NCBI RefSeq assembly: GCF_000148725.1 | Contig: NZ_GL476321.1 | Span: forward strand, 87,320 to 133,502 | Source of the DNA: Roseibium sp. TrichSKD4 | Lineage (GTDB): Bacteria > Pseudomonadota > Alphaproteobacteria > Rhizobiales > Stappiaceae | DNA: 46,183 nucleotides | Direction: 5' to 3' | Part shown: positions 1 to 46,183 of the stretch, in pieces | How the letters are laid out: every line of letters begins with the position of its first letter | Position numbering within the stretch: the stretch's first letter is position 1 | The notes under the pieces: model-generated | What the model was told of the DNA's origin: nothing | What the model saw: only the letters and a program-made list of their open reading frames with translations | Databases searched by the model: none | Made by a program: the position numbers and the translations under genes

Positions 1-1236
1 GGCACGCGCCTGCGCAACGACAGTGCCGGGCGCGGGTATTCCAGCTTCACGCATCTGCGCAGGCGTGTGCTTGCCACGGGCATCGTACTGCCGCCGCATG
101 CGCCTTCATGGATGCAGGACCGTGCGGAGCTGTGGAACGCGGTCGAGCGCCATAACGTGCGCTCCAATGCCCAGCTCGGACGTCGGATCATCGTGGCGCT
201 GCCTTATGCCATTCCCCGCGAGCAGTGGCTTGCGACGATAGAAGGGTATGCCGGGGCTTTAAGCGAGCGCTATGGCGTTGCCGTTGATTATGCCCTGCAT
301 CAGGATGACGCTGAAACCAATCCCCACGCCCATCTCATCATTACGGACAATGCGGTCACGCCGGAGGGTCTTGGCGGCAAGATACGCGAGCTTGGTCGGC
401 AGGCGTTCTATTATGACGTTCGAGACCTATGGGAAAAGCACGGCAATGCCGCGCTGGCTGAGGCCAGTTCCTCCACGCGGATATTTGCGCGCAGCTATGC
501 TGCGCGGGGTGTTCAGCGCACCCCGACAAAGCATCGTGGTATTGGCCGCGGGCAGCCCGTTCCAGAGCGCGCTCGCGAGTTTGAAAGGGATCATGACATG
601 AGCAACAGACCCACCGCCGAAGAGCGCCTGAAATACCCCCGCATCTCCCGTCAGGAGACATGGCCACCCAGTCTTGAGCGCTGCAATGATGCAGCGGAGC
701 GGGCGGAGTTTGCGCGTTACCAGAATGACATCCGGGTTCTGGAGCAGCAGCATGAGCGCGAGCAGGAAGTTGAGTACCGGTCCATGATGGATGCACCCGA
801 GCACATCCAGCGTGAATATGATGAATATGTCCGCGAGCATGACGCCAATATCCCCTTGCCCTTACCCGAGCATGAGGACGAACTGGACCGGGATGTGTCC
901 TATATCCAGCCCTACAAGCACGAGAAACTGCGGGAGCATGACCGGCAGGTCATCGAGCGCCGTGAGGAAGCAGACGAGCTGCGCAGGCGGGCGCGGGACA
1001 TGTACCTCATTTTGCCCAAACATGAGCGCGATCAGCTGGCAGCCGTGGAGCGGCTACCCTTCCTTGAGCGCGGCGAGGCCCGCAGGGAAGCGCAGGAGCG
1101 CATCATGGCGGACCGCATTGCCGAGCTCAAAGAGCGGGACCAACGCGAGCGGGCCGAGAAGCTGCAGCGCGAGATTGAAAACGCCGCACGCGAGAGAGAA
1201 CGGGAAAGGGAAAGGGATGATGAGAGGGAAAGATAG
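1..1236 (+). CDS. MobQ-type (MobA/MobL) conjugative relaxase, 5' end outside window
   Basis: The reading frame is open from the first base, so the true start and the catalytic tyrosine of a MobA/MobL relaxase lie upstream of the window. The visible part has the metal-binding histidine motif of the family (HQDDAETNPHAHLII, with the first His at bases 298-300), matching HxDxxxNPHxH. Such proteins nick oriT and pilot single-stranded plasmid DNA during mobilisation. After about residue 180 the protein becomes a long, very charged Glu/Arg-rich helical tail ending in alternating Arg-Glu, as in many MobQ proteins. The GTG at 67 is only an internal codon. No coupling protein or mating-pair genes are visible here, so this looks like a mobilisable element. 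The family is clear; activity cannot be judged from a partial gene. Confidence 0.85.
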   Translation, partial: GTRLRNDSAGRGYSSFTHLRRRVLATGIVLPPHAPSWMQDRAELWNAVERHNVRSNAQLGRRIIVALPYAIPREQWLATIEGYAGALSERYGVAVDYALHQDDAETNPHAHLIITDNAVTPEGLGGKIRELGRQAFYYDVRDLWEKHGNAALAEASSSTRIFARSYAARGVQRTPTKHRGIGRGQPVPERAREFERDHDMSNRPTAEERLKYPRISRQETWPPSLERCNDAAERAEFARYQNDIRVLEQQHEREQEVEYRSMMDAPEHIQREYDEYVREHDANIPLPLPEHEDELDRDVSYIQPYKHEKLREHDRQVIERREEADELRRRARDMYLILPKHERDQLAAVERLPFLERGEARREAQERIMADRIAELKERDQRERAEKLQREIENAARERERERERDDERER

Positions 1237-1417
1237 GGGGAAGGTGTGTGTTGACTTGCCGCAGAGGAATCGGACACAAAACTGTCAGAATTACTGATTA
1301 AATGACCTTAAGGTTTTGTTGGTATTGGGGGTTCATGAAATAAATTTATGCTATTATTGAGAGAAAAATATTAATTGAAAGTATTTATATTCAGAGAATA
1401 TGAGGTTAAGAATTTAA

Positions 1418-1876
1418 ATGAATAATAGTAAGTTAATATTAGCTTCATTCGTAATCGTAATTATGACCGTTTTTATGGGATTTAGATTGTGGAATCTCGA
1501 AAGAAATTGCTCTAATCTTGATTTAAGTCGAATTAAATTAGCGTCGGCAAGTTATTTCGTAGATAAGTATGGAATTGGAACTATTGGTTTTATGAATGCA
1601 GAGGGTAGTAGTAGCAATTTTGAGAAGGTACCCTACGGATCGGCGATTGAGTATTTAGAAAAATATCCAGATTGCTGTCGCTATTACCCCAATGAATACA
1701 AAGGGCAAGGTTTTTCTCTGTGGGAGAAGCTAACTCAACCGTATTGCGGTTTCGTTGGTGTGACCGGCCACACCCAATACCTTGACCAAAATACTGTCAA
1801 AGTTGCTGAACCCACCGGGCGTGTTTGGTTGATTGACCACCGATACAAAATTCACAAAGACCCTAAAGACAGGTGA
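1418..1876 (+). CDS. Small AT-rich protein with one N-terminal membrane segment, unknown function
   Basis: 152 aa. I do not recognise a family. Residues about 5-25 are hydrophobic and can form a membrane anchor or uncleaved signal; the rest is a soluble domain with a Cys-Cys pair (PDCCRYY) and further single cysteines, suggesting an extracytoplasmic location. The DNA is visibly more AT-rich than the relaxase before it and the RTX gene after it. It ends 3 bp before the RTX gene start, so the two are probably co-transcribed, and it may be an accessory factor of the type I secretion system. It could also be an unrelated acquired gene. The AT-rich stretch 1300-1417 upstream is a plausible promoter region. 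Confidence 0.7.
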   Translation: MNNSKLILASFVIVIMTVFMGFRLWNLERNCSNLDLSRIKLASASYFVDKYGIGTIGFMNAEGSSSNFEKVPYGSAIEYLEKYPDCCRYYPNEYKGQGFSLWEKLTQPYCGFVGVTGHTQYLDQNTVKVAEPTGRVWLIDHRYKIHKDPKDR

Positions 1877-1879
1877 TTT

Positions 1880-4800
1880 ATGGCACTTCCTGATATTAAC
1901 CAAGTTATTTCGCGTTTCTTGTTCGGAGCTGATACCCCTCCTAGTGACTTTTCTGACGAAGAGCTTATTCGAGATTCAGACGCAAAAAGTGAGTTAGGCT
2001 CAATCAACGTTGCGGAGTATATGTCTACTGGGCCGGGCAAGTTTGCGCTTGCCTCAAATGTAAATCTTGTACAGTCTTTTTTTGATGCGCCGTTCTCGAT
2101 TACGTCGCCTTTGTTCAGCCAATTTCAAGTTGAAGACAGTAACAGAGCTGAGATAACAAAAGTTGAGCTAGCAGCATTCTTTGGTCTTGGTAGTTATGGC
2201 CTATCTGTTGATCAAAAAGATTGGGATGATGGCAGCGGAGACTTTGCAGAGCGTGCCTATATCTGGGGCAATACATCGTTCCAGATAAATGATGAGGCAA
2301 CATTTGTTATCGAAAAAAATGAAAGTGGATTTGAACTGTCCATTGACAATTTCTCCCTTGAACCGAGGAGAGTAGATGGAAACTACAGGCCGGAAAACTT
2401 CAATTTTGAATCTGACGATATTTCTACAGAGCTTACTCAAGCAGTTTCAAGGAAAGCAATAGACCCGTCAGGAATTGGCCGTACAGTCGAGTTACTCTTT
2501 TCGGGAGACGTGGAAAAAGGCACCTACACGCGAGAGGATTATGAAAGCGATCAGGGGAAAAACGAAGAATACTATAGTAAATTTGAGACAGATATTGACC
2601 GCATTGACCTTCTCCAAGAAGGTGTTCAGTCTATTTTTGATAATCTTTACGAAGGCGGGATAACGTCAACCCTTTTCGAAGGGAAGACCGTAGTATATGG
2701 AACAGAATTCGATGATAGAATGTACTACTCAATTACAACAGAAGGTAATAATGTTTTAGATAAAACGGCATCAGTAGCTGGAATTTGGTCTTTCGATCTT
2801 TCCCACCATAAGGATGCAACCAATGGATTGGCCCTTGTTGGGGGGCATGGTGACGATAGGATAGTTGGTTTTAAATATGACGATTATCTCTTCGGTGGCG
2901 GTGATAATGATACATTATATGGTCGAGACGGCGAAGATGTTTTGGACGGCGGAAAAGGTCAGGACGAACTGACCGGCGGGCAAGGCAACGACAGACTGCT
3001 CGGCGGTGATAATTCGGATGTCCTTCGGGGTGATGACGACGAGGTTGCTGACCTCCTTGATGGAGGTGAAGGGGCCGACAAGATTTATGCGGGTTTAAAT
3101 GACATCGTCATCGGCGGAGATGCCAATGACACCTTGTATTACAAGGGTTCTGCCATCGGCGAAACAAAACTGGCTTTTGATTTTCGGCAGTTTTCTGAAT
3201 ATCTCCCGCCGTTTGCGTCCCGAGATGGATACGGACATTACTTTCTTGGCTCCTTCACCGGGACAAAAGAGAACCCTGAGCTTTTGTTGATCAACACTGG
3301 AACGGTTTTATTCGGGATTGATGCAACTGGAAAAGGTTTTGCTGTTCGCGACTTTGAAAGCGGGGATTACGGGCTTGATGTCAGATCGCCCAGCGAAATC
3401 TTGCCTCAGGCACAGGCAGAGTTTGAAGAATATGGGCTCCGGCTCGACGAAAGCCGGTTCATCATCGAGCCTTATGTCAAGTTGCTTTCAACGCTTAACA
3501 AGTTTGTACCGGCGGTCAGCAGCGATGAAAGTGATGCACTCGCGAGCTTTTCGATAGGTTTATCAGGTCACGCGATGGCCATCGTGAATACAATTTTCAA
3601 CGGTTTTTTTGGTCTGCCTTACGACTTCAGGGGTCTTTCCAGTTCATCCTTAAGGTCTGCGAGCCTCGCTTCTACCGAGGTCGCTTATGCATCAGAAATT
3701 CAAGGCAACACAGATGCGGAGTATCTTGAAGGTACAGATCAAAACGACCTGTTAGAAGGTTTGGGTGGCAGTGACATTTTGGTCGGGAAAGACGGATCAG
3801 ATACATACGTCTGGAAGCCGGGCGATGGCGATGATGCCATCCTGGAACAAGCGAGTGGTTCGGAAGACAGCGATACTTTGCGCCTGAATGGGATTTCGCC
3901 TGAGCAGTTGGTTCTCAAAAGAACCGCAGACGATCTGACCCTAACCTTTGTTGACCCGGAAACTGCTCGGGAACAATCGATATTCGTGCCAAACCAGTTC
4001 GTGGCAGATGGTAGCGGTATCGAGCGAATTGAATTCGACAACGGCGTTGTTTGGGACGGAAGCAAGATCGCGACGGAAGCCGGTGAGAGCTCGAATTTTG
4101 CGCCATTTTATCTGGGTGAACGAGAGTTTGAGATAGAAAATGACACAGAAGGGCAGTTTGATCCTCTGGCCTTTTCTGAAGATTATGAGGGTGATGAACT
4201 CAGCATTACGGATGTTTTTGCGTTTGATGGCGAAGTTTCAATTTCCGCAGATGGTAAAGTCATTTATGTCCCACCGAGCGGATACACTGGTCAAGACAGC
4301 ATATTCGTCACTATTTCTGACGGAAATTCGTCCTCGACTGTTGAGTTGACCATAAACGTTGTCGAACCAAACAACGAGGTTGTTGTCTCAAGTCCGATTG
4401 CCGACCAGACTTCAGATGAAGACAACGCGTGGAGTTTCGTTGTTCCCGAAGACACCTTTTCTGATGCTGACGGCGATACGCTGACCTTGTCGGCGCGACT
4501 GGAAGATGGATCGTCTTTGCCATCCTGGTTGTCGTTTGATGCAGACACGAGGACATTCTCCGGGACACCACCGCAGGACTTCAACGGCACGCTGAGTGTT
4601 GAAGTCGTTGCCTCAGATGGAGAATCCGAGGCAAGCGATGTTTTTGTCCTCGAAATTTCTCCGGTGAACGATGCCCCTGTCGTCTCTGACAGCCTTGATG
4701 ACCAAAGCGGGAAAGAAGACACAGCGGTCAATTTTGTTCTGCCTGAAGATGCCTTTACGGATGTTGACGGAGATACGCTGACCTTGTCAGCAACTCAAGC

Positions 4801-6391
4801 AGACGGTTCGGACTTGCCCGGATGGTTATCGTTCGACGCACAAACCCGCGCTTTTTCTGGAACCCCTCCACTGAACTTTAACGGCTCGTTGGACATCACC
4901 GTCACGGCCTCTGATGGAGCGCTATCGGCAAGTGACACGTTCACGCTTGAGTTTGAAGCCGTCAATGATGCTCCAATCGTCTCTGTTCCACTTGAAGACA
5001 AGTCTTCTGACGAAGATGCTGTGGTGAGCTTTACGTTGCCGTCTGATGCATTCACCGATGTTGATGAGGATACACTCACCTTCACCGCGACAATGGCAGA
5101 TGGTTCAACGCTTCCCGCGTGGCTGGCGTTTGATGCCGGAACGAGGACATTTTCCGGAACTCCCCCTCAGGATTTCAACGGGGTGTTGAATGTCTCGGTA
5201 GTTGCGTCGGATGGTACCTTGTCTGCAAGCGACACTTTTGAACTCGAGATCACACCGGTCAACGACGCCCCGATCCTTGCGGAAGCACTTGAAGATCAAA
5301 GCGGAACAGAAGACACGGCTGTCAGTTTTGTTCTGCCGGAAGATGCGTTTTCGGATGTGGATGGTGACACCTTGTCCTTGTCAGCCCGATTGGAAGACGG
5401 ATCAGATCTTCCGGATTGGCTTTCATTCGACGCCGATAGCCGCACCTTCTCTGGAACGCCACCGCAAAACTACAACGGGACTATCGACATCACCGTTACG
5501 GCTTCCGATGGGGTTCTGGAAGCTTCCGATACGTTTTCCCTTGATATCGCGGCAGTGAATGATGCGCCAACGGCAATCGGCGAAGGCGGTTTTGTGGTTG
5601 CATCCGGCACTCCGACAACATTCGCCGCAAGTGGTCTGTTGGCAAATGACGTCGATGTGGATGGAGACGCGCTTACCATTACATCTGTGTCTAGTACATC
5701 GGGGAATGCCACTGTTGAGCTCGATGCCAACGGCAATGTCGTTTACACGGCGGCAAATGGCTTTGATGGCGAGGACAGCTTCACCTATACCATCAGTGAT
5801 GGTGAGCTGACTGCCACCGCAGAGGTCATGCTGGTCGTGGAAGCTGACGACCCATATGAAGGCTGGGAGCAGGGAACGGACGGACGTGACTGGATGTTCG
5901 GCGATCTCTGGTCTTCCAACCAGATTTATGGCGCTGGCGGCAATGACATCATTGTTGGCGGCTTCTATGGGGACCAGCTCGCCGGTGGAACCGGAAATGA
6001 CCGGATCTGGGGTAACTGGGGCAATGATGAACTCCATGGTAACGACGGACGCGACAGGCTCTTTGGCGGCTTTGGCAATGATACCTTGAGTGGTGGTGCT
6101 GGAAATGACCGTTTGTGGGGTGGTTGGGGCCGCGATAATTTTGTCTATGAGGCCGGAGACGGGCGCGACAAGATCATGGACTTCGAAACAGGCCACCACT
6201 GGGGTTGGTTCAGGTCACGCGGAGACACCATTTCCATCGATGTGGATGGGATCGACAGTTTCACAGATCTTATGGGTACGGCGTCACAGGATGGGCGGAA
6301 CGTTGTGTTCGACTTCGGCAACGGCGATGAGCTGATCCTGTCAGGCACTCGCTTGGCTGCCCTCGATAAGGACGCTTTCACGTTCTACTAA
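1880..6391 (+). CDS. Large RTX / cadherin- and Ig-like repeat protein, type I secretion substrate
   Basis: 1503 aa, acidic, with no N-terminal signal peptide, as expected for an ABC-exported substrate. Order of parts: an unrecognised N-terminal domain (about 1-310); a first block of Ca-binding nonapeptides (about 320-420, e.g. GGQGNDRLLGG); a linker; a second short RTX block with a GDGDD motif (about 615-660); a cadherin-like domain (about 745-830); four tandem Ig-like (He_PIG/CADG-type) repeats of about 99 aa (about 833-1230); one cadherin-like domain (about 1230-1325); and a C-terminal RTX block (about 1327-1420) rich in Trp, followed by a C-terminal export signal ending in DAFTFY. Such proteins fold on meeting external calcium and act as adhesins, biofilm proteins or toxins; adhesin is the better guess because no enzyme domain is recognised. 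The exporter genes follow directly. Confidence 0.9.
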   Translation: MALPDINQVISRFLFGADTPPSDFSDEELIRDSDAKSELGSINVAEYMSTGPGKFALASNVNLVQSFFDAPFSITSPLFSQFQVEDSNRAEITKVELAAFFGLGSYGLSVDQKDWDDGSGDFAERAYIWGNTSFQINDEATFVIEKNESGFELSIDNFSLEPRRVDGNYRPENFNFESDDISTELTQAVSRKAIDPSGIGRTVELLFSGDVEKGTYTREDYESDQGKNEEYYSKFETDIDRIDLLQEGVQSIFDNLYEGGITSTLFEGKTVVYGTEFDDRMYYSITTEGNNVLDKTASVAGIWSFDLSHHKDATNGLALVGGHGDDRIVGFKYDDYLFGGGDNDTLYGRDGEDVLDGGKGQDELTGGQGNDRLLGGDNSDVLRGDDDEVADLLDGGEGADKIYAGLNDIVIGGDANDTLYYKGSAIGETKLAFDFRQFSEYLPPFASRDGYGHYFLGSFTGTKENPELLLINTGTVLFGIDATGKGFAVRDFESGDYGLDVRSPSEILPQAQAEFEEYGLRLDESRFIIEPYVKLLSTLNKFVPAVSSDESDALASFSIGLSGHAMAIVNTIFNGFFGLPYDFRGLSSSSLRSASLASTEVAYASEIQGNTDAEYLEGTDQNDLLEGLGGSDILVGKDGSDTYVWKPGDGDDAILEQASGSEDSDTLRLNGISPEQLVLKRTADDLTLTFVDPETAREQSIFVPNQFVADGSGIERIEFDNGVVWDGSKIATEAGESSNFAPFYLGEREFEIENDTEGQFDPLAFSEDYEGDELSITDVFAFDGEVSISADGKVIYVPPSGYTGQDSIFVTISDGNSSSTVELTINVVEPNNEVVVSSPIADQTSDEDNAWSFVVPEDTFSDADGDTLTLSARLEDGSSLPSWLSFDADTRTFSGTPPQDFNGTLSVEVVASDGESEASDVFVLEISPVNDAPVVSDSLDDQSGKEDTAVNFVLPEDAFTDVDGDTLTLSATQADGSDLPGWLSFDAQTRAFSGTPPLNFNGSLDITVTASDGALSASDTFTLEFEAVNDAPIVSVPLEDKSSDEDAVVSFTLPSDAFTDVDEDTLTFTATMADGSTLPAWLAFDAGTRTFSGTPPQDFNGVLNVSVVASDGTLSASDTFELEITPVNDAPILAEALEDQSGTEDTAVSFVLPEDAFSDVDGDTLSLSARLEDGSDLPDWLSFDADSRTFSGTPPQNYNGTIDITVTASDGVLEASDTFSLDIAAVNDAPTAIGEGGFVVASGTPTTFAASGLLANDVDVDGDALTITSVSSTSGNATVELDANGNVVYTAANGFDGEDSFTYTISDGELTATAEVMLVVEADDPYEGWEQGTDGRDWMFGDLWSSNQIYGAGGNDIIVGGFYGDQLAGGTGNDRIWGNWGNDELHGNDGRDRLFGGFGNDTLSGGAGNDRLWGGWGRDNFVYEAGDGRDKIMDFETGHHWGWFRSRGDTISIDVDGIDSFTDLMGTASQDGRNVVFDFGNGDELILSGTRLAALDKDAFTFY
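4378..5566 (+). repeat. Four tandem ~297-bp repeats encoding Ig-like domains
   Basis: Inside the RTX gene, four in-frame units of about 297 bp begin near 4378, 4675, 4972 and 5270. Each encodes the pattern EDxxxxFxxPxDxFxDxDxDTLTxxA, then LPxWLxFDAxTRxFSGTPPxxFNG, then VxASDGxxxASDxFxLxxxxVNDAP. The units are diverged at DNA level, so this is an old array. Copy number could vary between strains by recombination and change the length of the protein stalk. Confidence 0.85.
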
Positions 6392-6406
6392 AACCTGCTT
6401 CAGATC

Positions 6407-6433
6407 TGCCAGTGGGGCTTTTCCCCACTGGCA
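6407..6433 (+). terminator. Perfect 11-bp stem-loop between RTX gene and exporter
   Basis: TGCCAGTGGGG at 6407-6417 pairs perfectly with CCCCACTGGCA at 6423-6433 across a 5-nt CTTTT loop, 16 bp after the RTX stop. There is no T-run after it, so it may be a partial terminator or an mRNA 3'-end stabiliser. Either would give more RTX protein than exporter from one operon, as known for hly-type operons. Confidence 0.65.
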
Positions 6434-6476
6434 ATAAATCTGAGGTCGGGCGTGTACTTGCGCGTATTTGGTAATA

Positions 6477-8255
6477 ATGACCAAGCCAGACAATCCACTT
6501 GCAGCGGCGCTGAAGAAGTCCCGTTCCACCTTCTGGGCTGTTGGGCTCTTTTCGTGTGCGGTCAATATACTGATGCTGACCGGACCGCTGTTCATGTTGC
6601 AGGTCTACGATCGGGTTCTGGCGAGCCGGTCCGTGCCGACACTTTTGGCGCTTTTTGCATTGGTCGCGGCACTTTATCTTTTTCTCGGACTTTTTGACCT
6701 GATCCGCACAAAGGCGCTCTCGCGGATCGGTTATGGTCTGGATGTCGAGTTGTCAGCTTTGGCAAAGAAAGTCTGGATTTTTTCCAATCTTCACCCCGGA
6801 TCGATTAAATCGAGGCCCATCAACGATCTTGCCTCACTGAGGCAGTTCCTGAGTTCTAACGGCTTGCCAGCACTGTTCGACCTGCCATGGGTGCCGATTT
6901 ATCTGGCCATCGTCTATCTGCTTCATACATGGCTTGGCCTACTGGCAACCGCTGGGGCTATCATCGTTGTTACTGCGACTATGATCAATGAGTTGATTAC
7001 TCGCAAACCGATTTGGGAAGCGTCATCCTGGGAATTAAGAGACGCGCAGTTTGCAGAAGGGGCACATCGAAACGCAGAAGCTGTTGTGGCCATGGGCATG
7101 ACCAGCCGCGTTACGTCATATTGGCAATCCCTGCGTGACCAAGCACTCATAAAGGCGCAAGAAGCTGGCGGACGTTCTGAGTTTATTACCGCCTTTACGA
7201 AGTCCATACGTATGCTGGTCCAGTCCGGCATGCTGGCCTTGGGTGCATATCTGGCAATTTTCCAGGAAATTTCTCCCGGAACGATGATTGCCGCTTCCAT
7301 TCTTGGGGGACGGGCGCTCGCTCCGGTGGACGCTGCCGTTGCCAATTGGAAGAATTTTATTCGATCCCGGCTGGCCTATGGGCGGCTTTCCAAGATGCTT
7401 CAGGGAAATGGTGATAATTTCGAGCCAATCAACCTGCCGGACCCCAAAGGAAGGGTGACGGTGACCAATCTGCTGAAGCTTCCTCCCAAGAGTGCAGGCA
7501 GCCAAGGTGACCAACGACCGATTTTGCAAGGTCTGCATTTTGATCTTAATCCGGGTGATGGCCTTGGTGTCATTGGACCAAGCGCATCCGGCAAAAGCTC
7601 GCTCGCTCGGTTACTAGTGGGACTATGGATGCCTGACAAGGGGAGTGTCCGGCTGGATGGAGCTACATTTGATCAGTGGGACCGCGATGCCGTAGGGCAA
7701 TATATTGGTTATCTTCCCCAATCGGTCGAACTTCTGTCCGGAACCATCCGACAGAACATCGCCAGGTTTGATGCGGAGGTCAGTGATGAAGACGTCATCG
7801 CTGCTGCCCAGCTAGCGGCTGTTCATGAGTTGATTCTCGCCTTGCCTGACGGTTATTCAACTGATCTAGCCGTAGGGCAACAGGTATTGTCTGGCGGCCA
7901 GGTTCAACGCATCGGCTTGGCAAGGGCGGCGCTCAGAACTCCGCCACTTGTTGTGCTGGATGAGCCCAACTCCAATTTGGATGCCGATGGAGATGATGCT
8001 CTGACGCATGCAATTGCAAAGCTCCGCGAGGCGGGCAGTTGTGTGGTTGTGATGGCGCATCGACCAAGTGCGATTGAGGCGGTCAACAAGGTCTTGATGC
8101 TGCGCAATGGGCAACAAGTCGAATTTGGAGATAAGAACGAGGTCTTGCAAAAGGTCATGCGAGCACCGACGGCACCTTCAAAGCAGACAACATCAAATGA
8201 ACAACAACCATCATCCAAACGGGTCTTAAAGCCTGTCTCAAAACGAAAAATGTGA
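6477..8255 (+). CDS. Type I secretion ABC transporter, PrtD-like (membrane plus ATPase)
   Basis: 592 aa from the ATG at 6477; a TTG three codons upstream is less likely. The N-terminal half has several membrane helices (first about residues 22-45, then 50-70) and the C-terminal half is an ABC ATPase: Walker A GPSASGKSS near residue 367, signature LSGGQVQR near 471, Walker B VVLDEP near 492 and a switch His in MAHRPS. Size and lack of an N-terminal C39 peptidase domain fit the PrtD/HasD class of exporters for RTX proteins. It would form the inner-membrane part of a tripartite channel with the adaptor encoded next and an outer-membrane TolC-like protein that is not in this window. Its stop overlaps the adaptor start by 4 bp, indicating translational coupling. 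Confidence 0.93.
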   Translation: MTKPDNPLAAALKKSRSTFWAVGLFSCAVNILMLTGPLFMLQVYDRVLASRSVPTLLALFALVAALYLFLGLFDLIRTKALSRIGYGLDVELSALAKKVWIFSNLHPGSIKSRPINDLASLRQFLSSNGLPALFDLPWVPIYLAIVYLLHTWLGLLATAGAIIVVTATMINELITRKPIWEASSWELRDAQFAEGAHRNAEAVVAMGMTSRVTSYWQSLRDQALIKAQEAGGRSEFITAFTKSIRMLVQSGMLALGAYLAIFQEISPGTMIAASILGGRALAPVDAAVANWKNFIRSRLAYGRLSKMLQGNGDNFEPINLPDPKGRVTVTNLLKLPPKSAGSQGDQRPILQGLHFDLNPGDGLGVIGPSASGKSSLARLLVGLWMPDKGSVRLDGATFDQWDRDAVGQYIGYLPQSVELLSGTIRQNIARFDAEVSDEDVIAAAQLAAVHELILALPDGYSTDLAVGQQVLSGGQVQRIGLARAALRTPPLVVLDEPNSNLDADGDDALTHAIAKLREAGSCVVVMAHRPSAIEAVNKVLMLRNGQQVEFGDKNEVLQKVMRAPTAPSKQTTSNEQQPSSKRVLKPVSKRKM

Positions 8256-9574
8256 GCAGGTCGATGGCAGCGTCGCAAAACCAGTCCGTGAAAACATCTG
8301 CAAAAGGCCTTGTTAGGATCGGGCTTACCCTGGTCCTGACCTTGTTTTTCGCTGGAGGTGCATGGGCGTCTTTTGCAAAGCTGTCCGGTGCGGTAATTGC
8401 TCCAGGACAGCTTGTTGTTCTTGGAAAACCGAAGACAGTGCAGCATCTGGATGGGGGAATTGTCGCTGAAATTGCCATCGATGACGGAGATAAGGTTCTA
8501 CAAGATGAGGTTCTGATCCGCCTTGATGACACATTGCTGAAAGCCAACCTGAAAATCTATGAGAACCGCTTACGAGAAGGTGTGGCGCAGCGCTCGAGAT
8601 TGGTGGCTGAGCGAGACGAACAAGGGGGCATCGTTTGGGACGACGAAATCCTGGCACTCTTTGGTGTGGAGATCATGCAGTCGGTCAAGTCCGGGCAGCA
8701 AAAGCTCTTTGAGGCGCGGAATACGACACGAGAAGGCCAGATCTCCCAGCTTCGGGAAAAGATAAAGCAATTTCAAAACCAGATTTCCGGGATCGAAGCT
8801 CTAAAGTCCTCCAAGAAAACGCAGTTGGGCTTCCTAGATGAAGAACTGACCAGCGTTCGAACGTTGAACAAGAAGGGGCTGATGCCAAAGTCTCAACTGA
8901 TGGCTCTGGAGCGACAACGTGAAGACATAATCGGACAGGTTGCCGAGCAGGATGCGGAACTGGCACGAATTCAAAATGCCATCAGTGAAACGGAAATCCA
9001 GATCCTTCAGATTGACCGCGAATTTCGCCAGACGGTTCTGACAGAATTGCGCCAGGTTGAAGCGGAGGTCAATGATATGACCCAGCAGCTTCAGGCGACG
9101 CTGGAACAGTTGAACCGCGTCGAGATCAAAGCCCCGGTGTCCGGCATCATCCATGAGTTGAGCGTGTTCACCATCGGCGGCGTTATTGGTCCCGGAGACC
9201 CTGTCCTGCAAATTATTCCGCAGGATGGAGTTTTTGAGATTGAGGCGGATGTTGAACCGCAATTCGTTGATGAGCTTTACCCCGGCCAACCGGCTACTTT
9301 AAGGTTTTCCGCATTCAATCAGCGCACAACACCGGAGCTTAACGGCTTTGTAAAAACCGTCTCTCCCAATGTTGTCGTAGATGAACAAACCGGCATGACC
9401 TTCTACAAGGTCCGCATGGCCATCCCGGATGATCAGCTCGAACGCCTTAAGGGACAGAAACTGATTTCAGGCATGCCCGTAGAAGCCTTTATCAAGACCA
9501 AAGACCGAACAGCCCTCAACTATCTCACCAAACCACTGATGGACCAGATCAACCGCGCATTCCGGGAGGAATGA
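8252..9574 (+). CDS. HlyD/PrtE-family type I secretion membrane-fusion protein
   Basis: 440 aa from the GTG at 8252, inside the 3' end of the exporter gene; an ATG four codons later (8264) is an alternative. One membrane helix lies at about residues 20-42, followed by a lipoyl-like half motif, a long Gln/Glu/Leu-rich coiled-coil hairpin (about 100-285), the second lipoyl half (IKAPVSGIIHELSVFTIGG) and a beta-barrel domain. This is the periplasmic adaptor linking the ABC exporter to an outer-membrane channel. Length fits the PrtE class. It is the last gene of the RTX operon and is followed by convergent transcription. Confidence 0.93.
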   Translation: MSRSMAASQNQSVKTSAKGLVRIGLTLVLTLFFAGGAWASFAKLSGAVIAPGQLVVLGKPKTVQHLDGGIVAEIAIDDGDKVLQDEVLIRLDDTLLKANLKIYENRLREGVAQRSRLVAERDEQGGIVWDDEILALFGVEIMQSVKSGQQKLFEARNTTREGQISQLREKIKQFQNQISGIEALKSSKKTQLGFLDEELTSVRTLNKKGLMPKSQLMALERQREDIIGQVAEQDAELARIQNAISETEIQILQIDREFRQTVLTELRQVEAEVNDMTQQLQATLEQLNRVEIKAPVSGIIHELSVFTIGGVIGPGDPVLQIIPQDGVFEIEADVEPQFVDELYPGQPATLRFSAFNQRTTPELNGFVKTVSPNVVVDEQTGMTFYKVRMAIPDDQLERLKGQKLISGMPVEAFIKTKDRTALNYLTKPLMDQINRAFREE

Positions 9575-9627
9575 ACGCCACGGTATTTGTCTGTTGGCCT
9601 GCTTGCTAATACAGAAGCGCTTAATCC

Positions 9628-9876
9628 TTACGCGGTATACCCACGCCGCTCTTTCCGGATGGCCATATCCTTGAGCGCATCAAGGGCTGTGCCGGGTGAA
9701 GGGTAGACTTTCCGTTGCGTGCGGCCAAGAGAGCCAATGCGCCCCCATTCACGCTGAAGCTCCCATTCTCCGAAGAGATTGCACTGGACAGACAGGCGAT
9801 AAAACCGCCGTTTGTTCTGGGCAGGATCAATGCAGCGCATGTGAAGTGTGGTTGGAAACATGTCGAGCTGCATCAT
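9628..9876 (-). CDS. WGR-domain protein
   Basis: 82 aa. Nearly the whole protein is a WGR domain: the core runs from REWGRIGSLGRTQRK to KDMAIRKERRGYTA, with the defining Trp-Gly-Arg. WGR domains bind nucleic acid and occur in PARPs and in short stand-alone proteins common on alphaproteobacterial plasmids; the role of the latter is not known. It is convergent with the RTX operon (54 bp between stops). A second, one-codon-shifted Met (MMQL) makes the exact start uncertain. Confidence 0.88.
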   Translation of the reverse strand: MMQLDMFPTTLHMRCIDPAQNKRRFYRLSVQCNLFGEWELQREWGRIGSLGRTQRKVYPSPGTALDALKDMAIRKERRGYTA

Positions 9877-10048
9877 GACGACTGGCCGGTTTGCTGTGAA
9901 GGCAATGGCTCCAGATTAACTCGGCCAGTGTGTCCAAACCATCACCCTGCCCCGTTTTACACATGGGATTCGATGTGGCTTGCTTGCCTGAAGCCCTTGT
10001 CGAGCACTGCCCGACACCCCATCATTGTTCTTCAAATATCCCCAAGGC

Positions 10049-10065
10049 CGGGGGCGTGGCCCCCG
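10049..10065 (-). terminator. GC-rich hairpin downstream of the minus-strand pair
   Basis: CGGGGGC (10049-10055) pairs with GCCCCCG (10059-10065) over a 3-nt loop, just past the stop of the secreted protein gene at 10080. It probably ends the minus-strand operon, although there is no clear T-run. The stretch 9877-10048 holds no gene I can support. Confidence 0.5.
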
Positions 10066-10079
10066 CCTGAGCAGCCTTC

Positions 10080-10694
10080 CTATTTCGGTTCAACAACGGC
10101 GTAAGTGCCGTCCACTTCATCGACAATCACCCGATGGCGGTATTTCCTGCTATCGATCCATTCCTTGAAAAAGGCGTCATCCGATGTGGTCCATGCGTTG
10201 AACTCGACATCGTAGCGCCCGTCCCGGCGTTGGCGGATGCTGTAGACCTCACTGGTGTTGCGGGTATCGGGAAACGGTCCGCAGAGCCGATTACGGCGGG
10301 TTACGTAAAACCGTTCCTCGCCCTCCGGCTGAGGCATCATGAACACGATGGTGTAGGGAATGGAGTCTTCCCGGTCGCTGACCATGCCTTTTTTCTGTAG
10401 ACCGCTGACCATACCTGCAAATCCTGTCGCTGTGTGATAGCAGGGTTTGAACAGCGTGAAGAGCGCATGAGACCCCGGTGGACGGCACATGTAATCGGCA
10501 TCATCGGACCGTTTCTGGCTGACCAGCGGGGTGTAGCTGTAGACGTTTGCAGCCATGCACGCATGCCAGTCCCTGATGTAGGTGTTGATGGCACGTTCGG
10601 CGGCAGATTGCGTCAGGCCGCTGGCAGATGCCGAGACCGAGCTGCCCGTGAGCAGAAGTCCGACTGTCGCTGTTATCGTAAGAACCTGTCTCAT
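10080..10694 (-). CDS. Secreted protein of unknown function
   Basis: 204 aa. The first ~24 residues form a classical signal peptide (basic MRQ, hydrophobic core, SASA), so the product is periplasmic or secreted. The mature part has four or five cysteines (HACMAAN, YMCRPPG, KPCYH, RLCGPF) that could form disulfides. I do not recognise a domain. Its ATG overlaps the stop of the upstream small membrane protein gene by 4 bp (ATGA), so the two are translationally coupled and may act together at the envelope. Confidence 0.75.
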   Translation of the reverse strand: MRQVLTITATVGLLLTGSSVSASASGLTQSAAERAINTYIRDWHACMAANVYSYTPLVSQKRSDDADYMCRPPGSHALFTLFKPCYHTATGFAGMVSGLQKKGMVSDREDSIPYTIVFMMPQPEGEERFYVTRRNRLCGPFPDTRNTSEVYSIRQRRDGRYDVEFNAWTTSDDAFFKEWIDSRKYRHRVIVDEVDGTYAVVEPK

Positions 10695-10891
10695 TGGCGC
10701 TCACGGACCTTTCGGGCCGTCTCATAAGTGCCAAACCCGATCTGGGCCATCCCTTGCGTCATCTTGGCAATGCCTGCTGTTGTTACGGGGAACGCAAACA
10801 GCAGCCCGATGATAGTGAAGCCGAGCACAATGCCGAACATCATGATCATGAAGCCAAGGAAGACATTTATAAAACCGGTGATAATACGCAT
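10691..10891 (-). CDS. Small two-helix membrane protein
   Basis: 66 aa. Most of the chain is hydrophobic (about residues 4-42, e.g. FLGFMIMMFGIVLGFTIIG), enough for one long or two short membrane helices, followed by a short amphipathic tail ending in ARKVRERQ. No family is recognised. It is the first gene of a two-gene operon with the secreted protein. Upstream lies a hairpin-rich non-coding block. Confidence 0.65.
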   Translation of the reverse strand: MRIITGFINVFLGFMIMMFGIVLGFTIIGLLFAFPVTTAGIAKMTQGMAQIGFGTYETARKVRERQ

Positions 10892-10918
10892 TTCGACATC
10901 CGTGATGCGATGGAGTTT

Positions 10919-11084
10919 GAACAGAATTGCCTAAAGTGTTCAGGGGGTTGAAAGCCCCTGATTTTCTTCTTGAACCGGAAGAATCCCTTCGGGTAAGATT
11001 CTTGCCGTGGCCTGAACTCCGGCTCACGACCCCTTGACCTGCAAGGGGTTTCATCTTCGCCGAACAGAATAGGCAATTCTGTTC
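10919..11084. repeat. Block of consecutive hairpins with an enclosing 14-bp inverted repeat
   Basis: Four stem-loops follow one another: CAGGGG/CCCCTG (10941-10960), AAGAATC/GATTCTT (10979-11003), ACCCCTTG/CAAGGGGT (11029-11049) and GAACAGAAT/ATTCTGTTC (11062-11084). GAACAGAATTGCCT at 10919-10932 is also a perfect inverted copy of 11071-11084, so the whole block can fold as one large structure. The interval 10892-11169 has no gene. It precedes a tyrosine recombinase gene, so it may be a recombination, resolution or transfer site; a rearrangement scar is the alternative. Confidence 0.65.
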
Positions 11085-11169
11085 GCAGCGGAGATATTCA
11101 GGTGAAAACAACGAAAGCACGCCCCATTTCTGACGCAATCCACCACGGGTTTCAGGAAGGTGCGACCCG

Positions 11170-11715
11170 ATGACGGGGCCGTCGCTTCTCACCTCGACCG
11201 GGATGCGGAAGTATCTCACGAACAGCGAACGGCAGCGGTTTCTTGTCGCCTGTGACGACCTGCCGGATGATGAACGCCTGCTGTGTCATTGCCTGTTGTG
11301 GACGGGAGCCAGACTGTCGGAAGTTCTGGCCCTTGAGCCGGAACACATATCCGGCGAGGAAGGCACCCTCACCATCCGCTCCCTGAAGAAACGGGGACAG
11401 GTGAGCTATCGACGTGTTCCCGTGCCCCAAACGTTGCTCACAGACCTTTTGCAGGCATCGGCACCCATATTTGGGTGGGGGCGCACGCGGGGATGGATGA
11501 CCATCAAGACGGTCATGGAAGCAGCTGACATATCAGGCCCGCAAGCCTGTCCGCGTGGATTGCGCCACAGCTTTGCCGTCCATGCCATATCCTCAGGCGT
11601 GCCCCTGCATCTTGTCCAGCGCTGGCTTGGTCATCAGCGTCTTGAGACAACGGCCATTTATTCGCAGGCCTTCGGGCATGAGGAACGCCAGATTGCAAGC
11701 CGGATGTGGCAGTGA
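11170..11715 (+). CDS. Short tyrosine recombinase (phage-integrase family)
   Basis: 181 aa, essentially only the catalytic domain; the usual N-terminal core-binding domain is missing. Family signs in order: the first Arg in TGARLSEVL, a beta-hairpin Lys in RSLKKRGQV, box II PRGLRHSFAVHA with the second Arg, LGHQRLETT with the His, and the Tyr nucleophile in AIYSQA. The His that normally stands three residues before the second Arg (HxxR) is replaced by Arg here. A purine-rich RBS (aggaaggtg) precedes the ATG. Short stand-alone recombinases of this type occur on alphaproteobacterial plasmids, where they may resolve multimers or move modules. The hairpin block upstream is a candidate substrate. 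Confidence 0.85.
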   Translation: MTGPSLLTSTGMRKYLTNSERQRFLVACDDLPDDERLLCHCLLWTGARLSEVLALEPEHISGEEGTLTIRSLKKRGQVSYRRVPVPQTLLTDLLQASAPIFGWGRTRGWMTIKTVMEAADISGPQACPRGLRHSFAVHAISSGVPLHLVQRWLGHQRLETTAIYSQAFGHEERQIASRMWQ

Positions 11716-11951
11716 AATTCAGCCCCGTAATGTGTGACAGCGTCCTCCGTGATCATGGGATGGACTGACGTTCAGCGGTTCATTTTGCCGGGAAACCCCT
11801 TGCTCCCGTATCCGGCCCCACGTGGCAGACCTGCCAAAGAGTGCAAGGCCAGGGCAAGCGCTACGCGGCCCTGCACACTTTGTCATGCCCGCCCTTTGTC
11901 GTGGTGACGGGAGCGACAGGCGTTCCCCCAAACCAAAAGAAAGAAACCGAC

Positions 11952-12046
11952 ATGAACGACAAAACCACCATGACCACGGAGGACATCAGAACCCAGCGCA
12001 TCCGCGAGCTGAATGATACCCTGCGCACCACGTGGACAAGTGCCAA
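11952..12046 (+). pseudogene. DUF3768-family gene cut after its N-terminus by the Tn3-family end
   Basis: The ATG at 11952 opens a frame with IRTQRIRELNDTLRTTW, the typical start of DUF3768 proteins of alphaproteobacterial plasmids, whose function is unknown. The match ends exactly where the Tn3-type inverted repeat begins (GGGGTC at 12047), after which the frame stops at 12066-12068. No remainder of the gene is found in the window. The stretch 11716-11951 between this gene and the recombinase holds no gene I can support. Confidence 0.7.
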
Positions 12047-12084
12047 GGGGTCCATTAGGGCTCAGTGATAAATCGTACGCTAAG
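12047..12084. repeat. 38-bp Tn3-family terminal inverted repeat (left end)
   Basis: The 38-bp block starts GGGGTC and ends TACGCTAAG, the diagnostic outer and inner ends of Tn3-family repeats. It abuts the broken DUF3768 gene. No matching inverted copy was found elsewhere in the window, so the right end is missing or lies outside. Confidence 0.85.
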
Positions 12085-12658
12085 GGTTCTGACCTCTCTG
12101 TAATGTTCGATAGACGGTTGGTCGCGACACGGAAAACACCTCGGCCAGGTCGCTGATGGAATACTCCCCAGTGGCGTGCATACGGGTCAGTTCACGCTGC
12201 TGTTTCTCGGACAGTTTTGGCTGTTTGCCACGCAGCTTGCCCTTGAGACGGGCGATGGCCATGCCTTCGCGCGTGCGCATACGGATGAGGTCGGCTTCGA
12301 ACTCGGCAAAGGTGGCGAGGATGTTGAAGAACATCTTTCCCATGGGATCGGACGGATCATAAACCGAGGCACCGAGTGCCAGTTTCACACCTTTCGCTTC
12401 CAACTGATGCGCGATGGCACGGGCGTCCGGAACGGATCGCGCCAAGCGGTCGAGCTTGGGAACCACAAGCGTGTCACCTTCGCGAACAGCGGCGATGGCT
12501 TGATCTAACCCAGGCCGCGCACGGTTGGTACCAGTCAAACCATGGTCAGTGTAGATGCGATCTGGAGCAACGCCTAAGGTTTCGAGCGCCTGTTTTTGGG
12601 CGGTCAGATCCTGGCCGTCGGTGGAACAGCGGGCGTATCCAATTTTTGTCGCAGTCAT
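12080..12658 (-). CDS. tnpR: Tn3-family serine resolvase
   Basis: 192 aa from the ATG at 12658; an upstream in-frame ATG at 12739 would run through the res region and is unlikely. The N-terminal catalytic domain has YARCSTDGQDL with the nucleophilic Ser (residue 12), then LDRLARS and the long E helix FAEFEADLIRMRTREG. A C-terminal helix-turn-helix (YSISDLAEVFSVSRPTVYRTL) binds res. It resolves Tn3 cointegrates. It is transcribed towards the transposon end, and its stop codon lies inside the 38-bp terminal repeat. The gene looks intact although its transposon is broken. Confidence 0.95.
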   Translation of the reverse strand: MTATKIGYARCSTDGQDLTAQKQALETLGVAPDRIYTDHGLTGTNRARPGLDQAIAAVREGDTLVVPKLDRLARSVPDARAIAHQLEAKGVKLALGASVYDPSDPMGKMFFNILATFAEFEADLIRMRTREGMAIARLKGKLRGKQPKLSEKQQRELTRMHATGEYSISDLAEVFSVSRPTVYRTLQRGQNP

Positions 12659-12852
12659 GCACAAAGTGTACGGATAAGGGGCCTCTTTTGCAAATTTAAT
12701 CGTACTAGTTATATGAGACGCCGGAAGCTGCGGTTTCATGCGACGCGTCTGCTCGCTTGAACCTGTCCGCTCAGCGGACGTCTATCGGACGGGTAAAACC
12801 ATAAGCGAGGGTCTCGGCTCTGACCCTCAACACTTCTCTGAGAAGGTAATAT
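12659..12852. promoter_or_regulatory. Divergent tnpR/tnpA promoter and res region of the Tn3-family element
   Basis: This interval separates the divergent resolvase and transposase genes, where res sites and both promoters lie in this Tn3 subgroup. It is AT-rich near 12690-12715 and contains short GTAC-containing half sites at 12668 and 12703. An AGAAGGT ribosome-binding site precedes the tnpA ATG at 12853. Exact res subsites are not resolved by eye. Confidence 0.6.
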
Positions 12853-14799
12853 ATGGCCCACAGAACTGTCCTGACGCAGCGTCAGCGTGATGCTCTCTTC
12901 ACCCTGCCCACCGATAGGGCTTCGCTGGAATACCATTACACGCTTGCAGACGACGATATCGAACACGTCAGAACGCGCAGGGGACCAAAAAATCAGATGG
13001 GCTTTGCGCTCCAGCTTTGCGCGTTGCGATATCCCGGGCGCCTTCTTAAGCCGGGAGAGATCATCCCGGAAGCTGTAACCAGTTACCTTGCCGCCCAGCT
13101 CGCTCTGCAACCCGAAGATCTCTTGCCCTACGCTGTCCGCGATGCAACCCGTCGAGAACATCTCGGTACATTGCGCAAGATCTATGGCTATAAGCGGTTC
13201 ACCGGTAAACGTGTGAAGCAAATGACAGCCTGGTTAGACCAGCAGGCCGAGGCAACCGAATCTGGCGAAGGTCTGGTGCGGGCTTTTGTTGAAGAATGCC
13301 GGGCGCGGCAGATCATCCTGCCGGGTGTCACGACGATTGAGAGGCTATGTGCCGATGCGCTTGTGGCGGCCGAGCGGCGGATCGAGAACCGGATTGTCGC
13401 GCGCCTGGACAGTCGAATGCGCCGTCGTCTCGACGACCTGCTTGGCGAGGCTGCGAACGGGTGGCAGAGCGTGTTCTTGTGGCTGCGGGGGTTTGAGGTC
13501 GGCAAGAACACAGCCGATATGAACCGCCTGCTTGACCGGGTGGAAGCCCTCAAGGCGATTGGTCTGCAACCCGATGTTCTTGATGGCATTCCGCCCCACA
13601 GGATCAAGATCCTGCGCCGTCAGGGCGAGCGCTACTTCACGGGCAATTTGCAGGACATCAGCAGTAATCGTCGCCTCGCCATTCTGGCCACCTGTGTCGT
13701 TGAATGGGCGGCGTCCGTCGCCGATACCGTTGTCGAAACCCATGACCGGATCGTAGGCAAGACCTGGCGAGAGGCGAAGAAAATCAGCGCGCTACACTTC
13801 GAGCAGGCACAGGCGGATATAGCCAGCACACTGGTCGGATTCCAATCTCTGGGAACGACATTGCTGATGGCCCGGGGCGATGAGGCTGCCTTGGGCGGGG
13901 CCGTCGATGCATCCTGTTCATGGGATGGTCTGGAAACTCTTGTGGCGCGTTTTTCTGTCGACGTCGGCGGCCCGCGTGCGACGGATCTGACTAGGCTGAT
14001 TGTAGAGATTCGCTCTGATGGGTTGGTGAAGCGTTACGACGATGGAGCTCAGCTCTATTCATGCCTCATTGACGGACCGAAACGGCCGACACGATTTGCT
14101 TCAGGCAGATGCCGGCGCCGGTCGGACGATGACTTCGATCTTCGTCTGTTTCATATCACCAACCCCAAAGCATTCTCGGGTATCGTCGGTTCCGGTGAAC
14201 TCAGGTCGTCTCTATGGAACTTGCAAGGCACGAGGGAGCTCGGAAACGTCGCCTATGTCTATTTGACCAGCCTGCCGGCGATAGACTCGGAGGAGGATTT
14301 GCGGCGCATCGCGATGTCTTCCGACGGGATCATCCGCTTCCAGACCACCTCCAGCCGCGCTCGAGAAGAAACTCTGGAACTCACTGTCTATCGCGAGAAG
14401 ACGACAGGGCGAACTGCACGGCTGCTGGTCAATTTGGCGAGCGGACTTTTGGCTCCACCGCACTTGCTGATACATCGGCCAATTGGAGATCAGCCCTATT
14501 ATGAGGTCGTCGGTCCCGAAATCTATCGCATCGGAGTTCAGCCAGGGGTGGCACTCACCTATGCCAAAGGAGTTGCCACTGTCGACGAGGCAAGCTTGAA
14601 GCGCTTCGACTACGTTGTGGTCGGCGACGCCTCAAGTATTGAGGGGCTTGCTGCCCCCTACGATGAGGAGGAAACCGACCAGGTCGTTCACGTTGAAAAG
14701 CTCGACGCCGGGCTCGATCTCTTCGAATTCTGGCTCGAACACCAAAACAGCGACCAGGTCACAAGCCGCAATCCAGAACCGCGCATCTTTTCGACATGA
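12853..14799 (+). CDS. Hybrid ORF: N-terminal third of Tn3 transposase joined in frame to an unrelated C-terminal half
   Basis: 648 aa. Residues 1 to about 365 are the N-terminal part of a Tn3-family TnpA (DUF4158 and DNA-binding region, up to SCSWDGLETLVA). The DDE catalytic domain, which lies in the C-terminal half of a normal ~970-aa TnpA, is absent. Around base 13947 the sequence switches without a frame break to an unrelated half of about 283 aa. That part has LFHITNPKAFSGIVGSGEL and GNVAYVYLTSL, a pattern reminiscent of ADP-ribosyltransferase-like folds (His near the start, I..SGEL) but not a firm match. It cannot act as a transposase. The C-terminal half is probably the 3' part of a gene from the defence-like island captured at the deletion junction; whether the hybrid is expressed is unknown. 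Confidence 0.8.
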   Translation: MAHRTVLTQRQRDALFTLPTDRASLEYHYTLADDDIEHVRTRRGPKNQMGFALQLCALRYPGRLLKPGEIIPEAVTSYLAAQLALQPEDLLPYAVRDATRREHLGTLRKIYGYKRFTGKRVKQMTAWLDQQAEATESGEGLVRAFVEECRARQIILPGVTTIERLCADALVAAERRIENRIVARLDSRMRRRLDDLLGEAANGWQSVFLWLRGFEVGKNTADMNRLLDRVEALKAIGLQPDVLDGIPPHRIKILRRQGERYFTGNLQDISSNRRLAILATCVVEWAASVADTVVETHDRIVGKTWREAKKISALHFEQAQADIASTLVGFQSLGTTLLMARGDEAALGGAVDASCSWDGLETLVARFSVDVGGPRATDLTRLIVEIRSDGLVKRYDDGAQLYSCLIDGPKRPTRFASGRCRRRSDDDFDLRLFHITNPKAFSGIVGSGELRSSLWNLQGTRELGNVAYVYLTSLPAIDSEEDLRRIAMSSDGIIRFQTTSSRAREETLELTVYREKTTGRTARLLVNLASGLLAPPHLLIHRPIGDQPYYEVVGPEIYRIGVQPGVALTYAKGVATVDEASLKRFDYVVVGDASSIEGLAAPYDEEETDQVVHVEKLDAGLDLFEFWLEHQNSDQVTSRNPEPRIFST

Positions 14800-14902
14800 C
14801 GGTTTCGGGTGTGCCTTGCGCTTTCGTTCGCCTAGACGACGGAATGGCTCACCTCGCAAACTTATTCTTGGAGAGGCTCGTGGAGGCGGGCACCGGCGAC
14901 CA

Positions 14903-15787
14903 TCACATGTAGTGCGCCTTCATAGCCTCGATACGTTCTTCGGTCTTGCTGTTACGCTTCCCGACGACAATTCCGTATGCGGGTGAGTCCAGCAATGGAT
15001 AGAACTGCACGTAGACGGCAACGAATTCTTCGGTGCTGCCGATGAAGATACGGAGTGTCTCAGCGGGGTCAATCTCTTGCTTGTCGTGCGGGAATGTGCC
15101 TCCCACGTACATGGACAAGCCGTCGCTTTTATTGAGGATGATATCGTTCAGGAACGGCTCGAAACCATCCATGCCAAGTTCCGCCACCGCAAAGGCGTGT
15201 GCTGTCTTGGCAAGGAAGCGAAGGAAGTGGTTCCGGTTTACGTCGCCCAGCTTCATTGCGACATTGGCTTCGCCAGTTTCCTCCGCAATTTGCCGGTTGA
15301 TCTCGTAGGCGCGGGATTCGACATAACTCCACGGTCGCCCGCGACCTTTGTCTGAGCCGGCGTCACCAAGGGTGATGCGGGCCTCTGGCAGCTCCCATAG
15401 ATTGAGCGCCAATGGTGCCTCCTCCAATGGAAAGGCGCGTGAACCCAGATCGCGAGTAATTTTGCCGCTGCCATCGACTGCGACGAAGGGAATTTTAACG
15501 TGCTTTGGCCGGTCTTTTCTTCTTGTCCGGCTCGGAGCATCGACTTGCAGCCGAAAATCGCCGAGCTGCTTCTTAAGCACCTCCTGCTCGTAGGGTTGAA
15601 TAGTTGCCGCGCAGTGCTTGCACGACGCTTTCTCGAAGATCAGCGTGTTGTGGCCGAGCGCGAACGGAATGACATGCTCGTCGGTGAGATCGTTTTGAGA
15701 GAATGCCGAGCCGCAATAGATGCAGGCGCCCGGTGAAGGGATGCGTCGCTTTTCGAACCTGTCGATCTCATAAGTCTTCGTCTTCAT
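14903..15787 (-). CDS. HNH-type endonuclease-like protein
   Basis: 294 aa from the ATG at 15787 (MKTKTYEIDRF); longer in-frame starts would run into the divergent Xre gene. The N-terminal region has CIYCGSAF, then LTDEHVIPFALG and ASCKHCAATI: two CxxC knuckles around a DEHxIP motif, typical of HNH nucleases with a structural zinc. The remaining ~200 residues are unrecognised. The gene is convergent with the hybrid ORF and divergent from the Xre-RES pair. It may be a restriction-type nuclease of a defence island; the exact role is unknown. Confidence 0.75.
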   Translation of the reverse strand: MKTKTYEIDRFEKRRIPSPGACIYCGSAFSQNDLTDEHVIPFALGHNTLIFEKASCKHCAATIQPYEQEVLKKQLGDFRLQVDAPSRTRRKDRPKHVKIPFVAVDGSGKITRDLGSRAFPLEEAPLALNLWELPEARITLGDAGSDKGRGRPWSYVESRAYEINRQIAEETGEANVAMKLGDVNRNHFLRFLAKTAHAFAVAELGMDGFEPFLNDIILNKSDGLSMYVGGTFPHDKQEIDPAETLRIFIGSTEEFVAVYVQFYPLLDSPAYGIVVGKRNSKTEERIEAMKAHYM

Positions 15788-15880
15788 CCAGCAAAGATAG
15801 GCGAGCGATCGCAGGGTTGCCAGCAGGGGAACCGTGTCACGGCAGCTCCAGTCGTGCTTCAAGTCAATCGCCTCACAAAC

Positions 15881-15927
15881 TTTACGGGCTTTACGAACTT
15901 GACGAGTTAACACAAATAGCCCATATT
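15881..15927 (+). promoter_or_regulatory. Xre-RES promoter with three 9-bp phased repeats
   Basis: TTTACGGGC (15881), TTTACGAAC (15890) and TTGACGAGT (15899) are consecutive 9-bp units. The third supplies a perfect -35 box TTGACG (15899-15904), followed after 17 bp by CATATT as a -10 box (15922-15927). An AAGGAG RBS leads to the ATG at 15951. The repeats are a good candidate operator for autoregulation by the antitoxin. Confidence 0.7.
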
Positions 15928-15950
15928 GGCGGCGAAGGAGCACCAAGATC

Positions 15951-16640
15951 ATGTCTACCGCTAAAGCTATTGAGAAGCGCGGTCGAAAGTCCGGCCACGT
16001 CAGGTCACCCAACATTGCGTTTTCGACAAAGCTCGCTGGAATTGCGGCGTTCAAAAAAGCGCTCATCGAGCAATATGGCGAGGCAGTCCGTCGCAGCAAG
16101 AAGGGCGGGCGCCGGGTCAGCTTTCGGGTCGATGTCGATCCAGAAGCTGGAGCGCAAACCATCACAGTTGTCGAGGAGCAGCCAGGCGCGGCCGCGGAGG
16201 GGTTTCCCGTCGAACAGGTCGGGGAGCCGGATGCGGACCTCAAGGCAGCTTTGAGGGAAGCTCGAGCTCGCGGGAAAAAGCGTGTTTCCGAAATCGTTGC
16301 CGCAGACGACATGCTCACCGCAGAGGCGTTTGCGGATCTGTTGGGTGTGTCCAGAGTGACGGTCAACTCACGGCGTCAAAACGGCCAGCTTCTAGGCATC
16401 GATGGGGCCAAGAGGGGCTTCCGCTTCCCTGCCTGGCAACTTGATGATGATGGCCGTCCATTCGAAGCGCTGCCCGAACTCCAGCAAATCCTCGGTGGCA
16501 GTGCCTGGGCTGTCTATAGGTTTCTGGTAACACCGCAAAGCGGTCTCAACGGGCTAACCGGACTCGATGCGTTGCGGAGTAAGAAGCCTGATGAGGTTAT
16601 CGAAGCCGCCAAGGGTATTGCTCACGGTGACTTCAGGTAA
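15951..16640 (+). CDS. Xre/MbcA/ParS-type antitoxin of a RES toxin
   Basis: 229 aa. The first ~110 residues are a basic, unrecognised extension. A helix-turn-helix follows (LTAEAFADLLGVSRVTVNSRR, about 118-138) and then the toxin-binding C-terminal domain typical of RES partners (LPELQQILGG, AWAVYRFLVTP, DALRSKKPDEVIEAA). It should bind the RES toxin and repress its own promoter. Its stop overlaps the toxin start by one base (TAATG), so the pair is translationally coupled. It is longer than most Xre antitoxins because of the N-terminal part. Confidence 0.88.
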   Translation: MSTAKAIEKRGRKSGHVRSPNIAFSTKLAGIAAFKKALIEQYGEAVRRSKKGGRRVSFRVDVDPEAGAQTITVVEEQPGAAAEGFPVEQVGEPDADLKAALREARARGKKRVSEIVAADDMLTAEAFADLLGVSRVTVNSRRQNGQLLGIDGAKRGFRFPAWQLDDDGRPFEALPELQQILGGSAWAVYRFLVTPQSGLNGLTGLDALRSKKPDEVIEAAKGIAHGDFR

Positions 16641-17248
16641 TGCCAGCAACTGCACCGCCCGCCGGCTTCGAGAACGCAAAGCTCGATATTGAAACTGTTC
16701 CTGCCGGAAAGCGGTTCGGACGCATCTACCTTGATGCTTTTCCGGATCCGCTAGGTTTCGGAAAAAGCCCGAGCCGGTTCAGCGATCCAAGGCGCCGGAT
16801 CGATGAAAACCGGTTCGGGGTACTATATCTCGGTGAAACGTTGAAAGTCTGCTTCCTGGAGGCGCTGCTTCGTGATCGCCGGGACGGACAAATTGGCGAC
16901 CTTCCGATTGAAGAAATAGAAATTCACGCCCGCCGATTTGCCGAGATCGAGACGACAGAGGATCTTCGTCTCGTCGATCTGCGCGACGATCACGCCGTGC
17001 GTATGGGTGTGCCTTCCGACGTCGCGAAGGCTTCGCGCCAGAGCCTAGCTCGCGCCTGGTCGCTGGCTTTCTATGAGCACAAATCTTCGCCGGATGGGAT
17101 CATCTATCCCTCTCGGCTAAATGGCCACGTGAACGTTGCAGTCTATGATCGCGCAGTTTCCAAACTGGCCGCAAAACGCGTGGTTCCCCTGTTGGGCGCA
17201 CCGGGGCTGGCATCGGTGTTGCGGGAATTGCTTGTGGCTTTGGTCTGA
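16640..17248 (+). CDS. RES-domain toxin (NAD-depleting type)
   Basis: 202 aa. The RES signature residues are visible: the first Arg in AGKRFGRIYLDAFPDPLGF, Glu in FLEALLRDRR, and Ser in DGIIYPSRLNG. RES toxins are known to degrade NAD+ and stop growth. The upstream gene is its antitoxin. Such pairs stabilise plasmids or islands and can act as abortive-infection systems. The gene looks complete. Confidence 0.9.
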   Translation: MPATAPPAGFENAKLDIETVPAGKRFGRIYLDAFPDPLGFGKSPSRFSDPRRRIDENRFGVLYLGETLKVCFLEALLRDRRDGQIGDLPIEEIEIHARRFAEIETTEDLRLVDLRDDHAVRMGVPSDVAKASRQSLARAWSLAFYEHKSSPDGIIYPSRLNGHVNVAVYDRAVSKLAAKRVVPLLGAPGLASVLRELLVALV

Positions 17249-17259
17249 GAACACCGGCT

Positions 17260-17276
17260 ATTCTCAAATTGTCTGC
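17260..17276 (+). repeat. Solitary copy of the tni-end motif
   Basis: ATTCTCAAATTGTCTGC lies between the RES gene and the end of the next minus-strand gene. It closely resembles the repeats at the ends of the tni transposon (for example ATTCTCAAATTAGCTGC at 22794), but sits 2 kb outside that element. It may be the scar of a related insertion or chance. Confidence 0.4.
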
Positions 17277-17279
17277 AAT

Positions 17280-19280
17280 TCAGGTTCGAGTCTTCCGACG
17301 CCGCTTGTTGGTGGCCTCGATCATCGACTGTGGCCGAGATACGTCCAGCACGACAACCGAGAGCTTATCCTTCAATTGAAGCGGAAGGTCATCGACAAGC
17401 ATCGCCTCAAGCGCCTCGGCGCTGTCGGGACTGTCGGCGCCATCGCTTCTCTTAGGCGCGTTGAACTCAGTGCCGAACCAAAAGACGAGATAGATCCCGA
17501 AGCCGCAGGCGTCTGGATCCGCAGCGTAACCAGCGAGCTGGGTCGAAGCGGCTGTCCAGAGCTCGCCGTTGTAGTGCCGTTTGGCCTCGATCGGCAGATT
17601 CTTGCCGGCATGGCTCAGCATTAGTACGTCGACCCTGGTGTTCTCGCCGCGACGGGCCTCGGGAAGGCTCGCCGCAATGCCGTATCCTTCGAACCGCGGA
17701 CGAAGTAGTTCCAGGAGGCGGTCCCTGTCCTCGTTTTCGATCTGTGGTTTGGTTGCATTGCCATACTCGTCGGTGTTCCAGAACCGCTTCCAGGGCGTCT
17801 CACTTCCGGTCCTCAGCGTACTTTTGTACCTCTCGACCTCTTCCAGAACGACGGCCGCAAGGTCAGATGCGGTCGCCGGTGCGCCATCTGCGAGCGCACC
17901 CATCAGTTGGCTCACTGAGGGCGCCGCGAATTGTTCATCGCGCAGTTTTCGGGCGTGTTCCGCGGCTGCATGAGCAATATGGGGTGCCCAACTTGAATCG
18001 ACTCTCTCGGCGAGTGCCTTCAGGTGCGCGCCGGCTTCAGCCGAATTTGAAGCGCCGAGACGCTGGATCGCAGCTCTGACAATCCCGCTCACTCCACCTG
18101 AGTGCCGCCAGTCATCGTCGCGAGCCGGGTGATTCTTACCAAGAATGCCAATCCTGGTTCTGTCCAGCAGGTCGATGTCAGGACATAACTCGTTGAGCGT
18201 CGTGGCGAGGTCTCCGTTTGGAGCTAACAGAGCAGATTCGAGGTCCTGTTCTGAGAGCTGATCGGCAAATTCCTCAGGCATCAGCGCCAGGCCGACGAAC
18301 GACCAGATATCTCGTTGCTTCTGCTCTAGGTCGTCACGTTCCAAGGCACGGCGTGCGAGCTCTACCAGTTCGCCGATGTTCGAACTTTCGGCACATGCCC
18401 CGATCGCCTGCCTAAGGGCGAGATCCGGCAGCCCTGGCCTCTCGCCAAGCAGCCTAAGCATGCACAGGGAGACGAATGCCGGTTGATCTGCATTCGTGAG
18501 ATGATGGATCGCATCAAGGTCTTCATCGCCGGCATCGAGAGCGGCGTTCCAGTACCGCAGCATTATATCAGCGCCCTGCTCGGGATCGCTGGCCAGCCGG
18601 TCGACTGCCCAGGCGGCGATCGAAGGTTCCCCGTCGCGGCTGAAGTAGGCTTGCCGAAGCCCGACCAAAGCGATGATCAACGGAGACGCGTCGATATCGG
18701 TTTCACGGCCGTGCAACAGCGCCTGATGCAATCCTGACCTAACGACATATTCCTGAGGGTAAGCGCCATTGGTTGCTTCGGCTTTGCCGAGGACCTCTAC
18801 GCTGACCCTGATATCAGTGTGGATCGTAAATTGAACGAAGCCCTCGGCGATCGCCGCCGCGATCTCCTCATTTGTGTACCTGATGATGTTTTCGAATGGC
18901 GTCTTGTTCTGGCTGATCCGGCCATTCCGATAGTGCTCGGCAGCCCATCTCAAAACACCGAACTGGGTGGGAGCGCCGCTTGCGATCACTGCGAGATTCG
19001 GCGTCAGCTCTGCGATATTGCCATTCCGTGATTTCTCCGTTTCTTGGTCCTGCTTGGCCCTTCGCTTCGCCTCTTTGTTTTTCCATCCTGCGTTCGGGTC
19101 AGAGATGAGCGATTTGATAAAGCCCTTGAAACCGCCTTCCTGCTCCAGAAGCGAAACGATCGGCTCTTGCCATTTCGGCCAGCGATCTTCGCTGCGGGCC
19201 GCATAGGCGGCGATCTGAAACATCCTCTTTCGGGCCGCGCGCGAGTTCGTCGCCTGATGTCGCTTGGCATTTAAATGCAA
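17280..19280 (-). CDS. 5'-truncated gene: helical-repeat region plus C-terminal PD-(D/E)XK-like nuclease domain
   Basis: The frame gives 666 aa, but its first codons (MHLNAKR) are read from the end of the adjoining tni transposon (19258-19280), so the native start is lost or was farther upstream; an internal Met at 19223 is the next start. The middle (about 150-430) is rich in helical repeats. The C-terminal part carries a nuclease-like pattern: EARRGENTRVDVLM, then LPIEAKRHYNGELW (the D...ExK core), then GFGIYLVFWFG. This C-terminal arrangement reminds me of large NACHT/STAND-type defence NTPases with a nuclease end, of which this would be the 3' remnant. No NTPase motif is present in what remains. 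Confidence 0.6.
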   Translation of the reverse strand: MHLNAKRHQATNSRAARKRMFQIAAYAARSEDRWPKWQEPIVSLLEQEGGFKGFIKSLISDPNAGWKNKEAKRRAKQDQETEKSRNGNIAELTPNLAVIASGAPTQFGVLRWAAEHYRNGRISQNKTPFENIIRYTNEEIAAAIAEGFVQFTIHTDIRVSVEVLGKAEATNGAYPQEYVVRSGLHQALLHGRETDIDASPLIIALVGLRQAYFSRDGEPSIAAWAVDRLASDPEQGADIMLRYWNAALDAGDEDLDAIHHLTNADQPAFVSLCMLRLLGERPGLPDLALRQAIGACAESSNIGELVELARRALERDDLEQKQRDIWSFVGLALMPEEFADQLSEQDLESALLAPNGDLATTLNELCPDIDLLDRTRIGILGKNHPARDDDWRHSGGVSGIVRAAIQRLGASNSAEAGAHLKALAERVDSSWAPHIAHAAAEHARKLRDEQFAAPSVSQLMGALADGAPATASDLAAVVLEEVERYKSTLRTGSETPWKRFWNTDEYGNATKPQIENEDRDRLLELLRPRFEGYGIAASLPEARRGENTRVDVLMLSHAGKNLPIEAKRHYNGELWTAASTQLAGYAADPDACGFGIYLVFWFGTEFNAPKRSDGADSPDSAEALEAMLVDDLPLQLKDKLSVVVLDVSRPQSMIEATNKRRRKTRT

Positions 19281-19284
19281 GAAT
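19258..19284 (+). repeat. Left terminal inverted repeat of the tni transposon
   Basis: 27 bp starting TGTCGCTT and ending AAGAAT. It shares the TGTCGCTT start, the CATTTAA core and the AAGAAT end with the right end. It also supplies the first codons of the truncated nuclease-like gene on the minus strand. Confidence 0.75.
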
Positions 19285-19306
19285 GCAGCAGTTTTGGCAG
19301 ATTAGG

Positions 19307-19352
19307 GCAGTTAATTATGAGAATGGGGCGCTTTGATTCTCAGATTAACTGC
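19307..19352. repeat. Left-end TniA-site-like repeats (two, inverted)
   Basis: GCAGTTAATTATGAGAAT (19307-19324) and ATTCTCAGATTAACTGC (19336-19352) are inverted copies of one motif that also occurs at the right end. They are likely binding sites for the TniA transposase, as the TnsB/TniA repeats are at the ends of related elements. Confidence 0.65.
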
Positions 19353-20203
19353 ATTTGGGTAGAGTGTCTCATTTGGGAGGCTCTGACGAAGAACGGCATT
19401 GCTTCCCGGTCGAAGCGTTGCCGGTGCAAGGCCAAGGTGGACCGCCGCAGCATGTGAAGCATTTCAACTCCGCCGGAATGCACCATTGCAACACCGGCCA
19501 GAAGGACGGCACGCAGATGTAGTGGCAAGACTGGATGCTGCGGCGTTGGGAAGCTGGTGCAACTTTCGGCAAGTACGTGATCGAGTTCCGGGATGATTTT
19601 TCCCAGCACTCTGAACCGCCACAGTTCTTCCTCGGCCGGGAAAGGCAACTCTATTCTGCGCATGAGCAGCAGACGCACAATCCCAGCCGGCGACGCCCAA
19701 GTCTTGATGCCCCGTTTGGCTTCATCATCGAGCAGCTTCTCGCCAAGACGGGCAGTGTCAAGATATTGCTGGAAAGGGGAGGCTCGTTCGTGATCATCAA
19801 AATTCCGAAATTGGTTTCCGCATAATGGGCACGTAATGCGCCAGCCCTGCAGTTGGCTGCGCAGGACAGGCACCGGTTCCTGGCCCGCATTGCAGTTCAC
19901 GCAAACCTGTGTCGGCCGGACGGCGATGAGCCGACGCGATGATTGCGCCATATCTGTGAAGGTCATTTGACGTATCGCGGACGGTTTCGTGGCGAACATG
20001 TTGGCCAGGCGAATTTCCTGGGCGTTGGTAAGATGGAGATCAGCGCCACGCTGGGAACGGATTTCCGGAATGCAGTGCCGTAGCATGATCAGCGGAGAAA
20101 CCTCATAGAAGCTGGCGTGCCGGCCGATCCAGGAGGACAGAAGTTCGTCGGTGACGGAGGGCAATATCACCGGCAGCCGCTGTGTCACCATGACGTGCGT
20201 CAT
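19340..20203 (-). CDS. tniQ: TniQ-family target-selection protein
   Basis: 287 aa. The N-terminus LPVILPSVTDELLSSWIGRHA is the hallmark of TniQ/TnsD proteins. A zinc-finger-like CVNCNAG...CPLCG follows (about residues 100-130). TniQ bridges target DNA and the TniB ATPase in Tn7/Tn5053-type transposition. Its start overlaps the tniB stop by 4 bp. The 3' end of the gene overlaps the subterminal repeats, so the element has no room for cargo. Confidence 0.9.
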   Translation of the reverse strand: MTHVMVTQRLPVILPSVTDELLSSWIGRHASFYEVSPLIMLRHCIPEIRSQRGADLHLTNAQEIRLANMFATKPSAIRQMTFTDMAQSSRRLIAVRPTQVCVNCNAGQEPVPVLRSQLQGWRITCPLCGNQFRNFDDHERASPFQQYLDTARLGEKLLDDEAKRGIKTWASPAGIVRLLLMRRIELPFPAEEELWRFRVLGKIIPELDHVLAESCTSFPTPQHPVLPLHLRAVLLAGVAMVHSGGVEMLHMLRRSTLALHRQRFDREAMPFFVRASQMRHSTQMQLI

Positions 20204-21081
20204 GCGTAGGCCGCTTCGGTATCGAAGTCCGGCTCCCAGCTCTCGATGGCTTCGTCTGTAATGCGCTCGTGGCCATTCTCGATGGCATCGATCGCGAGGC
20301 TGTTGATCATGTGGAAGATATTTGCGGTGATACCCTCGGTGATCTGAAGTATCCGTCGCAGCGATTTCGCAGTCAGCACAGAGGGTTTGCGCAGAGGCGT
20401 ATTACGCAGGATGGATACGATCAGGGTTTCGAACTGGTCGTTGGCCGCCCACCGGCTCAACGTGAACTGCTGGAAACGGCGTGCGAGCTGAACGTCGCCG
20501 CTGATGGCCTCGCGCGCCTCGTTGACGCCGAAGCAGACCAGCGAGATCTGCAGTCGATTGCTGAGGAAGCGGAGCGTGTTCAAGACGATGCGTTGTTCAC
20601 GGTAGGATCCAGCGAGGATGTTATGTACCTCGTCGATAACAAGCACCTGAACGCCGATGGCCTCCATGATCCGCAACGTAGCCTGCTCCATCTGAGCAAT
20701 ATCGGCGCGCGGTCGCTGAGGTGCGCCCAGAAGGGTTAGGAGTTCGGCGTAGAACCGTCGCTCACCGGGACGGCTGGTCATTTCCATGGCCAGGACTGGT
20801 GTCTTCAACGTGCCCGTCAGCGGATTGAAGCTCGATGGATGCTCGTCCCGGAAGCGCTTCATGATCATGGTCTTGCCCATGCCGCTGTCGCCGTAAATCG
20901 CGACAGAAGGCATGCGCGTACCACGTGGGTGATCGAGGAGAGCACTCAGCCGGTCCAAGGCCTGTTTGGCGCGTGGGTAGAGCACCCATCGGCGTGATCG
21001 TATCGCACGAATGCGGCGTTCGTCCGTTTCGGAAAGCAGCGCTGCGGCCCTGGCGGTTAGGTGGGAGACTTCATTGTTCAT
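20200..21081 (-). CDS. tniB: TniB/TnsC-like AAA+ transposition ATPase
   Basis: 293 aa. Walker A GDSGMGKTMIMKRF (about residues 65-78) and Walker B VLVIDEVHNIL (about 150) are clear, followed by LRFLSNRLQISLVCFG sensor-1-type sequence. It is the regulator that assembles on target DNA and activates the TniA transposase. It lies between tniA (12 bp upstream) and tniQ (4-bp overlap) in one operon. Confidence 0.93.
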   Translation of the reverse strand: MNNEVSHLTARAAALLSETDERRIRAIRSRRWVLYPRAKQALDRLSALLDHPRGTRMPSVAIYGDSGMGKTMIMKRFRDEHPSSFNPLTGTLKTPVLAMEMTSRPGERRFYAELLTLLGAPQRPRADIAQMEQATLRIMEAIGVQVLVIDEVHNILAGSYREQRIVLNTLRFLSNRLQISLVCFGVNEAREAISGDVQLARRFQQFTLSRWAANDQFETLIVSILRNTPLRKPSVLTAKSLRRILQITEGITANIFHMINSLAIDAIENGHERITDEAIESWEPDFDTEAAYA

Positions 21082-21093
21082 ATTCGCTCCAGC

Positions 21094-22710
21094 TCAATCT
21101 GTATCCTCAACAAAGGGTACAGGTTTGCTGGAGTCGACACCGCGGAGCGAGCCCCATCCGCCATCATCCACCTTCGATTTCGAAGAAGAAGCTTTACTGC
21201 GTCGTGCTGCTGCCGTTTTTTTGGTTGCCGTATCGACGAGCTCACGTTGTGCGATCGCAGTACGGACGATGGCGCGGGTATCTACTTCACGGCGTCCCTT
21301 TGCAAGCAGGCTGCGTCGCGCCGTAATCGCTTCATGCAAAGTGACTGAAGGTAGGGTCACATCGGCATAACGGGCTTCCACGAAGTTCCCGGATGGCCGG
21401 CGAACGAAGATGCGCGCCATATCGCGCGGATCATATTTGACAAGCAGTCGCCGGTCCGAGCGTCCGACGTCGGCGCTAAGCGCTGCTGACCAATAACGCA
21501 AGCCGAACAGGTGAATGCCTGTCGGGCGCAAGGTTCGCTCCTGCTCGGGCAGAAAGGTGAGCCAGAAGCGAAGCCTGTCTTGTGGCAGCCGAAGAGGAAT
21601 CTCTCCCTCGTGCTCCCGCCACACCGCGATCGGCGGCCGGCCAAGGCTGCTGTGGATCGACTGATGATAGGCGCCCACGATGTCGAGAGCGATATACCGC
21701 TCGAGTTCCCGAAGCGTAAGCGCCGCATGCCGCTTGGAATTGTATTCGCCAAGCTCCTGCGGGTTGCTGAAGGTCGTTCCAGGCAAGAGATGCAGCCTCC
21801 CCATCTGCGTGCCGATCAGGCGCTCGATATGACCGCCGAAATGCGGCTCCCCCGGTGGCCGCCACTCGATCGCAATGCCGGCGTCCTCGCATCCTCGCTT
21901 GAAGGCTCGGCTGCGGAAGTCGGGACCATTGTCAACATGCACCATGTCCGGCAGACCAGCGACGGGCCACGGCTCCGTTATCTCACGTTCCCGGAGCCAT
22001 GCGGATTTGTCGAAAACGGAGTGTAACAGGCACAGGCTGGTCGATAGGCGGGATGGCGCTTCCATCGTGAGATAGAAGCCGGTCACCATCCGGCTGCAGA
22101 CGTCCATCGCCAATGTCAGCCATGGTCGGCCGAGCGGTTCCCGTGTCTCCTCGTCAACGACGAAGATGTCGGCCTTGGTATGGTCGATCTGGACCACTGC
22201 CAGGGGACGAGAGGCTTTGAACACTCCGGGAACGGCCGTTGTCGCCTTGACGATCGTCTGTTCGCCGCGCCGCTTTGCCCGCTTCTGCAGGTCGATGTCC
22301 TTTAGGCGAGCGACGATCGTTCGCCGATGCGGTGGCTTCAATCCGGCCGAGATGCAGTTCGTCTGCACGTCCCGCACCAACTGCGAGATCGACGGCCGTG
22401 TTCGCTTCAGGTAGAACTTTTTGATAGTCGTGCCGACGATCTCCTCCCGCTTTTCGTCCAGCGTACGATGGCCCTCCGGCCGTCCTCGCTTACGGTCGAC
22501 CAGAGACAGAACCGTCCCGCCGGCGCGGAACAGCTTTACCAGCCGGTAGGCCGTCGCCTGGCTGACATCCATCGCGACAGCGAGCCGGGAAACCTCTGCG
22601 GCGGTCGCACCGTCAGGATTGTGCTTCAGGAAGCTGCGGATCGCATCTGCCCGTCGGCAGGCTTCATCCCAAAGCGCTTCGTCAATTTCGTCAGGAAACC
22701 GATCGTTCAT
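21094..22710 (-). CDS. tniA: TniA-family DDE transposase
   Basis: 538 aa. N-terminal helix-turn-helix domains (e.g. AAEVSRLAVAMDVSQATAYRLV) precede an rve/Mu-type integrase core with all three acidic residues: QIDHTKAD, HVDNGPDF and GGHIERLIG. A Mu-type C-terminal beta-barrel follows and the C-terminus is basic. It cuts and joins the transposon ends. The start is near the right end of the element. The length is normal and there are no lesions, so the transposon may be active. Confidence 0.94.
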   Translation of the reverse strand: MNDRFPDEIDEALWDEACRRADAIRSFLKHNPDGATAAEVSRLAVAMDVSQATAYRLVKLFRAGGTVLSLVDRKRGRPEGHRTLDEKREEIVGTTIKKFYLKRTRPSISQLVRDVQTNCISAGLKPPHRRTIVARLKDIDLQKRAKRRGEQTIVKATTAVPGVFKASRPLAVVQIDHTKADIFVVDEETREPLGRPWLTLAMDVCSRMVTGFYLTMEAPSRLSTSLCLLHSVFDKSAWLREREITEPWPVAGLPDMVHVDNGPDFRSRAFKRGCEDAGIAIEWRPPGEPHFGGHIERLIGTQMGRLHLLPGTTFSNPQELGEYNSKRHAALTLRELERYIALDIVGAYHQSIHSSLGRPPIAVWREHEGEIPLRLPQDRLRFWLTFLPEQERTLRPTGIHLFGLRYWSAALSADVGRSDRRLLVKYDPRDMARIFVRRPSGNFVEARYADVTLPSVTLHEAITARRSLLAKGRREVDTRAIVRTAIAQRELVDTATKKTAAARRSKASSSKSKVDDGGWGSLRGVDSSKPVPFVEDTD

Positions 22711-22742
22711 GGCAGGCTCGCGCGGAAAACATCGCGAACGTC

Positions 22743-22810
22743 ATTCTCACATTAAGTGATAAAAGCCAAGCCGGATTATCAAATTAACTGCCCATTCTCA
22801 AATTAGCTGC
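22743..22810 (+). repeat. Right-end TniA-site-like direct repeats (three)
   Basis: ATTCTCACATTAAGTG (22743), ATTATCAAATTAACTGC (22775) and ATTCTCAAATTAGCTGC (22794) are direct copies of the subterminal motif. The number and orientation differ from the left end (two inverted copies), giving the asymmetric ends known in Tn7-like elements. Confidence 0.7.
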
Positions 22811-22841
22811 TCGCTCAAGAGACTGAAAGCGTTGGTGCCTG

Positions 22842-22868
22842 ATTCTTATAATTAAATGGAAAGCGACA
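22842..22868 (-). repeat. Right terminal inverted repeat of the tni transposon
   Basis: Read inward on the minus strand it starts TGTCGCTTTCCATTTAATTA and continues TAAGAAT. It truncates the IS3-family orfB next to it. Confidence 0.75.
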
Positions 22869-23188
22869 CGAACCAACCGCTTCTTCGGCTTGATGCGCAG
22901 GTTCAACTCCAGCGACCGATAGATCCGCCGAACGCGCTTGTGGTTCTATGCATATCCTTTGACATTGCGCAGATAAAGAAAGCAAAGGCCGAACCCCCAA
23001 GTGCGATGCGTTGTCGTCAGCCGAACCAGCCAATCCGCGATCTCGGCATTCTCATCGCACAGTTTGCGTTCATAGCGATAGCAGCTTTCGCTGATCTGGA
23101 AAGTCCGACAGGCAAGCGCAATGCTCACGCCACACTGTCGAACAGCTCTGATGGCCATCTCCTTGCGTTGAGACGGCCGAGCTACTTT
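22869..23188 (-). pseudogene. IS3-family orfB remnant: nonsense codon and truncation
   Basis: The frame starts after a slippery run (AAAAAAG) at the end of orfA and reads VARPSQRKEMAIRAVRQ, the usual start of IS3 OrfB, then RTWGFGL and LRNVKGYA. A TAG at 22946-22948 replaces the expected Trp codon. The same frame continues NHKRVRRIYRSLELNLRIKP, then ends at the tni right end. The whole DDE core is lost. Confidence 0.85.
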
Positions 23189-23445
23189 TTTCCCAAAGCA
23201 TCCTTCAGCAGCTCGTTCTGCATCGCCATCTCGGCATACATCTTCTTCAGGCGCCGGTTTTCCTCGGCCATGGACTTCATTTCAGTCATCAGGGACGCAT
23301 CCATGCCGCCATATTTGGATCGCCAATTGTAGTAAGTCGCGTTGCTGATCCCGTGTTCCCGGCAAAGGTCAGCGACCGGCACACCGCTCTCACCCTGCTT
23401 CAAGATTGCCAGGATCTGGCTTTCCGTAAATCTCGATTTCTTCAT
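23182..23445 (-). CDS. IS3-family transposase OrfA
   Basis: 87 aa from the ATG at 23445 (MKKSRFTESQILAIL). The N-terminal helix-turn-helix (VADLCREHGISNATYYNWRS) and the leucine-zipper-like C-terminal helix (MAEENRRLKKMYAEMAMQNE) are intact. It ends in a run of A residues on the coding strand that normally directs -1 frameshifting into orfB. It cannot support transposition because orfB is broken. Confidence 0.9.
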   Translation of the reverse strand: MKKSRFTESQILAILKQGESGVPVADLCREHGISNATYYNWRSKYGGMDASLMTEMKSMAEENRRLKKMYAEMAMQNELLKDALGKK

Positions 23446-23548
23446 CTCGTTCTCCATCCATATCAAAGGCCGGAGAAGTCTAATTTTCAACCCTATGTTT
23501 TTCGGGGACGATTACCCGAACGCTCCAAAAACCCCGGAAAAACAGGCT

Positions 23549-23573
23549 TTCTCGCACCAGCGAAAGAAATTTG
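23549..23573 (-). repeat. Stub of an IS6-family terminus left of IS110 copy 1
   Basis: TTCTCGCACCAGCGAAAGAA and the following ATTTG match the reverse complement of the left end of the IS6 element at 38680-38713. The repeat is completed on the other side of IS110 by CAACAGTGCC (24954-24963). The IS6 body itself is gone. Confidence 0.75.
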
Positions 23574-23658
23574 ATGGTGTGGAACGGCCCTTCGCACCCG
23601 GCATCAAGGATGCCTATTGTGATGATGCCAATCGTCACATGATAGAAGGAACCATTCC

Positions 23659-24690
23659 ATGGACAAGATTACCACAATCGGACTGGATTTAGCCAAATCG
23701 GTCTTTCAAGTTCATGGCGTTACGGAAGATGGCGGTGTCGCTGTGCGACGTCGTTTACGGCGATCACAGCTATTGGAATTCTTCCGTACCGTTGAGCCTT
23801 GTCTTGTCGGCCTTGAAGCATGCGCCAGCGCCCATTACTGGGCTAGTGAGATCAGAAAATTCGGCCACACGGTACGTTTGATGCCTCCGGTCTATGTGAA
23901 GCCTTATGTTAAGCGAAACAAGACCGATGCAGCCGATGCAGAGGCAATCTGCGAAGCAGTCACGCGTCCGACGATGCGTTTTGTGCCCGTCAAATCACGT
24001 GAAGAGCAAGCTGCGGGCATTGTGTTGAAAACCCGAGAGCTCCTCGTGCGTCAAAGAAGCCAAACAGCAAACGCCCTGCGTGCTCATATGGCTGAGTTCG
24101 GAATTATCGCTGCAAGTGGAATGGCGAGTATTGCCAGGCTTACAGCCATTTTGCGCGACAATCAGGATGACTGCTTACCAAACGCGGCCAGAGCAGCGCT
24201 TCTGGAAATGGCCGAGCAGATAGAAAAGCTGACGGACAGGATTAATGCGTTGGATACCAAGATCGTTGCAGGCGTGAAAGCCGATGAAGCGGCTCGTCGA
24301 TTGACGACTATTCCGGGCGTCGGGCCAATTATTGCCGCGACCGTTCGTGCAGTCATCCAGGATCCCGCTGCCTTCCGGACGGGGCGAGACTTAGCTGCCT
24401 GGATTGGCCTTACGCCCAACGCCAATTCCAGTGGAGGAAAAGAGCGCCTCGGGAGAATCTCCAAGCGTGGCAATAAACAACTGCGCACTCTTTTGATCGT
24501 CGGCGCCACGGCGGTTCTGAAGCAAGCCCGTGGAGCACAGAAGCGACCTGAATGGGTCCTGTCATTGTTGGCGCGGCGTCCCTACAAAGTGGCGGCTGTT
24601 GCACTGGCCAACAAGATGGTACGCATCATATGGGCGTTACTCGTGAAGGGGGGAACATATCAAGCGCCAACGGCCATGGCAAAGATTTAG
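23659..24690 (+). CDS. IS110-family recombinase (DEDD transposase), copy 1
   Basis: 343 aa. The N-terminal RuvC-like DEDD domain shows TIGLDLAKSVFQVHG (first Asp), CLVGLEACASAHYW (Glu) and RNKTDAADAEAICEA (paired Asp). The C-terminal Transposase_20 domain has LTTIPGVGPIIAATVRA, FRTGRDLAAWIGLTPNANSSGGKERLG and the serine region SKRGNKQLR. These enzymes use a non-coding bridge RNA to join element and target. It is identical in protein sequence to the second copy, is intact and may be active. Confidence 0.95.
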   Translation: MDKITTIGLDLAKSVFQVHGVTEDGGVAVRRRLRRSQLLEFFRTVEPCLVGLEACASAHYWASEIRKFGHTVRLMPPVYVKPYVKRNKTDAADAEAICEAVTRPTMRFVPVKSREEQAAGIVLKTRELLVRQRSQTANALRAHMAEFGIIAASGMASIARLTAILRDNQDDCLPNAARAALLEMAEQIEKLTDRINALDTKIVAGVKADEAARRLTTIPGVGPIIAATVRAVIQDPAAFRTGRDLAAWIGLTPNANSSGGKERLGRISKRGNKQLRTLLIVGATAVLKQARGAQKRPEWVLSLLARRPYKVAAVALANKMVRIIWALLVKGGTYQAPTAMAKI

Positions 24691-24951
24691 GACTATCATT
24701 GCCGGCGTTTCAACGCCGGGATAACACGGCAAGGTACGAAAGCGTGATGAACCCGCGGGGCAAAACCTCAATATCAATCAGACCGCCTGTTGCAATGCGC
24801 CTTCGAGCGCGCAAATTTGATTAGGCGATTGGTATTGCGGATATCATCGTGGCCAGCGGTCGATGGCCGCAAAAACAGGCCGTACATATGACTGCACCGT
24901 CCGACGGAAAATTAACGCAGAAAAACCTTGCTTTGTGGGCCGTTCCACATA
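24691..24951 (+). ncRNA. Candidate bridge RNA region of IS110 copy 1
   Basis: The 261-bp 3' non-coding end is highly structured. A hairpin follows the stop (GGCGTTT/AACGCC near 24703). A stem-loop at 24785-24826 has outer stem GCCT/AGGC and inner stem TGCGC/GCGCA, and its internal-loop strands are CTGTTGCAA (24787-24795) and AAATTTG (24813-24819). These match the two halves of the insertion target (IS6 end read inward, CTGTTGCAAATTT). Farther on, ACATATG at 24884-24890 matches the right end of the element (CACATATG), a possible donor guide. Position and logic fit an IS1111-type bridge RNA; expression is not shown. Confidence 0.55.
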
Positions 24952-24952
24952 T

Positions 24953-24963
24953 GCAACAGTGCC
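24953..24963. repeat. Outer part of an IS6-family terminal repeat right of IS110 copy 1
   Basis: GCAACAGTGCC is the outer end of the IS6-type terminus (GGCACTGTTGC on the minus strand). It directly abuts the broken integrase gene, so the IS6 element had inserted into that gene before IS110 arrived. Confidence 0.75.
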
Positions 24964-25042
24964 CCGGCGACAGGTTGCGAAGCGTCATGTCGTCGATCAT
25001 ACGGCGGCGCAGCGGGCTCACCGCTGGTGTGGCATCAGCCAT
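24964..25042 (-). pseudogene. N-terminal stub of a tyrosine-recombinase integrase
   Basis: The frame from the ATG at 25042 reads MADATPAVSPLRRRMIDDM and then TLRNLSPG, the typical start of a family of site-specific integrases. It is cut at the IS6-type terminal repeat. The catalytic domain is absent from the window. An imperfect inverted repeat (AAGGTTGGT...ACCAAACCTT) lies upstream at 25061-25086. Confidence 0.7.
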
Positions 25043-25178
25043 GGGATGGTCTCCTGATCTAAGGTTGGTCTCAGCAACCAAACCTTCCCATCAGCAGGCC
25101 ATTCCCGCCAACAGCCTCAACCATCCCGCGTCAGCGGGTTCGTTCAATCCCAACGATTCAAACTTTTATCGAAATGCT

Positions 25179-27983
25179 TTAGTTACTTGGGATAATATTA
25201 CCTTGTATAACCTTGACAGCATCGGGCCCGCGCAGCTGATTCATCGCAGAATAAATTGGGTCAGCTGTATGTGTTTCAGCAGGCTTTTCACTCACCAACG
25301 ATGGTTCATACGGGACATAGGAGTAAGCAGGTGTAAATCCACCTTCACTCTTTTCTAGTTGGGCGACATAGAATTTCCCATTCTCATCGATGCCTACCAT
25401 GTAAGGTTCGCCGCTTGCGGGTATCACGTAGTAACCCTTTTTCAGCTTGACATTAGCGTCTCCCTCACTGGTATCTCCAACGCCTTCGTCATTGACAAAT
25501 GGGATCATGATCCCGTTACCGGGCATAACGTAGGCGACTCCGTCTTCGAAGTCTTTGGTGGCTTGGTCTTCAAAACTCAAATTTCCGCGGCCGCCGATCA
25601 AAGAGTTTAGCCAGGTGCTAAAGGATACCGTCGCGCGGAACGGTGTGCTTTCTAGCATGACAACTGGTTCAATCGCGCGCACGTTTTGTCTTGCTTCTTG
25701 AAATCCGCTAGTCTCAAAAGGTAAGCTTTTCAAGAATTTGGCCAAAGCTATTCGTTTTGAAAAGATCTGAGACCAAACCTGTCCGGGCTGCGGTCTCGCC
25801 GTGGCCCTGCCAAATCCATCATCTTCATTCGGCTTTAACAAACCGTTGTTGTGATAATTCAATTGGTTAGGGAAACCCGGCTCTGAGAAAATCCCCATTC
25901 TTCTGGCCAATATTTCTGTTGGAACATCCGTATTCACGAAACCGAAGCCTTTCTCACTGTAGGGAAGCTCTGGCCAGTTATCCATTGAATTCGGATCAGA
26001 CCCGTCTCCGGTCGGCAACCCGACGTGGCGACGCAGTTTTGCGCCGGTATCCTCACGTTCTATCGCAGCTCCACTCACTTGGTCGTAATAGAAAGTTCGA
26101 ATATTGTTATAAGACGAGACTGGATTTCCATCCGAGTCGCGAGTGGCAACATAGAAATCTCCAAACCTGTCAGACAGTCCCAAGACCGCAAATTCATAAT
26201 CATCTTGGAGATTGCCACCTGGATCAAGTTCGCCTTTTTTATAGCTATCTTGATTCTCATCTCCTGCCTTCACAACTGGTAATTCTCCTGATCTGATGGC
26301 TTCAATTATCGTCTTAACGCCTAAATTAAGGGCGAAGTTTTTCGCGACGTTTTTCTCTGCTGGACTAATTCCATCCTGAGCGAACATTTGCGTTAGTGTT
26401 CGGAGTGTAACCTCGCTTGGGATATCTCCAATCTGAATGCCACCAATATCCATGTTTCCCATGAAAGATGCTTGATAATTTAGGTGATTTAGAATTTGTT
26501 GAGCTAGCGTATCCAATTCATCAGGAGAGAATGTATAACCCATTACTTCCGTAGGAATATACTGTAGAATTTTCTCTTTAGTTAGATCTGTAACTTGGGA
26601 AAGCTTCTCTTTTTTATCAGCTCCCAAACCCTCAGGAACGACCACAACCTTTATGTCCTTCAGATCAGCCCCAGCTTTCTCAACGTCGCCATCATAATAT
26701 CGGTCAGCATACTGCTGAAGTAAGTCGCCGAATCCATTTGGGAATTTATAGGGATAGATCTTTACATAATAGGTATTCTCACCCTGCCCGTCCGGGGAGT
26801 TTCGATTGGCGTCCGCAATCGACTTTACTGCCGAAAGGGTTGACCTGTTGCGCGAGTCAACACTTACGTTAAGTCCGGGAGCAAGAACTGAAAGACGTTT
26901 AATATATTCATCGAATGTGATTGTAGGTATCGACGGATAAATTGTGCCCGGAGTGCTGGAGGTAATGTCTGGCCAACCCAGTCGAATATCGTCAACCGCG
27001 TCATCACCTTCCTGCCCATCCAGATGGTCCAGCGAATCGCCCTGATTGTAAGCGCCAGCGGTTCTCACAGGCGTAAAATCATGCAGGACTACGCCATGCC
27101 CATCCCGCGTTTCGTAGTGATCCATTTCAATGGTTTCCGCGCCTGCGATATGCGCGATTACCGCCGCCATGACCGAATTTTGCGGGATCCCAAAGGCGTG
27201 CAAAGCGTTGGCTCTGTGCCACTGAATGTCAAATGGCGGATCGGAAAATTCGCCGGTTTCAGGATCGTACTGCCTTTTGTCCAACCCTCTCGCAGCTCGA
27301 TTTTCCAGTGGCATGAGATCAGGATTGTCCCGCATTCCTTGCATGAATCGAGCGTTAGCCTCAGGACTAAGAATCGTAGTTCCGAAAGGTTCAAACTTGG
27401 CGCCGGGGTGCCCCTCCTTCAGCTTAGTTACAATTTCTTCTACTTCGGTAGGTGTCAGGCTAAGAAAACGTTGCTTTAGCTGCTGTACTCTTTGACCTAA
27501 TTTCTGAAGGTCATCATCGCTTAAACTTCCTCCGACTGAAAGGGCTTCTTTCAGGTCGGCGAATTCCGCCACCAAAAGATAGTTCGCAATCGCGGTTGAG
27601 TAGGTTCCAAAAGGAAATTTGTCACCCCATGCCGTTTCCCTTGTGTAGCCGTTTGGTACCTGAGTAGATTGTGGCCCTCTAACTTGCCCCGGAATGACCT
27701 TTTGGAGAGGGAGAGGCGACCCTGCCGTAAATGGTTGTTTCTGCGGTGGGACAACCGATGGCTTACTCTCCATAACTTGTTGTTGTGGCTGCTGGGGCTG
27801 TTGCTGCACTTGTGGCTGCTGGGGTTGTTGAGGAACAAACGCGGGACGCTGTTGCTGCACCTGAGGTTGTTGAGGTCTTGGAAACGATCCAGGTTTGGAC
27901 ACCACAACTGGTCTTGGCTGTGTTTGCACACGAGGCGGAGGTGGTGCAGGTCTTGGTACCGGCGGTCTTTGAGGAATACGCAT
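25179..27983 (-). CDS. Large effector-like protein with Pro/Gln-rich N-terminus and GDPD-type catalytic residues
   Basis: 934 aa; GGAG RBS 8 bp before the ATG at 27983. Residues 1-82 are Pro/Gln-rich, low complexity and identical to the N-terminus of the protein at 29667-31892. The body is otherwise unrelated to it. Around residues 256-302 it has the glycerophosphodiester phosphodiesterase pattern: His256 in QWHRAN, Glu286 and Asp288 in TIEMDHYETRDG, His301 in VVLHDFT. The spacings (E+2 to D, D+13 to H) match the GDPD/sphingomyelinase-D metal-acid catalytic site. There is no signal peptide. I infer a protein exported by a specialised secretion system, acting on phospholipid head groups or glycerophosphodiesters; the secretion route is not shown. 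No chaperone gene or secretion machinery is nearby. Confidence 0.75.
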   Translation of the reverse strand: MRIPQRPPVPRPAPPPPRVQTQPRPVVVSKPGSFPRPQQPQVQQQRPAFVPQQPQQPQVQQQPQQPQQQVMESKPSVVPPQKQPFTAGSPLPLQKVIPGQVRGPQSTQVPNGYTRETAWGDKFPFGTYSTAIANYLLVAEFADLKEALSVGGSLSDDDLQKLGQRVQQLKQRFLSLTPTEVEEIVTKLKEGHPGAKFEPFGTTILSPEANARFMQGMRDNPDLMPLENRAARGLDKRQYDPETGEFSDPPFDIQWHRANALHAFGIPQNSVMAAVIAHIAGAETIEMDHYETRDGHGVVLHDFTPVRTAGAYNQGDSLDHLDGQEGDDAVDDIRLGWPDITSSTPGTIYPSIPTITFDEYIKRLSVLAPGLNVSVDSRNRSTLSAVKSIADANRNSPDGQGENTYYVKIYPYKFPNGFGDLLQQYADRYYDGDVEKAGADLKDIKVVVVPEGLGADKKEKLSQVTDLTKEKILQYIPTEVMGYTFSPDELDTLAQQILNHLNYQASFMGNMDIGGIQIGDIPSEVTLRTLTQMFAQDGISPAEKNVAKNFALNLGVKTIIEAIRSGELPVVKAGDENQDSYKKGELDPGGNLQDDYEFAVLGLSDRFGDFYVATRDSDGNPVSSYNNIRTFYYDQVSGAAIEREDTGAKLRRHVGLPTGDGSDPNSMDNWPELPYSEKGFGFVNTDVPTEILARRMGIFSEPGFPNQLNYHNNGLLKPNEDDGFGRATARPQPGQVWSQIFSKRIALAKFLKSLPFETSGFQEARQNVRAIEPVVMLESTPFRATVSFSTWLNSLIGGRGNLSFEDQATKDFEDGVAYVMPGNGIMIPFVNDEGVGDTSEGDANVKLKKGYYVIPASGEPYMVGIDENGKFYVAQLEKSEGGFTPAYSYVPYEPSLVSEKPAETHTADPIYSAMNQLRGPDAVKVIQGNIIPSN

Positions 27984-28065
27984 CTAAAAAACTCCATTTT
28001 TTGCTAAGAATGCGTGCGCAGTTTGCTGTTTCTTCGGCGATGAGAAACTGTGGTTTTTTACGAAT
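27723..28065 (-). repeat. Shared effector N-terminal cassette, copy A
   Basis: 343 bp covering codons 1 to about 87 plus 82 bp of upstream DNA, nearly identical to 31632-31975 (four differences seen by eye, one an indel in an A-run before the ATG). Similarity ends abruptly inside the coding region and, upstream, at the edge of an IS66 fragment. Confidence 0.9.
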
Positions 28066-28097
28066 AAAAGTAAGCGGCGCTGGCGGCCCATCGGATT

Positions 28098-28266
28098 TCA
28101 TCTTGACGGGTTGAAGTTCCATGGCAGGCGTACGTCGATCCGGCTTTTCGGATGGCCGTTTGCGATTGCTTCGATGGTTGCCTTTAGGTAAGCGAAGGGC
28201 TCGACGTTTTTGATCTTCATGGTTTCGGTGAGGGATGCGATGCGGCTCCATGTGCGCCCCAGGGCA
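28098..28266 (-). pseudogene. C-terminal fragment of an IS66-family transposase
   Basis: The frame reads ALGRTWSRIASLTETMKI, VEPFAYLKATIEAIANGHP and DVRLPWNFNPS, the conserved C-terminus of IS66 TnpC. GTAAGCGGCGC at 28070 is the IS66-type terminal repeat, abutting cassette A. The rest of the transposase is missing; the fragment is cut by the IS3 element at 28267. Confidence 0.85.
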
Positions 28267-28328
28267 TGAAGTGGTCCCATTTTTCCGGACAGGCCAGCGG
28301 CTGATTTAAGGTGTATCCGGTTTCATTT

Positions 28329-29183
28329 TCATGCCGCCAGTTTCCAGTTCTTGTCAGCCCAATATGCCTCCTTGGGAGTTTTGTGCTCAAGTGCTGAATG
28401 AGGCCGGTCGGTATTGTAAAAGGTCATCCAGTCACTGATAACGCGATGTGCCGTGAATCCGTCAGTCAGGTCCTCCAGATAAACCGCTTCCTGCTTCAAG
28501 GATCGCCAGAGCCGTTCGATGAAGATGTTGTCCATGCACCGGCCACGTCCATCCATCGAGATGCGTACCCCGGCTTCGGTCAGCGTAGTGATCCAGGCCG
28601 ATCCGGTGAACTGTTATCCCTGATCCGTATTCATTATCTCGGGCGGTCCGAACCGGGCAATGGCCTCCTTCAAGGCTTCGACGCAGAAGTCTGCGTGCAT
28701 TGTGTTTGACAGCCGCCAGCTCAGGACCTTCCGCGTCGCCCAGTCCATGATCGCAACCAGATACAGAAAACCGTGTTTCACGGGAATGAACGTGATGTCC
28801 GAACACCAGACCTGGCTGGGTCTGTTGATCGTCATACCCCGCAGCAGATAGGGATAGACCTTGTTCTGCGGATGCGGCTGGCTGGTTCTCGGCCGCTTGT
28901 AGATTGCCTCCAGTCCCATCTTCGCCATCAGACGACGAACCCGGTGGCGACCGGCGATAACCCCGTCCCGGCGCAGGTAAGCAGCAATCTGGCGGCTTCC
29001 GAAGAACGGATATTTGGTGAAGACCCGGTCGATGGCCTTCATCAATTCCAGCGTTGCCGCGCTGATCCCGACAGGCAGATAATAAAATGCCGAACGGCTC
29101 AGCTTCACCAATTTGCACTGCTGACTGACGCTCAAATACGGATGATCTCGGTGGATCATCGCTTTCTTCTTGGCAGGGCTCAC
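28329..29183 (-). pseudogene. IS3-family orfB with an internal stop
   Basis: From the GTG at 29183 (SPAKKKAMIHRDHPYLSVS) through the DDE core ([18 protein letters not shown]) the frame is intact until a TAA at 28614-28616. The same frame then continues QFTGSAW and NIFIERLWRSLKQEAVY to 28329. A Ser codon in the NTDQGSQFT motif has become a stop (TCA to TAA), separating the third catalytic acid from the first two. Confidence 0.9.
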
Positions 29184-29457
29184 TTCTTGAGCCCTTGAGC
29201 TAAAAAATCGTTCTCAACGGTCAGCCTCCCGATCTTGGCGTGCAGGTCTTTCACCTCCGCTTCCGTCGGTCCCTCGGATTTGCCAGCACGAGCGAACACA
29301 TCTGCCATGCCTACGACAGCCTGCCGTTTCCACGTACTCACTTGGTTCGGGTGGACCTGATACTTGGCCGCGATCTCCTGGATCGTCTGTCGCCGCGCAA
29401 TGCCTCAAGCGCGACCTTCGCTTTAAACGCGTCCGAAAAATTCCGGCGTTTCGCCAT
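29180..29457 (-). pseudogene. IS3-family orfA with a frameshift
   Basis: The ATG at 29457 starts MAKRRNFSDAFKAKVALEAL. Near 29385-29395 one base is missing, after which the family sequence (IQEIAAKYQVHPNQVSTWKR, then EAEVKDLHAKIGRLTVEN) continues in another frame to a stop at 29180-29182. The stop overlaps the orfB start. Confidence 0.85.
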
Positions 29458-29583
29458 TCTCGTATCCCTTCAAATCAATGGGATACACCTTAGCAACCTG
29501 TCCGAATTTCCGGGACCACTTCAGCAAACGCATGTAGGTGGTGAGTCAATTCATCTTGGTTAGAACTTTCTGGAATTGATTCA

Positions 29584-29610
29584 GCATCGTCCTTCAAAAG
29601 GAGGCGATGC
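29584..29610 (-). terminator. Stem-loop downstream of the second effector-like gene
   Basis: GCATCG (29584) pairs with CGATGC (29605), with additional inner pairing TCC/GGA around a short A/T-rich loop. It lies about 60 bp past the stop at 29667. No strong T-run follows, so terminator function is only probable. Confidence 0.45.
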
Positions 29611-29666
29611 TTCAATTATAATCCCAACATCAGCCCAAGAGTTGGCTTGGTTGATTTCTTAGAGTC

Positions 29667-31892
29667 TCAGTTCTTGGCTGAAGTTGAGGCCATCTCAATG
29701 TCTTCAGGTTCTTGTTGCTGCTGAGGAGACCGCCAAATGCTGGAGATACGGTTCATGATCGAATTCCAACGGCTTTGACTTGAACCGCCGCCTTGCGGTG
29801 CCTCTGCCTCAGTTTCGTCGTCGGGCTGCAATTCGGCGGGAACATTGCCATCCTCGCCAGGCTCTCCCTTCTTCGGATTGTGCAGATGATTGAAACCAAA
29901 CGCGAGTGCACCAAACAGAGTGCCCCAAAGGAAGTTAAACGAATTTTGTAACCCCGTTTTCGCCAGATAGTCCGCTAATGATGCTTCAAATTCGTCATCA
30001 ATCGTCTCTGTTGAATTGGCCCCAAGTTTAAATTCCTCATTCTGCAACGACCCGCCGGACGATGCCAATCCGTATAGCAACCCTCCGAACGCCAAAGCCT
30101 TTACGAGGCGATACGTTAGGTCGTAGAGCGCTCTCGAACCCAAGTAGTGTTTAACCGGTGCTGTATTCGCATTTGTGCCTCTGTTGTTCGCCGCGTCTTC
30201 ACCAAAAATCTGGGCCAAATTCGCCGCCGCATGTGAGCCGAAATCAATTCCAAGTGCTGCAAAGGCGGTTCCAAGACCGGACGCAGGGATCAATCCCAAA
30301 GCCCGTCCGACTCCAACTGCAACAAGGCCTGCAGCGACACCCGGAAGCATATTTACAAGGGTTTTTTGTTTTCGGCTCAGGTTACCGTGTTTGGCTTCAT
30401 ATCTAACTCGCCAAGCGTTCAGCCCTTCCTTAAGAAACTGGAAGACTAGAGTTGAAATAGTGTTCCAGATAACTTCCTTGGAATCTATGCTCGCCTGGAC
30501 ATCAGGATCGTCGCTCGTCGGAATTTGACCCCAGATTGATATGTCTGGCGCATCGGTAAGAGGGCGCTCAACATCCGCACGAAAGCTCTGATAAGCCTTT
30601 GAGGAAGCCACCGACCAAGTGTACGCATAGCTGAGCAGCGCGACAAAGCCGATCAATCCTGCAAGGTGCTTCCTGTTCTTTGCGTTCTTCGGATAGTTGA
30701 CGTCATCCAGAACCTGTTCACCCAACGACGAAAACGCGGCGGGTGATAATGCTAGAAATACGAAGGCCCTGATTGAGTTTAGGACCAAATTAATCGTCTT
30801 CCTTATCTTGCCCCATTCACCTCGTTTGATATTGAAGTCTTCAAGATTTACGGTGTGAACGATGGTGTCTTGCCCATTATCTCCGACTTTTCGAACCACA
30901 AAAGTGTGCGTGTCCGGATTGTATTCGGCTGACAAATTACCTTCACCGAGACTGAGCGGGTGTGAGACGGTATTGGAACCGATAAACCCGCTTATCCCAG
31001 CTGGCAAAACCGAACTCTTCGTTACAAAAGAATAGCTCTCTTGACCGGTACTCAGGTTGATTTTGAATTTTTGGATCAAGCTGCTTTCGGTGTGCTCAAT
31101 TCTAAAGCTGAGCGTCTTGGTATTTGCATCGTATTTTTGAGTAACTGACTGCACACCTGAGATAACTCGATACTGAGGAACGGTTCCATCTCCAGTCGGG
31201 TTGTCATTGATGATGTAAAACTTATTTTCTTTGGGGTCGAACAATGTTCTAAGTTTTACATCTGCGTCAGCATATCCATAAACGGGTTTTGCTTGATCCA
31301 GTATGGCTCGCGGCAGTTGGTCCGGCGTACTTACACGTCCAGTTGAAACGACAGCTGCAAGGACATTAGGGTCATTCGGCTGCTCTGGAGAATATTGCTG
31401 CTGCGATAACAGACTTTGCTTCACCAATTCGTCATTGAAGATTTTTTCAAGAATATCTACCTCATTTTTCTTCGCTTCCGCATCTTTATCTAAGTTTAGA
31501 CTCGCCTTAATTTGCGAAAGAAGCTGTTGTATTTCATACTGGCTCGGATCGGGATTATCTGCCAGAAACTCCGCGATCTGATTTTTGACATTTTTTCGAA
31601 GCCCATCGCTTGAACTAGGTAATTGTGGCCGTGCCGTAAATGATTGTTTCTGCGGTGGGACAACCGATGGCTTACTCTCCATAACTTGTTGTTGTGGCTG
31701 CTGGGGCTGTTGCTGCACTTGTGGCTGCTGGGGTTGTTGAGGAACAAACGCGGGACGCTGTTGCTGCACCTGAGGTTGTTGAGGTCTTGGAAACGATCCA
31801 GGTTTGGACACCACAACTGGTCTTGGCTGTGTTTGCACACGAGGCGGAGGTGGTGCAGGTCTTGGTACCGGCGGTCTTTGAGGAATACGCAT
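29667..31892 (-). CDS. Effector-like protein with the same Pro/Gln-rich N-terminus and several hydrophobic segments
   Basis: 741 aa. Residues 1-82 are identical to the GDPD-type protein (one change follows: QPFTA versus QSFTA). The rest is unrelated: a helical part (about 90-170), a beta-rich part (about 190-350), then several hydrophobic stretches, e.g. SIRAFVFLALSPAAF, AGLIGFVALLSYAYTW, GVAAGLVAVGVGRALGL, ALAFGGLLYGLA and FLWGTLFGALAFGF. The C-terminus is acidic and Gln-rich. I do not recognise the body. It may insert into membranes after delivery. The shared leader and leader DNA suggest that both proteins use the same export route and regulation. Confidence 0.7.
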   Translation of the reverse strand: MRIPQRPPVPRPAPPPPRVQTQPRPVVVSKPGSFPRPQQPQVQQQRPAFVPQQPQQPQVQQQPQQPQQQVMESKPSVVPPQKQSFTARPQLPSSSDGLRKNVKNQIAEFLADNPDPSQYEIQQLLSQIKASLNLDKDAEAKKNEVDILEKIFNDELVKQSLLSQQQYSPEQPNDPNVLAAVVSTGRVSTPDQLPRAILDQAKPVYGYADADVKLRTLFDPKENKFYIINDNPTGDGTVPQYRVISGVQSVTQKYDANTKTLSFRIEHTESSLIQKFKINLSTGQESYSFVTKSSVLPAGISGFIGSNTVSHPLSLGEGNLSAEYNPDTHTFVVRKVGDNGQDTIVHTVNLEDFNIKRGEWGKIRKTINLVLNSIRAFVFLALSPAAFSSLGEQVLDDVNYPKNAKNRKHLAGLIGFVALLSYAYTWSVASSKAYQSFRADVERPLTDAPDISIWGQIPTSDDPDVQASIDSKEVIWNTISTLVFQFLKEGLNAWRVRYEAKHGNLSRKQKTLVNMLPGVAAGLVAVGVGRALGLIPASGLGTAFAALGIDFGSHAAANLAQIFGEDAANNRGTNANTAPVKHYLGSRALYDLTYRLVKALAFGGLLYGLASSGGSLQNEEFKLGANSTETIDDEFEASLADYLAKTGLQNSFNFLWGTLFGALAFGFNHLHNPKKGEPGEDGNVPAELQPDDETEAEAPQGGGSSQSRWNSIMNRISSIWRSPQQQQEPEDIEMASTSAKN

Positions 31893-31975
31893 CTAAAAAA
31901 ACTCCATTTTTTGCTAAGATTGCGTGCGCAGTTTGCTGTTTCTTCGGCGATGAGAAACTGTAGTTTTTTACGAAT
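31632..31975 (-). repeat. Shared effector N-terminal cassette, copy B
   Basis: Partner of 27723-28065. Here the DNA upstream of the shared part is not interrupted by an IS, so the native 5' region may be better preserved. It continues into a short hairpin (ATTCGGC/GCCGAAT, 31998-32016). Confidence 0.9.
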
Positions 31976-31997
31976 TAATTTCAGACAGAAGGGGTTG

Positions 31998-32016
31998 ATT
32001 CGGCTGGAGGCCGAAT
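31998..32016. repeat. Short hairpin upstream of effector gene B
   Basis: ATTCGGC pairs perfectly with GCCGAAT over a 5-nt loop, 106 bp upstream of the ATG at 31892. It is a possible operator or the terminator of a lost gene. Apart from this and the IS6 remnant, 31976-32381 holds nothing I can support. Confidence 0.35.
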
Positions 32017-32080
32017 GACACCTTAAGTTCGCTTGGCTAAGGATGGGGTGTTTCAATATCTGCCGCTGGTCTCATAAACT

Positions 32081-32207
32081 TGCACCCGAGATGTAGAAAC
32101 GGATGAGTTGGAAAATGGCGGAAACCAATGTCCGACAGTTGGCGGGTCGACGAGGCTTATATCAAGGTGCGCGGCATGTGGACGTATCTGTACCGGGCGG
32201 TTGACAG
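32081..32207 (+). pseudogene. Degraded internal fragment of an IS6-family transposase
   Basis: Translation gives APEM, a stop in place of Glu, KRMSWK, then after a one-base shift WRKPMSDSWRVDEAYIKVRG and MWTYLYRAVD. This is the region around the first catalytic Asp of IS6 transposases (compare 38904-39030). The rest is gone. Confidence 0.8.
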
Positions 32208-32381
32208 GTCGGCAAAAAATGCATGATCGAACGTGCCTCCAGATTCGTGCAATGTGTCATGTCCGAGGCGATTGCCATTATTGAAACCCAACTCAAAGCG
32301 TAATTGCGCTTAATGGAAGTTTTCATGCGCACAACGTGTAAATTTACAACAGAGTAGGGCTGATCTTTGAAACTCAGTCCT

Positions 32382-33494
32382 TCAGTACAAGAGCCCCCTA
32401 AGTGGCAAAGTGGCCGCACCAAGGGTTGCCGCATCTCCGTCTATTTCACTGACTATCAAAGCTGGAAACGGAGGAACTTCCCCGTATCGGTTGGCCGGGT
32501 TTCGTATGCAGTTCTTGATCAATTCCTCCCGCATTGCGTTTGGCGCTTCGCCACCAAACACAATCGCCTTCGGGTCTACGATCGCTCGTATGGCCCTTAC
32601 GGTGAGATTTAGCAGCGGGGAAGCTTCGTCTATCCAGTCACCGATTGCTGTCCAAGTCGGATCAAACTTGCGCCGAATGTCAGATACGGTTTCGACATTA
32701 ACTCCACCTTCCCTTAACCGGCGGATCAAGCCCTCGAGGCTAGGCCTGTTTGGCATTTCATCCGTAAGGAATATGTCACTGAGTTCGCCCGCGTTCCCAA
32801 ATCCCCCTAAAATGAGTTCATTGTCATAGATTATGCCTCCGCCAAAACCGAAATTAATGGCCAAATACACGAAGCTGCAAAAATGACGGCCAATGCCGCA
32901 ATATAGCTCTGCCAATGCCGCACAGTTCGCATCGTTTTCTGTAAACGCCGGAAGGCCGGTACCTTTTTCAAACATCTCTCCGACGGAAACATTTGACCAG
33001 CATTCTATCGGGAGAGGTGTCGTAAACTGGTCGAAGCGGTTTACCCTGTAACCTTGTACCGCCACTCCTATTCCGACCATTGGGCGGCCGGACATTGTGC
33101 CAAATGTCCGCCAACGATGCAGTGTACTTGCAACCGACTTTATTACTTTGCTGCGGTCATTCGGGTTTACAGACAATGTCTCGGTCGCGATGAGCGTTCC
33201 AGCGATGGTACATGCGCAAACTTCAACTTCACCCGTACGGATTGAAACTCCAATCGATGTAAGGGCTTCTTCATCCAGCGCAATCCTAGGGCTCGGCTTG
33301 CCCCTTCCAGAAACAATCGGTTCCCGAGGTTGCAGAAACTGTTTGGAAACTAATCCGTCTACTAACCGGTGAACTGATTGCTGGGTTAGGGATGTCAGCT
33401 CTGCGATTTTCGAGCGCGGAATGGGGCCGTTGGCGCGCACCACATTCATCACTTGTCGCTCACTGCTGGAGAGTTGGATCTTCAACATTCTCAT
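32382..33494 (-). CDS. ROK-family transcriptional repressor
   Basis: 370 aa. An N-terminal winged helix (SERQVMNVVRANGPIPRSKI, AELTSLTQQSVHRLVDGL) precedes a ROK domain with an actin-like ATPase fold: VGIGVAVQGYRV, the ENDANCAALAE motif, and INFGFGGGIIYDNELILGGFGNAGELS. The zinc-binding His/Cys motif (CxCGxxGC) typical of many ROK proteins is absent; the corresponding region reads DIFLTDEMPN. NagC/Mlc-type members sense sugars or sugar phosphates. It is divergent from an ABC importer operon and is probably its regulator. Confidence 0.9.
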   Translation of the reverse strand: MRMLKIQLSSSERQVMNVVRANGPIPRSKIAELTSLTQQSVHRLVDGLVSKQFLQPREPIVSGRGKPSPRIALDEEALTSIGVSIRTGEVEVCACTIAGTLIATETLSVNPNDRSKVIKSVASTLHRWRTFGTMSGRPMVGIGVAVQGYRVNRFDQFTTPLPIECWSNVSVGEMFEKGTGLPAFTENDANCAALAELYCGIGRHFCSFVYLAINFGFGGGIIYDNELILGGFGNAGELSDIFLTDEMPNRPSLEGLIRRLREGGVNVETVSDIRRKFDPTWTAIGDWIDEASPLLNLTVRAIRAIVDPKAIVFGGEAPNAMREELIKNCIRNPANRYGEVPPFPALIVSEIDGDAATLGAATLPLRGLLY

Positions 33495-33520
33495 CCCTAT
33501 TCGAAAGTTTTCGATATAAT

Positions 33521-33558
33521 ATTCAGTAGCTTATGTCCACAGAAACAATTTACTGAAT
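33521..33558. promoter_or_regulatory. Candidate operator between ROK repressor and ABC operon
   Basis: In the AT-rich divergent intergenic region, ATTCAGTA (33521-33528) and TACTGAAT (33551-33558) form a perfect inverted repeat with a 22-bp spacer. A second palindrome ATATTAATAT lies at 33564-33573. Their position suits binding by the adjacent repressor. Confidence 0.5.
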
Positions 33559-33633
33559 CTGTTATATTAATATCACAAATTATAAGTAATAATAGGATTC
33601 GAAGAAGGCATTTTTCTATTGTCGGGAGGGCAT

Positions 33634-34683
33634 GTGTACGCTATCGAAATTCAGAATATGAAAATGGCTTTCGGGCGCTTCGAGGCTCTCAAGGATATCA
33701 ATCTGCAGGTTTCGAAGGGTGAGTTTGTTACGCTCTTGGGGCCGTCGGGGTGTGGTAAAACCACTTTACTCAAGGCTTTATCGGGGTTTCTGACCCCGAC
33801 GGCTGGCGATATCTTTATGGGAGGGGAGACTGTTACGGCCCTTCCTCCGGAATCCCGGGATACTGCCCTTTGCTTTCAATCTTACGCGCTGTTCCCGCAT
33901 CTTACCGTCAAGGAAAACCTGGATTTTGGCTTGCGTCAGAAAAAAGTTCCCTTAGCGGAGCGTGTGCAGCGTGTTGATCGAGTCTCTGAGCAACTTGAAC
34001 TCGGAGCTCAACTGGACAAGTTGCCCAATCAACTATCTGGCGGGCAGCAACAACGTGTAGCTCTGGGTCGTGCGCTCGTAATGCAACCAGCGGTAATTCT
34101 CTTCGACGAGCCGCTGTCCAACCTCGATGCGAAGCTTAGAGATTCAGTGCGCATAGAGATTCGACGCATCCAACGCGAAAATAATCTCACGGCAATTTAT
34201 GTCACGCATGACCAAGCTGAGGCATTGTCAATGTCTGATCGGGTTGTGGTTTTGAATGGAGGTCGCGTCGAACAAGTCGCGGCACCCAAAGAGATCTACA
34301 ATAATCCGGCAACAAGCTTCGTGGCGGATTTTATCGGTAGTGCCAACATTATGGATGCTGAGGTTGTGGGGGAAAGTAGCCCGGGTCAATGGCGCCTTAA
34401 CACGCCGCTGGGTGAGTTGGTGAGTGAATCCAAGTCGCGACCCAAAGGAAAGAACATCAAAGTATGCTGGCGCCCCGAAGAGGCAAAGATCCATGGAACG
34501 GGATTGAATACAGTATCTTCTCCAATTCGTGACGTTTCATTTCAAGGTGCATATAGCGATCTGTTTTTGACCACGAATGGCTGCGAAATCCGTCTTCAGG
34601 CGCGAGAATTTGGGCTGAAAGAAGGAGACGTCATCGACTACTCCATCCCGCCTGAACACCTAATCATGTTGGAGGCGAATTGA
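33634..34683 (+). CDS. ABC importer ATPase (PotA/FbpC/UgpC-like)
   Basis: 349 aa from the GTG at 33634; a TTG at 33619 would place the GGGAGGG ribosome-binding site inside the gene. Walker A GPSGCGKTT, Q-loop CFQSYALFPH, signature LSGGQQQRVALGRAL, Walker B VILFDEPLSNLD and switch His YVTHDQ are all present. A C-terminal TOBE-like domain (about 245-349) is typical of this importer class. It energises the two permeases that follow. TGATG overlap with the next gene. Confidence 0.93.
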   Translation: MYAIEIQNMKMAFGRFEALKDINLQVSKGEFVTLLGPSGCGKTTLLKALSGFLTPTAGDIFMGGETVTALPPESRDTALCFQSYALFPHLTVKENLDFGLRQKKVPLAERVQRVDRVSEQLELGAQLDKLPNQLSGGQQQRVALGRALVMQPAVILFDEPLSNLDAKLRDSVRIEIRRIQRENNLTAIYVTHDQAEALSMSDRVVVLNGGRVEQVAAPKEIYNNPATSFVADFIGSANIMDAEVVGESSPGQWRLNTPLGELVSESKSRPKGKNIKVCWRPEEAKIHGTGLNTVSSPIRDVSFQGAYSDLFLTTNGCEIRLQAREFGLKEGDVIDYSIPPEHLIMLEAN

Positions 34684-35537
34684 TGGACTGGCGAAAGAGT
34701 GCGCAGGTCGTGCTTCTACTGCTTCCAGGGTTGGGATTGATCTTAGCGATGATTGGGTCGGTTCTATATATCGCCGTGGCTCAGTCATTTGGTTACTACA
34801 ACCTTACCGGTGAAAGCGGTTTTTCGGTCGAATTCTGGGAAAGTATGCTGGACCGAAAAATATACAACCGGTCTTGGCGTTACTCTCTTTATATCGGGTT
34901 CTTTAGTGCAATCATTTCGGTTGCCTTAGCTTACCCGCTGGCGATTTGGCTTCGGAGGCCATTTGCCGGATCCGACGTCATTGGAGCGTTGCTAAAGGCA
35001 CCGCTTCTGGTTCACGGGCTGGTTGCTGCATTCTTGTTCATCAATGTGGTCTCGTACAACGGGATCTTTAATCAGTTCATGCAGGGGATCGGCCTTTGGG
35101 ACGGGCCTCGGCGATTGCAGAACGACCAGAACGGGTTTGGCGTTTTGATCTTGCAAGTGTGGAAGCAGATGCCGTTTGCGCTCCTCATAATGATTGGATC
35201 GGTTCAGGCAATTTCTGACGACGTTCTTGATGCGGCTAGGGATTTGGGTGCAGGTGCATTCACTCGGTTCCGTCGCATTATTGCTCCCCTGAGTCTTTCA
35301 GCGATGCAGGCAGCATTGGTGATTATCTTTATGGGCGCAGTTGCAGACTTCTCGTTTCAGGTGATTGCAGGCCCGACGAACAGGCAATCTCTGGCGCAAC
35401 TCATGGTGTTTTTTAAGGAGAACGGCCAATGGAATGATGCGGCAGTTGTCGGCGTAACTCTGATGGTTCTTGCTTTGTTATGCGCGGGCTTATTGGCATT
35501 GACCGCTCGTATAATTGTTTATGGGAGGATTCGCTAA
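34683..35537 (+). CDS. ABC importer permease 1
   Basis: 284 aa from the ATG at 34683. About six membrane helices (first at about residues 10-32). The EAA-type cytoplasmic loop is visible: DVLDAARDLGAGAFTRFRRI, followed by IIAPLSL. This is the binding-protein-dependent inner-membrane permease of the polyamine/iron/phosphonate superclass (PotB-like). It pairs with the next gene product; the TAATG overlap suggests coupled translation. Confidence 0.9.
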   Translation: MDWRKSAQVVLLLLPGLGLILAMIGSVLYIAVAQSFGYYNLTGESGFSVEFWESMLDRKIYNRSWRYSLYIGFFSAIISVALAYPLAIWLRRPFAGSDVIGALLKAPLLVHGLVAAFLFINVVSYNGIFNQFMQGIGLWDGPRRLQNDQNGFGVLILQVWKQMPFALLIMIGSVQAISDDVLDAARDLGAGAFTRFRRIIAPLSLSAMQAALVIIFMGAVADFSFQVIAGPTNRQSLAQLMVFFKENGQWNDAAVVGVTLMVLALLCAGLLALTARIIVYGRIR

Positions 35538-36364
35538 TGAGCCAGGCAAAACTCAATAAGATTCTGTTGTACTCTTTGGTTGCGGTCTGTGCTCTCTGGC
35601 TGATCATTCCGTTCACAATGGCGATCCTTTGGTCGTTGGTAGATCCGACCAAACCTTGGACAGCAGACAAGCTTCTACCGCCAGTTATGTCCTTCTATCG
35701 CTGGCAATACCTGTGGGAAAACTCTTCTCTGCAACAGGCAATGATTAACTCTTACACATTGGCTCCAACAGCGGCCGTGCTCGCACTGGTTTTGGCCACA
35801 CCGACAGCGTTTGCTTTTGGTCGGTTGTCATTTCCTGGCAAATCTGTAGCTCAAACGCTCGCACTATTGCCCTTGATCGTGCCAGGGTTTGTGACGGCCG
35901 TATTCTTTACCGCGTTTCTCTTTAGGTTGGGATTCGCTCATTGGCGCTTTGGCGGCATCGTGCTGGCCCATTGTGTCTTGTTTATGCCCTTTGCAGTTCG
36001 GATCATGACAGTCAGTTTTGAAACAGTTCGTCAAGATCATATCGATGCAGCGCGTGACCTTGGCGCCAGCACATGTCAGCGATGGAAAGTGGCATATCTT
36101 CCAGCGTTGAAGCCAGGTGTGTTTGCGTCTTTGCTCATCGTTTTCATTTATTCGATTGAAGAGTTTGCAGTCGCATTCATCTTGGGTTCGCCGGATTTCG
36201 TAACAATCCCAACACTCCTCTTCAGTCAGATGGGGCAGGACTTCGTTCGTCCCAACGCAGCCGTGCTATCGCTCATTCTCGTCGTACCGAATGTCTTCCT
36301 GATGCTTGGTCTTGAGAAGCTTATGCGATCAGCTAACCCCGCTCTCGCTTCTGGCAAGGGCTAA
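35537..36364 (+). CDS. ABC importer permease 2
   Basis: 275 aa from the ATG at 35537, overlapping the previous stop by one base. About six membrane helices; EAA loop DHIDAARDLGASTCQRWKV, followed by AYLPALKPG. PotC-like partner of the preceding permease. Confidence 0.9.
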   Translation: MSQAKLNKILLYSLVAVCALWLIIPFTMAILWSLVDPTKPWTADKLLPPVMSFYRWQYLWENSSLQQAMINSYTLAPTAAVLALVLATPTAFAFGRLSFPGKSVAQTLALLPLIVPGFVTAVFFTAFLFRLGFAHWRFGGIVLAHCVLFMPFAVRIMTVSFETVRQDHIDAARDLGASTCQRWKVAYLPALKPGVFASLLIVFIYSIEEFAVAFILGSPDFVTIPTLLFSQMGQDFVRPNAAVLSLILVVPNVFLMLGLEKLMRSANPALASGKG

Positions 36365-36388
36365 ATCCAACCGATATGGGAGATCACA

Positions 36389-37495
36389 ATGATACGTAAA
36401 CTGATGGCAACAGCAATTTCACTTGCACTCGGTGCAGGGACTGCCTCCGCCACAGACCTCAATGAAATGAGTTGGGATGAAATTGTTGCTCTAGCTCAAG
36501 AGCAAGGCGAATTGACTTGGTACGTTTGGTATCTGCAAGACGAACTGCGTGGCGCCGTCTCAGCTTTTGAAGAAAAGTACGGTATTACAGTTACTATTCC
36601 AGAGACCACCAATAGCGGCCAAAAAGACAAACTTCGTGCGGAACGCGACCGGGAAACCGGCGATATGGACGTGTTTGCAACAAGCTTCAACACGGCCTCT
36701 GAACTTGACCTGTCAGATTTCTTCTACGATCTCGATGAGCTACTTCCTGATACCGAAGGGCGTGCCCAAGAGATTGGTGGGATTTCCGGTGAAGGATATC
36801 TCTTCGGATTTTGGGGCAACCAAACTGGCATCGCGTATGATCCAGCGCATGTAAGTGTTGGAGACCTTCCTCAGTCACCGGAAGAATTCGCGGCCTTTTG
36901 GGCGGCAAACCCCGGAAAAATGGGTTTTAACTATGAGAAGGGTGGATCTGGGCCCTCGTTCATTACCAACACTCTACGTGTTCTGAGCGACATCGACTTC
37001 TACAATCCAGAGAGTTCGCCAGAGAAAATTGCAAGCTTACAGGGCGGGATCGATTTCTTCAACGAGCACGCTGCGAACTATGTCATCACCGCTTCGAACG
37101 CGGATAGCATTACGCGGATTTCCGACGCTGAACTCTGGATGGCTCCAGCGTGGGAAGACCACCTAGCTGGCCTTCAAAAGCGTGGCGAAGCACGCTCTGA
37201 TATTGCGTACTATATCCCATCAATGGGTATGTCGGGTGGTGGAAATGGCGTTGCGATCCCGTTGAACGCACCTAATGCCGCTGCTGCATTGGTGTTCGTC
37301 AACTGGTTGACCTCCGCCGAAACTCAGACTGCTTTGAACGTGAGCTTTGGTACTGCACCCACTCACGCAGATGCAGATGGCTCCAAGGCGTTGGTGCCAG
37401 CTGAGCAACGCGTTTATCAAACAGGCTGGGCAAGCAAGCCCTTCTATAGCGACATGCTGGCGCATTTCGTCGAAGAAGTGGTGTTGGAACGCTAG
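36389..37495 (+). CDS. ABC importer periplasmic substrate-binding protein
   Basis: 368 aa; RBS GGGAG 6 bp before the ATG. A signal peptide (about 1-21, LMATAISLALGAGTASA) leads to a family-1-type extracellular solute-binding protein with AFEEKYGITVTIPETT, GDMDVFATSFNTASELD and GIAYDPAHV. It is closest in feel to iron/polyamine/YnjB-type binding proteins. The ligand cannot be told from sequence. It completes a four-gene importer. The spacing of 24 bp to the upstream gene fits a single operon. Confidence 0.9.
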   Translation: MIRKLMATAISLALGAGTASATDLNEMSWDEIVALAQEQGELTWYVWYLQDELRGAVSAFEEKYGITVTIPETTNSGQKDKLRAERDRETGDMDVFATSFNTASELDLSDFFYDLDELLPDTEGRAQEIGGISGEGYLFGFWGNQTGIAYDPAHVSVGDLPQSPEEFAAFWAANPGKMGFNYEKGGSGPSFITNTLRVLSDIDFYNPESSPEKIASLQGGIDFFNEHAANYVITASNADSITRISDAELWMAPAWEDHLAGLQKRGEARSDIAYYIPSMGMSGGGNGVAIPLNAPNAAAALVFVNWLTSAETQTALNVSFGTAPTHADADGSKALVPAEQRVYQTGWASKPFYSDMLAHFVEEVVLER

Positions 37496-37706
37496 AGCAG
37501 AACCGGTTTACGTGAAACGCTCCACCGTCTCGCGCAAACCGATTCAACCGCACTCTGGAGCGTGACTGACATCACTAATCTAAATGGCTAGTCAGTGTGC
37601 GGCAATCCTCCCGGTCACTTGTCGTGGAGTTTATCTCCACGACCTTTTCCGACGTAAAAATGGGTGCGACGTGCCAATAAACAAAAACACCCCATCGAGG
37701 CCAGAT

Positions 37707-38486
37707 ATGATTGAGACATTGACTGGAAAACTATCAAGTCTGCCCCGCCCAAAAGCCATTACTGAGCGTGGAGGGGGCGGTAAATTTGATACAAAGGGCC
37801 AAGCCATGTTTTGGCCGGGAAACACATTCATTTGCCACATTCATCCTACTTCCCATGCTCATAAAGCATTGATTGCACTTCAATCTCTCATCCGAAAATC
37901 GGAATTTGGACACCTATTTACCTACTTGCCTCCGTCCAGTTTCCACATGACCGTTTTTGAAGGATGGGCGCCGTTTTTGAATGAACAAGGAAATTGGCCC
38001 GCTGATTTAGGATCAGATGACAGCCGAGTGGCGGCGACTGCAAGGCTTCAAAACGGCGTTCGGGATCTTCTTGTTCCGCAGGAATTTAGGGTGAAACCGG
38101 TTGACCTATTTGCGCTTCATAGCGTTACTCTAAAGGGAGCTGACGATTGGCAAGAAACTTCCCTGCGCCATACTCGTGAGATCCTTCGAGAGGCCACCGG
38201 CATCCAATCCGAGGACTTCGCAGGATACGTATTTCATATCACCTTAGCCTACCAGATGAAGTGGGTGGACAAATGCCAAGCCAAAGAAATGGCGCTACTA
38301 AGTAAAAGGCTTGGGCGAACCTTCTGCAACCAAATCACCGAAATTGAGCTTGGGCCATGCGAGTTGTGTGAATTTGATTCAATGCACAGATTTGATACAA
38401 TCACGAAATTGGGTGGCGGCCAATCGAATTTGAAGGATGCTTTCGCGGTCCGGGGTGAGGAGAGTGGTGATCATGAGGGTGTCTGA
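37707..38486 (+). CDS. DUF1868 / 2H-phosphoesterase-like protein
   Basis: 259 aa from the ATG at 37707, chosen for its GAGG RBS six bases upstream; a longer start at 37584 has no clear RBS and adds an unconserved stretch. FDTKGQAMFWPGNTFICHI and FHMTVFEG followed by FHITLAYQM give the two H-x-T motifs of the 2H phosphoesterase superfamily. Members hydrolyse or ligate 2',3'-cyclic or similar phosphodiesters. It follows the importer genes (211 bp gap) and may act on the imported compound, an inference from position only. Confidence 0.8.
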   Translation: MIETLTGKLSSLPRPKAITERGGGGKFDTKGQAMFWPGNTFICHIHPTSHAHKALIALQSLIRKSEFGHLFTYLPPSSFHMTVFEGWAPFLNEQGNWPADLGSDDSRVAATARLQNGVRDLLVPQEFRVKPVDLFALHSVTLKGADDWQETSLRHTREILREATGIQSEDFAGYVFHITLAYQMKWVDKCQAKEMALLSKRLGRTFCNQITEIELGPCELCEFDSMHRFDTITKLGGGQSNLKDAFAVRGEESGDHEGV

Positions 38487-38610
38487 GGAGTTGGCCGAAA
38501 TCGTGCAAGAAGCGCCAAGAGAATTCGTTCTGCCGTCGTTTCGGATTTTACCATCCGAGGAGATATCTACGAAATCCAACCGGTTTGATCTGGTAACGCA
38601 AGTGGTTTGA
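38473..38610 (+). CDS. Possible small ORF after the DUF1868 gene
   Basis: A 45-codon frame from the ATG at 38473 overlaps the DUF1868 stop by 14 bp and reads MRVSEELAEIVQEAPREFVL. No family is recognised. It may be the beginning of a gene cut by the IS6 insertion at 38680, or chance. Confidence 0.3.
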   Translation: MRVSEELAEIVQEAPREFVLPSFRILPSEEISTKSNRFDLVTQVV

Positions 38611-38744
38611 TTTGCGCCAGAAGCTAAGGAGGCCTTTGGGCTGACCTGCGCATTCGCCTCCCATCATGGCGCTACAATCGGCACTGTTGCAAATTTCTTT
38701 CGCTGGTGCGAGAAGCAGCTTTTTCAGAGCAGGTTGTTGATTTC

Positions 38745-39467
38745 ATGAGTGCATTCAAAGGCCGTCATTTCACGGGTGAAGTCGTGTTGTGGGCGGTTCG
38801 CTGGTATTGCCGGTATGGGATCAGTTATCGCGACCTTGAACAAATGATGGCCGAGCGCGGCGTGCGGGTCGATCACGCCACGATCTACCGGTGGGTTCAG
38901 ACCTACGCCCCTGAAATGGAAAAACGTCTGCGCTGGCAGTGGCGTCGGCCAGCTTCGGGCAGTTGGCGGGTCGATGAAACCTACATCAAAGTTCGCGGAA
39001 AATGGACTTATCTGTACCGGGCGGTGGACACACACGGGAACACCATCGACTTCTATCTCTCAGCCACCCGGAATACGAAGGCCGCGAAACGGTTCCTGGG
39101 CAAGGCATTGAGGGGGCTGAAAGACTGGGAAAAGCCCCATACAATCAACACTGACAAAGCGCCCACTTATGGTGCGGCTATTCTGGAGCTGAAAGCGGAG
39201 GGCAAATGCCCCTCGGACACCGAGCATCGTCAGGTCAAGTACCTGAACAATATCGTCGAGGCCGATCACGGCAAGCTGAAACAGCTGATCCGGCCCGTAC
39301 GCGGGTTCAAAACGTTGAAGTCAGCCTACGCGACAATCAAGGGCTTTGAGGTCATGCGTGCCCTACGCAAGGGCCAAGCCGGCATCTTCAACTTCACAAA
39401 TGACATTCTCGGCGAGGCTCGCATCGTCGAACGATGCGTTCGGCATCGGTGCCTGTGCTCTGGCTGA
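38745..39467 (+). CDS. IS6-family transposase with frameshifted C-terminus
   Basis: 240 aa from MSAFKGRHFTGEVV, the usual IS6 start; a GTG at 38706 lies nearer the terminal repeat. Catalytic residues are intact: Asp in SWRVDETYIKV, Asp in TINTDKAPTY and Glu in NIVEADHGKLK. After GEARIVER the frame changes: the family-like sequence FGIGACALAEAMNMLENHL continues one frame over, from about 39440 to 39512, so one base was gained near 39435. The last ~25 residues are replaced by CVRHRCLCSG. Catalysis might survive. Confidence 0.85.
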   Translation: MSAFKGRHFTGEVVLWAVRWYCRYGISYRDLEQMMAERGVRVDHATIYRWVQTYAPEMEKRLRWQWRRPASGSWRVDETYIKVRGKWTYLYRAVDTHGNTIDFYLSATRNTKAAKRFLGKALRGLKDWEKPHTINTDKAPTYGAAILELKAEGKCPSDTEHRQVKYLNNIVEADHGKLKQLIRPVRGFKTLKSAYATIKGFEVMRALRKGQAGIFNFTNDILGEARIVERCVRHRCLCSG

Positions 39468-39644
39468 AGCCATGAACATGCTCGAAAACCATCTTCAAGA
39501 TGCTGAAGCTTGAACTGGAGTGCCGGAATGGGCAGAAATCTGTCGGGACGCAAAGTTTGATGGTGTGGAACGGCCCTTCGCACCCGGCATCAAGGATGCC
39601 TATTGTGATGATGCCAATCGTCACATGATAGAAGGAACCATTCC

Positions 39645-40676
39645 ATGGACAAGATTACCACAATCGGACTGGATTTAGCCAAATCGGTCTTTCAAGTTCA
39701 TGGCGTTACGGAAGATGGCGGTGTCGCTGTGCGACGTCGTTTACGGCGATCACAGCTATTGGAATTCTTCCGTACCGTTGAGCCTTGTCTTGTCGGCCTT
39801 GAAGCATGCGCCAGCGCGCATTACTGGGCTAGTGAGATCAGAAAATTCGGCCACACGGTACGTTTGATGCCTCCGGTCTATGTGAAGCCTTATGTTAAGC
39901 GAAACAAGACCGATGCAGCCGATGCAGAGGCAATCTGCGAAGCAGTCACGCGTCCGACGATGCGTTTTGTGCCCGTCAAATCACGTGAAGAGCAAGCTGC
40001 GGGCATTGTGTTGAAAACCCGAGAGCTCCTCGTGCGTCAAAGAAGCCAAACAGCAAACGCCCTGCGTGCTCATATGGCTGAGTTCGGAATTATCGCTGCA
40101 AGTGGAATGGCGAGTATTGCCAGGCTTACAGCCATTTTGCGCGACAATCAGGATGACTGCTTACCAAACGCGGCCAGAGCAGCGCTTCTGGAAATGGCCG
40201 AGCAGATAGAAAAGCTGACGGACAGGATTAATGCGTTGGATACCAAGATCGTTGCAGGCGTGAAAGCCGATGAAGCGGCTCGTCGATTGACGACTATTCC
40301 GGGCGTCGGGCCAATTATTGCCGCGACCGTTCGTGCAGTCATCCAGGATCCCGCTGCCTTCCGGACGGGGCGAGACTTAGCTGCCTGGATTGGCCTTACG
40401 CCCAACGCCAATTCCAGTGGAGGAAAAGAGCGCCTCGGGAGAATCTCCAAGCGTGGCAATAAACAACTGCGCACTCTTTTGATCGTCGGCGCCACGGCGG
40501 TTCTGAAGCAAGCCCGTGGAGCACAGAAGCGACCTGAATGGGTCCTGTCATTGTTGGCGCGGCGTCCCTACAAAGTGGCGGCTGTTGCACTGGCCAACAA
40601 GATGGTACGCATCATATGGGCGTTACTCGTGAAGGGGGGAACATATCAAGCGCCAACGGCCATGGCAAAGATTTAG
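39645..40676 (+). CDS. IS110-family recombinase (DEDD transposase), copy 2
   Basis: 343 aa with a protein sequence identical to the product of 23659-24690; one synonymous base difference (GCG for GCC in the ASAHYW region) was seen. Same DEDD and Transposase_20 domains. Near identity means recent movement or gene conversion between the copies. Confidence 0.95.
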   Translation: MDKITTIGLDLAKSVFQVHGVTEDGGVAVRRRLRRSQLLEFFRTVEPCLVGLEACASAHYWASEIRKFGHTVRLMPPVYVKPYVKRNKTDAADAEAICEAVTRPTMRFVPVKSREEQAAGIVLKTRELLVRQRSQTANALRAHMAEFGIIAASGMASIARLTAILRDNQDDCLPNAARAALLEMAEQIEKLTDRINALDTKIVAGVKADEAARRLTTIPGVGPIIAATVRAVIQDPAAFRTGRDLAAWIGLTPNANSSGGKERLGRISKRGNKQLRTLLIVGATAVLKQARGAQKRPEWVLSLLARRPYKVAAVALANKMVRIIWALLVKGGTYQAPTAMAKI

Positions 40677-40937
40677 GACTATCATTGCCGGCGTTTCAAC
40701 GCCGGGATAACACGGCAAGGTACGAAAGCGTGATGAACCCGCGGGGCAAAACCTCAATATCAATCAGACCGCCTGTTGCAATGCGCCTTCGAGCGCGCAA
40801 ATTTGATTAGGCGATTGGTATTGCGGATATCATCGTGGCCAGCGGTCGATGGCCGCAAAAACAGGCCGTACATATGACTGCACCGTCCGACGGAAAATTA
40901 ACGCAGAAAAACCTTGCTTTGTGGGCCGTTCCACATA
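40677..40937 (+). ncRNA. Candidate bridge RNA region of IS110 copy 2
   Basis: Same sequence as in copy 1. The target-guide strands are at 40773-40781 (CTGTTGCAA) and 40799-40805 (AAATTTG). At this site the target is CAAAGTTTG/CAACAGAG, so the second guide has one mismatch (AAGTTTG versus AAATTTG). Confidence 0.5.
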
Positions 40938-41047
40938 TGCAACAGAGCCCTTTCTCGTCGATTTGAGCGCTGATTGCGGGCTCTCTGTTCAATCCTGGAG
41001 GCTGGAGTGCTCATTATATATAGAAGGACAAACGAGTTGCTAGTATG

Positions 41048-41076
41048 ACGGAAGCAAAAAGCATTTTAGCTTCCGT
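41048..41076. promoter_or_regulatory. Stem-loop upstream of the DUF1612 gene
   Basis: ACGGAAGC (41048-41055) pairs perfectly with GCTTCCGT (41069-41076) across a 13-nt loop, about 20 bp before the gene start. It could be an attenuator or operator. The AAGGAAG that follows may be the RBS. Confidence 0.5.
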
Positions 41077-41096
41077 AAGGAAGTCGAAATGCCATT

Positions 41097-42209
41097 GTGT
41101 CAATGATTTATGAAATCGGAAAACTGAAACACGAGACCCTCCTGGGGCCGTTGGCTGCCGCTGAGGATGCTCTTGCCCGGCTCGATGAGCGCGTCGCCCG
41201 ATCTGAGGTCGGCGCAGGCTTCGCCGAGCGGGCCGATTTCTTCGATTCCATCTCCAGTATGTGGGTCGGCGGCGAACTCGTCCATCTCGAGGATCTGGTT
41301 CTCCACGACGCACAGATGGATATTCGCGCACCGAGCCACGAGCTCGTCATTGCGCACCGCATTGTGCGGGCAAGGCGACGGGTAGTAAGAAACAATCCGG
41401 GGTGGGCAATCTCCCGAGCCGGGATCATGGGGCTGGCTGGCGTCACCGAGGACCCATCCAATGAGTCCAAGGACGTCGACTGGGAAGGTGAGGGGAGCGG
41501 ACGTGGTTTTATTGATAACGAAGTCCTGTCACCGGAACTGGTAGAGATCGACAAGGTCCTGGCTGAAACCAGTTGGCTGGTGGAAGCCGCTCCTTCCCAA
41601 ACTGCAAAAACGCGGCAACCGGAACTCGTGGTGGGCGAGTTGGTCATCCGGGATCCTGATTGGGACGAAACCGAAAAGACCACTGAGTGGTTCGGACTAC
41701 TCAAACAGGCCGAAATCTATCCACCGACTTTGGCGGCGGCCATTTTGTGGGATGCATGGGAGCAGCTCGAACCCATGCAGCGCCAGCACTGGCTCGGGCA
41801 GGTTCTCGTTTCCGATTACCTCAGATCGAGAGGAAAGGTACGGTCACACCTTCTAGCCTTCTCCGTGGGGCTGCGTGAGATGCCCCGCGATCGCCTGCGT
41901 GCGAGGAATAGAACAACCAGGCTGATCGCATTTCTCGACTCGATGACCGCAGCAGCTTCCAAAGGAATGAAGGATCTTGATCGTCTAACGCTCGCAAAAC
42001 GACAACTTGAGCGACGAACTGAAGGCAAGAGATCCAACAGCAGTCTGCCGGCTGCGATCGAACTCATTTTGTCGCGACCGATTGTATCTGCGCAGATGGT
42101 CGCCAAGGCGGCAAACATCACGCCGCGAGGGGCCTTGAACCTGATCAGAGAACTCGGCGTGCGCGAGATAACAGGCAGAGGTAGATACAGAGCATGGGGG
42201 ATTATTTGA
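41097..42209 (+). CDS. DUF1612 / HTH protein of the RHE_PE00001 type
   Basis: 370 aa from the GTG at 41097, or 368 from the ATG at 41103. Recognised pattern: an N-terminal region with RLDERVARSEVGAGFAERADF, SMWVGGELVHLEDLVLHDA and DIRAPSHELVIAHRIVRARR, and a C-terminal helix-turn-helix (ISAQMVAKAANITPRGALNL-like). Such proteins are frequent on rhizobial and other alphaproteobacterial plasmids, often near replication or mobile genes. The function is unknown; DNA binding is likely from the HTH. Confidence 0.8.
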   Translation: MSMIYEIGKLKHETLLGPLAAAEDALARLDERVARSEVGAGFAERADFFDSISSMWVGGELVHLEDLVLHDAQMDIRAPSHELVIAHRIVRARRRVVRNNPGWAISRAGIMGLAGVTEDPSNESKDVDWEGEGSGRGFIDNEVLSPELVEIDKVLAETSWLVEAAPSQTAKTRQPELVVGELVIRDPDWDETEKTTEWFGLLKQAEIYPPTLAAAILWDAWEQLEPMQRQHWLGQVLVSDYLRSRGKVRSHLLAFSVGLREMPRDRLRARNRTTRLIAFLDSMTAAASKGMKDLDRLTLAKRQLERRTEGKRSNSSLPAAIELILSRPIVSAQMVAKAANITPRGALNLIRELGVREITGRGRYRAWGII

Positions 42210-42276
42210 AATGTCAATGTTCGCGGATAGGGACTTAGCCGAGGATGACTGTTTTAATGATTTAGAAGAAGGTGCC

Positions 42277-42398
42277 TTTCAATCTGTCGGGCCTCTTCTT
42301 TCAGATGGTCGGTGTTCAAACCTCCAACCGGTCGCCATTCCGATTTCAATTGGTCGAAATTTGACTTTCAATTGGTCGGATATATGTTCTTTCGGTCG
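42277..42398 (+). repeat. Phased ~22-bp iteron-like array
   Basis: Six direct repeats of the type TTTCAATTGGTCG: TTTCAATCTGTCG (42277), TTTCAGATGGTCG (42299), CTCCAACCGGTCG (42322), two exact TTTCAATTGGTCG copies (42344, 42366) and GTTCTTTCGGTCG (42386). The spacing is 22, 23, 22, 22 and 20 bp, about two helical turns. The array fills the interval between the DUF1612 gene and the DUF4143 gene. It looks like plasmid replication iterons or a multi-site operator. The period is not a multiple of three, so an open frame across it (from 42211) is probably not coding. Confidence 0.75.
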
Positions 42399-42415
42399 AA
42401 AGGAGTCGCACGCCG

Positions 42416-43642
42416 ATGTATTCAAGATTTGCCAAGGCTAAGGTGGAAGAGGCACTGTCAGACACCCGTGTAGTTCTTATATCCGGGCCGCGTCAGTCAG
42501 GCAAAACAACGCTTGCGACCGAAATCGCGTCGGAGAAGGTCCCGTTTCTGACACTGGACGATGCCAACGTTTTGCGGTCGGCGATCGATGATCCGGTCGG
42601 GTTCGTCCGCGGATTGGATCGTGCCGTCATTGATGAAGTTCAACGGGCGCCCGACCTTCTGTTGGCCATCAAAAATCTGGTCGATGACGACAAGACATCA
42701 GGCAGGTTCCTCCTAACGGGTTCGGCGAACCTGATGACCATACCAAAGGTGGCGGACTCTCTTGCGGGGCGCATGGAGGTGGTTCGGCTATTTCCTCTAT
42801 CGCAGGCGGAGATATTTGGCACAAAAACGAGATTTATTGATGAAGCCTTTGCGGGAGAAACGCCGAACGCCGGCCAAATGGTTCTCGGAGATGACCTCGT
42901 AGAAAACGTCCTTTCGGGTGGTTATCCCGAAGCACTCGGTCGCACTCGATGGACGCGAAAGCAGGATTGGTATCACAGCTATGTCGATGCGATCGTCCAA
43001 CGAGACGTTCAAGATGTTGCACAGATCGAACAACTTGCCATCATGCCAAAACTGATGTCGGCGCTAGCCGAGCACGCGGGACAGTTGGTTAACTACTCCG
43101 GGATCGGTGCGGGCCTCAACCTCAACCACGTCACTACACGGAAATATGTGAGCGTCTTCGAGAGCCTCTATCTCGTTCATACGCTCCAGCCCTGGTTCAC
43201 AAATCGCCTGAAACGTCTCACAAAGTCGCCAAAACTACATTTCCTCGATGCGGGGCTCCTCGCCGCGATGCGGGATATCTCGCCGGACGTAGTCCGTAAG
43301 GACAAAACGAGTTTTGGCGCGATTCTGGAGACCTTCGTATTCAGCGAACTGCGAAAGATCGCCAGTTGGAGCGAACAGAGATGCACGTTCTCTCATTTCC
43401 GGGACAAGGACAAAAATGAGGTTGACATCGTGTTGGAGAACCGTCGTGGTGAAGTGGTCGGGATCGAAGTGAAGTCATCCGCAACCGTTTCGGCGGCGGA
43501 TTTTTCGGGAATGCGCAAACTGGCGGAGGCTTGCGGCAAGAAGTTCATCCAAGGCATGGTGCTCTATGATCACGACAAAGTAGTCCCATTCGGCGAAAAC
43601 ATGTTCGCGGCCCCGCTGTCATGCCTGTGGGGTAGCAAATGA
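42416..43642 (+). CDS. DUF4143-type AAA ATPase
   Basis: 408 aa; AAAGGAG RBS 10 bp before the ATG. Walker [13 protein letters not shown] (about 23-34), Walker [14 protein letters not shown] (about 69-81), LLTGSANL sensor, then the DUF4143 C-terminal region with a nuclease-like [20 protein letters not shown] and IEVKSSATV (D...ExK). This very common bacterial family (COG1373) has no firm role; toxin-antitoxin or defence links have been proposed. Its stop overlaps the next gene start by 4 bp. Confidence 0.9.
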
Positions 43643-43848
43643 ACCTTCAAGAGGAACAATGCGTCGAGGATCTCGCGGATCTGCTCTACAACTTCTTACC
43701 GGGGAGCGGTAACTCCCGGACCGCATTCCCTTTGGCGGCGGCGAAGGTCCAATGCGAGGACTTTTGGTTCGGCGGTAGCAAGCGACCGGCGATCGTCCAG
43801 CTGTTGTCGTCAACACTCGATCAGAGGAGGCATAAATTCAGCCTGTGA
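43639..43848 (+). pseudogene. N-terminal fragment of an unrecognised gene cut by IS21
   Basis: 69 aa, starting in an ATGA overlap with the DUF4143 gene. It reads [20 protein letters not shown] and ends HKFSL* right at the IS21 end (43844). It looks like the start of a longer soluble protein, co-transcribed with the ATPase. I recall similar N-termini in abortive-infection-like proteins but cannot confirm it. Confidence 0.6.
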
Positions 43849-43905
43849 ATCGGCATGCAAAATTGACCCACTTAGGTGGGTAATCAGCGTTTAAAATTGA
43901 CCCAC
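43844..43905. repeat. IS21-family left end with repeated subterminal motif
   Basis: The end starts TGTGAATCGGCATGC (43844). AAAATTGACCCAC occurs twice as direct repeats at 43859 and 43893, typical of the multiple repeats at IS21 ends. Confidence 0.75.
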
Positions 43906-43958
43906 CTGCAACGTTAACGTCCGCACAAAAAGTGCGGAGGAAAGAGCAGGTGTTACTG

Positions 43959-44347
43959 ATGGAAAGTGCAGCGAAGATACGGCGTTTGATCTTGCGGGAT
44001 GGCCGGAGCATTCGGTCCGTGAGCCAGGAGACGGGGCTGTCTCGCAACACGATCCGCAAGTACCTGTCTGATGCGTCCCCGCCGGGTTATCGCCGCCAGA
44101 AGCCACCTGTTCGCCACAAGCTTTCCGGCTTCGAAGAGCGCCTTCAGACCCTGTACGAACAAGATCAGAAGCGGCCTCGCTGGGAGCGCCGGACGGCTCA
44201 TAAGCTGTTCGAGCAACTTGTTCTGGAAGGCTACACCGGATCGTATTCGCCGGTTCAACGGTTCATCCGCGATCTGAAGCGGGCGGGCGGAAGTTCGGGC
44301 GATGCGTTCATCCCACTGCAGTTCAGCGCCGGTGACGCTCTGCAGTT
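43959..44347 (+). pseudogene. N-terminal part of IS21-family transposase IstA, truncated
   Basis: The frame starts MESAAKIRRLILRDGRSIRS and continues with an HTH (VSQETGLSRNTIRKYL) and RFIRDLKRAGG up to FIPLQFSAGDALQ, just before the first catalytic Asp. There an IS6-family element begins and the remaining codons to 44621 are foreign. No istB is present. Confidence 0.85.
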
Positions 44348-45239
44348 GGGCGTGTTGCAAACCTTTCAGCAGGATAAGACTACCCTGCGATCGGCGGTAT
44401 TTTCATGCTTTGTTAACCATTTGAAGTCCGAAGAGCTGCGCGAGCAAATCATTCTGTTCGTTGACAGTCCAATCGCCAGTGAAGCCGAAACCCTTCTTCA
44501 GCCAGAGCATAGCCTCGAAACCGGCAATCGTTCGTCGCGCCGTTTTGAAGGATTGAAAACCGCCGGTCTTTGGCATGTTCTTCTTCACTCTGAAATGGTC
44601 GCTTTCGATCCTTTGCTGTAGATGCTTGGTGACATAATGTACTGGATTTGGACGCAGGAGCCGGTCATCGACGGTCGTTTTGATCGTTGACGGGAAGGTA
44701 TTGGCACCGTCGGTACCGATCTTCCCCGGCGATAGCAGGGGCTCGTCCTTCAGCATCTTGCGGAAAAATCGTTTGGCCGCATCAAGGTCGCGCTTTGCCG
44801 TTAGCAGAAAGTCGACAGGATTGCCGCATTTGTCAATGGCCCGGTACAGGTAGCGCCACTTGCCGCGGATCTTGACGTAGGTTTCGTCAATGCGAACTGA
44901 ACCGCAATGGGGTCTGCGAAACTGGCGTAGCCGTTTCTCGATCATCGGCGCGTAAGCAAGAACCCATCGGTTGATCGTGCTGTGATCTACTTCGAAGCCA
45001 CGCTCCTGGAACATCTCCTCCAAATCTCGATAGCTCAGCGGATAGCGCAAGTACCAGGCAACGGCCTGAACAATGAGCCATGCCTCGAAATGCCGTCCTT
45101 TGAAATCGTCCTTTGATTGGCGCTTCAGCTTTTCGGTAATGGCATTCAGAATCATAAACCCGCACTCCAACAAATCGGAACGCCTTTTCATCATCGAATT
45201 CTCAAGCCGGGGTTAACAAGAAAACTTTCCGACAGGCCC
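44348..45239 (-). mobile_element. IS6-family element, second subgroup
   Basis: Imperfect terminal repeats: GGGCGTGTTGCAAACCTTT (44348) and, from the other end, GGGCCTGTCGGAAAGTTTT (45239 inward). About 892 bp. The flanking 8-mers differ (CTGCAGTT and GCCGATGG), so no target duplication remains, as expected if IS6 recombination joined IS21 to foreign DNA. Confidence 0.65.
44403..45194 (-). CDS. IS6-family transposase
   Basis: 263 aa from the ATG at 45194; MILNAITEKLKRQSK at 45155 is an equally good start. DDE residues are all present: SVRIDETYVKI, KIGTDGANTF and RIESDHFRVKK. YLRYPLSYRDLEEMFQERG is the family's N-terminal helix-turn-helix. It is clearly a different subgroup from the IS6 element at 38680. 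It looks intact. Confidence 0.93.
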   Translation of the reverse strand: MMKRRSDLLECGFMILNAITEKLKRQSKDDFKGRHFEAWLIVQAVAWYLRYPLSYRDLEEMFQERGFEVDHSTINRWVLAYAPMIEKRLRQFRRPHCGSVRIDETYVKIRGKWRYLYRAIDKCGNPVDFLLTAKRDLDAAKRFFRKMLKDEPLLSPGKIGTDGANTFPSTIKTTVDDRLLRPNPVHYVTKHLQQRIESDHFRVKKNMPKTGGFQSFKTARRTIAGFEAMLWLKKGFGFTGDWTVNEQNDLLAQLFGLQMVNKA

Positions 45240-45488
45240 GCCGATGGACAATTGAGTTGCGCTCTGCGGAACATCCATAACGATGGTTCTTTCTGTCCAG
45301 TCTGTCGTGCCAAATATCGGACCATTGGGTTTATCAACGCCCCTATTCTCCAGATTATCGAATCCAATGTCCTGCGCGATATAGGGAACCATCTCATGCC
45401 AATTCTCTCGGAAGGCTCGTATCTCTGTCTCCCAGCCAGGGAACTCCGCTATAGCGAGAGCTTCAGCTTGTCCTCCGTCAGCGCTTAA
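45240..45488 (+). pseudogene. Orphan C-terminal coding remnant with a CPxC motif
   Basis: Between the IS6 right end and the IS3 left end an open frame reads LSCALRNIHNDGSFCPVCRA, IGFINAPILQIIESNVLRDI and ends at a TAA (45486-45488). It looks like the C-terminus of a real protein with a zinc-ribbon-like pair, but I do not recognise it. Its 5' part was lost at the IS6 junction. Confidence 0.45.
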
Positions 45489-45552
45489 TGGACAAATTGG
45501 TTTGATTTCGTAAGGGAGTGATTTTGGCTCATCATTGCTAACTCAGGAGCAA

Positions 45553-45930
45553 ATGATGAGACGAAAGAGGGACCGAGTGACCGACGATGCGGATCGGATC
45601 GTAAAAGACATCAAACGCCAGACCCGCCGTCGGTTTTCCGCTGAAGAGAAGATCCGCATAGTGGTTTCTGGTCTTCGAGGCGAAGACAGCATTGCAGAAC
45701 TTTGCCGCCAGGAAGGTATCGCCCAGAGCCAGTATTATTCCTGGTCCAAGGACTTCATGGAAGCGGGCAAGAAACGGCTTGCTGGGGACGCAGCTCGTGA
45801 AGCCAGTTCTGATGAAGTAAAGTCTCTTCGCAAAGAGACGAGGGACTTGAAGGAAGTGGTTGCAGAACAGGCTCTGGAACTTCGCCTTCTCAAAAAAAGC
45901 ATGATCGGGGATGGGGTCGACGACGAATGA
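45553..45930 (+). CDS. IS3-family transposase OrfA
   Basis: 125 aa from the ATG at 45553 (AGGAG just upstream; a second ATG follows immediately). HTH region RRFSAEEKIRIVVSGLRGED and IAELCRQEGIAQSQYYSWS, then a C-terminal coiled coil (EVKSLRKETRDLKEVVAEQA). Its stop overlaps the orfB start (ATGA). Confidence 0.9.
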   Translation: MMRRKRDRVTDDADRIVKDIKRQTRRRFSAEEKIRIVVSGLRGEDSIAELCRQEGIAQSQYYSWSKDFMEAGKKRLAGDAAREASSDEVKSLRKETRDLKEVVAEQALELRLLKKSMIGDGVDDE

Positions 45931-46183
45931 GATATCCCGCCTCCGAGAAACTTGAAATCATTCGACTGGTGGAGCAGTCCCATCTTCCAGTCAGACAGAC
46001 GCTGGATCGGCTGGGTATTCCAAGGTCAACCTTCTACGTCTGGTATGACAAATATCAAACCGGTGGCATAGATGCCTTGCAGGACACGGCCCCCATGCCT
46101 GCACGGGTCTGGAACCGGATCCCCGATGATATCCGCCAACAGGTCATTGATCTGGCCCTGGAAGAACCGGAACTCTTGTTGAT
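45927..46183 (+). CDS. IS3-family transposase OrfB, 3' end outside window
   Basis: First 85 codons: MRYPASEKLEIIRLVEQSHL, PVRQTLDRLGIPRSTFYVWY and a helix-turn-helix, typical of the N-terminal region of OrfB in this IS3 group. The catalytic core would lie downstream of the window. Confidence 0.85.
   Translation, partial: MRYPASEKLEIIRLVEQSHLPVRQTLDRLGIPRSTFYVWYDKYQTGGIDALQDTAPMPARVWNRIPDDIRQQVIDLALEEPELLL

Follow-up and report, generated by a model that had tools for sequence, protein, structure and literature searches.

An IS1111-group element of Roseibium sp. TrichSKD4 carries a predicted bridge-RNA target-binding loop that matches the IS6-family tips in which it lies

We analysed a 46,183-nt stretch of contig NZ_GL476321.1 of Roseibium sp. 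TrichSKD4 (the window) and conclude that the interval 24785-24826 is almost certainly the target-binding loop of a bridge RNA, or seekRNA, specified by the noncoding DNA that follows the transposase gene in an IS1111-group element. The computations establish the insertion site and its core, the covariation of both target guides and of the right-end donor guide with their counterparts, and the conserved fold. The coordinates of all features are collected in Table 1.

Two near-identical copies of the element (IS110 family), A and B, are present in the window and agree at 1396 of 1399 positions. Hallmarks of the IS1111 group are subterminal repeats, a DEDD transposase motif and a longer noncoding region downstream of the gene (PMC11187229), the inverted repeats being 7-17 bp long (PMC11208160). 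Both copies encode a transposase of 343 aa. In both, the subterminal inverted repeats, a feature of the IS1111 group, are perfect over 13 bp and are separated from the core dinucleotide by 4 bp on the left and 2 bp on the right. The noncoding DNA extends for 261 nt past the stop codon vs. 85 nt ahead of the start, the long region thus lying downstream, again as in that group. The copy A transposase matches NF033542 (IS110 family RNA-guided transposase) with an E value of 4e-100 and has the Pfam domains of the IS1111 group, PF01548 and PF02371 (Transposase_20, C-terminal). Its D10, E53, D90 and D93 were assigned by eye, and GLTPNANSSG at residues 250-259, read from the translation, corresponds to the GL-P----S(T)G motif of the group. 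The element thus resembles the IS1111 seekRNA elements ISEc11, ISPa11, ISKpn4 and ISPst6 in its downstream noncoding region, its subterminal inverted repeats and its DEDD transposase with the GL-P----S(T)G motif, theirs being 330-350 aa in length (PMC11187229). The solved proteins nearest by sequence are the ISCro4 and IS621 transposases. No Rfam family reached its gathering score within the window, no plasmid record covered 80% of either searched part of it, and none of five pattern matches in viral contigs was a relative of the element.

Table 1. Coordinates of the element copies, their insertion sites and the predicted guide RNA in the window
Feature	Position	Strand	Basis or remark
IS1111-group element, copy A	23574..24951	+	1378 bp between core dinucleotides; ends parsed with 65 other elements (copy B included)
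Left core TG, copy A	23572..23573	+	Comparison of copies and relatives; empty IS6 end in Roseibium
Right core TG, copy A	24952..24953	+	Comparison of copies and relatives
Left subterminal inverted repeat, TGTGGAACGGCCC	23578..23590	+	13/13 inverted match to 24937-24949
DEDD transposase/recombinase, 343 aa	23659..24690	+	PF01548, PF02371; NF033542
Target-binding stem-loop of the predicted guide RNA	24766..24840	+	Outer stem 24766-24767/24839-24840 and 24769-24779/24827-24837
Guide 1, CTGTTGCAA	24787..24795	+	Complements the top strand of right flank and core; covariation scan
Inner stem-loop GCGC-CTTCGA-GCGC between the guides	24797..24810	+	Alifold, 56 sequences
Guide 2, AAATTTG	24813..24819	+	Same sense as left flank and core, pairs with bottom strand; covariation scan
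Probable left-end donor guide	24844..24849	+	Complement of left end ATGG and core; weaker than the right-end guide
Donor-loop stems	24851..24881	+	24851-24854/24878-24881 and 24856-24860/24866-24870; helices 3 and 4 (19 sequences), alifold
Right-end donor guide, ACATATG	24884..24890	+	Equals right end ACATA and core TG; 3′ of target loop
Possible handshake position	24891..24891	+	Agrees with first right-flank base in many relatives, not in the window element
Right subterminal inverted repeat, GGGCCGTTCCACA	24937..24949	+	Inverted match to 23578-23590
IS6-family element interrupted by copy B	38680..39559	+	Transposase 38706-39467 by NF033587; left tip at 38680 is an unoccupied target
Core TG pair, copy B	39558-39559 and 40938-40939		
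Copy B, same element, in right end of the IS6-family element	39560..40937	+	1378 bp; comparison with A; empty site in Roseibium L092

The initial annotation had proposed that CA/TG is the core dinucleotide and flanks the element, and this was borne out: TG lies on both sides of copies A and B, and the empty IS6 end in Roseibium has it once. Copy A is flanked by ..AAATT-TG and TG-CAACAGTGCC, copy B by ..AAAGTT-TG and TG-CAACAGAGCC. The uninterrupted right end of an 85%-identical Roseibium IS6 element reads AAAGTTTGCAACAGAGCCC, which equals the two flanks of copy B joined over a single TG; the IS6-family element H123 is 85.4% identical to that of the window. The other tip of the element hosting copy B is free of any insertion and reads GGCACTGTTGCAAATTT at 38680, and the 13-mer CTGTTGCAAATTT, found at a single place in the window (38684), is part of this intact left tip. 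The host site of copy A looks like a remnant of such an IS6 tip, with 25 bp in common with 38690-38714. The location of copy B in the other IS6 tip goes beyond the initial annotation, as does the donor-binding loop found 3′ of the outer stem.

Several mobile elements seem to be nested around copy A, an apparent IS3-type element remnant, noted by eye at 22840-23490 (minus-strand ORF 23182-23490), adjoining the IS6 remnant that holds copy A. A TniA/TniB/TniQ-type transposition module (TniQ PF06527, Mu-transpos_C PF09299) occupies the minus strand at 19340-22710 (and 17280-19280) and shares 97% identity with a plasmid of Roseibium aggregatum over 2.9 kb; an adjoining 666-aa ORF had no Pfam match at E 0.001. 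At 1880-8255, an ABC transporter follows a 1503-aa protein that contains Ig-like, cadherin-like and RTX calcium-binding repeats; the pair resembles a secreted repeat protein and its type I exporter.

The interval 24785-24826 reads GCCTGTTGCAATGCGCCTTCGAGCGCGCAAATTTGATTAGGC. Its two loop strands were said to match both halves of the IS6-end target, and they do: CTGTTGCAA at 24787-24795 is the reverse complement of T-TG-CAACAG, and AAATTTG stands at 24813-24819. The left flank of copy B departs from guide 2 at one of five letters (AAGTT vs. AAATT). With a Markov model of the region, the 9-mer followed by the 7-mer within 41 nt is expected 7.4e-6 times, and among 200,000 Markov sequences the 9-mer alone appeared in 175 and both strands in none. 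Such an expectation speaks against a resemblance by chance, in which the stem-loop would be an ordinary transcription terminator. A terminator-like pattern does lie at 24796-24813, with the tail AATTTGATTA, and the 1.55-kb stretch contains three terminator patterns vs. 1.6 expected. Yet the "T tail" is guide 2 itself and varies with the target, and the guide letters follow the target over 55 distinct targets, as described below; we regard a chance likeness to the target in an ordinary terminator as extremely improbable.

For the structure of the target-binding loop we used an alignment of 56 sequences, from which copy B and one identical sequence were left out, as were L069 and L073, whose noncoding region aligned badly owing to an early stop. 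Run on the full set of 56, RNAalifold found the inner stem and the donor stems and missed the outer target stem, in our view because the latter is out of register between clades; a second alignment of 19 of the 56 sequences was therefore used for it. In the 56-sequence alignment, three of the four pairs of the inner stem (24797-24800/24807-24810) are changed on both sides in 6-11 sequences. The outer stem (helix 1 of the 19-sequence alignment) comprises 13 pairs, with 93.5% of cells paired and seven pairs changed on both sides. The whole structure of the 19 sequences has 26 pairs, with 95.9% of cells paired; pairs changed on both sides number 9 vs. 4.6 in shuffles and cells changed on both sides 24 vs. 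6.5, whereas sliding the partners by one to three columns lowers the pairing to 22-41%. Weak among the five structure measures was the count of further pair types (19 vs. 16.4; 29 of 500 shuffles), and single-sequence folds gave z values of -1.5 for 158 nt and -3.2 for 261 nt. A conserved secondary structure with internal loops and compensatory changes, as in seekRNAs and bridge RNAs, is thus present in the homologues in both alignments, as the initial annotation had anticipated. Its claim that two stems frame the strands held for the inner GCGC/GCGC stem, and the outer one had been misplaced: the covarying outer stem is 24769-24779/24827-24837, outside 24785-24826. A GCCTG/UAGGC stem inside that interval appears in the single-sequence fold, overlaps guide 1 and has no covariation beyond shuffles, and it was rejected.

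Covariation of the loop strands with the flanks was examined in relatives, which comprised 19 loci from a set with one genome for each of 84,980 species, 18 loci taken from the 60 plasmid matches listed, and up to 30 loci per search from genomes of the same family and order. There were 100 transposase placements of sufficient length; 66 had both ends set by subterminal repeats, and the 34 unparsed ones stayed outside the test. With one mis-parsed element (L060) removed and the core of L041 set by hand, 65 were kept, or 60 elements after subtraction of five duplicates. A scan then compared 264 noncoding columns with 26 target positions in both senses, over 54 distinct targets and with 300 permutations; L090 was absent from it because of a short flank, which left 59 elements.

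Over the whole noncoding region, the strongest signals of the scan fall on the two guide strands. The six top same-sense signals link 24813-24818, in register, to target positions -5 to the core (z 5.4-8.2), and the four top complement signals link 24789-24792 to positions +4 to +1 (z 5.5-7.4). Columns 24787 and 24788 vs. positions +6 and +5 (z 4.1) come seventh and eighth; directly ahead of them stand two off-target columns, 24842 and 24844, vs. position -4 (z 4.4). These and other weaker signals, such as 24750 vs. -4 (z 4.6), were taken as effects of relatedness.

Direct counts over 55 distinct targets gave the same picture. For guide 1, 227 of 330 positions agree with the target (permuted mean 99.7, SD 8.9), and for guide 2, 224 of 275 (permuted 87.8, SD 7.9); 0 of 20,000 permutations were as high in either case, in tests that relatedness inflates. 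The agreement holds in each of three bands of protein identity, again with 0 of 20,000 permutations as high: guides 1 and 2 agree at 65/72 and 50/60 positions (47.7 and 35.2 permuted) for the 12 distinct targets at 75% identity or more, copy A among them, at 55/78 and 54/65 (24.1 and 22.8) for 13 targets at 58-75%, and at 107/180 and 119/150 (58.8 and 46.3) for 30 targets below 58%. Some of the misses are register shifts of one or two bases. With a small shift permitted, 37 of the 55 elements have no more than two mismatches in each guide, counting the core (5,000 permutations: mean 1.6, maximum 8), and 18 fail this measure even with the shift. A poor guide (fewer than 6/9 agreements in guide 1 or 6/8 in guide 2, shift allowed) was seen in 13 of the 55, including L058, L044 and L073.

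As the relatives share history, we also examined 24 non-overlapping pairs of similar elements with different targets, picked greedily by noncoding similarity outside the guides and not on a tree. In these pairs the guide differs at 78 of 121 differing target letters vs. 20 of 139 unchanged ones (odds ratio 10.8, Fisher p 3e-17), and in 58 of the 78 co-changes both guide letters match their own targets. Among the less similar pairs the guides change thoroughly, as in L042/L055 (88% alike) and in copy A/L050 (75% alike), where copy A and L050 each match their own target 11/11. The covariation between loop strands and flanks that the initial annotation had proposed as a check in elements with other targets is therefore present over the 55 targets, among the 12 at 75% identity or more and in the pairs. 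The core takes part as well. Its two copies read CG in L024 and AG in L027, and in each element the same dinucleotide stands in guide 2 and in the donor guide, a natural series of core choices.

Unchanged guides at differing sites were seen in the four closest pairs, L091/L089, L030/L031, L066/L068 and L044/L058, which are 96-100% alike when the guides are set aside. Mismatches are thus tolerated, and not every flank can be predicted from the guides. In one of these pairs, L058/L044, the noncoding regions are 96% alike, the last seven letters of the left flanks are the same but for one and the right flanks are different, neither matching guide 1 well, with TATATG at that place in L044; perhaps the flanks recombined, the insertions were off-target or an end was mis-set.

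Agreement between flank and loop would also be obtained if flank DNA were copied into the element on excision, so that the matches were not guides at all, and natural changes of target do need some origin. However, simple capture would copy one continuous strand, whereas here strand 1 is a complement of the top strand and strand 2 has the same sense, the two lying astride a conserved stem in all three identity bands. The four closest pairs keep their guides at different sites, and the loop is therefore not overwritten by each new flank. We consider capture very improbable. Recognition of the tip by the transposase protein, with the RNA loop merely co-evolving, is compatible with the sequence data taken alone. 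It is difficult to reconcile with L042 and L055, which are 88% alike in noncoding sequence outside the guides and yet have almost no guide or target letters in common, guide 2 of each agreeing 5/5 with the flank of its own element. Moreover, when the target parts of an IS1111 seekRNA and the donor flank were changed together, insertion was redirected (PMC11187229), and we give protein recognition hardly any credence.

The noncoding DNA 3′ of the target loop contains strands that follow the element's own ends. For the right end, over 30 distinct donor strings, covariation was seen between 24887 and RE-2 (z 5.8), 24885 and RE-4 (z 5.0), and 24889 and the core (z 4.5). For the left end the best complement signal is that of 24844 with position +4 (z 4.3). 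A donor-binding loop complementary to the joined ends, as in bridge RNAs, is thus found, with a strong right-end guide and a weaker left-end one. The covariation of the donor strands with the element ends therefore suggests that the predicted RNA appears to carry both a target and a donor loop, as the IS621 bridge RNA does (PMC11208160). The joined ends would read TTGCTT-16-TATGAT, which is promoter-like, with 3/6 and 5/6 consensus letters; at least 4/6 in both junction hexamers was found in 44 of the 60 elements, the first hexamer reaching 7.4 of 60 on average at random offsets.

In IS621, once strands have been exchanged, the target is paired with donor-loop bases that lie past the core (PMC11208158), and the corresponding position may act as such a handshake guide in some relatives of the window element. 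Column 24891 equals the first right-flank base in 35 of 55 elements vs. 17.5 permuted, and, among the 24 distant elements outside the GCAC cluster, in 16 vs. 6.4 expected; the next base, 24892, agrees in 26 of 55 vs. 23.1. At 58% identity or more there is no signal (13/25 vs. 11.7), the position changes in step in one of 13 informative pairs, and the window element itself mismatches. Among the literature matches listed, PMC11208158 alone combines "handshake guide" with IS1111.

The initial annotation's reading of the interval as a target loop of the IS1111 type, downstream of the gene, agrees in order and position with published IS1111 seekRNAs, in which the complement of the top strand likewise stands 5′ of the match to the bottom strand and natural reprogramming between relatives also occurs (PMC11187229). 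In contrast to those seekRNAs, the target is an IS6-family tip, the link between guides and flanks comes from covariation over 55 targets and not from RNA sequencing or assay, and the donor guides are also located by covariation. The predicted RNA shares with the IS621 bridge RNA a two-loop layout, one loop for the target and one for the donor, and in each loop a pair of guides that overlap at the core dinucleotide. In IS621 (PMC11208160, PMC11208158) the RNA lies upstream of the gene, whereas it is downstream here, the core is CT instead of TG/CA, and the two layouts superpose only with the target read on the opposite strand. On its other strand the IS6 tip is CTGTTG-CA-AATTT, and in this reading guides 1 and 2 correspond to the left and right target guides of IS621, respectively, which would explain why the IS1111 order looks reversed relative to IS621.

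Production of the RNA, its binding by the transposase and its role in transposition are inferred from published work on IS1111 and IS621. The transposase would bind RNA from the downstream noncoding region. Guides 1 and 2 would pair with opposite target strands, each on its own side of the TG core, and the second loop (approximately 24840-24891) would pair with the two ends of the element once these are joined. The circular element would then be inserted by strand exchange at TG. In the window element the guide letters reproduce the terminal inverted repeat of an IS6-family insertion sequence, the place in which both copies are found.

Many close relatives have targets of a different kind. Of 13 close relatives with parsed ends (at least 75% identity), eight gave a flank match in tblastn searches with the annotated L029 protein, an ISL3 transposase; that of L048 is at 39% identity and that of L021 extends over 90 residues only. 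Seven of the 13 have the ISL3-tip-like right flank (A/C)GTCAGAGCC, which is GGCTCTGAC(T/G) on the other strand, and six have both features. The guide 1 letters are CTGTTG in the window element vs. CTGACT or CTGACG in the ISL3-tip relatives, two to three letters apart, and the IS6 tip differs from the ISL3-tip-like site in the same manner. The window element is unusual in being aimed at IS6 tips, where many close relatives lie at ISL3-like tips. A search of 397 genomes of the order for the IS6-tip guide pattern gave one match in each of 11 genomes, none of the 11 having two GCGC arms by eye; a reversed control pattern gave two matches.

Natural reprogramming has been described for ISEc11/ISXne4 (PMC11187229), and IS4321 and IS5075 are, by the title of Partridge and Hall 2003, IS1111 elements aimed at the tip of another element, of the Tn21 family. 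The window element is similar to these two in inserting in the tip of another mobile element and different in its protein (approximately 38% identity) and in the tip family. No IS1111 element aimed at IS6 or ISL3 tips was found in the literature searched by titles and abstract openings. We advance as a tentative idea, more doubtful than not, that an alphaproteobacterial IS1111 clade specialises in IS tips and shifts from one tip family to another by four or five guide letters, and that IS1111 bridge RNAs carry a handshake position.

It is well supported that the element adds to the already known seekRNA/bridge RNA class; its target is unusual, and the target changes form a natural series. Our results provide an independent confirmation, from sequence only, of the guide code of the IS1111 group over 55 distinct natural targets, donor side included. 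The data set is one of natural retargeting events and marks the guide positions: six letters in guide 1 and five in guide 2, besides the core. Members of the IS6 family are well known for moving genes between plasmids. An element aimed at their tips may disable them.
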